64,000 nt of DNA, taken from Rugalucina vietnamica (lineage: Eukaryota; Mollusca; Bivalvia; Lucinida; Lucinidae). The translations under genes were made by a program, and so were the position numbers. The stretch is taken from positions 54,787,356 through 54,851,355 of the forward strand of contig OZ024874.1 of NCBI GenBank assembly GCA_964017185.1. Direction: 5' to 3'. The notes below the pieces were generated by a model. It saw only the letters and a list, made by a program, of their open reading frames with translations, made no database searches and was not told where the DNA came from. Below, piece by piece: positions 1 to 64,000 of this stretch; the first letter of the stretch is position 1, and every line of letters begins with the position of its first letter.

Positions 1-2148
1 AGAATACCTAAAGTTCCCCATTGTACTTGTCACGAGACCTGAAGTTTCTATAGTACATGTTACGAGACCTGAATTTTCCTGTAGTACTTGTTACGAGACC
101 TGAATTTCCCATAGTACTTGTAATGAGACCTGAAGTTTCTTGTATAACTTGTTACGAGACCTAATGTTTCATATAGTACTTGTTACGAGACCTGAAATTT
201 CGTTTAGTACTTGTTACGAGACCTGACGTTTCCTACAGTACTTGTCACGAGACCTGAATTGTCCTATTCTACTTGTCACGAGACCTGAAGTTTCCTGTAG
301 TTGTTACGAGACCTTAATTTTCCCATAGTACTTGTCACGAGACCTAAAGTTTCCTGTAGCACTTGTCACAAACCTGAAGTTTCCTATACTACTTGTTACG
401 AGACCTGAAGTTTCATGTAGTACTTGTTACGAGACCTGAAGTTTCATATGGTACTTGTTACGAGACCTGAAGTTTCCTGTAGTACTTGTTACGAGACCTG
501 AAGTTTCCCATAGTACTTGTTACGAGACCAGAAGTTTCCTTTAGTACTTGTCACAAGACCTGAAGTTTCCTGTAGCACATGTCACAAGGCCTGAAGTTTC
601 CCATAGTACTTTTCACGACACCTGCAGTTTCCTTTAGTACTTGTCACGAGACCTGAAGTTTCATGTTGTACTTGTTACGAGACCTGAAGTTTCATATAGT
701 ACTTGTTATGATTCTTGAAATTTCGTGTAGTACTTGTTACGAGACCTTACGTTTCCCACAGTACTTGTCACGAGACCTGAAGTGTCCTATAGTACTTCTC
801 ACGAGACCTGAAGTTTCCTGTACTTGTTACGAGACCTTAATTTTCCCATAGTACTTGTCACGACAACTGAGGTTTCCTTAAGTACTTGTTACGAGACCTG
901 AAGTTTCATGTAGTACTTGTTACGAGACCTGAACTTTTCTGTAGTACTTGTTACGAGACCTGAAGTTTCATATAGTACTTGTTACGAGACCTGAAGTTTC
1001 GTGTAGTACTTGTTACGAGACCTGACGTTTCCCACAGCACTTGTCACGAGACCTGAAGTGTCCTATAGTACTTGTCACGAGACCTGAAGTTTCCTGCAGT
1101 TGTTACGAGACCTTAAATTTCCCATAGTTCTTGTCACGAGACCTTATGTTTCCTGTAGTACTTGTCACGAGACCTTATGTTTCCTGTAGTACTTGTCACG
1201 AGACCTGAAGTTTCCTATAGTACTTGTCTTGAGACCTGAAGTTTCCTGCAGTTGTTACGAGACCTTAAATTTCCCATAGTTCTTGTCACGAGACCTTATG
1301 TTTCCTGTAGTACTTGTCACGAGACCTTATGTTTCCTGTAGTACTTGTCACGAGACCTGAAGTTTCCTATAGTACTTGTCACGAGACCTGAAGTTTCCTG
1401 TAGCACTTGTCACAAACCTGAAGTTTCCTATACTACTTGTTACGAGACCTGAAGTTTCATGTAGTACTTGTTTCGAGACCTGAAGTTTCATATGGGACTT
1501 GTTACGAGACTTGAAGTTTCCTGTAGTATTTGTTACGAGACCTGAAGTTTCCCATAGTACTTGTTACGAGACCAGACGTTTCCTTTAGTACTTGTTACAA
1601 GACCTGAAGTTTCCTGTAGCACATGTCACAAGGCCTGAAGTTTCCCATAGTACTTGTCACGACACCTGAAGTGTCCTTTAGTACTTGTTACGAGACCTGA
1701 AGTTTCTTGTAGAACTTGTAACGAGACCTGAACTTTCCTGTAGTACTTGTTACGAGACCAGAAGTTTCATATGGTACTTGTTACGCGATCTGAAGTTTCT
1801 TGTGGAACTTGTTACGAGACCTGAAGTTCATATCAGTACTTGTTACGAGACCTGAAATTTCCTGTAGTACTTGTTACGAGACCTGACGTTTCCCACAGTA
1901 CTTGTCACGAGACCTGAAGGTTCCCATTATACTTGTTACGAGACCTGAAGTTTCCCATAGTACTTGTCACGAGACCTGAAGGTTCCCATAATACTTGTCA
2001 CGAGACCTGAATTTTCCTATTGTACTTGTCACGAGACCTGAAAGTTCCCATTATACTTGTCACGAGACCTGCATTTTCCTATTGTACTTGTCACGAGACC
2101 TGAAAGTTCCCATAATACTTGTCACGAGACCTGACATGTGAAGTTTCC
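1..2148. repeat. 31-bp minisatellite array with higher-order structure
   Basis: About 69 head-to-tail copies of a 31-bp unit whose core reads TACTTGTTACGAGACCTGA then AGTTTCCTGTAG. Common variants are TTACGAG or TCACGAG, and CCTGTAG, CATGTAG or CCATAG in the second half. Rare variants recur about 1,045 bp apart: a shortened CACAAACC monomer lies near 365 and again near 1410, and an ACATGTCACAAGGCC monomer lies near 576 and again near 1622. This indicates a higher-order unit of roughly 34 monomers. A shorter local duplication of about 160 bp lies at 1091-1410. The array is open at its left edge. Short open frames inside it are repeat artefacts. Confidence 0.95.
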
Positions 2149-2503
2149 TGTACTGTGTAGTAACTGTGAACACCCTTCCGCTCTGTCCCGATACATGGCA
2201 GAAAAACTGTCGCGAGTCTTTATAAGTACTAAATCGACCAAACTTTTAATGTTCATGTACCTGGAGCTCAAAGACCATGACCTGAGCCATCAAACTATAA
2301 AAGCTATATCTCATTAGCATTTGGCTAGGCTTTTCTAATGCATTTTATCGGGTAAGATGTGGTAAATAGCCGATCAGATAAAATTCAAAATTTAGCTACA
2401 TCATGAGAAGTCCTATAACCTATGGTTCGTCACAGCCACATGTTAGGGTCTTAGATTTAACATGAAGAGTTAGATTCCTCTATGAAGCAAAAACCAGAAC
2501 GCT

Positions 2504-2504
<1 letters not shown>
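2149..2504. other. No gene seen between satellite and poly-T
   Basis: Unique-looking AT-rich sequence after the last satellite unit. No ORF, RNA gene or recognisable repeat was seen. If the TMEM179-like gene extends upstream, this lies in an intron or before the gene. Confidence 0.4.

Positions 2505-2555
<51 letters not shown>
2505..2555. repeat. Poly-T tract (about 51 T)
   Basis: Uninterrupted T run. It may be a retroelement tail on the minus strand, but no element body was recognised next to it. Homopolymer length is the least reliable kind of base call here. Confidence 0.9.
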
Positions 2556-2633
2556 CATATGCAAAAGGCAGATTCTTACATGCTTGTGATAAAAAGATGT
2601 AGTGGTTTATTTTTTGTGATGCTCATTGTATAC

Positions 2634-2846
2634 GAGCCTGTGCGTGAGAAAACCAACAATTTGGGTTCCGACCAGGTCCGACACAAACAGGCCTGTACGG
2701 ACAGTTACAGAAGAGCTTAGAGGCTGGAAATTTTGGATTTAGGAAGTAGAAGAATTGTACTATCCGAGTAGCGAAAACAAAGGCGAAGCTGATCTGCGCC
2801 TTTGTTTTCGCCTACGAAGATTGTTGGTTTTCCCAAGCGGCGGCTC
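2634..2846 (+). mobile_element. MITE family A, copy 1
   Basis: Palindromic non-autonomous element. The ends are GAGCC..GGCTC followed inward by GAAAACCAACAAT, matched by ATTGTTGGTTTTCCC at the far end. The centre is a shorter version of the family hairpin (AACAAAGGCGAAGCTGATC then TGCGCCTTTGTTTTCGCC). Seven copies lie in the window. The translated peptide ENKGADQLR, seen in several copies, is a repeat artefact and not a gene. Confidence 0.85.
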
Positions 2847-3125
2847 AATTACTTAGTATATCTTGATAATGCTCAGGTTACGTTACAACTTATTACTTAT
2901 ACGTAAAATATAAAATGTTGCTTTCATAGGTTAAACCTGACCTACTGAATTTTGAAGACAAAAATGACCCCCAAAAAAGTTCATTTTGGATTTTAACAGT
3001 TATAATTATACTTATTATGCTTATAATACGAACATATAAAGTACACCAAAGTCTTGGCTGATTGAGAACAATTGATGCATGTATACTACATACCGCTAAA
3101 TTGATAAATACCGTTTAATTGTTTT

Positions 3126-3292
3126 CATCAGGAAATCATGTCCGTGAAATGTATACCCCCATAAACGCCACTTTAACATAGTTCAGCTGGGGTATGCAGG
3201 GACACACATCGTGTTCTCTTATTTTTTACCCACAATTTATGTTTTGACTAAAAATAAGAAAAATATCAGAATTTTTCAAATATATATATTTT
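3126..3292 (+). mobile_element. MITE family C fragment
   Basis: Starts CATCAGGAAATCATGTCCG and continues with the family's CCCCATAAACGCCACTTT and CAGCTGGGGTATGCAGGG segments, then ACCCACAATTTATG. It lacks most of the central palindrome and abuts a family G element at its right end. The same C-G junction recurs at 37.3, 45.3 and 62.2 kb. Confidence 0.7.
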
Positions 3293-4043
3293 AGCTCACC
3301 TGAGCCGTTAGGCTGACAATGTGAGCTAAAAGTATACCCATGCTCCGTCGTTGTAGTTGTCGCTGTAGTTGTTGTCGTCCACAGCGTTCAGACGTCTTCT
3401 CCTCCGAAACCGCAGGGCCAATCAAAGCCAAACTTCATGTGGAGCACCCTTAAAAGGGGGTGGGGGGGGGTCAAAGTTTGTATAAATGGTCCAGGTCACA
3501 TGACCAAAATGGCGGCCTTGCCCATATATAATTGTAAAAACCTTAAAAATCTTCTCTGGAACCGGTGGAAACTTGGTATGTAGCATCGGGGACTCTGGTC
3601 CACAATAGTTTGTATAAAGCATGACCTTGGGTTGACCTTGACATATTAAGTATTTTACGGCAAGATAATTTTGGTCACATAGGCTTTTCAAAGTAAAAAA
3701 GTGAAGGCATTTGATTTTTCAGGAAATTTTGTAGCCTGCGACATGAAAATTGGTAGATACAGACAACGTACTTAGATAATGAAGTTGTGTGAGCATTCAT
3801 TTCTTGACCTTGGCCAAAGGTCATTTACATATTAGATGTAAAACTTAATTTTCTCAGACACCGCTTTACCAATCGAAGCCAAACGTTATGTGGAACATCC
3901 TTAGGAAGGGGGGATCAAAGTTTATGTAAATGGCCCAGCTCACATGACCAAGATGGCCGCCATGCCCATATATGGTAAATACCTTAAATAATCTTCTCTG
4001 GAACCGGTGGACCGATTTCAATGAAACTTGGTAATTAACTCAT

Positions 4044-4208
4044 ATAAGCCTGGCGTCCTTTTTGTGGGACATAGGCAAACAGCATAGCCCCAGATGTGAC
4101 GCCGCAGAACGCGGCGTCCCATTTGGGGCTATTCTGTTTGCACAAAGAAATTTCATCGAAAAATGAGATAAAAATAAAAATCACTCATAACACCCCTAAA
4201 AATGAAAT
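4044..4208 (+). mobile_element. Hairpin element E, copy 1
   Basis: About 165 bp around a near-perfect hairpin: GCAAACAGCATAGCCCC pairs with GGGGCTATTCTGTTTGC across a GACGCCGCAGAACGCGGCGTC core. The downstream part reads ATCGAAAAATGAGA and ends CACCCCTAAAAATGAAA. A second copy lies at 5746 and a fragment at 54147. This copy interrupts a family G element, so it is the younger of the two. Confidence 0.75.
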
Positions 4209-4445
4209 ATATGTAGCTTTGGGGACTCTGGCCCATCATAGTTTGTATAAAGCATGACCTTAGGTTGACCTTGATCTATTAAACAGCCAGGTCAAATATT
4301 GTTACACAGACTTTTCAATTGGAAAAAAGGTGGAAAAATGGATTTTGCCAGAAAGTTTTGTAGCCTGTGACCTGAAAATTATAGTGTTAATAATTATTGG
4401 AGGACTAGTTTACTTTTTACCTTGACCAACATGACCTTAGATTAG

Positions 4446-4549
4446 TGAGTGCCACATGGAAGATTAGTTTGTACTAAATGTGTTTACCCTCGTTAAATAA
4501 AGGCGATTATTATTATTATTATTATTATTATGATTATTATTATTATTTC
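4446..4549 (+). mobile_element. 5'-truncated retroelement tail with (TTA)n
   Basis: A 104-bp insertion into family G flanked by ATTAG at 4441-4445 and again at 4550-4554, a 5-bp target duplication. It ends in CGTTAAATAAAGGCGAT plus a (TTA)n tail, the usual look of the 3' end of a non-LTR retrotransposon. The subfamily cannot be named from so short a piece. Confidence 0.7.
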
Positions 4550-4730
4550 ATTAGCCAAAGGTCAAAGACCAAATCTCAGGTGTGCGATATCTGGACCATT
4601 TGGTCCTCTGGTTTTACATTAAATACAGCTGAAAACAATTCACTGTATATGGTATGAGTATGTTTTCGTAATTGAGTGCAAATGACGGCCCTCTTCGTGT
4701 CCCCTAACTTTCTTTGTTTTAAGTCATTAT

Positions 4731-5745
4731 GTCTCCCCCAGAAAGGTCGGGAGACATATTGTTTTCCCCGTGCGTCCGTTCGTCTGTCTGTCTGTCTGTC
4801 TGTCCGACACAAACCTTGTCCGCTCTATATAACTCGAAAGCCGTCAAAGATATTTCAATGAAACATGATACACTTATAAAGCATGATGAGACGATGTGTC
4901 ATGCACAAGAACCATAACTCTTGCTTTCATATCTTCATATATGGAGTTATTTCCCTTTGATTATTTTCCATACAATTTCGTGTCCGCTCTATAACTCGAA
5001 AACCGTAAGAGATAATTCAATGAAACTTGGTACACATATAAAGCATGATGAGATGATGTGTCATGCTAAAGAACCATTACTCTTGCTTGCATATCTTTTG
5101 TGTTATTTCCCTTTGATTATTTCCATACAATTTTGTGTCTGCTCTATAACTCGAAAACCGAAAGAGATATTTCAATGAAACTTGGTACACTTATTAAGCA
5201 CAATGAGATGATTTGTCATGTTTAAGAACCACAAGTCTTGCTTGCATATTTTTATAGAGTTATTTCCCTTTGATTATTTCCATACAATTTCGTGTCCGCT
5301 GTATAACTCAAAAACCATAAGAGATATTTCAATGAAACTGGATACACTTATATTGCACAATGAGACGATGTCTCATGTACAAGAATTATAACTCTTGCTT
5401 GTGTTTTTGGAGTTATTTCCCTTTGATTATTTTCCATATAATTTCCTGTCCACTCTATAACTAAAAAAGGGTAAGAGATATTTCAATAAAGCTTGGAACA
5501 CTTATAAAGCAAAATGAGATGATGTGTCATGCACAAGAATTATAACTCTTGCTTGTGTATTTTTGGAGTTATTTCCCTTTGATTATTTTCCATACAGTTT
5601 CTTTTCTGCTCTATAACGAAAAAACGGTAAGAGATATTTCAATGAAACCTGATACACTTATAAAACAGAATGACAGGATATGAGATGCTCAATAACTATA
5701 ACTCTTGCTTGCATATTTTGGACATGCAATCAGAAAGCGGGGAGT
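4731..5745 (+). repeat. Tandem repeat of about 155-165 bp, six units
   Basis: Opens with GTCTCCCCCAGAAAGGTCGG and a CTGT-rich run, then repeats a unit containing CTATAACTCGAAAACCG, GAGATATTTCAATGAAAC, ATGTGTCATGC and ATTTCCCTTTGATTATT. Units start near 4815, 4982, 5140, 5298, 5450 and 5604. The opening is typical of a mollusc interspersed repeat with an embedded tandem body. ORFs of 60-85 codons here are repeat shadows. Confidence 0.85.
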
Positions 5746-5915
5746 TTAAGCCCGGTGTCCTTTTTATGGGACATAGGCAAACAGAATAGCCCCAGATGTG
5801 ACGCCGCAGAACGCGGCGTCCCTTCTGGGGCTATTCTGTTTGCTTAGAGGATTTACATCGAAAAATGAGACAAAAGTGAAAATAACTCCTAACGGTCACA
5901 CCCCTAAAAATGAAA
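5746..5915 (+). mobile_element. Hairpin element E, copy 2
   Basis: Same hairpin as at 4044 with a cleaner stem: GCAAACAGAATAGCCCC pairs exactly with GGGGCTATTCTGTTTGC. It ends about 60 bp before the first visible TMEM179-like exon, so it lies in the intron just upstream of a splice acceptor. Confidence 0.75.
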
Positions 5916-5976
5916 GTGGACTCGCCCAAATGATAATGATGGGAAAGTTCATTCGTCAAATATGGGTTAATTTCAG

Positions 5977-8197
5977 CCGGGAACACTACCTCCTGATGCC
6001 ATCATTCCTACTACACAGTATTATTTTATTGGTCGTGTTCGTCAGCAGTAGTATAGTGAGCGCTGGGGCCGACACCTTCTGTCACCGGCTTACAAGAACA
6101 CTTAATCAAAAGTGAGTAGAGACCATTTGTATTAAGCTCTTTCATTTCGTGTTTGTAAATGAATGCATCATGATTAAAAAAAATGGCGACGTTTGTAGGA
6201 GCCATCAACACAGATGCTAAACACGTGGTATGGAATGGGTGACGCACAATGCAATTCTGCCCGAATTTGATCGGATGGAAAATTCGAGTTTTCTCCTATA
6301 CAATTTACAGTCAATGCAGAAATTGAACATTTATTGAATGAAAGTATCATAAGAAATCCAGGTTATTTCGTTTTCGCAAACACTTCCGCCCCATGAACAT
6401 ATAGTGCTTTAGACTGCCTCCAACACAATAACATTGAAGTGTTTGCGAAAACAAAATAACCGGGATTTCTTATGTTACTTTCTTTCAATAAATGTTCAAT
6501 TTCTGCATGGACTGCACCCATCTATTTTTCAGTAGAGTACATGCTATATAGGAGAAAACTCGAATATCTAACCTCAACTTCTGTCTCAATGCAATTGCAG
6601 TGTGTTTCACCGATCGTTTATCGGTTTGTATGTAAACAATACCACCTGATTGTCAGTAGTGATCAATGCATATAAGTTAGACGCTGATAAGAGTCCACGG
6701 CTTTGCTTTTACTTGATCAGAATTGGATTTTACTAATATTGGTAGATCTTTAGAAGTGCGCAACCAACCTTTAACCAGTTTGCCCGTATATTGATTTGTA
6801 ATAACAATATGGTAAACATGAAAAAGTGCAATAAAACATCATTAAACATTAAGCATATTATCTTGTAGTACATGTCATCAGGAAAACATGTCCATGAAAA
6901 GTATAACCCCTTGAACCCCACTTTTATATAGTAAAACTGGGGGCTGCATGGGTATATCTATTTTTTTATTTCTGCTCCAAAACAGAATATGGGTACATGT
7001 ATCCACAATCCAAGTTTTCTGATTTTTTTTTTATTTTTTACAACTTAAAAAAATATCTGTATATTGCATGGGCATGTTTTAGTAACTTGTACAGTTTTGT
7101 TGGGCGTGCACGTGGTCAGGTACCCTGTATACACTCATTTTTTGTTTCTTTCCAGATATACATGCTCAGAGAGTTTTGATCTATACTGGGAAATCTTCCG
7201 AGATGGAAAGAAACATAGTATACACCGGTTTTTATTAACTGCAAAGGTGAGAAGACTTCCTTCCATCATTTTTTTTTGTATATCTACGTGTGTCTGTTTT
7301 CAGATCGCTTAAAATTACACTTTCCGGATCGAGAGGTCCTGGCCCCGAGGTTATAAAACTTTTTTCATGCTCAGCTCAGCTGAGACTAAAATTTATCCTG
7401 CTCATAAATGTTAAAATGCCAACAATTGTTGGCATTTTAACATTTATCAGCAGGATAAATTACCAGATTTTGAGGTATGAACCTGTATTTTCCACTAATT
7501 TTGACTATTTTAGCATTTATGAGCAGTTGAAATTTCATGCTCAGCTGAGCTGAGCTTGAAAAAAGTTTTATAACCTCGGGGCCTGGATTCCAACTGTGTA
7601 GCCGACCTGCGCCGACCTGCGTCATGAAGCAAGAAATATCCAGATCTGTGGCTCTGTCTCGATATGATAAACAAATGTTGACTGAAATTTTAAACCACAT
7701 AAACAAACATTCCACTCTCCGATCGAACCTACTAATGATGTTTTGGAATGCTACATATTTGTTTAAATACGTTATATTGTCATAGAAGAATATACCATTT
7801 TGAAGCTTTTTGCGAGAGAGTGGGGTGTACACGTGTAACATGCACAAACTTAACATGTTTTTCTCTCTTCTTTTTTTTTCTTCAGATTTTCACGTGGTTA
7901 ATGACATTGACAATACTTGCCCAGTGTGTTTTAACTGGTTATAAACTTTACCTCTGGTATCTGCGACAAACCGCAAATACAGAAAAAGATGCACCAAAGA
8001 CGAAACATTCTTCACCAAAAAAGAAAGGATCAAAAACTAAAACAAATGTAGACTCGTCGAATGGAAGTGATAACTCAGCGTATCTTGTAGATTCGAGTTC
8101 GGATTCCTCGATTTTATCCTTGGATGTTGACGGAGCTAATCAACTAAATGTTTTCGTAGACGATGACGAATCGGACTCGCTAATTCATGTTTTATAG
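5977..8197 (+). CDS. TMEM179: TMEM179/TMEM179B-family membrane protein, last three coding exons
   Basis: Three exons join in frame. Exon 5977-6111 follows TTTCAG and ends CAA AA before GTGAGT. Exon 7156-7246 follows TTCCAG and ends before GTGAGA. Exon 7886-8197 follows CTTCAG and ends at stop 8195-8197. Phases close (AA+A gives Lys; the next junction is phase 0). The protein reads: a hydrophobic helix (HSIILLVVFVSSSIVSAG); FCHRLT, then YTCSES, a loop with two cysteines; a second helix (TWLMTLTILAQCVLTGYKLY); and a Lys-rich then Ser/Asp-rich cytoplasmic-looking tail ending SDSLIHVL. The helix, two-Cys loop and helix order matches the C-terminal half of TMEM179/TMEM179B, four-pass proteins of poorly known function. 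Which paralogue is uncertain. The first exon here starts with one base of a split codon, so at least one coding exon lies upstream; none was found in 2.1-5.9 kb, so it is probably left of the window. MITEs sit in both introns and 18 bp after the stop. Confidence 0.72.
6283..6575. mobile_element. Imperfect inverted-repeat element in TMEM179-like intron
   Basis: ATTCGAGTTTTCTCCTATA at the left matches TATAGGAGAAAACTCGAAT at the right. Inside, GAACATTTATTGAATGAAAG pairs with CTTTCAATAAATGTTC, and TTTCGTTTTCGCAAACACTT pairs with AAGTGTTTGCGAAAACAAAA. No coding content. It is a MITE-like fold-back; target duplications were not resolved. Confidence 0.65.
6876..7088 (+). mobile_element. MITE family C copy in TMEM179-like intron
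   Basis: CATCAGGAAAACATGTCC at the left pairs with GGGCATGTTTTAGTA at the right. It contains CCCCACTTTTATATAGTAAAACTGGGG but only a decayed central palindrome. It ends about 70 bp before the exon at 7156. Confidence 0.7.
7341..7583. mobile_element. MITE family B, copy 1
   Basis: 243 bp with about 45-bp inverted ends: GGCCCCGAGGTTATAAAACT pairs with AGTTTTATAACCTCGGGGCC, continuing into GCTCAGCTCAGCTGA. The centre has the palindrome AATGCCAACAATTGTTGGCATT. It lies in the last TMEM179-like intron. A sister copy lies just after the stop codon. Confidence 0.85.
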
Positions 8198-8214
8198 CAT
8201 TTTTGGAGAGATCA

Positions 8215-8458
8215 GGCCCCGAGGTTATATAACTTTCTCATGCTCAGCTCAGCTGAGACTAAAATTTATCCTACTCATAAATGTTAAAATGCCAACAATT
8301 GTTGGCATTTTATTTTTTATAAGCAGGTTAAAGTACAGGCTTTGGAGTCCTAAACCTTCAATTTCAGTATATTTGGGCTATTTCAGTATTTATGAGGAAT
8401 TGAAACTTCAAGCTCAGCTGAGTTGAGCATGAAAAAAACGTTTTATAACCTCGGGGCC
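8215..8458. mobile_element. MITE family B, copy 2
   Basis: 244 bp with the same ends and centre as the copy at 7341. It starts 18 bp after the TMEM179-like stop codon, so any mRNA extending past the stop would contain this fold-back in its 3' UTR. Confidence 0.85.
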
Positions 8459-9165
8459 AGAAAGTCGCCGACCATGCCCTAATCGCTGCCATTGTGATCA
8501 TCTCGGCATTATTCCAGTCGGCGCAGCTCATTTTAAGATCCCATGGGATTGGGACAAATAATTTTCCGTTCTAGGAGATCCAATCATTTTACGTGTTCTG
8601 TTTAGCTTGCTGAAAGCTCGGTCCTGTAAATTCGAGCTGAAATAATCTTGGTAATGGGAGGGCGTCTTGAACATTTCTGTCAAATGTTCTGCGCATGATC
8701 ATACCAGACAGTGCCCGGTGTTTATGCAGTACTTAAAACACAATCAGTAGCAGGCTAGCCATTGGATAGCTCCGGTGGCAAAACCGTTAGCTAGCGTGAA
8801 TCAAAAGAATCCGTCCGCATGGTGAATCATGTGACTATCCATGGGGTTTCCGATCAACTCAGACACAAACAGATAGATCACATAAGCCTCGTTTCCACGG
8901 ACCATTTTTCTTTGACGAAGATTATTTGTCACAGAAACTTTGGCAATGACTTTGCGTTATTTTACTTAGCTCGCTCACCTTTGTCACATATACCCGTATT
9001 TGACAATGAAACTTCGCCTTAGAAGCGAATTTACACGAGCATATTTTTCTGGGACAAACCTACTTTGTCAAAGAAACATTGTCCGTGGAAAAGATGCCTA
9101 CTGAAGGGTTGGAAAAGATTTTGTGTGTAAGCAAAAAGAGGTATTGTACTGTCTTTGACATTGAA
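8459..9165. other. No gene seen
   Basis: Unique-looking sequence. Short frames (for example 8819-9022) have no recognisable domain. A short SINE-like piece GAGCTGAAATAATCTTG lies near 8635. Confidence 0.4.
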
Positions 9166-9397
9166 TGGGCTACGTTATGAGAAAACTAACAGTGTGGTTT
9201 CCGAACAGGTCCGACACAAACAATCTTCACACGCACAGAAGATGGATGGAGGCGGGAAAGTTTGGATGTAGAAAGAGTCATTGTACTATCCGTGTTGCAA
9301 AAAACAAAGGCGCTGATCAGCTTCGCAATGAGTGCGAAGCTGATCTGCGCCTTTGTTTTCACATATGCAGAGTGTTGGTTTTCTCATGAGGCGGCTC
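9166..9397 (+). mobile_element. MITE family A, copy 2
   Basis: The left end is diverged (GGGCTACGTTATGAGAAAAC) and the right end is intact (GGTTTTCTCATGAGGCGGCTC). The inner hairpin is GGCGCTGATCAGCTTCGC / GCGAAGCTGATCTGCGCC. Confidence 0.8.
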
Positions 9398-9860
9398 ATA
9401 TATAGTAATATAACTGAAAATTTATAGTTGATGTTGCTAGGTGCATTTAACTGTATGTGATGCTGCAAAACGGTTGTGAGTAGCAGATTTTTAACAGATT
9501 TTTAGGAAACAAAGATTGACTCTATACTTCAAACAAGGCCTTTGTTTTACATTCTTTCCAAATACATAGCTACGGGGTCACTACATGTACACGCTTGGGA
9601 AACGATCAACTTGTACATCGGTGGTGCTTAATGGTAAGAGAAGTTGACGGTTTCCGGTGTAGGAGTTGACCGACGTAAATAGAGGGATGTATGTACACAT
9701 ACGTGTATATAGATGGCGCAATTGGTTCTTTGTGATTTATCTCCACTCAACAGCTTAGGTTTTCTCGAACTTGTTGTGACGGTCACCTCTTGGCACGCCT
9801 GTGCAAGTAGTCTGGCATTCAGCATGTTCAGGCCATGTATTTAGACATTGGACTCTATCT
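9398..9860. other. No gene seen
   Basis: No ORF with a recognisable product, no RNA gene and no repeat shared with the rest of the window. Confidence 0.4.
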
Positions 9861-10119
9861 GGGACCAGTTGGTCAAAACTTCGTTAGCTTAACGTCATCG
9901 TTACAGACCATAGCTCGTTTAAGTAAATGCCGACTACATAAGCAAATACACTGTTGTCTTTTGTTGGTAAAATGTGAGAACCCCTTGCCATGCAAAGGAT
10001 TCTCACATTTTATCAGCAAAAAATAGCAGTGTATTTGCTTATGTAGTCGGTATTTGCTTAACAAGTTGAGGTCTTAACGATGACGTTAAGCTAACAAAGT
10101 TTTGAACAACTGGCCCCTG
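9861..10119. mobile_element. Palindromic MITE family F
   Basis: GGGACCAGTTGGTCAAAACT with TTAGCTTAACGTCATCG pairs with CGATGACGTTAAGCTAA and AGTTTTGAACAACTGGCCCC. An inner hairpin has arms GACTACATAAGCAAATACACTG / CAGTGTATTTGCTTATGTAGTC, shortened here to their start and end, around AAATGTGAGAACCC. Facing ORFs on the two strands are mirror artefacts. It abuts the next MITE directly. Confidence 0.8.
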
Positions 10120-10330
10120 ATTTTTGCCTATGCGAAAACAAAGGCGCAGATCAGCTGTGCAGTTACTGTTGTACAGTAACAGTCTTTGTTTTCGCTACTC
10201 GAATAGCACAATTCTTCTTCTACTTAAATCCAATACTGTAAGCTTCTAGCTTTCTTCTTTGACTGAACAGACCGCATTGTGTCGGACCTGGTCGGAAACC
10301 CCGAATATCGATTTTCTCGCGCCGCGGCTC
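10120..10330 (-). mobile_element. MITE family A, copy 3 (reverse)
   Basis: Ends CGCCGCGGCTC at the right. It contains the reverse-oriented GTGTCGGACCTGGTCGGAAA block and an inner hairpin altered to CTGTGCAGTTACTGTTGTACAG. The left end is missing where it meets the family F MITE. Confidence 0.75.
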
Positions 10331-10339
10331 AATACATGT

Positions 10340-10830
10340 AGATGCATTCTGAATCTGAATCTGAATGGTTCACTGGTGACACGGCAAATTGACAATACCT
10401 CACCAGGGGGTGCGCCAAGATGGAAATTAGTCCCTGGCTCTCACAAGAGATGCGAACTTGGACACACAGTAGCAGAGGAGATCAGAGAATCAGGGAGGTC
10501 ATTCCAGTCCCCGATAGTCTGTGGAAAGAAACCACTTTTGTACGCTTCTTTGCTAGCTGAAGGTATCTGAAAAGCCAAAGAATGTTGATTTCTACAACGC
10601 CTATTGTTCGGGATAAGGTCATCTGTGGGTATTCTGGCTTTACCCTTTAGACCTTTGTATAGCAATATAAGTCTACTATCCTTCCTCCTTTTCTTAAGAG
10701 ATTCCCATTTCAGTTGACCTAAAATGCCAGTCATGCTCCCAGTTTCAAAAACATAATTTCCAGTCACAAACCTTGCCGCACGATTTTGGACCTTTTCCAG
10801 TTCTTTAAAGATTGAAAATCAATTACGTGA
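10340..10830 (-). mobile_element. CR1-like LINE, C-terminal reverse-transcriptase fragment
   Basis: Reading leftward, the frame from about 10802 gives KVQNRAARFVTGNYVFE, then KKRRKDSRLILLYKGLKG, then GDWNDLPDSLISSATV, the order typical of the region just after the reverse-transcriptase domain in CR1/jockey-type LINEs. Only the last roughly 125 codons remain, so it is 5'-truncated. The 3' end runs into repeats of ATTCAG near 10345-10370, resembling a short 3' tail. It is dead on arrival as an autonomous element. Confidence 0.75.
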
Positions 10831-11092
10831 CCAGCTTTTCTCATCTTTGAAAAAAACTAATTACAAAAAAGCCCATAGGTATTTTTCCATATATCCTTAT
10901 CATTTGATTTATTTGGTTAGGAATTTTATTTTATGTGAAACCAATAATCCTTCCAGCTACTATATATGAGCACGATTCTGGAAAATTCCGTACCATATTG
11001 ATAAATCAGTCAACACGGCTACAAAGCTGTTGTAATGTATGATAACCTCAAGTTTAGATCTTGAGTAAATGGTAAAGGTACTAATCAGCCTA

Positions 11093-12289
11093 CAGGTCCG
11101 TTTCATTAATAACATACCCCTGCAATGTCGCAAAATAAATTGACCCCGCACCCTGCATTGCATGGCTCATTGCTGGATGGTTATTAGTCTGGCCTGGATG
11201 AAACTTCTACAATTTATGTATACATTTATGTGTGTTAAACTGGTAGTTTGTTAATATTGATCGTGAGCAGTCCGTTTGGACAGAAAGCTGTTTTCGGCAT
11301 GTACCAAAATTCCGACAGAATTAATGTCAAGTTTTCAACTTTCGGCGATTGGTATTATGTAAGTACTGTGAATACTGCCACTTTCTGACCTGAATGTTAT
11401 TCATTGACAACTATTTGATATACATTAAAACTTGCACCGCATTCGCAATACATATAAAGTTCAGAAATAATGATGAAATAGACGTTATTTACTTCATTAC
11501 AGCCATATTTCAAGGAAGCAAAACTGCTCTTAATGTCTACTTCCATCTTAGTGTGCTCTCGCGCGTTTAATATTTGATTCGTTGAAGTTTCTCTTGGATG
11601 ATTACTAATATAAGCCGTCTTGTTAAAATCGCCAGTCACACTATTTCAATCAATTGTATTCAAAAACCATCAAATGTCCTTAATAAATATATGTTTAAGA
11701 ATGTCATTACATAACTTAAAACATTGTCATAGGTAGGTACACATTGCATTAGATACAAGGCTATCGTAACTCTCTTTAAGTAATCATGTCAACTGTTAAT
11801 GATATTCTCAGATGTCCAGTTTTTAAATTTGATAAACTTCCAGACAATTTATGTGCTGAAAACATGCATTTGCATGGTAACATTATACAGGGTAGTAGGT
11901 ATAGTTAGATATTCCATTTCTACTTCAGTACTTTAGCGAATGTGATGTAAGTTTAAAGGCATCTACAATAGATGCCAATGAACAACATTCATGTCAGAAA
12001 CTGGCAATATTCACAGTACTTACATAATACCAATCGCCGAAAGTTGAAAACTTGACATTAAATCTACCAGAATTTTGGTACACGCCGAAAGCAGCTTCCT
12101 GTCCAATCGGACTGCTCACGATCAATATAAACAAACTACCAGTTTAACACACATAAATATATACACAAATTGTAGAAGTTTCATCCAGGCCAGACTAATA
12201 CCCATCCAGCAATGAGCCATGCAATGTAGGGTGCGGGGTCAATTTATTTTGCGACATTGCAGGGGTATGTTATTAATGAAACGGACCTG
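11093..12289. mobile_element. 1.2-kb DNA transposon relic with 317-bp inverted ends
   Basis: Ends read CAGGTCCGTTTCATTAAT and ATTAATGAAACGGACCTG and are flanked by TA on both sides (11091-11092 and 12290-12291). Inverted ends run about 11093-11409 and 11973-12289 with scattered mismatches. The 560-bp centre is AT-rich with no transposase. A TA target duplication suggests Tc1/mariner-type mobilisation, but ends this long fit a non-autonomous derivative. ORFs at 10960 and 12219 are the two mirrored ends. Confidence 0.8.
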
Positions 12290-14189
12290 TATGTTCATGC
12301 ACATGCACCAGGGTTGTTGCGTTTATATGCAAATGCAGTACGTTGCCTGTTTTCAAACCCACCACAACACACAACTGTCACTGAAAATACGTGTCTCCAA
12401 ATCATATAAGCAGTGCTGTTTGTTGAAGACCTGAAGAGCAAAGTGAGTGGACGCTTTGGTTAATGTTTGCATAATATGCACTTATGCATTAATATTCTAG
12501 ACTAACTTATTATATACTGTCCTAGAGCACGAAATCAAGTTTGGACAATTGCTAAACACTTCCACGGCAAACAGTTGGAATGGCAAGTCATATCAACATA
12601 ATGTCTTCAGGAATTGGTAAAAAAAAACGTATAGGGACGTCTTGCTCAGACAATTCAATGTTGCGATTTCAAATACTATCTAAACGTAGGACACCGAGCT
12701 CCCACATACCGTACATGGAATTCCAAAATAAACTTTAGTAGCTCGTACTTGCCAAAGTTGTTTTCAGTGCAATTTGTAACCTTACCAGACCCACATAGAT
12801 GGACATTCATTTGTTCTTATGGTTATCCACAAGTGGTTGTAGTATTGTGGTGAGCCAAAAAGGCGTACTTCACAACTTTGGTCCAGTTCCATGCCTGTAA
12901 TAGGCTTATCAGCTATTGATAAATTCATTAAATGCGCACAAAAATCATTCAACTTTCTGAAAGTTATCTTAATAAGCAAATATACTGAAATGTTTTGATA
13001 GCTTTAAACTGCTTTCAAAGTCATCCGACCGGGACCTGTTCAAGTCGTTGCAGTGCAATTTAATTCAAAGATGAAAAAATGGAGTTTGATTGATTTTCAG
13101 TTGGAGGTAAGTGTAATTTGAGCACCCGCGTTCTCGTGCTTTTGTTGTTTATCAGCTTTTATGTGACAAAAAAGGTGAAACGTTATTGCACTGACCGTCT
13201 TGCATATCCAAGTACTGGTTAAGGTCGAGTCAAACTAAAAAGAAAAGCGACATATAATACTGGTGTTGAAATCACCCAGGAAGCGCATTCGGGTGCTTGC
13301 CGGAAAAACTGGTCTTCCACAGGAACGGTAACCAAAAGCTAAAAACTGCTTTCGCTGAGGAGCAAAAAAAATCTTGAATGCATACAAATTTTAAAATTAT
13401 GAAACCCTTTATAATTAAGATTTGGTCATGAAACATTTCTCCGACCTTTCTTCCTCTTCAAGCAGTGAAGAACTGGTAACGTGCCTCCAGGGGGCTTGTA
13501 CCCGAACGATTTGGCTGGGATAACTGACCTTCATAACATGCCCTTAGCTTTGAACGCAACGAAATAAAGCAACATGGCCGGATATCTCGGCGACACGTCC
13601 TAGTTTTAGCAAGTTTGCAAATCCATTAAACTCGTAATATAAACACCGAAAGCAACAAAAACGCAAATATCAGTTGACGTGGACATGGTATTAGTTCAAA
13701 CAAAAACTTAGTTACTGAGAAAAGGCAATTCTTTTGCCTAGCCATTTTCTAATTGCACTTCTCTGTATGAACTTTGCTGCTTTAATAATTTCTTCCGGCC
13801 GTTCAACGATTAACCTGCGTTGAACCAATATTACTTAAAGGACAAAAGAAAAAAAAGTAAATCTTGTATTAAATCACGTCTATTATTTCTGTATCACAAT
13901 AAAATGGGCCTTAGATGCTACAAACTAGTACTTTGTAGAAGTAAGAAGATTGTCTGTTAAAAAATGACAAACTTAAATGGCATGCAATTTAGCCATATTG
14001 TATCATAATATTTTACAAGCATTCTCTTTGATGGTATAAGTCAATCAAGAAGAAAGGGCAAAATGATTTTCGCGTGTATGGCCTATGTGCGCAACATTAC
14101 AGTATTCAAGAGTTTTGCATTTTACTATTTAGCATTAACTTTAGAGGAAATTCACATTATGCAAATAGGTAAGTTCTTTATTTCTTTAA
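12290..14189. other. No gene confirmed in 1.9 kb
   Basis: AT-rich, mostly unique sequence. One mini-exon-like piece lies near 13054-13107 (TTGCAG acceptor, ATGAAAAAATGG, strong GGAGGTAAGT donor). It might be a leader exon for the gene at 18408, but nothing else supports it. Confidence 0.3.
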
Positions 14190-15361
14190 GGAAGAGTCTA
14201 TTTACAGTCAACTGTCACTAGCCAAAAAACGTTAAAATGGCTATTACCAGTCAACTGTCACTAGCCAAAAAACGTTAAAATGGCTATTACCAGTCAACTG
14301 TCACTAGCCAAAAAACGTTAAAATGGCTATTTACAGTCAGACTTGAAATTTTATTTTTGCTTGAAAAGTGTTCTATCTTTTGGCTCTGATCTTCTTTCAC
14401 CATTAAAATAATGTGACAAATTAATTCAGCTTCCAACGACGGAACCCAGTCCTCATGGATTTCGGCTAAACTCAAGTCAGATGACGGACAGGCTGAAATT
14501 CGAATTAATGTTTGTCATTTGAATAAATACATTGCTAACCACGGTTAACAGCTGATCTCATGCCCGGGTGTTCTGCTATACCAACCACACTGTTCCTGTA
14601 TAAACAAAAAATCTTAAACGGTTAGCGAACACGACTGGAATGCAAATCCTGCTATTTTCCATTTCAAAGGGCCATAACTCCAAAAAATACGCAATCCAGA
14701 GTTATGGTTCTTGTGTTCTGCACGTCGTCTTATGTTGGTTAATAATCCTGTGAAGTTTCATTACTTGAGATACCTTATTATTTGAACGGCTCTCAAGTTA
14801 CAGAGCGTACACCATTTGTGACAGACGGACAGGCGGACGGACGACTCGGGCAAAAATAATTTGTCTCCGACCACTAAAGGGGAATGACATAAAAATGAAA
14901 TCTTGGCACGTATGTCAGTTCTCAAATGTAATACTCAACAAAATCAGGACTGAATTTTTAAGTTTTTCATAAAAAAAAACTTTCTTTTTTTTTCTCTTTT
15001 ATCCGCATTTGTTCAAATACGTAGCAGCTCTAGGGGATTGACAACATTTTCAACAACGATACATACGAGAAACAAACCTTATAAATCGTGAAATTTGTGG
15101 GTGTCAATTTAAAGTACTGTAACGATGTGTCCGACCAAACTTGAGTTTTGAAAGACAAACAACACTAATTTAATTTCACAGGCTTAAATAATGCAATGAA
15201 TATCAAAAATGCAGTTAAAAGAAAGAAAAATAGTGAAGCCGATTTGATAAACATATTAGAATAGAAAATGTAATTACTTGCCCAAAAAGTCGCCTGCCTT
15301 GTGCCCACGGATGTAATTCTTTATTATTTTTGCATTTCTAATCGCTGTATACATGTACCTA

Positions 15362-15405
<44 letters not shown>

Positions 15406-17368
15406 TTAATAAGAAATTAACTTCTTTATTTTGTGCGGTTGACCAATCAAGTTTTCACCAATCTTCCATGGGGTCCTCAAATACATATACGAGTGGCTCT
15501 ATAACAACAAAAACATTTGAGTTCAAGACGCACACAAGAAACACAACTTAAATGCAATGTTAAAAACGAAATAAAAACAAAGGAAGAGTAAAGAGTAAAC
15601 AAATATCAAAAAGAGTTTTTAAAACGACTTTAAGTACACATGATATGCGTTCAGTCAGTCAGTCAGTCAGCCAAATAAAACTCGAATACATTTAACGTTT
15701 TATACGCGGCATGCGTACCTGATTTTAAATCTTTAAAATACATATTTAGTCAAATTCTGTAATTCTTCGCGGTTTATCAAAGATTGGCGCACACGAATAC
15801 ACCTCAAAGGTAAGTTGTCATAAAAATGCCTCAAGGTGTGAAAAGAGAAGCTCAACCACGAGTACTGTAAAAACATTTTATGGGTATTCTTGTGTTTTAT
15901 GACACCTCGTCCTGAGCCGCACCACAAGAAAATATATTTAACTTTTTTTTTAATCAAAACAAAAGTGCATTTTTATACAGCTTTTAGCCCACGCTCCTGT
16001 TTTGTTATTTATTTATCGCAATGCATTGTCTGTTAATCCTGATTCTCAAACCGCCATACATTACTGTATCTGTCCTGTCCGGCTTCAGAGCTAATCAGAA
16101 ATCCCGAAGGCCTTTTTATTATGACGCGGCTCTACAGTTTCATGACGTGATCGCATATAGATGTGTCATCGAATCAGGAAAGGACACACAAAAAGACGCT
16201 CGATACACCATTTTGCTTCAAATGATAACATAACTGGCATGTTAACCGCTCTGGTCCGATCCTGCCCAGGAAAAGTGGTTCATGTCAAATCATCCATATG
16301 TATAAAACTTTTGTGGCTTAGTTAGATGGTTATGTTTCAAGCACTTGTTGTTTGTCATCAACATGTTGGGTAAAACGTCCCGACATTACCTTAGCTTTTG
16401 ACAGGGACTTTAAGCATCAATTCATACAAAACCTTCATCTTAGCAGATTGCCAACTTAGTGCACATTAGACCACCGATCTTGGACCAGGGGAAGAGGAAA
16501 AATGAATATACATTGTAAATATGTTCATAAACAAGTTTGCGCAATGTGCGGACATGGTAGTCGAGCGCGATCTCGGATTCGATGTCGAATCGGACACACT
16601 GCCTGCCGTCTAGGCATTTTTTCAATTTGGCAACATACATGCAAGCACACGCGCGCACATGTTATGACTTTTTTACAGAAAGTTTGATGCGGTACTCATA
16701 AACGTTGCCAGCCAGTTCGCATGTTTTTTCTCAGTCTACAATTGCAAAATTCTTATGCACATGTATATAAACATGTACAATGAGTTTGAACTAGAAATGA
16801 AAAAAAAAATGTTGCTCTTTCTTTCAAAACTTAACTATGCATTAATCTTTATAATTTTATCAAGTTTTTAGTTAAAAAAGTCACTTAAAATTGTAGCTGG
16901 CAAGTCATTTTTTTTCAGCAGTTTGCATTGGTTTAGGATGGGATGAAGAAAAACAATTCAACGCCTCATTATGAAAGTCAATGTTGCTTGGTCTTAAACA
17001 CGCGACCAACGAAACAAGAGCAACGTAAATATCATAACTAATATACATAAAATTTGTATTGCATTGTCAGGCAATGCATTCCCAATAAGTTCATATAATA
17101 AAATAAAATATAGTAAAGATACAAATACGGCTTAGATCTAATGTTCAAAACATAGTTTCAGTCCCAAGTTTGTCTGAAACATGCTAACACATACTAAGTA
17201 AATAGTTATTTTTGAACTTGACTGTAAATAGCCATTTTAACGTTTTTTGGCTACTGACAGTTGACTGGTAATAGCCATTTTAACGTTTTTTGGCTACTGA
17301 CAGTTGACTGGTAATAGCCATTTTAACGTTTTTTGGCTACTGACAGTTGACTGGTAATAGCCACTCCG
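14190..17368. mobile_element. 3.2-kb element bounded by inverted 43-bp triplet arrays
   Basis: Three head-to-tail 43-bp units (CAGTCAACTGTCACTAGCC and so on) lie at 14205-14339. The same array lies inverted at 17219-17361. Outside both arrays is TTTCTTTAA (14181-14189 and 17369-17377), a possible 9-bp target duplication. The inverted similarity continues a little inward (GGCTATTTACAGTCAG). The interior has no ORF above 75 codons and no recognised domain; it contains a poly-A run and a short mollusc repeat with GACGGACAGGCGGACGG. I infer a non-autonomous DNA element. The long-TSD reading would suit Mutator-like elements, but that is tentative. Confidence 0.6.
15363..15402. repeat. Poly-A tract (about 40 A)
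   Basis: Uninterrupted A run inside the 14.2-17.4 kb element. No retroelement body was recognised upstream of it. Confidence 0.85.
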
Positions 17369-17511
17369 TTTCTTTAAATGCATCGATAATGTCATGTCAT
17401 TATGAAAACACACCCATATAATAAACAGATTTTTCTTAAAATGTAAAAATTGAAAATTTTCAGCAGACAAAATTTGATATTTTTCTTTTTTTTTTTTTTT
17501 TTTTTTAATCC

Positions 17512-17975
17512 TCTACAAAAGTTTGATAAGATCTATACTTGACTACGGTGGAAGTGTATATTATCCATCTACGAAAAAGAATATACAACTGATAGAAAAT
17601 GTACAGCGTAGAGCTACAAGAATATTAGGCCTATCTTATGGTGAACGGCTGCAGTTACTAAAGTTACCTACAATGCATTTCAGGAGAAAAAGATATGATT
17701 TAACACAATTATTCAAAATAGTACATGGATATGAGGATATCAGACCTGAAAAGTTCTTTGAATTTAATGACAATTGTACAAGAGGTCACTTATTTAAAAT
17801 AGTAAAGCCGAGATGTCACAAAAAATTTCGATCAAATTGTTTTCCTGTACGTTGTATCAACAAATGGAACGCATTGAGTGAAGAAATTGTGTGTAGTGAT
17901 ACAGTACTGAAGTTCAAAACAAGTCAAGATAAAGTGTTATTGCCAGAAAGATACATTCTGGCAGAGATCTACTGA
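17512..17975 (+). mobile_element. LINE fragment, C-terminal part of ORF2
   Basis: An open frame gives SLIRSILDYGG, then IENVQRRATRILGL, then GERLQLLKLPTMHFRRKR, TRGHLFKIVKP, and INKWNALSEEIV, ending at a stop. This is the post-fingers region of CR1/RTE-like non-LTR retrotransposons (pattern LDYGS, then NVQRR-TR, then ERL-L-LP-L--RR-R, then WN-LP). The piece is unbroken over about 150 codons, but everything upstream is missing; a poly-T run abuts its left edge. It is a 5'-truncated relic, not a host gene. Confidence 0.8.
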
Positions 17976-18097
17976 ATACAAGACATTCTACATAACCCGG
18001 AACCGGAAAAAACGCGAAAAAGTATAGAGAACGTTCAGAGGGAGTAGACAAGCTCAAAAGAGCTTACGCGACTCTAAAAATCAAGAATCAAGAATAA

Positions 18098-18284
18098 ATT
18101 ATTTTTGCTCAAAACATAGATTGAGGGTCCATGTTAGAACCGCCTCGGCGGTTCTAACGAGTACCCACAATCTATGTTTTGGAGCAAAAATAAGAAAAAT
18201 AGGTATACCCATGCATACCCCAGTTTTTCTATATAAAAATGGGGTTTAAGGGGGTATACATTACACGGACATGTTTTCATGATG
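18098..18284 (-). mobile_element. MITE family C fragment (reverse)
   Basis: Contains the central palindrome in a shortened form (GAACCGCCTCGGCGGTTC), then CCCCAGTTTTTCTATATAAAAATG and the end GGACATGTTTTCATGATG. The left third is missing. It lies about 120 bp before the next gene's start. Confidence 0.7.
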
Positions 18285-18407
18285 TATTTATGTTTTATTT
18301 GCTACATGTGTACATTTCATTATTTAACTGATACTTCAAATTAATGCTTCTTAGTTATGCTGTTCTGATTTTCAGAAAGTGTTATGTACACACGTGACTA
18401 AATAAGA

Positions 18408-19163
18408 ATGACACAGACGACACAACGACGGCCACAACGCAGACGACAGATCGTCAAACCAGACGAGATCTCACTTCCGGTTGTTCATCTTGGTGCATCC
18501 TTGAAGCCGGAAAGCCACGACCTTGACGAATTATGGACATACTCGCCATCACCCTCGCCGGAATTCAGCAAGAAATGTCAACGAAATGATAAGAACAGAA
18601 AAACGCCTGTTCCAAAATCACCGAGACACAAGAACATGCTGGAATTAAGTCAAGCGTACAAAACAAGTTTGCCATTAAGCAAAGGCTACTGGAAAATTCC
18701 GGGACTTTCAACGAATATTATTGGGTACCATTCTAAGGATACTTTATCTGATACAAGTGGGGTGGAAAATGGAGCATATGAAAGAAAATTTAGGATGTGG
18801 TATAACAATTGTTTTCATGGCAACCATGGATTGTTACCGCCAATTGGCACAATGACAAAAGCAAATGGAAACATTGGCGACAGCACAAACATTCTGGAGA
18901 AGAACTCTATCTTGATGCAAGTCCATGATTCTAGTCCGCATTCTCGTATTTCTGGGAGCGACATTTATTCGCCAAGAATTTATTCCAACTCTCCGCAGTG
19001 TAAAAAGAGTCGACGTATGTATACGAGGGAGACTTTTACAGACAACTGTTCATTGCGGAATAATAAATTTCCTGAGTGCAGTGAATCGCCGGATATTGGT
19101 GTGCACATGGGGAGCCATCACGGTGACGTGTTAAGCGAAATATACTTCAACCAATTGAAATGA
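18408..19163 (+). CDS. Unrecognised 251-residue protein
   Basis: An uninterrupted frame from ATG 18408 to TGA 19161-19163. An in-frame TAA lies at 18399-18401, supporting this start. A good splice acceptor (GATTTTCAG, ending 18375) lies just upstream, so the ATG may sit early in an exon whose 5' part is non-coding. The N-terminus is basic (QRRPQRRRQIVKP). Then follow an acidic-aromatic stretch (DLDELWTYSPSPSPEF), Lys/Pro-rich segments (KTPVPKSPRHK), the phrase YWKIPGLSTNIIGYHS, WYNNCFHGNHGLLPP, and a Ser-rich tail. There is no signal peptide or membrane helix, and much of it looks disordered; a nuclear or cytoskeletal role would be a guess. I do not recognise the family. A coding length this long in AT-rich DNA with no repeat similarity makes a real host exon likely. 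Confidence 0.6.
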   Translation: MTQTTQRRPQRRRQIVKPDEISLPVVHLGASLKPESHDLDELWTYSPSPSPEFSKKCQRNDKNRKTPVPKSPRHKNMLELSQAYKTSLPLSKGYWKIPGLSTNIIGYHSKDTLSDTSGVENGAYERKFRMWYNNCFHGNHGLLPPIGTMTKANGNIGDSTNILEKNSILMQVHDSSPHSRISGSDIYSPRIYSNSPQCKKSRRMYTRETFTDNCSLRNNKFPECSESPDIGVHMGSHHGDVLSEIYFNQLK

Positions 19164-19273
19164 ACAAAAAAAAAATGAGAAAGAAACAACAACAGCAACA
19201 ACAACAACAAAAAAAAAAAAACAACAAAAAAACACTCGTAGACAACATTGTTTCTTTGGCTGGAATACATAAT

Positions 19274-19477
19274 GAGCCACCTCGTGGGAAAACCAACAAT
19301 GTTGTTTCCGAACAGGTCCGACACAAACCGGCGTGTACAAGCACAGAAAAGAGCTAGAAGCTTGAAATTTCGGATTTAAGAAGAGGAATTGTACTATCCG
19401 TGTAGCGAAAACAAAGGCGCTGATCTGCGTCTTTGTTTTCGCCTATGCAGATTGTTGGTTTTCCCATGCGGCGGCTC
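19274..19477 (+). mobile_element. MITE family A, copy 4
   Basis: Ends GAGCCACCTCGTGGGAAAAC and GGTTTTCCCATGCGGCGGCTC with a shortened inner hairpin. A CAA-rich run (19186-19236) separates it from the stop codon of the preceding gene. Confidence 0.85.
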
Positions 19478-19706
19478 ATAATACACACTGCGGTCCTTCA
19501 GCACTACACAAAAATACTCTTTGAAATGGATTTAGATATACTCGTACATATGAGCATATGCATAGTTTGAAGACGCCTGAATCCAAGTGGATTTGTTTGA
19601 AACATCGCGCCTAGACAGATGAATATTATATGAATATAATGATTTGCAAGACTTATTGTGAATTCACGTCGACAACAGCAGTTATCATTCCAATGTACTC
19701 AAGGTT

Positions 19707-19941
19707 GAGCCTGTGCGTGAGAAAACCAACAATTTTGGGTTCCGACCAGGTCTGACACAAACCAGGCTGTACAGTCACAGAACATTGTTAGAGGCTGGAT
19801 ATTTTGTATTTAAGTAGAAGAGGGATTGTACTATCCGAGTAGCGAAAACAAAGGCGCTGATCAGCTTCGCGGTTACCGCAAAGCTGATCTGCGCCTTTGT
19901 TTTCGCCTAGGCAAAAATCCGGTTTTCTCACGATGCGGCTC
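19707..19941 (+). mobile_element. MITE family A, copy 5
   Basis: Full-length copy of 235 bp with the complete inner hairpin GATCAGCTTCGCGGTTACCG and its mirror. It lies in the gap between the 251-residue gene and the end of the SLC22 gene. Confidence 0.85.
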
Positions 19942-20177
19942 ATATGTGTCCGTAGCATCAAGTTAGTTAGAGTTTAAAGCATGTGTGGCATGTCATTTAC
20001 AAAATTAATAATTAATAAAGTCCAATGCACAAGAACAAAGCGAAGCAATTCATTGTTCAGGCAGTGACTAGATAACAAGCAAGGTTTTTTTTCTACCGTC
20101 ATTTGTTGTGTTCAATACACGTTAACTAACACATCACTTTTAACTTAAATGTATTAAATGTCATTTCTTTGCTTGTT

Positions 20178-23100
20178 TCAAAATTTGGTGGTTTCCCCCT
20201 TTTTGTTGAAGAACTGCATTGCGGGAAGACCGTCCTTCTCAGTGTAAACTTTTTCATCTATAGTGCGAAGGTTATCACCTTTGATAATGTCAGGAATCTT
20301 AACTTGAACCTCCTGGTCGTCAAAGCCTTGGTTTATATTGTAGATAATGCTCTTTTCTTTCATATATTCGTCTCTAAAAAGAAAACACATTTTGTTACGC
20401 ATCCATTTCGTGAGAAATAATGTTCTAGAAACAAATTTATATGTCCGCAAATAATTCAAGACTGTATGCTAGACGCCCTAAATCTCAACCACTTAAAATG
20501 TTTAATTCAAATCTTTCCATTTAAATTTGTTTCTTGCGGGACCAAAATACTGGATTGTGTTCTAAAAGAGAACAACTCTTGGGATGATCCAAGGCAAGTG
20601 TGCCTGTTAATGCATTACTTAATGTGCTATGTCCATTAGCCAGATAATGGCATACTGCAAGAGACAACGTAAGACTTTGCGCTCAGACGAAGGTCTTTTC
20701 GCTCATCCCTAAAAGACAAGCCTTGGTACTAGAACGGTATGACCTGCCTTCGCTATCTGTATCAAGAGAGCTAATCAGACATATGGCCAAGCTGATCAAA
20801 TTCGTTCGTCGATAGAAAAAAAAAGAAAGAAAGAAACAATCTTACGTTCCGAATTTCTCCCCGTCTTCGATTGTTTCCGGTAGATGTTTATTCAGTGTTT
20901 CCGGCAGAAAGAGTGCTAGGAGACCAGCCAATATGGACATTGATCCAAATATGGCCAGCGGCAGAGCCTTACCAAAATGCCCTCCGATAAGGCGATCCTG
21001 TAATTCAGACCAATAATAAGTTGTTTGTTTGACAACAGAAACACTGCGTCTTTAATGGTACGAGTTTATAAGCATAGCTTTAAAATGACATTTGCCTATA
21101 CCTCTTTAATATAATTGTGACAAGATTAGGAAGGATAAATTCCCAACCCAGGCCGCTGGCGGTCAGGTAACCTTATTGGAATCAAAAGCGTGAGCGAAAA
21201 ACGTCACCAATGCCCGCACATGGACAAAATTAACATGTCATATCTATAGTGGAGGGTATTTTTTCCCTACAAATTTTGAATCAAATGGCATACTGACTAA
21301 ATCCGCCACGTAGGGAGCTATCATTCCTCCCACTCTTGCCATACAGGAACTAGAACCCATACCGGCATTCCGTACCACTGTGGGAAATAGTTCCGCGGAG
21401 TACTGGTACACCATTGAAAATCCAGCGGAAGCCCCGATCTTGCCTATCATGGCAAATGTTGTTGTTAGCCACTGCAAATCTACAATTAGACATGTTTTGT
21501 CGGGACAAGCGATTCATTAAAACGTTAGGTATTGTATACTGGGAAAGCAAATCTGTATGTGCATGTAAATCTTCTTAATAAAATACACTCTGATGAAGAT
21601 ATATTATTCGATACAGTTCTTTTGGCTTTTTTCTTTCGAGTCTACTAATTGAATCCTATGAATTTTTTTACAGGAGTCGACTGCTGATTCATTTATAACG
21701 CGCATGTCACTAATTTGTTGAATATCGCTTATTAATTTACTTTTTTAACAAATGACTTTGAGAACTAAATCTTTGTATTTACGAATATATGCACTTGCTT
21801 ACCACTTCCACCATAGATGATAGTAAAAATGGTCGACACTAGCGCAATCCCACCTATAACCATACTTCCAACCTGAAGAGGCTTACGTCCCAATTTATCT
21901 AGCAGCAGTATGACGATGAGATTAGCGGGAATGTCCATGAAACTTTGGAGGAAAAAATTCAGAAACATGTCTCCAGCGAGATCGCCGCTGTTCAATGCAA
22001 GACCGTAGTACGCCATGCATACAACTACCCTAAAATAATCAGAACAAGTTCTCTGAATAAAGCAACAAAAGAAAATGTACGGACAAGATACTGACTTGTT
22101 TCCTAGTGTCTAATAATTGTTTTTCACAGACATTTTGCAACTGTTTTAATGTAAGTGAAACATATATTTTCTTGGTTTCATTGAGCATTTAGTTTGTCGC
22201 AAAATGTGCAGCAAAACTCTTAAAATCCATTGACAAATAAAAAAAAAATCTTGGTATGTCATTATGATTGCGCAAAATCATTATAAAATGACACACATGA
22301 TTCACATGAGACAAAATCTTCATGATCAAGTAAACATTTTCGTAAATTACCTATTTTCATGACCATGGATTATCTCCCTTGCCAATGCGAAATCCCTATT
22401 CAAAATGTTTGGCCATTAAAACTTTATTTGCTAACCGATTTTCATTTTCTTGCAGGTCCTATTAGGACAATCTAAGATCAGGATGTTGACATGAAAATCA
22501 CATAATCCTCAACACAAAGGTTTTCTGCGAAAAAACGTTATCAGAGGCAAGTTTTTGAACTTTAGATTTTGTGACGCCATTGGACCCAAAGTGGCCCGTA
22601 TACTACTACCATGTGCATAAACATTTAATCTTATAAATGTACTGCATGCCATATTCTCAACACCAGATTAACTTGAACTAGGTTCTGAATTTGTACACCA
22701 AAATACTTACCAATTAAAGTATAGAATCAATGTTCGAATGGCCAGCGTCTTGGACGAGAATAGGTGCCACACCCTCCCAACAGGTATTGTGTCTTGAGAG
22801 TCCCGGAATACTTTGTCAAAGAATTTCTCCGGTAACTGCACTTTATTGATCTTTGCCGCTTTAGTTATGATCTTTTCCGACTCGGCGAGGCGGCCTTGGC
22901 TGTACAGCCAACGGGGCGATTCCGGGTAGATTCTGGAAGACAGATAAAACAAAGAAAAGTGTATTTCTGTTTGGTTTTAACTTGGACTGCTTTATATTTA
23001 CATGTATTTCTTGCTGTTGCTGTGAGCATATGTGAAAACTATGCATTCCTGGGCGATTGTTTTCAATTTTAAATGGAAACTTTCACCCTGGAAATATCGC

Positions 23101-26100
23101 CAAAGAGAAACTATCGCTCATCTGAGAGCCTGTAAGTCAATGACGAATTCTAAGATATCAAGAACATCCAACTCTGCGATTGGTGGCTAGCTATTGTCTT
23201 GTTCGAGTTCGAAAGCATGCAAAATATTATGTTTGTCCTTGATGCATGTCAGTTTTAATGGTTATAAAGCTGTGTATGCATCGCCAACTTACATCCAATA
23301 AAGCATAAACAAGATCCCTGGGGCCGCACAGACTATCTGCAGTTTTGTCCAATCCCGAATACCGAACCCCAACCCCGCCAGAATGAGATTACCAGCCGTC
23401 CAAAAGAAACCACCCAGCTGACCAGAGATACGGCGTTTAGAAGGGCCCGTGAACTCCATACCTATAAGATTAAATTGTACGGTGTATCAAATGGGTCAAA
23501 ATGACCGAGCTGTCCGTGTAGGGTCAAATATTCTTGTTACATGTACGTGCATCGTACGCGTGTTGATAATCTTTACATTTTTCACATTCAGAAATTACGT
23601 ATGGTTTCTCCTATTCTCCTAAATGAGCCGCCTCGTGGGAAAACCAACAATGTGGTTTCCGACCAGGTCCGACACAAACCGACCTGTACAGTCACAGAAA
23701 AGAGCTAGAAGCTTGAAATTTCGGATACAAGTAGAAGAGGAAATGTACCATCCGAGTAGTGAAAACAAAGGCGCTGATCAGCTTCGCAGTTACTGCGAAA
23801 CTGATCTGCGCCTTTGTTTTCGCCTATGCAGATTGTTGGTTTTCCCATGCGGCGGCTCATTAATATAACGTTGTAGGTCGTGAAAGCAATACCTAAGATT
23901 TTAAAACTAAAACGGATGCCTTATTATTATTATTATTTATTTTATTTTTTTTAAACAGTTTGTACGAAAATTGCATATCCATGCAGTGTGCATTTTATTT
24001 TTCAAAATAAATGCGCACTTGAATATCAATTTCTCTTTTGCGCAGCAATTTTGTTTTTACAAGTGCATAAATATTCATACTTTGTTGTCAAAACTGCTAT
24101 TAAAATACACTTAATTATTATACTACTCGAAATTTAATAAGCATCAAGTATTTATTTTAAATACAACACAATGCAAAACACCTCGAGTTTGACCCAAATT
24201 TAATGACAATGCCCATGGACCAAAATATCGGTCTCATTTGATTTTTCTTAGATAATGTCTTGACGTTTCTGGGTATAAGAAATTTGAAACAGGAAATGTC
24301 CTACCATAGTCCATTTAGCCATCTTTGCATTTTTCTAAAAGTCCTGAAATAATGGCATTTTTCTAAAAGTCCATAGGAGCACGTAAATTCAACTTAAAAT
24401 TGGTTTCTCTATGAGAGTCAGTCTGAAGTGCATTCTAAAAGATGTGTGCAGTGCAGGATGAAAGCTAGTTTGTAATGATCCTGTGTGGGCCAAGTTTCAA
24501 AAGAACCACTGTTTTTGTCAAAATTCAAATTTTAGAAAAACTGTTCCATGGACTTTGTTAGGACATTTCTTGTTTCAAATTTCTTTTAGTCGGTAGCTTC
24601 GATACATTTTCTAACAAAAATCAAAGAAACTGTCATTCTTGCTCCTTGGGGATTGTCATTAAATTTGGTCAAACACGGAGTGTTTTACGCTGTGCTGTAT
24701 GGAAAATAATACTTTGATGCTTATCAAATTTTGAGTAGTATATTATTTATAATTTGCATCGTGTTGGCGCAAGTAATATTTTGTATTTAAACGACTAAAG
24801 TTATATGTACCTATTTCACAGAAATATTCATTATACTCAGCACTGATAATGTTGGAACACTTTTATAGATACTGGTAACTAAGCATATATAGAATTTTCA
24901 ATCTTTTGAAACGGCCATCAGTGGTCCCTTTGAACTTCGTTTTTTAAGAAGGGCAGTGCGTGGGCTAAGTGATTAATTTGTCACGTACTGCAGCTGATGA
25001 AGAGGTTCAGGAGTTCGAAACCCAGTGGCACCGTGCTATGTCCTGAAGTTTTTATCCAGGAAGCTGACATTGTTGACTCACCTTTTACTAGGATGTTGAC
25101 CCACACACACAAAAAAAAAACTGACAAATTTCGTGGTGAACACATACATACAAAAGTTATGTGCGGTAAAAGGATCAAACTCCATCAGATTACTTACCCA
25201 TGACGTAAGCAGGCATAAAATTGCCAACGGAGAAGAAGCCCATGGCAAATATCAGCACCAGATACACCTGGTAGTTTGGGGTCCATGCTATGCTCAGGGC
25301 GGAGACGAGATAGAATATGCTTGAGACGCACAGGGTCGTCTTCCGACCAAACCTGATAGGAAAATAAGTTTGAGTATATTTTTCAAGTGAGATAAGCAAA
25401 TAAAAGTATTGCAATTGTGCCACGCGTTTTATCATTGTACTCAAAGTTTCGCCTCACCCATTTACTGGTCCGTCTCATATGATTGCAATAATATGAAGGG
25501 ACGTAAAGCTAAAATCTACTATACAATGTACGTGTATAGCTTTCGAACTATTTGTCAGTATATCAACCGACAAAGACAAAGCAATTCAGCATGTTAAAAA
25601 TGCAATTAAGCCTGTTAAAAAACATCCAAGACCCCTTTTTCGCAAGTTTAAGATTTTATACAGGTATCGTGCAGGTATAAGTCCCTTTATGATGGGCGTC
25701 GTGACATTGTGGACGTTTAAAGGGAAACATAACTAGTTGATTCCCGCATATGATTTTCATGAAACTTCCTATGCTACAAGATAATTGTATCCTTGGACTA
25801 AAATCGAAATAAAAGTTGGGAGTCACCGGCCTCGTTTCCATGGTATCAGAACTTTTTGGATGTTTCTCGTGCATTTCAGAAAACCGCACTCGTAACGGAC
25901 ATGTGTTTTATATATATGTTTTTACTGCAAAAAACAACTTAAACACACGATGAGTGTTATTTTCTTACATTTTGATGCTATTTGTTCTCAAATTGAGGAG
26001 ATCACATGCAAAATTAACTTTCCCGCCATCTTTTCAAACCTGGAAAAAGTACGTATTTGTGCGATATCTCCTAAACTACGCATATGATTTTGATTAAATT

Positions 26101-28670
26101 ACACCAAGAGATAGGAAACGTGGTACTCATTTAAAAGTTTAAATAAAAAGTGAGGGTCACTGGATTGCGTTGGAAGATATAAAGAAAAAAACGTTCAATA
26201 TTCCCGCCTTTTTCGTTTTGACGCCAAACGTTACACTGACGTCGCGTATATTTATGCGACGTCATCAACAGCGAAATAAACGTTTTCACAAATAATTCAT
26301 CTTTACACGAATTTGGGTATATCAATTGCCACAGAACTTCTTTTAAAATAAAAATGAACAATAAGTATACCCGCTTTAGGACTTAATACTGTAGAAACAA
26401 ACATAATTAGATTCTACAGCTTGCAACGTCAATGGGAAATCAAAACAAAACGACGTTAAAAACTACGCGTAACATGCAGATACTAAACGCCGACGTTGCG
26501 CAAACAGTGTGCTCATAAACAATAGTAGTGTTTACCCTTAAGACACTCACGGATGGGTTTCGTGAAAAGATGCGTAAAGAAAATTGGGTATTTGGTGATT
26601 TTCTTTTCTTTCCTTGCGTACTGTACAACCAGCAGCTATCGAGACACGATTTTAAAGTAAATATTGGGTTCCATAAACATCTATCAACATATGATCGAGG
26701 TGACTATTAATTTCCAAAAACAGCAGAGCAATCGATTTGAAGATATTGGTTGCATTTTGTGACAAAATGTTCTGAAATCGTAGCCAAATATAACTTGACA
26801 GAATGTTTCGGTGAAATGTTCTAAAACTGGAAACATATAAAAGGTTCAGTATAGAAAACATATTGCTTGACGGATTGCACGTGTATTGCAGTTTTAATTC
26901 TTTATCTTATAGATACATTTTCGAATAATTTTGTAAGCAAATCGTTGGCCCTTTCTTTAATGACAAAATGCATAATACGGTATTAATATATGTATATGTA
27001 CGAAACGCTGCACTTTTGAGGTTCAGAAATCTTTTCAAAATATTTTTATTATTTATGTATAGGGTACCCTTTTACGTGTAGGTTAAATTAAATTCGTGAG
27101 CAAGCCTTCATTAAAATAGGCCTTGTATGTGACATAGTGACTTTAAATATTTCGCCTCATTTGGATAATACTAGTCTTTGTACCGAATATCCTGTTGAAA
27201 TCAGCAAAACGGCAGTTAAACACATTGTCCATGTTGCCAAATCTAAAGTGTCACAGACGTGGCTTTAATAGCCGAAACCGCGGTTTGGCCCATCCACTTT
27301 CTCTTTGATATATTTTCTGCTCTTAAAGAATCTCGCGTTTTTATTTTTATTTACCTGTCTGATATCATGCCGGTGAGTAGTGAGCCTGTTAGGAGACCAC
27401 CGAATAACACCATCTGGCCATTCGATTTCAGAATGTCCCTGTCGCACACCATATTAAGCTGAAAAGAAGAAAATATGAAAAATGCTGATAATCTCATTCA
27501 ATAAACACTGACGCTAGAGTGGAATATACCGGGAAAGCATGTCAGTGAAAGGTATACCCCCTTAAACCCCACTTCTATATATAAAAGAAACTGGGGTTAA
27601 CAGGGATAAACCTAGTTTTCTACTGAAAATATTAAATTTTATCATCTTTAAAACTATCTGTATATTTCATGAGCATGTTTTCAAAATGTTTCTTGTAATA
27701 CTTTCCGCAGCCCTGGTTGGTATCAAAACTGCTTTAGTATTATCATATACTCAGCCATTGTGTAACGGTTTCTTGAAACTTTGGCTGAATGTTAAGAATA
27801 TTTATTTTACTAGTTAAAAAAATAGTTAAAGGTTCATTTGCAGCAAGATTTTTACAGCAGCGGATGGGAATAAACGCGTCTAAAATTGACATAAATAATG
27901 GGATCGTAACCCCTTATCATACATATACCTCCGCAGCAAGGGTTGATGTAAACACAGAATCGTCATAAACCCATCGATCACAAGCTTTTGTAATCGATCT
28001 GTTGGCAATAATCGATACATCGTTGATCTTTGATAGATCGATATCGAAGATATTGCACTTATCGTAGATATCATCGTCGTCGTTTGGCGCAGCGGCGGGT
28101 ATCGTGAGGTTGACTAGCAGTTGATGATAGTCACTCTGAATGGCGTATGTGTCATTGTCAAGACCTGGTATAGCACATCTGGTTGTAAATGAATCATACA
28201 GATTTTTTTTTTTTTGAATCACATATTTCGTCTTTGTTTCGCTTTAATCTGTAAGCGTAATTTTTATGGGAGAAGAACTGTTACTTGTTACATTGAAACG
28301 ATTTTATCCTTGCAAAATACCCAAAAATGAAACTATTAAATCCATGCACATTACATTTGGGACGTTCTTGAAGCATATGAAAATATGAGTTTGTATTTTT
28401 TTTCTTTCTTTTTTTTATGAAAAATAGACTTTTATTAAGGTTTAGATTGTTTACAACAAGGAGATAGACATACCTGTGTTTTGGAATAGCTAAAGTGAAG
28501 AACGAACTGATGAACAAAAATCCAGCGTATAAAGAAGTAAATCCACTTAGCACTAGAATATATTTTTGATAGCGCCCGAGATCGCCTATCTCTGCATACA
28601 CTAGGTCAAAATTCATCTTCAGAGGCCTTTTGGTTTTGTCAAACGAACGAGAACTCTTTCTAATTAACAA
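20178..28670 (-). CDS. SLC22A: SLC22 organic cation/carnitine-type transporter, ten exons
   Basis: Ten GT-AG exons join with every phase closing: 28474-28670, 27929-28178, 27355-27458, 25198-25352, 23293-23461, 22711-22932, 21803-22029, 21298-21479, 20846-20997, 20178-20373. The total is 1,854 nt (617 residues plus stop). The start may instead be Met19 (28616), where [18 protein letters not shown] looks more like the family's N-terminus. Seen features: TM1 around 37-62; a large extracellular loop (about 66-148) with Cys and three N-glycosylation sites (NDT, NLT, NRS); [11 protein letters not shown]; the MFS signature GMISDRFGRK (179-188) split by the intron 3 junction; YPESPRWL (294-301); DKLGRK (410-415); ELFPTVVRN (471-479); LPET (533-536); and a hydrophilic C-tail. 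These are standard SLC22 marks of a 12-pass plasma-membrane carrier for organic ions. Substrate (cation, carnitine or anion) cannot be told by eye. The 104, 155 and 169-nt exons match, as I recall, sizes conserved in vertebrate SLC22 genes. Exon 8 uses a TTGTAG acceptor, not the TTTGCAG 8 nt on, because only that restores frame and gives DLQWL. No break was seen. Confidence 0.93.
23625..23858 (+). mobile_element. MITE family A, copy 6, in SLC22 intron 4
   Basis: Well-preserved 234-bp copy. Ends GAGCCGCCTCGTGGGAAAAC and GGTTTTCCCATGCGGCGGCTC; inner hairpin GCTGATCAGCTTCGCAG / CTGCGAAACTGATC. It lies in the intron between exons 4 and 5. Confidence 0.9.
24119..24743. mobile_element. Inverted-repeat element in SLC22 intron 4
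   Basis: About 200-bp inverted ends: ATACTACTCGAAATTTAATA and GACATTTCTTGTTTCAAATT are matched by their diverged complements (TTTTGAGTAGTAT; TTTGAAACAGGAAATGTCC). The centre is about 220 bp with no coding content. Target duplication is not clear; ATT lies on both sides of the outermost match. Confidence 0.7.
25660..26860. other. SLC22 intron 3, no gene seen
   Basis: AT-rich intronic sequence. Two diverged repeats share CGCATATGATTTT and AAAAGTGAGGGTCACTGG-like text (25740-25890 and 26040-26200). No extra exon is needed, because exons 3 and 4 join in frame. Confidence 0.4.
27200..27354 (-). repeat. Family D repeat abutting the SLC22 exon 3 donor
   Basis: On the minus strand it reads GTAAATAAAAATAAAAACGC, then TTTAAGAGCAG, GGGCCAAACCGCGGTTTCGG and GATTTGGCAACATGG. 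It matches family D copies at 29.1, 29.5 and 60.4 kb. Its first bases, GTAAAT, are the 5' splice site of SLC22 intron 3. Confidence 0.75.
27535..27690 (+). mobile_element. MITE family C fragment in SLC22 intron 2
   Basis: Contains GTATACCCCCTTAAACCCCA and the end TTTCATGAGCATGTTTTCAA, but the central palindrome is gone. Lies between exons 2 and 3. Confidence 0.65.
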
Positions 28671-29049
28671 CTTGATTAATTATTTAATTTACAAGTCGCG
28701 CGCTAAATTATTACAGTAATCAGCTTAATCGTCGTTGCGTAACGTCATTATTTCACGTTGACGTTAAGGATGTATGTAAAACGTCTTTTTATCTTTCTTA
28801 AGTATTTTTCTATTTCATTTTTGTTTGTATATAGTTTGTATTGTTATATTTATATTAAAATGCAAATGCACAAGATTATGCGTGAAGGCATCTTTCAATT
28901 GTTTTGTATAAACAATAATGATCCGCGCCGTAGGAAACAATTTGTCCCCATGGTCATCCTTGATATGGATCACCATCATAGATGTAAACGAAACTCAGAG
29001 ACGGTTCTAAAATGTTCACACGTACATGTATAGACATCCATGAGCAAAC

Positions 29050-30390
29050 TTAAGAATAAAATATAAAGGTTTGATCCTTTGGAAGCGGTAAATAAAAATT
29101 AAAACAGATCCTTTAAGAGCAGTGAACACATTAATGAGAAAGGGGTTGGGCCATACCGCGGTTTCGACTAGTAAAGTCTCTTCAGTGACCCTATAGATTT
29201 GGCAACATGGAGCCAAAGAGAATTACTGAAATTTTGCAACTTTCAACAGGGTAGTCGATACAAAGACTAGTATTATCTAAATGGGACCAAATATGTTAAA
29301 CATTGGTTAGAAAATGAATCTTAACCGATATTAAATTTCTGATTTCTCAGAATATCTTCGCTGATCTAAAAGGACCAAAATGAAAATATAACCTGCACTA
29401 TGGATGATGTACGGGAGACTTTTTAGGGCCGCCACACGGCACAACACCAGCTGCAGTAATAGCAAATAAAAATTAAAACTGAGATCATTTAAGAGCAGTG
29501 AACACATTAATGAGAAAGGGGTTGGGCCATACCGCGGTTTCGACTATTAAAGTCTCTTCAGTGACCCTATAGATTTGGCAACATGGAGCCAAAGAGAATT
29601 ACTGAAATTTTGCAAGTCGATACAAAGACTAGTATTATCTAAATGGGACCAAATATGTTAAACATTGGTTAGAAAATGAATCTTAACCGATAATAAATTT
29701 CTGATTTCTCAGAATATCTTCGCTGATCTAAAAGGACCAAAATGAAAATATAACCTGCACTATGGATGATGTACGGGGAGATGTAAAACATTCAAAAGGA
29801 GATAGTATGGACTATATTGCGCAATTTTGGATAATGAACCCTCATCAGTAGCCCTTTTAAAACCGGCAACGAAAGCCAGACTATTGTACTGTAATTTCGA
29901 AAATTTTACGTGAAAAGTCTAAATCAAAGACACATTCCCAAACGGGGTCAAATAAAAAACATTGCTTAGAAAAATGTTTCTAAACGTGAGTGTTTTGAGC
30001 ACTCAGAATATCTTTACTGATCTCAAAGGACATACATAAAAATATAATCTGCACTATGGATGATGTACGGGGATTTTAGGGCCGCCACACGGCACAACAC
30101 CAGCTGCAGTAATAGCAAATAAAATATGAACTTTAAGGTTTGATCCTTTGGAAGCAGTAAAACATTCAAAAGGAGATAGTATGGACTATATTGCGCAATT
30201 TCAGATAATGAACCCTCATCAGTAGCCCTTTTAAAACCGGCAACGAAAGCCAGACTATTAATTGTACTGTAATTTCGAAAATTTTACGTGAAAAGTCTAA
30301 ATCAAAGACACATTCCCAAACGGGGTCAAATAATTTAAACATTGCTTAGAAGTATGCTTAGAAGAAAAAAATCGTCAAAACATTTTCAAT
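29050..30390. repeat. Array of family D repeats
   Basis: Several partly overlapping copies. Two nearly identical copies start near 29087 and 29459, with AGAGCAGTGAACACATTAAT and GGGCCATACCGCGGTTTCG. Two copies of a second module start near 29785 and 30145, with GGAGATAGTATGGACTATAT and AAACCGGCAACGAAAGCC. The end motif GCCGCCACACGGCACAACAC recurs at 29430, 30072 and 60780. The alternation looks like tandem duplication of a composite unit of about 350-400 bp. No coding content. Confidence 0.8.
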
Positions 30391-30849
30391 TTTTACAGTT
30401 AAAGAAAAAATCTTTGTGTTGCATAGGCGTGTTTTCGTATGTTACCTACCAGCTTGACGTTTAAATTGGAATTGTCCTGCGTTACGAGTAAACTATTGTT
30501 CGACAACATCACTCAGGCAAGGTTCTGAGGGAATCTATTATAGATGCATAGGTTTTCCGCCCGATTTCGTCTACAGAACTTGAAGTTTGAACTCAATCAA
30601 CACCGATCAGCGCAGCGTAGATGCACATAAGCGGCATATAATTTCTGTTTTCGTAAATGATATGACATCTATATAGGTCATTGTTTCACTTGCCAAATCC
30701 ACTTACACGGTACATGATCTGACATTAATTAGAATACAAAATAAACATACATGAAATCACGAAGCACAGACCCACTGGGCAATGACCCCTGTTTTTAAAT
30801 ACAAAATACACTATGTGGATAAGTTAATTTTGATTGTCTTTTGTCTTTC

Positions 30850-30975
30850 TACTTTGGTAGCGCGATGGTCTTGAGGTCACAGTGGAGTACAGGACTCTGA
30901 ATCGCGACATCCTAAGTTCGATTCCTACATCCGCCGTGTGATGTACTTGAGCAAGATCCCTTAATTAGGCTATAT
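30850..30975 (+). repeat. SINE with tRNA-Gln-like head
   Basis: Box A-like GGTAGCGCGATGGTCTTG and box B AGTTCGATTCC flank an anticodon-region text GACTCTGAATC that resembles tRNA-Gln(CUG). It lacks a closing acceptor stem, so it is a tRNA-derived SINE and not a tRNA gene. Confidence 0.6.
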
Positions 30976-31014
30976 AGATTACTAATTTACTATACACCTA
31001 GAAAATGGTGGCTC

Positions 31015-31178
31015 CATGCGGACATGACTGAAAATTAAGTTGGTGATCCGTTCTTTCAGACGTTTTCGGATATTTTACATTGGTTTGGTAACGGCTGAAT
31101 GTCTTGCTCAAGAACATTACGTGGTGGAGATATGTATCTAACCCACAACCTCTGGCTTCGCTGTCCTGTACTCCACCA
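31015..31178 (-). repeat. Diverged SINE of the same type, reverse
   Basis: On the minus strand, GTGGAGTACAGGACAGCGAAG and TTCTTGAGCAAGACATTC match landmarks of the SINE at 30850 in the opposite direction. The two form a loose inverted pair about 40 bp apart. Confidence 0.5.
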
Positions 31179-31452
31179 CAAACATGTCCGTGCAATGAAT
31201 ACCCCCTTAAACCCCATTTTTATATAGTAAAACTGGGGTTTGCAGGGGTATACCTATTTTTCATATTTTTTGCTCCAAAACATAGATTGTGGGTACTCGT
31301 TAGAACCGCCTCGGCGAGGCGGTTCTAACGTGTATCCACAATCTATGTTTTGAGCAAAAATAAGAAAAAAATATACTGAAGTTTTTTTTTTCATTTTTTA
31401 CAACTTTAAAAATCTCTGTAGATCTATATTGCACGGGCAAGTTTTCGTAATG
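31177..31452 (+). mobile_element. MITE family C, near-complete copy
   Basis: Runs from AACATGTCCGTGCAATG to GCACGGGCAAGTTTTCGTAATG. The central palindrome is GAACCGCCTCG, one base, CGAGGCGGTTC, inside ACATAGATTGTGGGTACTCG and its mirror. No coding content. Confidence 0.85.
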
Positions 31453-31799
31453 ACTAGGTTACACTTCCTGTTTTCCGATCTCGTCGCATTCATTGTTGTT
31501 TGTATTTTGATGTTTAGTATGGCAACAACCTTCCTGTTTTGGTTGCTTCTGGACGTACCTCTGACATACAGGCATGCTTTATTCTCGTTTTCTAGAATTT
31601 AAAGATATACAGGTCCGAGTTCGCTTTGTTGCTTCCTACAAAAATAAGTGCGACATATACAAAGTTGCCAGGAAGCAGCATATAATTTTAATCAAGCTCA
31701 CTTTGTCATACAGACATGTTCAAAGTGCATTTTTAATCTAAATATAAACACTGTGTCCTTTTTAAGGGTCTCAAGCTTTTGAGCTCAATTTTCTCGAGA

Positions 31800-32550
31800 T
31801 TTTGAAAAATGGAGTTAGACCACTATAGCATTCAGTACATATATAATCAAGGTCACATGACCAGGATGCCCGACATGCCCATTTATGGTAAAAACTACAA
31901 TCAGTACATGAGTTATGACCATGTGATGACCTTGACCTATTTTACAGCAAGGTCAACATGGGTCGCCCATGCATTTGAATGGGGAAAATTGTTAAAATGG
32001 CATTTGAAGGAAAAGACTGGAAGGAAATAGGCAAAAGGACCTGAAAAAAATGGTCCCCAGACGTTGGGCTGCCCCCACCGCGGGACAATATACATGTATA
32101 TTACCATAATATTCAAAGATCTTCTCTAAAACCGCTTGGTCAGTAAAAGCCAAATTTTATATGAAGCATCTATTTGAAGGGGAACAAATGTGTACATGAA
32201 TAATCCAGGTTACATGACCAAGATGGCCGCCATGCCCATATATTATAAAAACCTTTCAAAAATCTTCTACTCTGGAACTGGTGGACTGATTTCAAGAAAA
32301 CTTAGCAGGCAGCATCGGGGACTAGAGTACTACAATGTGTAAATGAATAATGACAATGTGATGACCATGACTTATTTTACGGCAAGGTGAGTTGAGGTCG
32401 CATATGCAGTAAACTGTCAAAATTCAATTGAAGGAAAGATTTCCACGAAATGGGCAAATGGACAGAACATTTATGACTGTAAATAAAATTGACCCAAGGA
32501 TTCATCTGTCCCTGCCATGGGGTTATATAAATATATATATATGCGGGTTT
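31800..32550 (+). repeat. Family G repeat body (partial)
   Basis: Two repeats of the G body: CACATGACCAGGATGCCC and CATGACCAAGATGGCCGCC, each with GTGATGACC..TGAC and TTTTAC-GCAAGGT. The terminal hairpins are absent. Confidence 0.7.
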
Positions 32551-33140
32551 TGTCAAAGCTATGTAATGAAAATCGGATTTACACCCAGGGAAGCATGAAA
32601 ATATTCGCGGAGCAGCAAAGACGATCTGTAATTACCCAATTCCGAATTTCCATGATCAGATTCTAATTCTTTGAAGAACGCAGCCTATCAAATAATTGCT
32701 CCTTGGCTATAGAAAATTATACATGAGTTTGACCTTGTTCTTTCCTAAAATTTCTGAACGTTAGCATATAAGCTTCAGATACTGACTTATAAACCTTAAG
32801 AATAAGGTCTTTAACTCGTCGGCTGGGTGCTACACTGTTCTATCTCCATGTTTGGGTCATATTAAGTGTGAAATACCGTTGGAATCGGAATCATATCGGC
32901 GACTGAGTGCTATAGTATCCTATATCCATTTTTTTCAAAATCTTGACAAAATTGGGTTCAAAAGTTTGAGACCCTCAAATAAAGGTAAAAATGTCCATAT
33001 TTTGAGTGAGCACTGTTGCACTATGAACATGTCTTTCTATCTAAATGAGCTTGATTTAAAAATAAGCAGTAAAAATGAAGTAATTTTGGAAAAAATAGCT
33101 TTGAGTTAGGCCACTGGGGTTTCTAACTCTCTCAGCTGTA

Positions 33141-33305
33141 GAAGCCTCCGTGATGCAGTGGTTATGCCACTCGCCTTGTAAACCAGGGGTCGCAGGTTCG
33201 ATCCCGGCCTTCTCCAGTCCGTCGAATGGGACTATAAACCGAGGTCCCCTCACCATATGACCTTAGCTGTTGGTGGAACGTCAAACCCCAATCAACCAAC
33301 CATCT
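33141..33305 (+). repeat. SINE with tRNA-Thr-like head
   Basis: Box A-like GTGATGCAGTGGTTATGCC, an anticodon-region text CCTTGTAAACCAGGGGTC that matches tRNA-Thr(UGU), and box B GGTTCGATCCC. A tail follows with AAACCGAGGTCCCC, ATATGACCTTAGCTGTTGG and CAATCAACCAACC. Reverse relatives lie at 38466 and 46446. Confidence 0.75.
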
Positions 33306-33535
33306 CTCAGCTGTACGTCAGTTTGTGAAACCATAATAGACATTTTTCACTTTTGAACGTAAATGCTGCTGGTGCGTGCGGTTACGACTTTCTGTGTGAT
33401 GGGGGACGACTCGTGAGGGCATATGTGAGACTAAGACGAGGGGCAATATGAAGAATTACACAGTCAAAGCTACCAACAGCCCAACGGAGACGAATTAAAT
33501 AAGACATGCAATAAATGTTATAGTGTAGGACGTCT

Positions 33536-33609
33536 ATCTCTGTAGCTCAGTAGGTAGCAAGCTAGGATTCAAAACGAAAGGTTTTGGGTTCGAGTCCTGG
33601 TCGGACCGC
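33536..33609 (+). other. tRNA-like Pol III promoter block in left end, copy 1
   Basis: GTAGCTCAGTAGGTAGCAAG (box A) and GGTTCGAGTCCTGG (box B) lie about 35 bp apart. The acceptor stem does not close, so it is not a tRNA gene. The same block recurs at 40916-40986 and, in mirror, at 40424-40482 and 48610-48672. Confidence 0.7.
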
Positions 33610-34434
33610 TTATTTTTCTTTTCTTTATTTGTCTCCCCTGTGACAATAAAGCTAAGGAAATAAAAAAATGTATTATCAGCTGATTATATTTATTGGCGAA
33701 TGCAAGAATCAGGAAATGCCCTTGTGCATAAAATACTTAAATCGTAAAGGAAATGAAGTGCGAGACGGCACCTCACATTAATGTTTCTCTCTTGTTGACT
33801 TTTAACCTGTTGAAATCGACAGCTCGATCGTATTTGTTTTGGTAGAAGAGCTGATCTTCGAGCGATCCTCATGTCAATATTTCTTTCTGGGGGACATAAA
33901 AATGTTCATATTCTGAAGGCTTGTACAGGAATAATGTGGCTAGGATAAGTTAGCCACCCTGAATGACTTTAAATGTTTTCCGCGGACGTAAGGCACTAAC
34001 TCAAATAGTACAGTGTACCTGCACAGACATATCTATATATATAAGGTGTAAAAACTACAGTTTCACGTGCTGTCTCGTGAGCGAACATAATTCATTTGGC
34101 ATGTTTATACATGTATTTCAAACAGATACTCGAAAGCTTGGTGGGGTTTATTTTGTTGATGTTTCGTTTTGATCCCATACAACACCCATCTGCATGTCAT
34201 AAGGGCGATATCCTAACTACATTATGCATATAGCCATACTAATAATTTGAGGTTTTGTAGGCCTTCAACAGTATTTCAGCCATATCGAGTGCGATAATTA
34301 CGAATTTTAGATGATTTTTGCAAGCCACAGGCTTTCTGTATGATCCTCATTTATTCTCTTGTAGTATGCGTGCTGTGTTATTTTCAAGTAAATAAATGAT
34401 AATAAAACTAAGAAACATCTAGTCTTTTTTTAGC

Positions 34435-36075
34435 TCACCTGAGCCGAAGGCTCACAAGGAGAGCTGATAGGATGGCCATGATCCGTCGCCCGTCGTCCGT
34501 CTTCGTCGTCGTCCACAATCTTCTTCTCTGAAACCACTTGGCCAATCAAGTTGAAATTTTATGTGGAGCCTCCTTGTGTAGCGGCATTTCAAGTTTGATC
34601 GCGGAATCCATGTCACATGACCAATATGGCCGCCACGCCTATATATGGTAAAAACCACTCAAAAATCTTCTTCTCCAGAACCGGCAGGCCTATTCCCACA
34701 GAACTTGGTATTTACCATCAGTGACTCCAGCCCATCAAAGTTTGGCAAAATGATGACCCTGGGATGACCTTGACCTATTTTACGGCAAGGTCAATTTTGG
34801 AAACATAGGCTTTTACATGGGAAAAAGTGAAAACTATTGATTTATTTTTAAATTGCAGTCAGAGACCTGAAAAGAGGTAGATGCAGACAACTAATGGAGT
34901 AGATAAAAGTATGTGATTAAATTAGGTCAAGGTCATCTCTTGACCTTGGCCAGTCTGTTTTGCATACACACTTTTCATACGTCTTCATCTCTGAAACCGC
35001 TTGGCCAATCAAGTTGAAATTTTATGTGGAGCATCCATGGGTAGGGGGAACGAAAGTTTGATCATGAAATCCAAGTCACATGACAAAGATGGCCGCCATC
35101 AGTGACTCCAGCCCATTATAGTTTGATAAAATGATGGCCCTGGGATGACCTTGACCTGTTTTACGGCAAGCTTAATTTTGGAAACAGACTGTTACATGGG
35201 AAAACGTGAAAACTATGGATATTTCGAAAACGATTGCAGCCTGAGACCTGAAAAAAGGCAGATGCAGACAACTAATGGAGTAGATGTAAGTATGTTATTA
35301 ATTTAGGTCAAGGTCGTCTCTTGACCTTGACCAGTCTGTTTTTCATACACACTTTTAAAACATCTTCATGGCGGCCCCCGTGGTCGAGCGGTTGAGAGCG
35401 CTGTTTCTTAATCACTCGATCATCTCACCGCTGTCTCTGGTGTAGGATCGCGCCCCACACTGGCCACATGTGAGACAAGCCAAGTCCTGTTTGCGGGTGT
35501 GCCAGGTGGTTTTTCTCGGGGTTCTACCGTTTTCGCCCCACCTACTGATTGGCCCGTTTCATATGAGCTGAAATTATCTTGAAAGAGACGTTAACCTGAA
35601 TATAAAAAAAAACTTCACCTCTGAAACCGCTTGGCCAATCAAAGTGAAATTTTATGTGGAGCATCTATGGGTAGGGGGAACGAAAGTTTTTTTGTGAAAT
35701 CTGGGTTACATGACCAAGATGGCCGCCACGCCCATATATGGCTAAAACCACTCAAAAATCTTCTTCACCAGAGCCGGCAGGCCGATTTTCACGAAAATCG
35801 GTATGTAGCATCGATGACTCCAGCCCATCATAATTTGATAAAATGATGACCCTTGGATGACCTTGATTTGCGGATCCAGACATTTTTAAGAGAGGGGGTC
35901 CAACCAAAATGGTAAAATATTGTCGCAGACGAGTGGGGGGGGGGTCCAACCCCCCCCCACCCCCAAAAAAATAATCCCAAAATTACCTTTTTAGGTAAAC
36001 TTTTCAGATTCCGGGGGGGGGGGGGGGTTCGGACCCCCGGTGAGCGTTTACAGGACCATTGGTCCTCTGGTTTCA
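34435..36075 (+). repeat. Family G repeat inside giant element copy 1
   Basis: Starts with the hairpin AGCTCACCTGAGCCGAAGGCTCA and ends with GAGCGTTTACAGGACCATTGG and TCCTCTGG. It holds about three G body units and is split by a tRNA-derived SINE at 35371. Poly-G and poly-C runs (35936-35966; 36014-36028) lie near the end. Confidence 0.8.
35371..35614 (+). repeat. tRNA-derived SINE inserted in family G, copy 1
   Basis: Head GCGGCCCCCGTGGTCGAGCG, GTTGAGAGCGCTG, and a box B-like GGATCGCGCCCC. The body has GCGGGTGTGCCAGGTGG, and the tail TTTCATATGAGCTGAAATTA then TCTTGAAAGAGACGTTAA with an A-rich end. The same insertion exists in element copy 2, so it predates their split. Confidence 0.8.
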
Positions 36076-36443
36076 TTACGTGTTGCTAGACGGAATATTT
36101 CCATCGGTATTCTGTTAGACCTCTCCATACACAGAAAAGGAGCGAGGTCACGAAGTGTATCGGAGTGCAGGTTAGCCAGCTGATCAAACGTGCTGCGAAC
36201 CTTGCTTAACCCTAAATTCTGAATTTTAAGCGCGCATACACACTCTAACTCACAAACACACACTCACGCAAACACGTTCCGTAGAGGACTTTGTCTCGCA
36301 GTGGCTCAGTCAGTCGCCTCTTAAATTCACATGGCAAAAATAAATACGTAGTTGATATAAGACAGGTACAAAATGATTTAATAAGAACATTTGACTCGTT
36401 TCGCAGGTTGAGCGCGAGAACGAAACGCCTACAAATGAAAATT

Positions 36444-36677
36444 GAGCCTGTGCGTGAGAAAACCAACAATTTGGGTTCCTACCAGGTCCGACACAAATCG
36501 GGCTGTACAGTCACAAAAGGTTGTTAGAGGCTTGAAATTTTGTAGTAAAGTAGAAGAGGAATTGTACTATCCGAGTGGCGACAACAAAAGCTCTGATCAG
36601 CTTCGCGGTTACCGCGAAGCTGATCTGCACCTTTGTTTTCACCCAAGCATATTGTTGGTTTTCTGATGCAGTGGCTC
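36444..36677 (+). mobile_element. MITE family A, copy 7, with a natural empty site
   Basis: 234 bp between AATT (36440-36443) and AATT (36678-36681). The second giant element has GAAAATTGTTGTC at 43466 with no MITE, the exact uninterrupted target. The element therefore moved after the two giant copies separated, or came with a different source copy. Confidence 0.9.
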
Positions 36678-37239
36678 AATTGTTGTCTTTCCGTTAAACT
36701 GTCTAATTCTGATGGAACAAGGAACCAGAAGTGACCTACCTTTGACACGAAATATTTTCTAAAATCGCATCATATATATATCACTTATCATGTTTGCCAT
36801 TAAAGATGCGTTACTCGTTCAGTGCGAGTCGGATTTACAAATGCTTGGCGCGAATAAAATGCCTTCATTTTAACAGCTTCCAATGCAGAATTCGATTATT
36901 TTAGACACTCGTGTGTATAACTAGGCGTCGCTCGTTCGATAAACCGAGGTCCCGGTTTCGTATGACCATAACTGTTGGTGGGAAAAACCAATATCAACTA
37001 TTTGTTATCGCCATGTGACATTTTACATACTGGCTTATGTATATACGTACATTGGTTCTGCTAAGCTACATTTTCACGTGTTTTTCGTGAACGCACAGAA
37101 AACTTTATACATGTATAAATGGCATGATTTACGATTTGAAACATAAGTTGATCTTTAATTTTATGTGCAGTTTTTATTCTACGCCTTACAACGTTTTGAA
37201 ATATTTCAAGTCATCTCGAGCATGGTCGGTTATCCATAT

Positions 37240-38275
37240 CAGGATAACGTGTCCGTGAATACCCCATGAACCACACTTTTATACAGCAAAACTTTGGTAT
37301 GCATGGGTATACCTATTTTAAGCTCACATGAGCCCTTCGGCTCAAAAAGCGAGCTTATAGGATGACCATGCCCCCGTCGTCCGTCCGACGTCGTCCGTCA
37401 ACAATTTCCAGTATATTCTCCTCTGAAACCAAATGGCAAACCAAAGTTAAACTGCTTGCGGAGCATCCTTAGGAAGGGGGAACGAAAGTTTGCATAAATG
37501 ACCCAGGTCACATGACTAAGATGGCCGCCATAGCTATAAATAGCAAAAACCTTTAAAACAATTTCTTCTCAGAAGCAGAAGACCTATGATTTTGAAACTA
37601 AGTTTGAAGCATCAGGCAATAGTGTTCTACAAAGTTGGTATACATCATAATGCTGGGATGACCTTGACCTATTTTATGGCAAGGTCAACTTAGGTCGCCC
37701 ATGCATTTAAATGGGGAAAATTTGTTAAATGTAATTAAATGGGTGGAAACTCGCGATGAGCATGCAAAGGTACTGAAGATTTATGTCCGTGAAAACATTT
37801 AGTCCCCAGGGGTGTGTCTGCTCCTGCCCGGGGGCTATATACATGCATATGATCAAAATATTCAAACATCTCTGCAACCGCATGGCCGATCAAAGCCACA
37901 CTTCATGGAAAGGGAACGGAAGATTGTATAAATGGCCGCCATGGCTATAAACTGCAAACACCTTTAAAATGTTCTTCAGAACCAGTAGGCCTATGATTTT
38001 GAAACTTGGCATTAAGCATCTACAAATTTTAAACATGGCCTAAATCATGACCCAGGGATGATATTGACCTATTTTACGGCAAGGTCAACTTAGGATGCCC
38101 ATGCATCTAAAAACACAGATTGTGAGTACTCGTTAGAACTGCCTCTGCGAGGCAGTTTTAGCGTGTACCAACAATCTATGTTTTGAGCAAAATAAAAAGA
38201 TAAAAATGTTGAACTGAAAATTTTCATTTTTTACAACTTTAAAAACACTGTATATTGCTTGTTAAGGTTTTGTTA
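37240..38275 (+). mobile_element. MITE family C split by a family G repeat (copy 1)
   Basis: The family C left part (GTGTCCGTGAATACCCC) stops at about 37319. Family G (AGCTCACATGAGCCC..) runs 37320-38105, and the C right part with palindrome GAACTGCCTCTGCGAGGCAG resumes to about 38275. The counterpart in giant copy 2 is 45285-46280. Confidence 0.75.
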
Positions 38276-38465
38276 TGCTAGCGTCAAGATACACGGCACC
38301 ATTTTAATGCACATGTTTAACACATGCTGACAACAGAGCTACATGTACAACACCTTGATCATTCTTAACCTTATGGGCATTTTTTTTATTGCGTCCGGAA
38401 TCGGGCGAGCATAAATGCGCATAAGCTTCCTACTCAATCAGAATTTACATAAATAATAAATTTAA

Positions 38466-38612
38466 TTGGTTTGTTGATTTGAGGTTTAACGTTAATCCAA
38501 CAGCAAAGGTCATATGGAAACGAGACATCAGTTTATAGTATCATCCGACAGACTTAAGGATCCCGGGATCAAACCCGCGGTCCCTGGTTTAAAAGGACGA
38601 ACACATGCCGTT
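38466..38612 (-). repeat. tRNA-Thr-like SINE, reverse (copy 1)
   Basis: On the minus strand, AAACCAGGGACCGCGGGTTTG and ATCCCGGGATCC correspond to the anticodon arm and box B of the SINE at 33141, followed by TATGACCTTTGCTGTTGG. The counterpart in copy 2 is 46446-46625. Confidence 0.65.
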
Positions 38613-38680
38613 AACACTAACTGTTTTCGGCTTGTCAAGCAGCAATGTGGTTTGATAACTGATCCTGCTTGATAAAATCT

Positions 38681-38733
38681 TTTTTTTTTTTTCTTTTTTT
38701 CTTTTTTTTTTTCTTTTTTTTTTTTTTTTTATT

Positions 38734-38764
<31 letters not shown>
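38681..38764. repeat. Long poly-T with few interruptions
   Basis: About 84 bases, almost all T. At the matching place giant copy 2 has a 10-T run followed by about 250 bp of ordinary sequence (46696-46953) instead. Lysine-rich ORFs on the minus strand are artefacts of this run. Confidence 0.85.
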
Positions 38765-38765
<1 letters not shown>

Positions 38766-38799
38766 AAAAAAGCAATATCGCTTTGGCAACAACCATCAC

Positions 38800-39000
38800 C
38801 AAGACAATGAACACTTCGTCGTAGGTTGCTGCCCAATTGATCAGTCTTACAATCACAGGTGACACAAACCAAATTCTGCTTGTGGGTGTGCCAAGTCGTT
38901 TTCTCAGGGTTCTCCCCTCCCCCCCCCCCTCCACCTTGTTACTGATTTATCCATCTCATATGAACTTAAATAATCTTGAACGGGACGAAAATTGTATAAA
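38800..39000 (-). repeat. SINE body fragment
   Basis: CTTGTGGGTGTGCCAAGTCG and CATCTCATATGAACTTAAAT then AATCTTGAACGGGACG match the body and tail of the SINE at 35371, but the tRNA-like head is diverged. The same piece is at 46955-47180 in copy 2. The strand given is uncertain. Confidence 0.5.
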
Positions 39001-39837
39001 AACGAAATTATGATCTGAAATGAGCACGTTCAGACTCTTATCTGTAATCAAGTAACAATAGAATGACCTGGAATCGATACAATTAAATTTCACATCCTCA
39101 CTAAGGTGGGCGTAGTGTAATTCTGGGCCCTGATTAGATTTTAACAGATAGCAAAACTTCTCCGATGTTACTCGCGCCTATAAGAAAAAAAAATGCATTT
39201 ACATTCCATCATGCACGCATGCTTAATGTAAACCATATAACGAGGAATATTCGGGGTCTCACGTGCAAATAACAACTATTTACATACTGGACCTTGGTCT
39301 CGACCGAAAGACGGAGTTACGCGTTGAATTGAACGCGCGGCCCGTTTTACGAGGCGACTGACTGAACCACTACGACATGGAGTGCTTTATGGAAACACTT
39401 TAGCAACTCATAAAAATAATATTGTGTTAGTTTTGTTTTAATCATATTTATTTGAATTCAACCAGGTAAACAACACGCATACAATATCACACAGAATAAA
39501 TATGGATCAAAAAGAAAACTTATGTCTTGCCAAATTAATTTACTACATCGTAACCAGCACACTGGATATGGCTGAATTACTGTTGAAGGTCTACAATAAA
39601 CAAAATTAGTTGTATGGCTTGGCAAAATGTAGCTACATGTAGGATGTTGCCTCCATCGCACTTCGTATGGCATGCAGATGACTGTCGAATGAGCGAAACT
39701 TCGACATCAAGCTGATAATCTGTTTGTAATATAAACCGAATGAATTATGTTCGCTCACGAGACAGCACGTGAAACTGTAGTTTTACATCTAATAAACACA
39801 GATATACATGTATCTGAACATGTACACTGTACTATTT

Positions 39838-40082
39838 GATTTATTGTCTTGCGCATTTTAGTTCAGTTTTACGTCCCTTTCAAGATTATTTCAGCTCACC
39901 AATCAGTAGGTGGGGTGAAAACGTGAGTACCCTAAGAAAAACCACCTGGCACTCCCGCAAGTTGAACTTGGCTTGTATCATATGTGGCCAGTGTGGGGCT
40001 CGAACACACACAAGACACAGCGGTGAGATGAACGAGTGATTAAGAAACAGCGCTCTCAACCGCTCGGCCACGGGGGCCGCTT
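39838..40082 (-). repeat. tRNA-derived SINE in right end of giant copy 1
   Basis: On the minus strand the head reads GCGGCCCCCGTGGCCGAGCG and GTTGAGAGCGCTG, with box B GTTCGAGCCCC and tail CTGAAATAATCTTGAAAGGG. It interrupts the right inverted end. The same insertion lies at 48020-48263 in copy 2. Confidence 0.8.
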
Positions 40083-40680
40083 AGTCATTAGAGGCGGTCA
40101 ACTTATCCTAGCCGCATTATCTGTACCAGCCTTCAGAAAATAAATGTTGACGTGGGTCCGATCCTCTGCCGATTACGATCAAGCTACCGGCTTAAATCGG
40201 TGAAAAGACAAGAAGACTTAGTGAAAAACCTAAACGTGCGGACTGCCTTCTCACTGCACACTTTAATCCACAAATTAACGATTTTAGTATTAAATGCAGT
40301 AGTGCATTTTGTGAGTTTTGCATTTTTTTTCTTTTCTTTTCTTTTTCATTTTCTAAGCTATATTGTCACAGATGCGAAAAAAGGAAGCAATTAAGAATAG
40401 AAAAAGAATTTTTGTCCTAGCAGGACTCGAACCCAGGACCTTTTGGTTTTATTCCATACATGCTACCTACTGAGCTACAGAGTAAGACGTCGTGGACTAT
40501 TTCTTTTTTGCCTGTCTTGTTTAATTGGTCTCCGTTAGGCTATAGGTAGTTTTACCAAGTTATTATATATATCGCCCCTCGTCATCGTCTCAAATATGCC
40601 CTCACGAGTCGTCCCCCATCACACCGAAAATCGTAACCGCACGCGCCAGCAACATTTACGTTCAAAAGTGAAAAATGTCT

Positions 40681-40711
40681 AATATAAGATGTAGCTGAAT
40701 GTTCGAATATT
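40681..40711. other. 31-bp spacer between the two giant elements
   Basis: Starts AATATAAGATG and ends TCGAATATT, leaving AAT next to copy 1 and ATT next to copy 2. It contains no part of either element. Confidence 0.7.
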
Positions 40712-41540
40712 AGACATTTTTCACTTTTGAACGTAAATGCTGCCGGTGCGTGCGGTTACGACTTTCTGTGTGATGGGGGACGACTCGTGAGGGCATATGT
40801 GAGACTAAGACGAGGGACAATATGAAGAATTACACAGTCAAAACTACCAACAGCCCAACGGAGACGAATTAAATAAGACATGCAATAAATGTTATAGTGT
40901 AGGACGTCTATCTCTGTAGCTCAGTAGGTAGCAAGCTAGGATACAAAACGAAAGGTTCTGGGTTCGAGTCCTGGTCGGACCGCTTTTTTTCTTTTCTTTA
41001 TTTGTCTCCCCTGTGACAATAAAGCTAAGGAAATAAAAAAAATGTATTATCAGCTGATTATATTTATTGGCGAATGCAAGAATCAGGAAACGCCCTTGTG
41101 CATAAAATACTTAAATCGTAAAGGAATTGAAGTGCGAGACGGCACCTCACATTGTTGACTTTTAACCTGTTGAAATCGACAGCTGGATCGTATTTGTTTT
41201 GGTAGAAGAGCTGATCTTCGAGCGATCCTCATGTCAATATTTCTTTCTTGGGGACATAAAAATGTTCATATTCTGAAGGCTTGTACAGGAATAATGTGGC
41301 TAGGATAAGTTAGCCACCCTGAATGACTTTAAATGTTTTCCGCGGACGTAAGGCACTAACTCAAATAGTATAGTGTACCTGTACAGACATATGTATATAT
41401 ATAAGGTGTAAAAACTACAGTTTCACGTGCTGTCTCGTGAGCGAACATAATTCATTTGGCATGTTTATACATGTATTTCAAACAGATACTCGAAAGCTTG
41501 GTGGGGTTTATTTGGTTGATATTTCGTTTTGATCTTTTTT

Positions 41541-43098
41541 TAGCTCACCTGAGCCGAAGGTTCACAAGGAGAGCTGATATGATGGCCATGATCCGTCGTC
41601 CGTCGTCCGTCTTCGTCCACAATCTTCTTCTCTGAAACCTATTGGCCAATTAAGTTGAAATTTTATGTGGCGCTTCCTTGTGTAGCGGCATTTCAAGTTT
41701 GATCGCGAAATCCATGTCACATGACCAATATGGCCGCCACGCCCATATATGGTAAAAACCACTCAAAAATCTTCTTCTCCAGAACCGACGGACCGATTCC
41801 CACGAAACTTGGCATTTACCATCAGTGACTCCAGCCCATCAAAGTTTGGCAAAATGATGACCCTGAGATGACCTTGACCTATTTTACGGCAAGGTCAATT
41901 TTGGAAACATAGGCTTTTACATGGGAAAAAGTGAAAACTATTGATTTTTTTTTTTAAACGATTGCAGCCAGAGACCTGAAAAGAGGTAGATGCAGACAAC
42001 TAATGGAGTAGATAAAAGTATGTGATTAAATTAGGTCAAGGTCATCTCTTGACTTTGGCCAGTCTGTTTTCCATACACACTTTTCATACATCTTCATCTC
42101 TGAAACCGCTTGGCCATTCAAGTTGAAATTTTATGTGGAGCATCCATGGGTAGGGGGAACGAAAGTTTGATCATGAAATCCGAGTCACATGACAAAGATG
42201 GCCGCCATCAGTGACTCCAGCCCATTATATTTGATAAAATGATGGCCCTGGGATGACCTTGACCTGTTTTACGGCAAGCTTAATTTTGGAAACAGGCTGT
42301 TACATGGGAAAAGTGAAAACTATGGATTTTTCGAAAACGATTACAGCCTGAGACCTGAAAAAAAGGCAGATGCAGACAACTAATGGAGTAAATGTAAGTA
42401 TGTTATTAATTTAGGTCAAGGTCATCTCTTGACCTTGACCAGTCTGTTGTTCATACACACTTTTAAAACATCTTCATGGCGCCCCCGTGGTCAAGCGGTT
42501 GAGAGCGCTGTTTCTTAATCACTTGATCATCTCACCGCTGTCTCTGGTGTAGGATCGCGCCCCGCACTGGCCACATGTGAGACAAGCCAAGTTCTGTTTG
42601 CGGGTGTGCCAGGTGGTTTTTCTCGGGGTTCTGCCGTTTTCGCCCCACCTACTGATTGGCCCGTTTCATATGAACTGAAATTATCTTGAAAGAGACGTTA
42701 AACTGAATATAAGAAAAAATCTTCACCTATGAAACCGCTTGGCCAATCAAAGTGAAATTTTATGTGGAGCATCTATGGGTAGGTGGAACGAAAGTTTGTT
42801 TGTGAAATCTGGGTTACATGATCAAGATGGCCGCCACACCCATATATGGCTAAAACCACTCAAAAATCTTCTTCACCAGAGCCGGCAGGCCGATTTTCAC
42901 GAAAATCGGTATGTAGCATCGATGACTCCAGCCCATCATAATTTGATAAAATGATGACCCTTGGATGACCTTGATTTGCGGATCCAGACATTTTTACGAG
43001 AGGGGGTCCAACCAAAATGGTATTTCAGATTCCGTGGGGGGGGGGGGGGGGGGTCCGGACCCCCGGTGAGCGTTTACAGGACCATTGGTCCTCTGGTT
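41541..43098 (+). repeat. Family G repeat inside giant element copy 2
   Basis: Counterpart of 34435-36075. It starts with AGCTCACCTGAGCCGAAGGTTCA and ends GGACCATTGGTCCTCTGG. It is split by the SINE at 42477. The poly-G block is longer and the poly-C block is missing relative to copy 1. Confidence 0.8.
42477..42718 (+). repeat. tRNA-derived SINE inserted in family G, copy 2
   Basis: Same insertion point and sequence as 35371-35614, with small changes in the head (GCGCCCCCGTGGTCAAGCGG). Confidence 0.8.
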
Positions 43099-43788
43099 TT
43101 CATTACGTGTTGCTAGACGGAATATTTCCATCGGTATTCTGTTAGACCTCTCCATACACAGAAAAGGAGCGAGGTCACGAAGTGTATCGGAGTGCAGGTT
43201 AGCCAGCTGATCAAACGTGCTGCGAACCTTGCTTAACCCTAAAACAGGACAACAATATTCTGAATTTTAAGCGCGCATACACACTCTAACTCACAAACAC
43301 ACACGCACGCAAACACGTTCCGAAGAGGACTTTGTCTCGCAGTGGCTCAGTCAGTCGCCTTTTAAAATCACATGGCAAAAATAAATACGTAGTTGATATA
43401 AGACAGGTACAAAATGATTTGACTCGTTTCGCAGGTTGAGCGCGAGAACGAAACGCCTACAAATGAAAATTGTTGTCTTTCCGTTAACCTGTCTAATTCT
43501 GATGGAACAAGGAACCAGAAGTGACCTTTGACACGAAATATTTTCTAAAATCGCATCATATATATATATACCACTTATCATGTTTGCCATTAAAGATGCG
43601 TTACTCGTTCAATGTGAGTCGGATTTACAAATGCTTGGTGCGAATAAAATGCCTCCATTTTAACAGCTTCCAATGCAGAATTCGATTATTTTAGACACTC
43701 GTGTGTATAACTAGGCGTCGCTCGTTCGATAAACCGAGGTCCCGGCTTCTTATGACCATAACTGTTGGTTGGAAAAACCAATATCAAC

Positions 43789-44550
43789 AAGCAAATTCAG
43801 AGAATTTATGTCCCCCGCCTTAATTGTTTAGTTACACAAATATATCTGACAATAATGTATATCCAAATCACATGCATTTACTTCATGTCACAGTGTCAAA
43901 CATTAATCTGAGGATTATATTCAATCCACATGCAAATCTTCAAATCATGGTCAGGACATCTGTACAGTTTGAAAAGAATCAGAATAAAACTGAGGGAGGA
44001 GTTTGCACACAAGGTACACAATGTCCATTCACTTTCATTGTATAAATGCCTGAAAAACGACTAAGTTCAAATTGCGAAAAAGTGTCAAAAATTAACCTGA
44101 GGATTATATCCAAAGCACATGCATATCTTCAAAGCATCATCAAGACATCTGTAAAGTTTCAAAAGAATCTGAATTAAAAACTGAAGGAGGAGTTGCGCAC
44201 ACAAGGCACCCATTTTCATTATCAAGGCATTCATTTTCATTATCAAAATGCCCGAAAAATGATTAAGTTCAAATTGCGAAAAAAGTGTCAAAAATTAATC
44301 TGAGGATTATATCCAAACCACATGCACATCTTCAAAGCATGATGAAGACAACTGTAAAGTTTCAAAAGAATCGGAATAAAACTGTAGGAGGAGTTGCGCA
44401 CACAAGGTACATACTCCTATAGGGGGACGGACGGAAGGACGGACGGACGGAAGGACGGACGGAAGGACGGACGGACGGAAGGAAGGACGGAAGGACGGAA
44501 AGCCAAAAACTATGTCCCTCCGCTTTTCTTCGAAAAGGCGGGGGACAAAC
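43789..44550 (+). mobile_element. 762-bp insertion with short inverted ends, absent from copy 1
   Basis: Ends read TTTATGTCCCCCGCCTT and AAGGCGGGGGACAAA. The body is three units of about 200 bp (TCTGAGGATTATAT, CACATGCA-ATCTTCAAA, GGAGGAGTT-GCACACAAGG), then a GGAC/GGAAGGAC run at 44421-44505. Copy 1 has the uninterrupted target CAATATCAACTATTTG (37003). AAC lies at both sides of the insertion, a 3-bp duplication. Confidence 0.85.
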
Positions 44551-44591
44551 TATTTGTTATCGCCATGTGACATTTTACATACTGGCTTATG

Positions 44592-45085
44592 ACGCTGGCT
44601 TACTCAGTCTGTGAGTCCTGGTTTTTGATTCATCAGGATGTTTATCATGATTTATTTGTTTGTTCTTGATGATTCATTGACTAGTTAGAGATTCACCACG
44701 AGGACCGAATAACTAACTAAATGTTATGAACCACTGCAGAAGCTGAGGGTGAGGTTATGGCCATGTAAAACCGGTTTAAGCCCGCCAGTAACTTTGTGTT
44801 ACTGATCGTTCCAAGTCGATACTTCTGTGGTGGTTCTTTTTGTTTTATGTCTTGGTGTTTAAATTTTTTTTTGTGCTGTTGGCGCCTTATGTATGTTTTC
44901 ATATTTTTAGTTAAGTTAAGGTAACTGAGTGGCCACCTATTGGGAAAATAGCTGCCCATTCGGCTTACGATTGTTTCATGGTATAAGTACCTGATTGTTA
45001 GTTTGGTTTTATCCCACCTCGGTTTTTGGAGTGGGAATCTTTTTCTGATTGCGCCTTTTCCTGATCTTTGCCTACTTGTACCTTT
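44592..45085 (+). mobile_element. 494-bp insertion with TTATG target duplication
   Basis: Copy 1 has the empty target GGCTTATGTATATAC. Here TTATG lies on both sides (44587-44591 and 45086-45090). The body has no TIRs. Its right end, GCCTACTTGTACCTTTTT, is found alone at 62139-62166, and a stretch around GGTGAATCTCTAACTAGTC is found reversed at 50400-50570. A fixed right end with variable left end and 5-bp duplications suggests a retroposon (SINE or truncated LINE). Confidence 0.75.
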
Positions 45086-45284
45086 TTATGTATATACGTA
45101 CATTGGTTCTGCTAAGCTACATTTTCACGTGTTTTTCGTGAACGCACAGAAAACTTTATACATGTATACATGGCATGATTTACGATTTGAAACATAAGTT
45201 GATCTTTAATTTTATGTGCAGTTTTTTATTCTACGCCTTACAACGTTTTGACATATTTCAAGTCATCTCGAGCATGTTCGGTTA

Positions 45285-46280
45285 TCCATATCAGGATAAC
45301 GTGTCCGTGAATACCCCATGAACCACACTTTTATAGTCCTTCGGCTCAAAAAGCGAGCTTATAGGGTGACCATGCCCCCGTCGTCCGTCCGACGTCGTCC
45401 GTCAACAATTTCCGTGATATTCTCCTCTGAAACCAAATGGCAAACCAAAGTTAAACTGCTTACGGAGCATTCTTAGGAAGGGGGAACGAAAGTTTGCATA
45501 AATGACCCAGGTCACATGACTAAGATGGCCGCCATAGCTATAAATATCAAAAACCTTTAAAACAATTTCTTCCCAGAAGCAGAAGTCCTATGATTTTGAA
45601 ACTAAGTTTGAAGCATCAGGCAATAGAGTTCTACAAAGTTGGTATACATCATAATGCTTGGATGACCTTGACCTATTTCATGGCAAGGTCAACTTAGGTC
45701 GCCCATGCATTTAAATGGGGAAATAAGTTAAATGTAATTAAATGGGTGGAAACTCGCAATGAGCATGCAAAGGTACTGAAGATTTATGTCCGTGAAAACA
45801 TTTAGTCCCCGGGGGTGTGTCTGCTCCTGCCCGGGGGCTATATACATGCATATGACCAAAATATTCAAACATCTCTGCAACCGCATGGCCGATCAAAGCC
45901 ACACTTCATGGAAAGGGAACGAAAGATTGTATAAATGGCCGCCATGGCTATAAACTGCAAAAACCTTTAAAATGTTCTTCAGAACCAGTAGGCCTATGAT
46001 TTTGAAACTTGGCATTAAGCATCTACAAAGTTTATACATGGCCTAAATCATGACCCAGGGATGATATTAACCTATTTTACGGCAAGGTCATCTTAGGATG
46101 CCCATGCATCTAAAAACACAGATTGTGAGTACTCGTTAGAACTGCCTCTGCGAGGCAGTTTTAGCGTATACCAACAATCTATGTTTTGAGCAAAATAAAA
46201 AGATAAAAATGTTGAACTGAAAATTTTCATTTTTTACAACTTTAAAAACACTGTATATTGCTTGTTAAGGTTTTGTTATG
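45285..46280 (+). mobile_element. MITE family C split by family G (copy 2)
   Basis: Counterpart of 37240-38275. The join lacks the AGCTCACATGAGCC hairpin start (ACACTTTTATAG directly followed by TCCTTCGGCTC), a deletion relative to copy 1. Confidence 0.7.
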
Positions 46281-46445
46281 CTAGTGTCAAAATTCACGGC
46301 ACCATTTTGGTGCATATGTATTACACATGCTGACAACAGAGCTACATGTACAACACCTTGATCATTTTTAACCTTATGGGCATTTTTTGCGTCCGGAATC
46401 GGGCGAGCATAAATGCGCATAAGCTTCTTACTCAATCAGAATTTA

Positions 46446-46625
46446 CATAAATAATAAATTTAATTGGTTTGTTGATTTGCGGTTTAACGTTAATCCAACA
46501 GCAAAGGTAATATGGAAACGAGACATCAGTTTATAGTATCATCCGACAGACTTAAGGATCCCGGGATCAAACCCGCGGTCCCTGGTTTAAAAGGACGAAC
46601 AACACATGCCGTTAACACTAACTGT
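46446..46625 (-). repeat. tRNA-Thr-like SINE, reverse (copy 2)
   Basis: Counterpart of 38466-38612 with the same CCCGGGATCAAACCCGCGG block. Confidence 0.65.
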
Positions 46626-48019
46626 TTTCGGCTTGTCAAGCAGCAATGTGGTTTGATAACTGATCCTGCTTGATAAAATCTTGTTTTTTTTTTCAAAGGG
46701 CCGTGGGACAAAAATTCAACAGCCAAACACAGCACAATATTAGGTTCACGGATGTTGTTTCGTTTGTTTACATATAAAAAGCCGGTAAATTGAGCACGTA
46801 AAATGTCTGCGTGATATACTGTGCATGAATATGTATATTCAGGAATTGTCTATCAGTATAAGCACCATCGTAAATGCCTGCGATACAACAAAAGTCCTTA
46901 CAGCAAAGATTGATGCAACATCGCATTACATGTGATAAAATGGAGTAATTGAAAGAAGCAATATCGCTTTGGCAACAAACATCACCAAGACAATGAACAC
47001 TTCGTCGTAGGTTGCTGCCCAATTGATCAGTCTTACAATCACAGGTGACACAAACCAAATTCTGCTTGTGGGTGTGCCAAGTCGTTTTCTCAGGGTTCTC
47101 CTCTCTCCCCCCACCTTGTTACTGATTTATCCGTCTCATATGAACTAAAATAATCTTGAACGGGGCGAAAATTGTATAAAAACGAAATTATGATCTGAAA
47201 TGAGCACAATCAGACTCTTATCTGTAATCAAGTAACAATATAATGACCTGGAATCGATACAATTAAATTTCACATCCTCACTAAGGTGGGCGTAGTGTAA
47301 TTCTGGGCCCTGATTAGATTTTAACAGATAGCAAAACTTCTCCGATGTTACTCGCGCCTATAAGAGAAAAAAAAATGCATTTACATTCCATCATGCACGC
47401 ATGCTTAATGTAAACCATATAACGAGGAATATTCGGGGTCTCACGTGCAAATAACAACTATTTACATACTGGACCCTGGTCTCGACCGAAAGACGGAGTT
47501 ACGCGTTGGATTGAACGCGCGGCCCGTTTTACGAGGCGACTGACTGAACCACTACGACATGGAGTCCTTTATGGAAACACTTTAGCAACTCATAAAAATA
47601 ATATTGTGTTAGTTTTATTTTAATCATATTTATTTGAATTCAACCAGGTAAACAACACGCATACAATATCACACAGAATAAATATGGGTCAAAAAGAAAA
47701 CTTATGTCTTGCCAAATTAATTTACTACATCGTAACCAGCACACTGGATATGGCTGAATTACTGTTGAAGGTCTACAATAAACAAAATTAGTTGTGTGGC
47801 TTGGCGAAATGTAGCTACATGTAGGATGTTGCCTCTATCGCACTTCGTATGGCATGCAGATGACTGTCGAATGAGCGAAACTTCGACATCAAGCTGATAA
47901 TCTGTTTGAAATATAAACAGAATGAAATATATTCGCTCACGAGACAGCACGTGAAACTGTAGTTTTACATCTAATAAACACAGATATACATGTATCTGAA
48001 CATGTACACTATACTATTT

Positions 48020-48263
48020 GATTTATTGTCTTGCGCATTTTAGTTCAGTTTTACGTCCCTTTCAAGATTATTTCAGCTCACCAATCAGTAGGTGGGGTGA
48101 AAACGTGAGCACCCTAAGAAAAACCACATGGCACTCCCGCAAGTTGAACTTGTCTTGTATCATATGTGGCGAGTGTGGGGCTCGAACACACACAAGACAC
48201 AGCGGTGAGACGAACGAGTGATTAAGAAACAGCGCTCTCAACCGCTCGGCCACGGGGGCCGCT
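48020..48263 (-). repeat. tRNA-derived SINE in right end of giant copy 2
   Basis: Counterpart of 39838-40082 at the same site in the inverted end. Confidence 0.8.
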
Positions 48264-48878
48264 AAGTCATTAGAGGCGGTCAACATATCCTAGCCGCATT
48301 ATCTGTACCAGCCTTCAGAAAATAAATGTTGACGTGAGGATCGGTCGCGGGTCCGCTCTTCTGCCGATTACGATCAAGCTACCTGCTTAAATCGGTGAAA
48401 AGACAAGACGACTTAGTGAAAAACCTATACGTGCGGACTGCCTTCTCATTACATACTTAAATCCACAAATTAACGATTTAAGTATTAAATGCAGTAGTGC
48501 ATTTTGTGAGTTTTGCATTTTTTTCTTTTCTTTTCTTTTTCATTTTCTAAGCTATATTGTCACAGATGCGAAAAAAGGAAGCAATTAAGAATAGGAAAAG
48601 AATTTTTGTCCTAGCCGGACTCGAACCCAGGACCTTTTGGTTTTATTCCATACATGCTACCTACTGAGCTACAGAGTAAGACGACGTGGACTATTTCTTT
48701 TTTGCCTGTCTTGTTTAATTGGTCTCCGTTAGGCTATAGGTAGTTTTTACCAAGTAATTATTCATATCGCCCCTCGTCATCGTCTCAAATATGCCCTCAC
48801 GAGTCGTCCCCCATCACACCGAAAATCGTAACCGCACGCGCCAGCAACATTTACGTTCAAAAGTGAAAAATGTCTATT

Positions 48879-49595
48879 TCCTTATCAACAAGGTACTGAA
48901 TAATAATATTCTTGATTTCATGTTTTAACATAGATGTTTTAACACTGGACAGCTTATAATGAAAGCTCACTCTTTTCTGACCAAGTTTAACCGCTCTTGA
49001 GAAGGCACAGCAATGGAATCTTCAAGTTTGAATGACATGATTGCTTTTTGCTGGTATGTCAAACAGTGATTATTCTTTCAAATTCAGAATTAGTTTTGTG
49101 CATAGAATGTTCCGATCCCGGGAGACCCCAAAATGTTACGCTTATCTGTTACGAGCAAGCGTAACTAGACAAAATAACGATATTTTAAACCCTCAACGCC
49201 CTCAAAATATTATCGAGGATCTGGCTAATCCAGAAAAGAACAACCAAAAGTTTTAAACTTAATAATTTAATCAGACAAATAAACAAATAAATGCAATCAA
49301 TACAAATAAATAAATGAATGAATATATAAATAAGTAAAAAAAAATAAATGACTTACAAGACAAGTGTCTAAATAAATCCTTGTCCTTCAAAATTTTAGTC
49401 CACTGATTTCCTCAATCCAGTTCCCAGAATTCAAGTCCATATGAGCACAATATATATGAAATAAAAATAAGCTATTTCAGTTTCATCTGGAATTTTCTTA
49501 GCCTATCTATAATGTGTTTATAACTTCTTAATTATATAATAGTTATAAAAATAATCTATCACTTGAAGTTCTAGACTCTTTAAATTCTGGCAAGA
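48879..49595. other. No gene seen
   Basis: AT-rich sequence with an AAATAAATGAATG-like run at 49270-49350. The 71-codon frame at 49041-49256 has no recognisable domain and no repeat match. Confidence 0.4.
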
Positions 49596-49599
49596 CAGA

Positions 49600-50245
49600 G
49601 GTCCTGAAGAAAGCAGGGATGAAAAGCATGCATACCGTCTTAAAGCTAGCAAAGCTAAGATGGACTGGCAATGTTATAAGAATGCCTGATGAGCGACTTC
49701 CAAAGAAAGTCTTCTATGGAGAACCACAGGAGGGAAAGCGCTCTCAAGGTGGTCACATTACGAAAACATGCCCATGCAATATACAGAGATTTTTCAAGTT
49801 GTAAAAAATGATAATTTTCAGCAGAATTTCCATGGTATTTTTCTTATTTTTGCTCAAAACATAGATTGTGGGTACTCGTTAGAACCGCCTCGCCGAGGCG
49901 GTTCTAACGAGTACCCACAATCTATGTTTTGGAGCAAAAATAAGAAAAATAAGTTTACCCCTCCATACCCCAGTTTTGCTATATAAAAGTGGGGTTTAAG
50001 GGGGTACATATTGCACGGACATGTTTTCCTGATGAGAAGAAACGCTACAAAGTCTCTGAAGGATTTCGATATACCAATGGGTCTTGGGAACAGACTGCAC
50101 AGGAGCGATCAAAGTGGCGAAGTCACAACTCTTTATGAAAGAAAGTGAATATGTGAAGCAGAAAGAAAGCGCAGAGCACGCAAAGCCAAGACCAATGGGC
50201 CACCAGCAGATCCCATGACATTGGCTTGCTCTACTTGCAGATAGA
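49600..50245 (+). mobile_element. LINE ORF2 tail, interrupted by a MITE
   Basis: Left part reads LKLAKLRWTGNVIRMPDERL, then KKVFYGEPQEGKRSQGG. After the MITE it continues with KKRYK, then GSWEQTAQERSKW, and a basic segment (ERKRRARKAKTNGPP) ending near a CSTCR motif. This is the C-terminal region after reverse transcriptase in a common invertebrate LINE. There is a small internal loss after KKRYK. The upstream part is missing. Confidence 0.75.
49756..50034. mobile_element. MITE family C, full copy with near-perfect cruciform
   Basis: 279 bp. Ends CATTACGAAAACATGCCC and GGACATGTTTTCCTGATG. The central palindrome (49856-49930) has 37-bp arms without mismatch around one base; past one bulge it extends to about 49837-49951. 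It sits inside the LINE tail, giving relative ages. Confidence 0.9.
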
Positions 50246-50394
50246 CCTAGTCATTCATCAACAAACTCATCTATACACATGAACCTTATTCATGAAATAA
50301 TGAGGGACGAACGACCACAAATTCTGGACAAAATAAAATATACAATCAGGGTTACTCCCCTTTGATCATTCTTGGAAAAATCTATCATATAACA

Positions 50395-50575
50395 AGGACC
50401 CTAACCTCACTCTCATTTTCTGCAGTGGGTCACAACATTTAGTTAGTTGTTCGGTCCTCGTGGTGAATCTCTAACTAGTCAATGAATTATCAAGGACAAA
50501 CAAATAAATGACGATAACCACCATGATGAAACAAAAAGAGGACTCACAGATTCAGTAGGCTACCCGACGATGGAG
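50395..50575 (-). repeat. Partial reverse copy of the 44592 retroposon
   Basis: On the minus strand it carries GGTGAATCTCTAACTAGTC-type text in reverse, plus GACTCACAGATTCAGTAGGC, corresponding to the left half of 44592-45085. Confidence 0.65.
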
Positions 50576-51007
50576 ATCCCTGGTCGCCCAATAGTATGCT
50601 TACCAAGAAACCGTATGGCTAGACTAAGTAATAATTCTGCCATTAGCTCAGTTGGGGATGTGAACGTCAACTTGAACAAACAAGCACACGCACAAATGCA
50701 CAAAACTAAGACGAACAAACAATATGAGTGTACAAGGTAGGTTTGCTTATGACTGGTAATCATAGCTTTTCCATGACATACATATCGCACATTGATGTTA
50801 GATAAACAAATCTATTAAACTTAATTTAAACCAGATGCTTATTTTCCGAGAAAATGCAAAATGTAATCATAACAGATCCGAGATGTAATCACAAAATTTA
50901 TTTGCACATTAACCCGTAGATTGACCTTCCAACAATTTGTCGACATGACATTCCTGGTTGTTCTTTACTAATGTAATGCACCCGAACTCTCGGGGCTTAT
51001 GATTTTT

Positions 51008-51175
51008 GTTTGTATTGAGGTTTAACGTCCCAGTCAACAATTTTTCAGTCATGTCGGGACGGAGCCAACGCTTCCTGAGTTTAACCAGTACTTTAGGGAG
51101 TTAATGTTGCTCAATGACACAACGCGGTAATACGCCTGTGGGTTTATGAGGATGATCCAATACAGAATAAGACCT
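51008..51175 (+). repeat. SINE-like fragment
   Basis: GAGGTTTAACGTCCCAGTC and TTTTTCAGTCATGTCGGGAC form a tail-like block related to mollusc SINE tails. No tRNA-like head was found. Confidence 0.4.
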
Positions 51176-51182
51176 CTTTAGC

Positions 51183-52004
51183 CCCTGTCAGACCAGGAGG
51201 CGTTTCCATGGCGTTCTTAAATTATCCAGAACGCCGCGAGAACAAGAATATATGATTTTATTTGTGAAAACAAGGAAGTAATGGCGTCCTCACCGTGTCC
51301 TCGTCGCGTCCAGGGCGTTGCTACGGAGTTCCCCACTGCGTTCTATCGCGTTCCTGCGGAGTTCTAGGTGGCGTTTCATGGTGCTTGCACGACGTTAAAT
51401 TTTCACTGCGCTTGCGCGGCGCTCTTGGAGTATGCAGTACTATGCACAAGTAGTAAACCAGTTTGTTGTTCGATAGACATAGTGAAAGAAATTATTTAAT
51501 GTACATCTCATTTAAATAGTATTTTTGTTTGCTTTTATCATATTTAAAGTTTTGTTCATCTATTTTTTGTATTTTTATAAAACTCCATTGGAAGCTCCAC
51601 GCGAGCAACATGAACGCCGTGAAAACGCCTTGCAAACACCACAGAAGCGCAGTAAGATTAATGACACGCTGTGAAAGCGCCATAGACGCGGCGTATAAGC
51701 GCGGTTTAAACGCAGTGAGATCGCGATGGACGCCATAACATCTCCATTGAAACGCCATGGACTACCACGGCGTTTGCACTACGATCGGCTACCACGGCGT
51801 TTGCACTACGATCGCACTGCGCACGCGGAGTTTCTGGCGCGTTGATGAAATTCTCACTTGCGTTACGAGTGACGGCGTTGTTTTCAGCATGTCCAAAAGC
51901 ATCGCCGATTCTTGGCGTTCTAGGATTTCACACGACGCTCGAAGGAGATAAACGTTTTTGTAGAACGTCGCGAGAGCGCCGTGAGAACGCCACCTTGATG
52001 TGAC
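51183..52004. mobile_element. GC-rich fold-back element with repeated GCG/AACGCC motifs
   Basis: Ends CTGTCAGACCAGGAGGCGTT and AACGCCACCTTGATGTGACAG are imperfect inverted repeats of about 21 bp. The body is packed with degenerate GGCGTTC, GAACGCC, GCGAGA-CGC and CACGGCGTT motifs on both strands, around an AT-rich centre (51480-51580). ORFs on both strands are shadows of the motif. It is followed by 41 T. Confidence 0.65.

Positions 52005-52006
<2 letters not shown>

Positions 52007-52047
<41 letters not shown>
52007..52047. repeat. Poly-T tract (41 T)
   Basis: Uninterrupted T run directly after the fold-back element. Confidence 0.85.
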
Positions 52048-52049
<2 letters not shown>

Positions 52050-52860
52050 CTATATTTCTCGCTTTTTATTTTAAAGGTACACATGTAATCTCTATTACAG
52101 AGCACGTTTTATCAAATTTCCTAGATAAGTTTGGTTGCTGTGGTTAAGTTAGAACTGTTCGTGGCCGTGATTTCAAAAAGTTAGATCCTAGTGGATTACT
52201 GGAAGAAAAAACAACTCCACCTCCCGGATATAAGTAATATCAAAGTACTTTACATAATACGTTATATTCCTAGAACCATTACAGTCTTAGGACTAGATCC
52301 TTTTCAGAGCACAGATTTGTGCCCGTAAATCTCAATAGAAAAGATATTGTCAAAATATTCTCCGGCAATTTTGAATGCTTTCTTGTTCAGCCACTGTTCC
52401 TGTCACTACTGGGTTATAAGTCACAATCAGCATTTATGTTCTGTTCAATGAGTTTTCCCTTTTGCAAAATATTATAGCACAGTGTCAGTGTAAAAAGAAT
52501 GTGACTAGACTGTCCATGCATGTGGAGTTCATTTTATGCTTTTTTACATCCTAAAGGACTTGTTTTATATCAAATGCAGCTTGTAGCATTTCAGTTTATA
52601 AACTGTATTCATACCTAGAACTTTTCTATGCAAGGGTATATGGCTATCTAATAGCATTATCTTTCTGTTCTTGAAAAATTGTAATTGTTTCAAGATAAAA
52701 ATTGTCAGCTGAGTTGATTTATGCAATTGTGGCTGGGGCACTTAGTCTCTAGATTACAGACTTTGCACCAATCACAAACCTTAGCTCATTTGTAGAGTCA
52801 AAACGTACTTGAGACTTCTCACGTTTCGTTGAAACGCGCAAATCTATTTCTTCCTCTTTT
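52048..52860. other. No gene seen
   Basis: AT-rich, apparently unique sequence without an ORF of note. It may be the upstream region of the possible gene starting at 53380. Confidence 0.35.
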
Positions 52861-52867
52861 TCCTCCT

Positions 52868-52926
52868 CCTCCTCCTTCTTCTTCTTCTTCTTCTTCTTCT
52901 TCTTCTTCTTCTTCTCCTTCTTCTTT
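52868..52926. repeat. (TTC)n microsatellite
   Basis: CTT/TTC triplets with CCT interruptions. The serine-rich ORF across it is an artefact. Confidence 0.85.
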
Positions 52927-53379
52927 CTTCTACTTCGTCAAAAGGAAAGTCGGATCAAATGAATATAAGGCAGTTATTCGCTTGTGGGCCGTTGTGGCAG
53001 AAGAAAAATATTTACATATCAGGCGTTCTAAAAGACAGCCAGTTTTCTTTTAATGCAAACAAACGGTTTGGATTATCAGCCGTAGAAGTGCAACTCAATC
53101 GGTCCTCAATTGACTGGATTCTAGATCCCCGAATTCCAAGCCTTTATGCATCTCATGGCTGTGTGACATCGGGTTTTATCGAGGCACAACACATAATTAT
53201 ACTTTTGGCATAAACCACTTTGTTTAGCGGCCTATCATAATCAACAAGGAAGAAAAAATAACACTATAAAAATAAACTCCTTGAGAGAAACCGGAGTCTG
53301 ACCTGTAGATAAGACTTCAGACTGTGAGAAAATACAGCGCTAGTTGTTATAGGGTAACAGAAGATTGGGTTATAGAATC

Positions 53380-53435
53380 ATGGGCACCCTCGGGGTACTC
53401 GTGCTTTGGATGACGGGCATTGTGGCGTGTGTAAG
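53380..53435 (+). CDS. Possible first coding exon with signal peptide
   Basis: ATG 53380 in a good start context (ATCATGG) opens a frame reading MGTLGVLVLWMTGIVACVR, a hydrophobic stretch ending in small residues, as in a signal peptide. It ends at a strong donor, GTAAG then GTAAGG (GT at 53436), leaving phase 2. No following exon was found in the remaining 10 kb, which is mostly transposon, so the intron would be long and the rest of the gene outside the window. A random match is possible. Confidence 0.35.
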
Positions 53436-53589
53436 GTAAGGCTCAATTCTTTTATCATTTTTTATGGCTAGATAAAAAAAAGTAAACGCTTCATTTACGA
53501 CATTGATACCATTGTACACTTGGCAAAAATGCCAACGCATCAGCATTAAAAATTTAATAAATTTCTTTTGATTAAAGATTTTGCTTTTA

Positions 53590-53900
53590 AATTTTTTTTA
53601 TTTTTATATTTTTCTTTAGATCCTTTGGGATCAGTGAATGTATATGAAGTATTTCAAATTTTTATATGTTAAGAATCATCTTCTTAACAGTATTTTGATT
53701 ATTTGGCCCCTTTGGGAATGTGAGTCTTTGATTCAGACTACACAGATGTAAATTCTTCAAATTGCTGCAAAAGGTCTGTTTTATAAAGGGTCACTGATGA
53801 AGGTTCATTACCCGAAATTGTACAGTATGGCCCATCTTCTAGCTTTGTATGTTTACTGCTTCCAAAGGATCTAACAATTATTTTTATTTGCATACTGTTC
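53590..53900 (-). repeat. Family D relative
   Basis: Contains GATCCTTTGGGATCAGTGA, GGGTCACTGATGAAGGTTCA, TACCCGAAATTGTACAGTAT and TTTACTGCTTCCAAAGGATC, shared with 59190-59497 and, reversed, with 29.8-30.3 kb. Confidence 0.65.
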
Positions 53901-54146
53901 CTTGACGAGCATTTACGCACGACTAGATTATTTCAAATAAATCTAATAATGCGACCACGTCATAAGATCATGCAAATACAGGCTTTCTGCACGAGCTGTT
54001 CGTGGTGATTGTCTTTTGGCAATGTTTGAATGGAATAAGGTCGAATGGAAGTCGAAAAAAAAATAGTTCTCTCTGTGAGCGGCCGGCTTATTAGAGGTGG
54101 GGGGAGGGGGGCAGCTCGTCAAAAAGTAGATACGTTTGACTCATTT

Positions 54147-54215
54147 AAGCCTGCCGTCCCTTTTATGGGACAAAGGCAAACAGAATAGCCCCAGATGTGA
54201 CGCCGCAGAACGTGC
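54147..54215 (+). repeat. Hairpin element E fragment
   Basis: CCTGCCGTCCCTTTTATGGG, GGCAAACAGAATAGCCCC and GACGCCGCAGAACG match the left half of copies at 4044 and 5746. The right half is missing. Confidence 0.7.
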
Positions 54216-57200
54216 ACATGGTATTAAACTGGGCGTCGACAGATTCTTCTTATGTTGGCATTTTCTGTCACTTTTACTTCCGTAGATCATACGGTCGTCC
54301 TTGGACGTTGCCGCACTTTACAAAGATTCACATACAAATGTTTTGCTTCAAATCTTGAAGTATTACAAGTCTACAAACCCCATTATAGTGGAGCGGCTTA
54401 GTGAGAGATTTTGAGGAAATACTTCAGTTGATGATACAAGCATGAAATTTTCACCATATGTTCTTTACATGACACACATTAAATTCTGATCCCTAGCCAC
54501 TTGAAATTCTGCCATTTTCAAGATGGCCGCCAAAAAAACAAAACGGCCGACGGTTGTGAAAGGTGTACATGTAGTAAATTGCTCATATCTTAGGTTCTTT
54601 TCATCATAGAACAACAATATTGATACCATAATGAAGCTAAATGATTGTGCTTTCAAATAAAGTTCCAATATGCAAATTACCTAATTTTCATATTTATGAA
54701 TATTAATGAGATCTTACTTTTTTGGCTTAAAATTGAGAAAAAAAAAAACACATCTTATTTTCTGAACGATTAAAAATATTAAATGAAATGGATCACTGTG
54801 GCTTTGATATTACTAGACCACAAATTATCATAAATTGACAAAAGCTAATTAGCATGTTCATGAATACTCATTTAAGAATATCTCATGACTTGTATGTCCT
54901 TACCTATCGGTTTGGTTTAGAAAATTCATACAGTAAATTGCTAATATCTTTGGTCCTGCTCATAATATAACAACAATATTAATACCAAAATGAAGCTAAA
55001 TGTTTGTTATTTCAAATAGAGTTCAAATATGCAAATTACCTCATTTACATATATATGAATATAAATGAGGTTTTTGTTTTGCTACAAACTTTAAAAAACA
55101 CATCTTATTCACTGAAAAATGTAAAATATTCCTGGTGTAGATTGTCTATAAATATCACTTTCATTGTAAAATAAATGTCATTAATATAAGATCTATGCCA
55201 TTGTGCTTTCCTTCAAAAAGTGGGAGCTAAGTCTTGAAGAATTTAATTTCTACATTTCAAACAGCATCATTCCTTTTTGTCACTATGACCTGTGCATAAT
55301 TCTGCGCAAGAATAAAGGGCGACGTGCATTAAGAGCCAAAAATAGCCCCCAACCGAGCTGAGTGACAATGTTGTGAAATATAGCCTTGTTATTGCTCTTC
55401 ATGAAAATAATAATAAAATATGTGTATGACCTTTCTTATAGGAATGACCTTGGGTCAAAGGTCATGACCCATTCAAAGCAATTTCAATATTGATATATCA
55501 GCTAATGGGAAAAGATGGTCATATTTCAGGTTTTACTTGTTGTAGACCACTGAAGTTGAAATCAATTTAGAGCTTACACACCTGCCTTGCATTAATTGGT
55601 GTTATAATGAAAATTATATTGAATTTTCATATTCATAAATATTAATAAAAACACTGAAAGTAATTGGAAAACAAGTAAGTCTGTTAGAACTTCATAACTT
55701 CATTAATTTCAGTTCAAACCATAGAATGATATGTTGCTATGGCGTCATTAATACTTCTGAACAAGTCATTCAATTACCATAAAGAAAAGTGGTCATGTCG
55801 AAATTCATGAATTTTAATGAAAAACAAAAATAAATGACTAAACTCATATCCATTTAAGGGTTGGCTTGTGATATTTTGACCTTCGTTACATACTTCAGAA
55901 AGAACATCACTGAAGCATTATAGTAAGAGGGACCTCCGTAATGTAAAAATGAGAGAAAAACCCATAAATTCTGCAAAAGTACATATGGATAATGCATATA
56001 TTCATGGTTTCCATAGCAACCGATACTACAGTTCCAATAAGTTGAATAAGTAATTACTCGTATTCAAATACTAACATTGTCAACCTAATATGTTATTAAC
56101 AATGCTTCGGCTTAGCATTTGAACCTAATCTGCATTCAATATGCAAAATATGAAATTTGCATATTCCATATTCATGAATATTGATGAAAACCATAGTGCT
56201 TTATCAGAAATTAACGAACAGAATAAAAATGTTTTGAGTGCCTTACAGATGTAAATGTACCTATATTGCACTTGTCCAATACCATCAATACCATACAGAG
56301 TCAACTTTATGCTAAGCCACTGTGGTTATGCAAAATTTCTAATTTGCATATTCATGAATATTAATGAAATCTTTAGAAAATACAGGAAAAAAACCAAATT
56401 AATACTGTTTACCACAACACACCCTTAATTCATCACATGTCTGCTATAGAATATTGAACAAGCATTAACTAAGAAATGGTTACAAACAAAACTTATTACA
56501 CTGATCAGAAGTGCAAATTATCTAATTTGAATACCACGAATTTGCATATGAATGATTATTTATTTTTATTCACCAAGTTATCGAATTAATCACAATTTCA
56601 AACTTTAACGATGCAAGTCTAGGATTCAACAGATATGACATGGGGATAAATCACTCAGCTTTGACTTATATGGATAGACAGATCGATTGATTGATGCCAC
56701 TGGTTCGATACTTTTGTGAATATTCAAATTTTCACATACATCCATTACATGTTAGGTCATGTACATCGCATTAATGATTAACGACAACTTGACACGATGC
56801 TGGTGTTTGACTTAAATAAGTATGTTTACGGTTTTCATTGAACTTTCTTTCAATATCTTATTTTCGGATCAATATTCATGAATATGCAAATATGGTTAAG
56901 TTCATACGGGCCCCATGTATGTAAGAATAGTCATATAATATTACTAACCAACAATTACATGCCAAAAAGATTGTTTTAAATTGAAATTAGTATTTTTGAA
57001 ATATTTACACTGAAGGCTTGTTTCAAATTCTATCTCAATTTCTTGTTTTTTTTTTTGTATCATCGTATTTATGAAAATGATACAGTGAATATGCAAAGTT
57101 AGCAAACTAGATTCTAGATATAGTATTTTGCATGATAGGACAGTCAAATCGTATAAATGACAACATGCCACAGTGATGGTGTGTGGAATATTTACGGATT

Positions 57201-58208
57201 TTATTGAAACCCCCCCCCCCCTCATTTTCAATGTCCTTTCATTTTATTTTCATGAATTTGCAAATTAGATTATTTTAATATTGGGCCATTGCAGGTTAGA
57301 AAATGAAAAATTGTATAACAAATGGACAACAACAAGCCGCAGTGATGAGTTGTGACTGGAATTAGTATATCTTAGAAGTCCATTGAATTTTTTTTCTTAA
57401 TTTCTCATATTTCTATAAATATTCATAAATATGCAAATGAGCTAATTTTTTATGCATAGATTCATTACGTGTTAGGGTATATCAAGTTGTTTCGCTTATC
57501 GACATGATGCGAAAATGGCTGTTTGTTATTGAAGTCAGTGTATTTTATGTTTTTTTTTTTTCTATTTATATATTTTCTATTATGATTCTATCAATACCGG
57601 TATTCATGAATATGCAAATTAGATGAATACATAATTTAGATATTTTACACAAGCTACAGCTGGATGAAAGGCCTAAGCATAAGCTTTAAAATGATACCAT
57701 GTTTAGTGAGCTAGGATAATCAGTAACTAAGTTATGTTTAATTTTGTAGGTATACCCCTATGTTCAAAAATCATATTTGTGGTTGCCGATCTGGCACAAC
57801 CACATGTCGTGACTGGTTTGTAGTTTGGAATCTACATGATCAAACTCCATATTTCTGAGATATTTTTATGTACCAATAGTTTGGTCAATGGTTGCGTAGT
57901 ATGCAAAACTTGTATTTTACCTGGTGCCTTATAGCAAAGTGAGGTGAACCTAAATGGGCTGGAAATACAATATACAATACAATACAAGTTGCTATGGAAA
58001 CCACGATTTTCTTCATAACACAAATAAGTGCGCCTTTGAAAAAAATCCCATTTTATTTCGGGGGTCCCAATCAACAATTTATGACCCATCAGAGGATGTC
58101 TTCTGGTGCTTGGTGGAATTAATTGGCACAAGGCCTTATAATAAAGGTGTCTTACTTTGAGTGAAATGCAGGTAATCTATAGAGCAATTTTTTAAGAATT
58201 AGGTATGG

Positions 58209-58301
58209 GCCCAGCTAAATACCAAAAAGATATTTTCACATTTAGTGCATCTTTGTAATACTAATCTTTTATGAAAATATCTTTTTGGTATTTAGCTGGG
58301 C
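58209..58301. repeat. Perfect 30-bp inverted repeat
   Basis: Arms 58209-58238 and 58272-58301 are exact mirrors (GCCCAGCTAAATACCAAAAA.. and its complement) around a 33-base loop. It lies inside the 54-62 kb element. A small MITE or RNA hairpin is possible. Confidence 0.8.
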
Positions 58302-58884
58302 TCTATGTAAACTTCTCTGTTAAACCTCTAAATTTCGGTCCAAAATTGTGATTTTCCTACTTTAGCCCATATTGGCGGCCATTTTGTGTAACCATAGCAA
58401 CCATAAAAGTGAAATCAATATTAAATTAAAACATTTGGACATTTCATCTATTAAAACATATAAGATAAAATGTCGTACAGATACTTTTATATTTTGGCTT
58501 TTGGGTGGGCCAGGAAACCCTGTTAATGCACGTCCCTCTTTATCTATAAGAAACCCAAATATTTCCGTTTTGTTTTCATTACATCTGATGAAGTTATTCC
58601 ATGATATTGGAGGTCTGCAGTTACCAATAACTTTTCGGTATACACCAGTTACTATTTTCTGCCTGGTCTCATCATTGAGACCATCTTGGCGATAAATAAA
58701 AATAACATACACCCTGGAATGGCATATGACTTAATATGAGGTCCGGGTTAGAATACTGTGACCATGTGTATTTGGAGAAAGCAATTAGCTAAGAACTTGC
58801 AAGTATGTTGTCGCCCATTCTGGTATGCTTGAAATGAGCCATACTGGCAATTATAAATAATTATGATTTTTTATTTCACTGATT

Positions 58885-60375
58885 GATGTGTTTATCAAAT
58901 ACAAGAGAAGCACTTGGGCACTAACAAGCAAGTCTACATGGCTGTTGTTGATCTGAAAGCAATTGATCGATTCCTGAGGGATGTAATCTGGTGGCCAATG
59001 CGAAACTAAGAATAGACGAATGACTACTGTGTCTGGTCCAGTCCATGTATAAGACCATGACAAGCAGGGTTAGAGTGGATACAGTTCAGGAGTTTGGTGT
59101 CAAAGTAGGTGTTCATCAGGGCTCTCTATCCTTAGCCCGCTACTCTTCATTATTGTGCTATAAGTCTCCCCGTACATCATCCATAGTGCAGATTATATTT
59201 TTATTTAGGTCCTTTGTGATCAGTAAAGATATTCAGAGTGTTCAAAACACTCACGTTTAGAAACATAATTCTAAGCAATGTTTGAATTATTTGACCACGT
59301 TTAGGAATATGTCTTTGAATTAGACTTCTCGTGTAAATTTTCGAAATTACAGTACAATAGTCTGGCTTTCGTCGCCGGTTTTAACAGGGCTACTGATGAG
59401 GGTTCATTACCCGAAATTGTACAATATAGTCCATACTATCTCCCTTTGAATGTTTTTACTGCTTCCAAAGGATCAAACCTTTATATTTTATTTAACCAGG
59501 GAGTTCTGCACAGGCTGCCCTTGGGTTCTGCTGTATGCAGATGACTTATGACACTGTCGAGTCCATGGAAGAACAACCTGTAAGACTTGGAAAGCAGAGA
59601 TTGATAGGAAAGTTCTTTGAGTTAACATTGGGAAGACAAAGATCATGGTCTCTGTCCTCAATCTGAACCTTCTGAAAAAAATCTGGAAAGAATCCATGTG
59701 GCGTCTGTCAAGCAGGTGTAGGAAGAAATGCCATCTTCTGTGGTGGATGCTTGTCCTGGATCCACAAGAAATGCAATGGAATCAAAGGCTCCTTGCGCCG
59801 TGATCCTTATTACAGCTGTGCTGGCTGCCTAGGAAAGGCGCGTCCCATAAATGGAAGGCTAGTGAAGGAAGTTCTAGTTGATGGTGAAAAAGTTGAAGCT
59901 GTACCAGAGTTCTTTTTTATATGGGAGACATGCTTTCTGCTGGCGGAGGTTGTGAACTGGCTGCGGTCACGAACTGCAAATCAGCCTAGGGCAAGTTCCG
60001 CCAACTACTCCCTCTCCACACCAATCGCAAGCTGCCACGTTTGACCAGAGGTCAAGTGTATTCAACTTATGTACTGCCCGGCACATGCAGCAGAAACATG
60101 GGCAATGACTGGCTACACTTTGTCGCCTACAGCGCATTGACCATGCAATGATGTGCTGGATCTGTAATTTCAAGGCGAATAATGAAGTAAGCTCAGACTC
60201 CCTTCTCTCAAAGCTTAGACTTCAGTCTTTGCTCCACATGATGAGATGGTATGGACATGTAGAGCGCATTAAAGGCTTTATTTCTCAAGTACGCATTCTA
60301 AATGTAGTTGCACAGAATAGATCCGGCAAGCTAAGGAAATCATGGGATGAAGTGTTGTTAAACGACTAAAACAAG
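58885..60375 (+). mobile_element. LINE relic with PHD-like zinc finger
   Basis: Reverse-transcriptase landmarks appear in several frames: VYMAVVDLK then RDVIWW, MYKTMTSRVRV, FGVKVGVHQGS, and LLYADD. A Cys/His cluster follows (CGVCQAGVG, FCGGCLSWIHKKCNGIKG, CAGC), then LVDGEKVEAVPEFF, SSDSLLSKLRLQS and MMRWYGHVER near the end. The order RT, finger and C-terminal region fits a known invertebrate LINE type. The frame shifts several times, so it is dead. A family D repeat (59160-59497) splits it between the HQGS and YADD motifs. Confidence 0.75.
59160..59497 (-). repeat. Family D repeat inserted in the LINE
   Basis: Begins AGTCTCCCCGTACATCATCC and contains GATCAGTAAAGATATTCAG, GTCGCCGGTTTTAACAGGG and TTTACTGCTTCCAAAGGATC. 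LINE text resumes at GGGAGTTCTGCACAGGCTGC. Confidence 0.75.
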
Positions 60376-60429
60376 GTTAGACTGGATACTGCCGATATCC
60401 GTAGAATCTCTCAGAGTGGAGAGGTCGTC

Positions 60430-61000
60430 TAAGAATAAAAATAAAACCGGGATCCTTTAAGAGCAGTGAGTATATTTGTGAGAAAGGTGATGGGCCATAC
60501 CGCGGTTTCGCCGTTTCAAGCCTCTTCAGTGACCCTTTAGAATTGGCAATATTGAGCCTAAGAGCCAAAGAGAATTGCTGTAATTTTGCAACTTTTAACA
60601 GGGTAGTCAATAATAAAGACTTGTTTAATTAAAATGGGACCAATTGCAGTAAACGTTGGTTAGAAAATGAATCTTTAAACGATAATAATTTTCTGATTTC
60701 TCAAAATACCCTCTCTGATCTCAAAGGACCAAAAGGAAATTATAATCTGCACTATGAATGCCGTACGGGGAGACTTTAGGGCCGCCACACGGCACAACAC
60801 CAGCTGCAGTAACAGCAAATAAAATAAAACTGAGATCCTTTAAGAGCAGTGAGTATATTTGTGAGAAAGGTGATGGGCCATACCGCGGTTTCAGCTATTC
60901 AAGCCTCTTCAGTGACCTTTTAGATTTGGCAAAATGGAGCCAAAGAGAATTGCTGTTATATTGCAACTTTTAACATGAGGACAAAGGACTATAAAAAGGA
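60430..61000 (+). repeat. Two family D copies
   Basis: Copies start near 60432 and 60815, each with GATCCTTTAAGAGCAGTGAG, GGGCCATACCGCGGTTTC and CTCTTCAGTGACC. Between them is GCCGCCACACGGCACAACAC, as in the array at 29-30 kb. Confidence 0.75.
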
Positions 61001-62086
61001 TATGATGATGATATGATCAGTTGACAGACTTAGAAGATGCATGCAAATGATTGATGGGAAATAATTTAATCATAGGAAGCTCACCACAAACATAAATTGT
61101 CAATTTCTAGTTTAAATATATGCATAGGTATGCACTATAGGGATCAAACATGCGTTTTTATATGATTAATACGTTTTGATATTCAGTTAGCCAGTGAACT
61201 CGTGCGAGCTTAGAAAGAAAGTACAATGACATATATCTTGTATTAATGACATTTACTTTACAATGAAAGTGATATTAAACTGATACAGTCTTGGTGTATT
61301 TAAAAATGAATATTCATGAATATGCTAATTGGCTGTTGTTAATTTATGATTCTTTATGGTGTAGAAATATCAAAGCCACAGTTATCAATCTCATTTAACA
61401 TTTTACATCATTCAGAGAATGAGATGTGATTTATTGTTTTTTTTCAAGTTTTTGGCAACACAATAAGATCTTTTAATATTCATAAATATGCAAACTCCAT
61501 TGGAAAGAACAATCATTACGCTTCATTTTGGTATCAATACTGATGTTCTATGATGAACAGGACCTAAGCTTTAAGCAATTAACTGATAGATAAGGGCATA
61601 CAAAGTCTTAAAATGTTTTAAAATGAATATTCATGAACATGCTAATTAGCTTTTTTTATTTATGATAATTTATGGTCTAGCAATATCAAAGCCATAGATA
61701 TCCATTTCATTTAACATCATTCAGAAAGTAAGATGTGTTTTTTCTCAATTTTAGCCAAAACAGTAAGATCTCATTAATATTCATAAATATGCAAATTAGG
61801 TAATTTGCATATTGGAACTTTATTTGAAAGCACAATTATTTAGCTTCATTTTGGTATCAATATTGTTGTTCTATGATGAAAGGAACCTAAGATATGAGCA
61901 ATTTACTACTTGTACACATTTCACAACTGTCGGCCATTTTGTTTTTGGCGGCCATCTTGAAAATGTCGGAATTTCAAGTGGCTAGGGATCAGAATTTAAT
62001 GTGTGTCATGTAAAGAGCATATGGTGAAAATTTCATGCTTGTATCATCAACTGAAGTATTTTCTCATTAAGCCGCTCCACTATTAG

Positions 62087-63905
62087 GAAAACACGTCCGT
62101 GCAATAAAATACAATGTACATCCTTAAACTCCACTTTTCCTGATCGTTGCCTATTTGTACCTTTTTATATAGTAAAACTGGGGTATAGAGGGATTTGCCT
62201 TTTTTAGCTCACCTGAGCCGTCAGGCTCACAAGGTGAGCTTATAGTATACCCATGCTCCGGCGTCCGTCCGTCCGTCGTCCGTCCGTCGTCCGTCGTCCG
62301 TCGTCCGTCCGTCCGTCGTCCACCATTTTCAAAGATCTTCTCCTCTGAAACCGCTTGGCCAATCAAAGCCAAATTTTACATGAAGCATCTATGGGAAGGG
62401 GGAACCAATGTGTATATAAATAATCCAGGTCACATGACCAAGATGGCCGCCATGCCCATATATGGTAAAAACCCTTCAAAAATCTTCTTCTCCGGAACCA
62501 CTGGACCGATTTCAACCAAACTTTGCATGAAGCATTAATGGCTCAAGCACTACAATGTGTATATAAATCATGACCCTATAATGACCTTGACCTATTTTAC
62601 GGCAAGGTCAACATAGGTCGCGAATGCATTTGAATGGGAAAAATTGTTAAATTGCCATTAAAAGGAAAAATCTTGCAGAAAATGAGCAGTAGGACTGAAT
62701 ATTAATGATTCTGAAAAAAATTGGGCACCAGGGGCTCATCCGCCCCCACCCCGGGGCAATATACATGTATATCTCCATAATATTCAAACATCTTCTCCTC
62801 TGAAACCGCTTGGCCAATCAAAGCGAAATTTTATGTGAAGCATCAATAGGAAGGGGTAACAAATATGTATATAAAAAATCCAGGTCACATGACCAAGATG
62901 GCCGCCATGCCCATATATGGTAAAAACCGTTCAAAAATCTTCTTCTCCAGAACCGGTTGACCGATTTCAACGAAACTTGGCACAAAGCATCGATGGCTCA
63001 AGCACTACAATGTGTATATAAATCATGACCCTGTGATGACCTTGACCTATTTTACGGGAAGGTCAACATAGGTCACCAATGCATTTGAATGGGGAAAACT
63101 TTTAAAATGTCATTTAAAGTGAAAGTCTTGCAGGAAATGGGCAGTAGGACTGGATATTAATGATTCTGAAAAAAATTGGAACCCAGGGGCTCATCTGCCC
63201 CCACCCCGGGGCAATATACATGTATATTTCCATAATATTCAAACGTCTTCTCCTCTGAAACCGCTTGGCCAAACAAAGCCAAATTTTAAGTGAAGCATCT
63301 ATAGAATGGGGGAATCAATGTGTATATAAATAATCTAGGTCACATGACCAAGATGGCCGCCATGCCCATATATGGTAAAAACCCATCAAAAATCATCTTC
63401 TCTGAAACCAATAGACTGATTTCAAGGAAACTTGGCGTGAGGCATCGATGGCTAAAGTACTCCAATGTATATATACTAGTAAATCATGACCCTGTGATGA
63501 CCTTGACCAAGTTTATGGCAAGGTCAACATGGGTTGCCTGTGCATCTGAATTGGGAAAACTGTTAAAATGTCATTTGAAGGAAAAAGCCAACAGGAAATT
63601 GGCAAATGGACAGAATATTGAAGATTCTGAAAAAAGAAAATGGCCCAAGGGCTTATCTGCCCCTGCACTGGAGTTAAATACCATAATGTTCAAACATGTT
63701 TATTGGTATATGCAGCTGATCTCAGGTGAGCGTTTACAGGACCATTGGTCCTCTGGTTCTTATTTTTGGTCCAAAATATAGATTGTGTACCCACAACCAA
63801 TATTTTGAAAAATATATTAAAAATATCGAACTTCTTTCGATGAAATTTTCATTTTTTTTACAGCTGAAAATAATCTCTATATGATTCCATGAGCAAGTTT
63901 TCATA
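62087..63905 (+). mobile_element. MITE family C interrupted by family G (composite)
   Basis: The left C part (GGAAAACACGTCCGTGCAAT) runs to about 62205. The right C part resumes at about 63758 with TATTTTTGGTCCAAAATATAG and ends CATGAGCAAGTTTTCATAAT. Within the left part, 28 bases (62139-62166) match the right end of the 44592 retroposon and interrupt the ACTTTTATATAG text. Confidence 0.75.
62206..63757 (+). repeat. Family G repeat, most complete copy
   Basis: Starts with the hairpin AGCTCACCTGAGCC..GGCTCACAAGGTGAGCT and a CGTC-rich run (62252-62322). Three body units of about 455 bp follow (62330, 62785, 63240), each with CTCTGAAACCGCTTGGCC, ATGACCAAGATGGCCGCC, CCATATATGGTAAAAACC and a TGACCTTGACC..CAAGGTCAACAT pair. 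It ends CAGGTGAGCGTTTACAGG then ACCATTGGTCCTCTGG. The 153-codon ORF at 63320 is inside this repeat and is not a gene. Confidence 0.85.
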
Positions 63906-64000
63906 ATTTTGAGATTTATTTGGTTTTTAGCGCAGAGTCGAACTTCTTCTTCGTCGTGGCTCCAAACATGATTCGTTTTGAACACCCAGAGACGGTCATG
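63906..64000. other. Right edge, nothing identified
   Basis: 95 bp without recognisable content. Confidence 0.3.

Follow-up and report, generated by a model that had tools for sequence, protein, structure and literature searches.

The window analysed here is a 64,000 nucleotide stretch of Rugalucina vietnamica DNA, and it contains two complete copies of one element in the same orientation, U1 (33338..40680, + strand, 7343 bp) and U2 (40712..48875, + strand, 8164 bp). A terminal motif, AGACATTTTTCACTTTTGAACG, is present at both ends of each copy. When 3 mismatches were allowed, the window contained exactly four instances of the motif, located at 33338 (+), 40659-40680 (-), 40712 (+) and 48854-48875 (-), with 0.01 matches expected by chance, and these positions bear out the initial annotation, which described two same-direction units of 7.3 and 8.2 kb with mirrored ends. 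It had also reported AAT around U1 and ATT around U2, and these 3 bp target site duplications (TSDs) are indeed found on both sides of each unit, AAT at 33335..33337 and 40681..40683, and ATT at 40709..40711 and 48876..48878. The reported gap of 31 bp, between the end of U1 at 40680 and the start of U2 at 40712, is likewise correct, and consists of AAT, 25 bp of non-element DNA (40684..40708) and ATT.

The ends of both copies are terminal inverted repeats (TIRs). In U1, the aligned TIRs are 33338..34430 (+), where the outer ~118 bp are best kept and homology is patchy out to ~1.1 kb, and 39411..40680 (-), which includes a SINE-like insert at ~39899-40080. In U2, the TIRs as aligned are the first 619 bp (40712..41330, +) and 48263..48875 (-). 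The inverted ends are ~92-93 % identical in the first 118 columns and ~70-75 % identical thereafter, and the U consensus sequences for the left and right ends agree at 109 of the 118 outer columns. The inverted ends had been assigned a length of 0.8-0.95 kb; they are present, but the length needs revision, as the U1 homology extends, in pieces broken up by SINE-like inserts, out to ~1.1-1.27 kb. When uninterrupted, the element is 6.7-8.2 kb long and has the termini AGAC...GTCT, i.e. AGACATTTTTCAC, with an AWT duplication.

Neither unit contains an ORF of at least 120 aa, and a Pfam search of U1 in all six frames, with stops written as X, returned nothing above the cut-off, with six matches that were each below the curated cut-off. 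No protein gene was seen in either unit, in line with the annotation, U2 being assessed by its ORFs. A related transposase-bearing element, which had been suggested as something to look for, was not found: no transposase was seen in 58 stretches running from an end into the element, which at most loci cover only ~2.2 kb of it. Thirteen pieces of at least 150 bp that belong neither to U nor to the related family X (see below) were present in 12 of the 58 stretches. Two candidate autonomous copies, C7 and C6, were rejected when extension showed them to be U copies with inserts. The pieces in L015 and L041 are LINE sequence, and the 1067 aa ORF in the L041 copy is that of an inserted LINE (RVT_1, E 1.6e-33) rather than a gene of the element. 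A scan of the remaining pieces for ORFs likewise revealed no transposase.

Copies of the ends are dispersed in the genome. Two end sequences were used as queries, and for both of them all 40 candidates that were scored proved to be matches (drawn from 2000 and 2804 first-look candidates); the copies sit in unrelated flanks on different contigs. This contradicts the possibility, raised in the initial annotation, that the ends lie inside a larger host duplication. The terminal motif had no matches in viral contigs or in bacterial and archaeal genomes. A related family, X, has ends that are 14-16 % diverged from those of U, and four TIR types were compared, namely U left (UL), U right, X left (XL, 2 ends) and X right (XR, 4 ends).

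The 3 bp flanks are identical, either AAT or ATT, in all eight U copies for which both ends could be paired, and the 3 bp duplication seen in the window is thus also found elsewhere. The target context of U copies is TAWTA; among 54 distinct ends, the flanking 3-mer is AAT or ATT in 49 and the flank base at -4 is T in 51. A 5 bp TSD (TAWTA) was ruled out by the C14 copy, whose left and right flanks are AAAT and AATA, and also by U2, with TATT and ATTT, respectively. Because of these flanks, the frame of the duplication is fixed as AWT and a shift is excluded. The dispersed copies and the equal flanks support the assignment of U1 and U2 to a large non-autonomous DNA element, as originally put forward. 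However, X is represented by two complete copies, each within an array, and their flanks are unequal (ATT/AAT and AGT/ATT), which counts against the explanation favoured below.

A double insertion and a tandem duplication had been offered as alternative origins for the pair, and of these the double insertion is favoured. The TSDs of U1 and U2 differ, the spacer includes other DNA, and their mutual identity (97.0 %) is no higher than their identity to copies on other contigs (96.7-97.9 %); we therefore regard them as separate insertions. One tandem duplication of the element plus flank would fit the common direction of the units and the short distance between them, and L044 does contain a partial tandem duplication that takes in host flank. 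However, the outer flanks of U1 and U2 differ, as do the TSDs, and with the identity values above this origin is very improbable.

Each TIR also contains an internal unit resembling a Pol III type-2 promoter. The pattern TRGYNNANNNG-N33-GGTTCGANTCC, which represents box A and box B, has exactly four matches in the window, one per TIR and all facing inward (U1 left, 33543..33597, +; U1 right, 40423..40477, -; U2 left, 40917..40971, +; U2 right, 48617..48671, -), and none in 100 shuffled sequences. At the level of sequence, the inward Pol III-type promoters annotated in both ends are therefore confirmed. In 53 fetched loci, the pattern has 54 matches, which represent 36 distinct sequences and fall at 50 places, all within TIRs and none elsewhere. 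The tRNA-like blocks are thus genuine, and they are specific to the TIRs. The unit lies ~205 bp in from the element end, and the distance from box A to box B is 44 in all four TIR types, which is the exact tRNA spacing. T5 is present downstream of the unit in 53 of the 54 distinct ends, and T4 occurs within the unit in two; in the U1 left unit, a T4 falls between the boxes. The features of a Pol III type-2 unit, namely box A, box B at tRNA spacing and a T-run terminator, are thus present, and we infer that Pol III or TFIIIC may bind these units.

The units are not tRNA genes. ARAGORN found no tRNA gene, Rfam showed no tRNA in 33300-48900 at E<=5, and no box unit in the fetched loci had a tRNA match either, the single weak one (E 9.9) lying at L024 3309-3365. 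No cloverleaf was thus seen, in agreement with the original description of boxes without a closed tRNA fold. RNA folding of four units gave z values of -2.15, 0.61, -0.09 and -0.08, with only the U1 left unit better than most shuffles, and no conserved RNA fold was seen at the units. Sub-threshold Rfam miRNA matches at unit junctions are most likely palindrome effects. By eye, the X right-end unit appears similar to tRNA-Lys.

In our view, U1 and U2 probably inserted independently of each other and belong to a large non-autonomous DNA transposon that has kept a Pol III promoter in each TIR. Such an element would move by cut-and-paste, using TIRs of ~1 kb and duplicating AWT in a TAWTA target, and would presumably be mobilized by a transposase acting in trans. 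Each TIR would carry an inward-facing tRNA-derived Pol III unit, in which box A is followed after 44 bp by box B and further on by a T-run. This unit was most likely acquired by the ancestral element from a tRNA gene or a SINE; the tRNA fold would later have decayed and the promoter boxes persisted. Binding of Pol III or TFIIIC might help the element, for example if the TIR were kept open for the transposase.

Conservation of the boxes was assessed from the four diverged but related, and hence not independent, TIR types. Of 23 box columns, 21 are invariant, compared with 102 of 189 in the neighbouring sequence (p = 0.0003), and the box position ranks first of 157 offsets for column invariance; the pairwise excess is weak in one of the four comparisons (UL-XL, p = 0.065). 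We note that box B is inexact in eight of the 54 ends, including four of 16 U-left ends, which counts against a promoter that has been kept, as does the T4 between the boxes of the U1 left unit. The boxes could be a passive remnant of a SINE or tRNA fragment in an ancestral TIR, with the extra conservation due to chance or to the sampling of few lineages. The small number of TIR types, with XL and XR known from 2 and 4 ends, the inexact box B sequences and the loss of any tRNA or RNA fold are consistent with this, and it is a serious possibility, if somewhat short of an even chance. However, the invariance of the box columns, the constant spacing of 44 and the nearly universal T-run count against a passive remnant. 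Conservation is also seen outside the boxes, in the outermost ~118 bp, where 103 of 118 columns are invariant across the TIR types, and the TIR therefore has constrained sites other than the Pol III boxes. This leaves room for the boxes to be inner binding sites for a transposase or another factor that are tRNA-like by coincidence, with Pol III uninvolved. We consider this unlikely, as the conserved columns match box A and box B at tRNA spacing, and the T-run is found where a Pol III terminator belongs.

A stronger form of the promoter reading, which we put forward tentatively, is that these elements are 'TIRp3' DNA transposons, in which both TIRs have a selected Pol III type-2 promoter and the transposition cycle involves occupancy of the ends by Pol III or TFIIIC. 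On this reading, insertion would also restore the TAWTA target and build up arrays. Occupancy could keep the ends accessible, insulate them or yield a short TIR RNA. Pol III promoters within terminal repeats are known from a small number of LTR elements, in which they can produce the template that is copied. No description of Pol III boxes in the TIRs of a DNA transposon was found in the titles and abstract openings searched. A conserved Pol III module in the TIRs of cut-and-paste elements, which need no RNA template, raises the question of what Pol III or TFIIIC does there. If the TIRp3 reading is true, a DNA transposon can scatter tRNA-like promoters in number, with consequences for the annotation of small RNAs and for chromatin boundaries. 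Targeting of the elements to existing Pol III units is unsupported. No preference of solitary insertions for such units was seen in 40 outward flanks, a box-B-like site being present within 250 bp in one and within 1.5 kb in two.

Outside the window, a second copy is joined flush to the first, with one common 3 bp flank, at six of 36 loci, and the C7 array includes a second flush junction. Since the element begins with A and finishes with T, the full TAWTA is rebuilt at both junctions after insertion. The rebuilt target would allow later copies to insert flush, giving arrays in which neighbours have one 3 bp flank in common. Alternatively, the arrays may have arisen by recombination between copies or via circular or replicative intermediates, which is possible but, we think, not probable. 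The unequal flanks of both complete X array members would then be explained, and at six of the seven junctions that were read an L end meets an R end, which is in line with such routes. However, every junction keeps exactly one 3 bp AWT, the junction at L011 is R to R, and in L004, L007 and L024 the two families U and X are joined within one array, which is not expected from tandem amplification of a single copy. Repeated insertion into a duplication that rebuilds its own target would provide a simple and testable path to transposon arrays and long palindromes.

Among known DNA transposons, long inverted repeats and non-coding copies are also features of Galileo, Tetris and long-TIR Mutator-like elements. 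The TSD of Galileo, a P-like element, is longer than 3 bp. PIF/Harbinger elements target TWA, which does not fit the AAT and ATT duplications seen here, whose frame is set by U2 and the C14 copy. In the length of the TSD, Academ (3-4 bp) resembles the elements described here. So does Zator, with a TSD of 3 bp (PMC10045372), a likeness that again concerns TSD length in elements in which no transposase was found. Among molluscs, Zator and Academ are reported almost only from bivalves (PMC10294476). The TSD range of typical PIF/Harbinger members, given as 2-3 bp in PMC3627910, covers 3 bp, whereas that of MuDR relatives (4-10 bp; PMC10045372) does not. MER6 and similar MITE-SINE chimeras are DNA transposons that have taken up part of a SINE, but in MER6 this is a SINE V domain (PMC6887750) in a Mariner-derived MITE, whereas here a promoter is kept in both TIRs.

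The closest likeness is to Cassandra, Helenus and Ajax (TRIMp3), which are also non-autonomous and have a Pol III promoter derived from a small-RNA gene in both terminal repeats. As described in PMC10886601 and PMC7215508, TRIMp3 are LTR retrotransposons of small size that lack autonomy and have a Pol III promoter in both LTRs, in which boxes A and B are conserved and a functional tRNA is not, and Cassandra, like the U and X elements, forms tandem arrays. However, TRIMp3 repeats are direct whereas those of U1 and U2 are inverted, and animal Helenus has a 4 bp TSD and a length of 311-1263 bp, compared with 3 bp and 6.7-8.2 kb here. The predicted RNAs of U elements would also end within the TIR, and therefore could not serve as the template of movement. 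The element is best read as an inverted-repeat counterpart of the Cassandra and Helenus LTR elements. If true, the TIRp3 reading would mean that the principle of TRIMp3 is not confined to retrotransposons and also applies to cut-and-paste elements.

The terminal motif AGACATTTTTCACTTTTGAACG has exactly four matches in the window (C6:54787356-54851355; the genome is 1.09 Gb in 47 contigs, and those appearing in the results, C1-C9 and C11-C17, are 35-102 Mb). The two complete left-to-right copies of the inverted-repeat family U, U1 (33338-40680, 7343 bp) and U2 (40712-48875, 8164 bp), are 31 bp apart and 97.0% identical. U1 is 97.9% and 96.7% identical to the copies L039 and L040, respectively, and U2 is 97.6% and 97.3% identical to them. 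U1 and U2 are independent insertions, as their target-site duplications (TSDs) differ, the spacer consists of AAT, 25 bp and ATT, and they are no more alike than either is to L039 or L040. These four uninterrupted copies are 6.7-8.2 kb long.

With the left and right ends as queries, all of the 40 scored candidates matched in each case, these being the best 40 of 2000 and of 2804 first-look candidates, respectively. The copy number is therefore at least dozens, possibly thousands. The loci fetched were the best-scoring ones and not a random sample; the outer flanks of the 38 loci returned differ from one another except where another element abuts. At one locus, L044 (C6:39459100-39468000), the leftmost ~3.1 kb of one U copy, together with its host flank, occurs twice in tandem, 3533 bp apart, which makes it a partial segmental duplication.

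All eight U copies with both ends paired are flanked left and right by an identical 3 bp, namely AAT for U1, L040 and the copies on C14 (L043+L049) and C1 (L033+L047), and ATT for U2, L039, L041+L042 and the copy on C16 (L037+L048). The ends of the C1 and C16 copies were paired by position and orientation, with the interior unread. A TSD frame shifted in either direction is excluded, barring mutation, by the right flank of U2 (ATTT) and the left and right flanks of the C14 copy (AAAT and AATA). A tally of 54 distinct ends, taken from the window and the fetched loci, gives AAT as the adjacent 3-mer in 25, ATT in 24, AGT in 3, ACT in 1 and ATA in 1; one base further out, 51 of them have a T. From the paired flanks, the frame and these counts, the duplication is AWT (AAT or ATT) within a TAWTA target.

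The 54 ends were sorted into four types, U-left (16 ends), U-right (32), and X-left (2) and X-right (4) of a related family, X. Left and right ends differ by 20-22%, and U and X ends by 14-16%. When X ends are lumped in with the left (n=17) and right (n=34) types, divergence from the consensus is 0-6% per 20-base window, mostly 1-3%. The U-left and U-right consensuses are equal in 109 of the outer 118 columns of the terminal inverted repeat (TIR), and this outer ~118 bp is a putative transposase binding site. Further in, the similarity between an element's two TIRs is ~70-75%; in U1, homology continues in patches, interrupted by SINE-like insertions, as far as ~1.1-1.27 kb.

Each TIR contains an inward-pointing Pol III unit, made up of box A, box B and a T-run. 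TRGYNNANNNG-N33-GGTTCGANTCC has four matches in the window, one per TIR and all facing inward, and none in 100 shuffles. In 53 loci totalling 216 kb, a search with looser spacing (20-70) and a looser box B located the pair at 50 places (54 pattern matches with 36 different sequences; loci that overlap are counted twice). All of these places are 150-260 bp from the end of an element, and there are none elsewhere in those loci. Of the 54 ends, 46 have GGTTCGANTCC without a mismatch. Box A and box B start 44 bases apart in all four TIR consensuses, the same distance as in a tRNA gene (positions 8 and 52). A transcript beginning 12 bp ahead of box A and stopping at the T-run would have a predicted length of 83-88 nt; 53 of the 54 ends have T5 at 250-300 bp, and two, including the U1 left end, have T4 within the unit.

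When the four types are aligned, 21 of the 23 columns within the boxes show no variation, compared with 102 of the 189 remaining columns between 119 and 330 (Fisher p = 3e-4). Among 157 offsets ranked by conservation, the real box position comes first. Pairwise p values are 0.0025 (UL-UR), 0.034 (XL-XR), 0.033 (UR-XR) and 0.065 (UL-XL). ARAGORN found no tRNA, Rfam gave no tRNA match at a unit, and three of the four units fold no better than shuffles. The sequences favour conservation of a DNA promoter over conservation of an RNA.

Targeting of solitary insertions to existing Pol III units as landing pads is unsupported, because a box-B-like site lies within 250 bp in only 1 of 40 outward flanks (that of U1, at 138 bp) and within 1.5 kb in 2 of 40. 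The sequence just outside the left end of U1 (~33150-33230), which includes this site, GGTTCGATCCC, is tRNA-like and of SINE type.

The element begins with A and finishes with T, so a copy inserted into TAWTA restores this sequence at each of its junctions. Outside the window, 36 end loci were fetched, and in six of them (L004, L007, L011, L017, L024 and L028) a neighbouring element abuts, with one common 3-mer. The rough chance expectation is ~0.1% per insertion, given a TAWTA density of 3.8 per kb in the parts of the window not occupied by the units and up to 2804 candidates. Reading further at one of these loci revealed three elements in a row, X_a-ATT-X_b-AAT-U (L045+L004, C7:52385500-52395000), with each junction a palindrome of at least ~100 bp with a 3-bp centre. 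Left end meets right end in six of seven junctions and right meets right in one (L011); overlapping end matches at C17:13700750-13700761 are a further candidate. Both of the complete X copies are array members, and their flanks are unequal (X_b, ATT/AAT; X_c, AGT/ATT), which counts against simple serial insertion. The X_b flanks would fit an inversion by recombination between TIRs, turning ATT into AAT, and those of X_c would need one base change.

Where U and X align clearly, most windows have an identity of 0.83-0.91, whether in the TIRs or in the core. Conservation in the core nowhere exceeds that of the TIRs, the pattern expected of neutral, non-coding sequence. The remaining windows (0.5-0.7) are non-homologous, so identity over the whole length is only 0.78-0.81; ~2 kb of U (U1 ~1000-2950) has no clear counterpart in X. 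The U interior also contains several diverged repeat copies spaced ~380-1100 bp apart (families D1-D7; 34430-38120 and matching parts of U2), part of which X lacks.

No Pfam family scored above the cut-off in six frames of U1. Among 58 stretches read inward, most for ~2.2 kb only, no transposase-coding copy was seen; 46 consist entirely of U or X sequence if gaps shorter than 150 bp are ignored, and the other 12 contain 13 foreign pieces. Two of these cases, one on C7 and one on C6, proved when extended to be U copies with inserts. In another, L041 (C6:6094750-6104749), a LINE at 2140-5343 within an element copy has an uninterrupted ORF of 1067 aa with matches to RVT_1 and endonuclease models. 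Fragments to the right of U2 (49595-49755 and 50037-50306), 94% and 76% identical to it, are remains of the same LINE family. Between them is a near-perfect palindrome (49838-49948) whose 55-nt arms are 85% complementary and separated by 1 nt; 83-nt segments inside the units (38110-38192 and 46113-46195) are related to it.

The Pol III unit probably derived from a tRNA gene or SINE, binding of Pol III/TFIIIC may give the element some benefit, and a transposase supplied in trans would move it.

As no transposase was seen in the stretches read, the element was assigned to no superfamily. AWT does not fit the TWA of Harbinger, and the TSD length of Academ is compatible with 3 bp. The length is also shared with Zator (3 bp, PMC10045372), and Zator and Academ are reported, among molluscs, almost only from bivalves (PMC10294476). 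The nearest published principle found is that of TRIMp3, which PMC10886601 and PMC7215508 describe as LTR retrotransposons that are non-autonomous and have a Pol III promoter in both LTRs, namely Cassandra (5S), Helenus (tRNA) and Ajax (5S); the phrase 'DNA transposon' is absent from the main text of PMC10886601. Unlike TRIMp3, the element reported here has inverted ends, a 3-bp TSD and a length of 6.7-8.2 kb in uninterrupted copies, and its predicted RNAs would terminate within the TIR.
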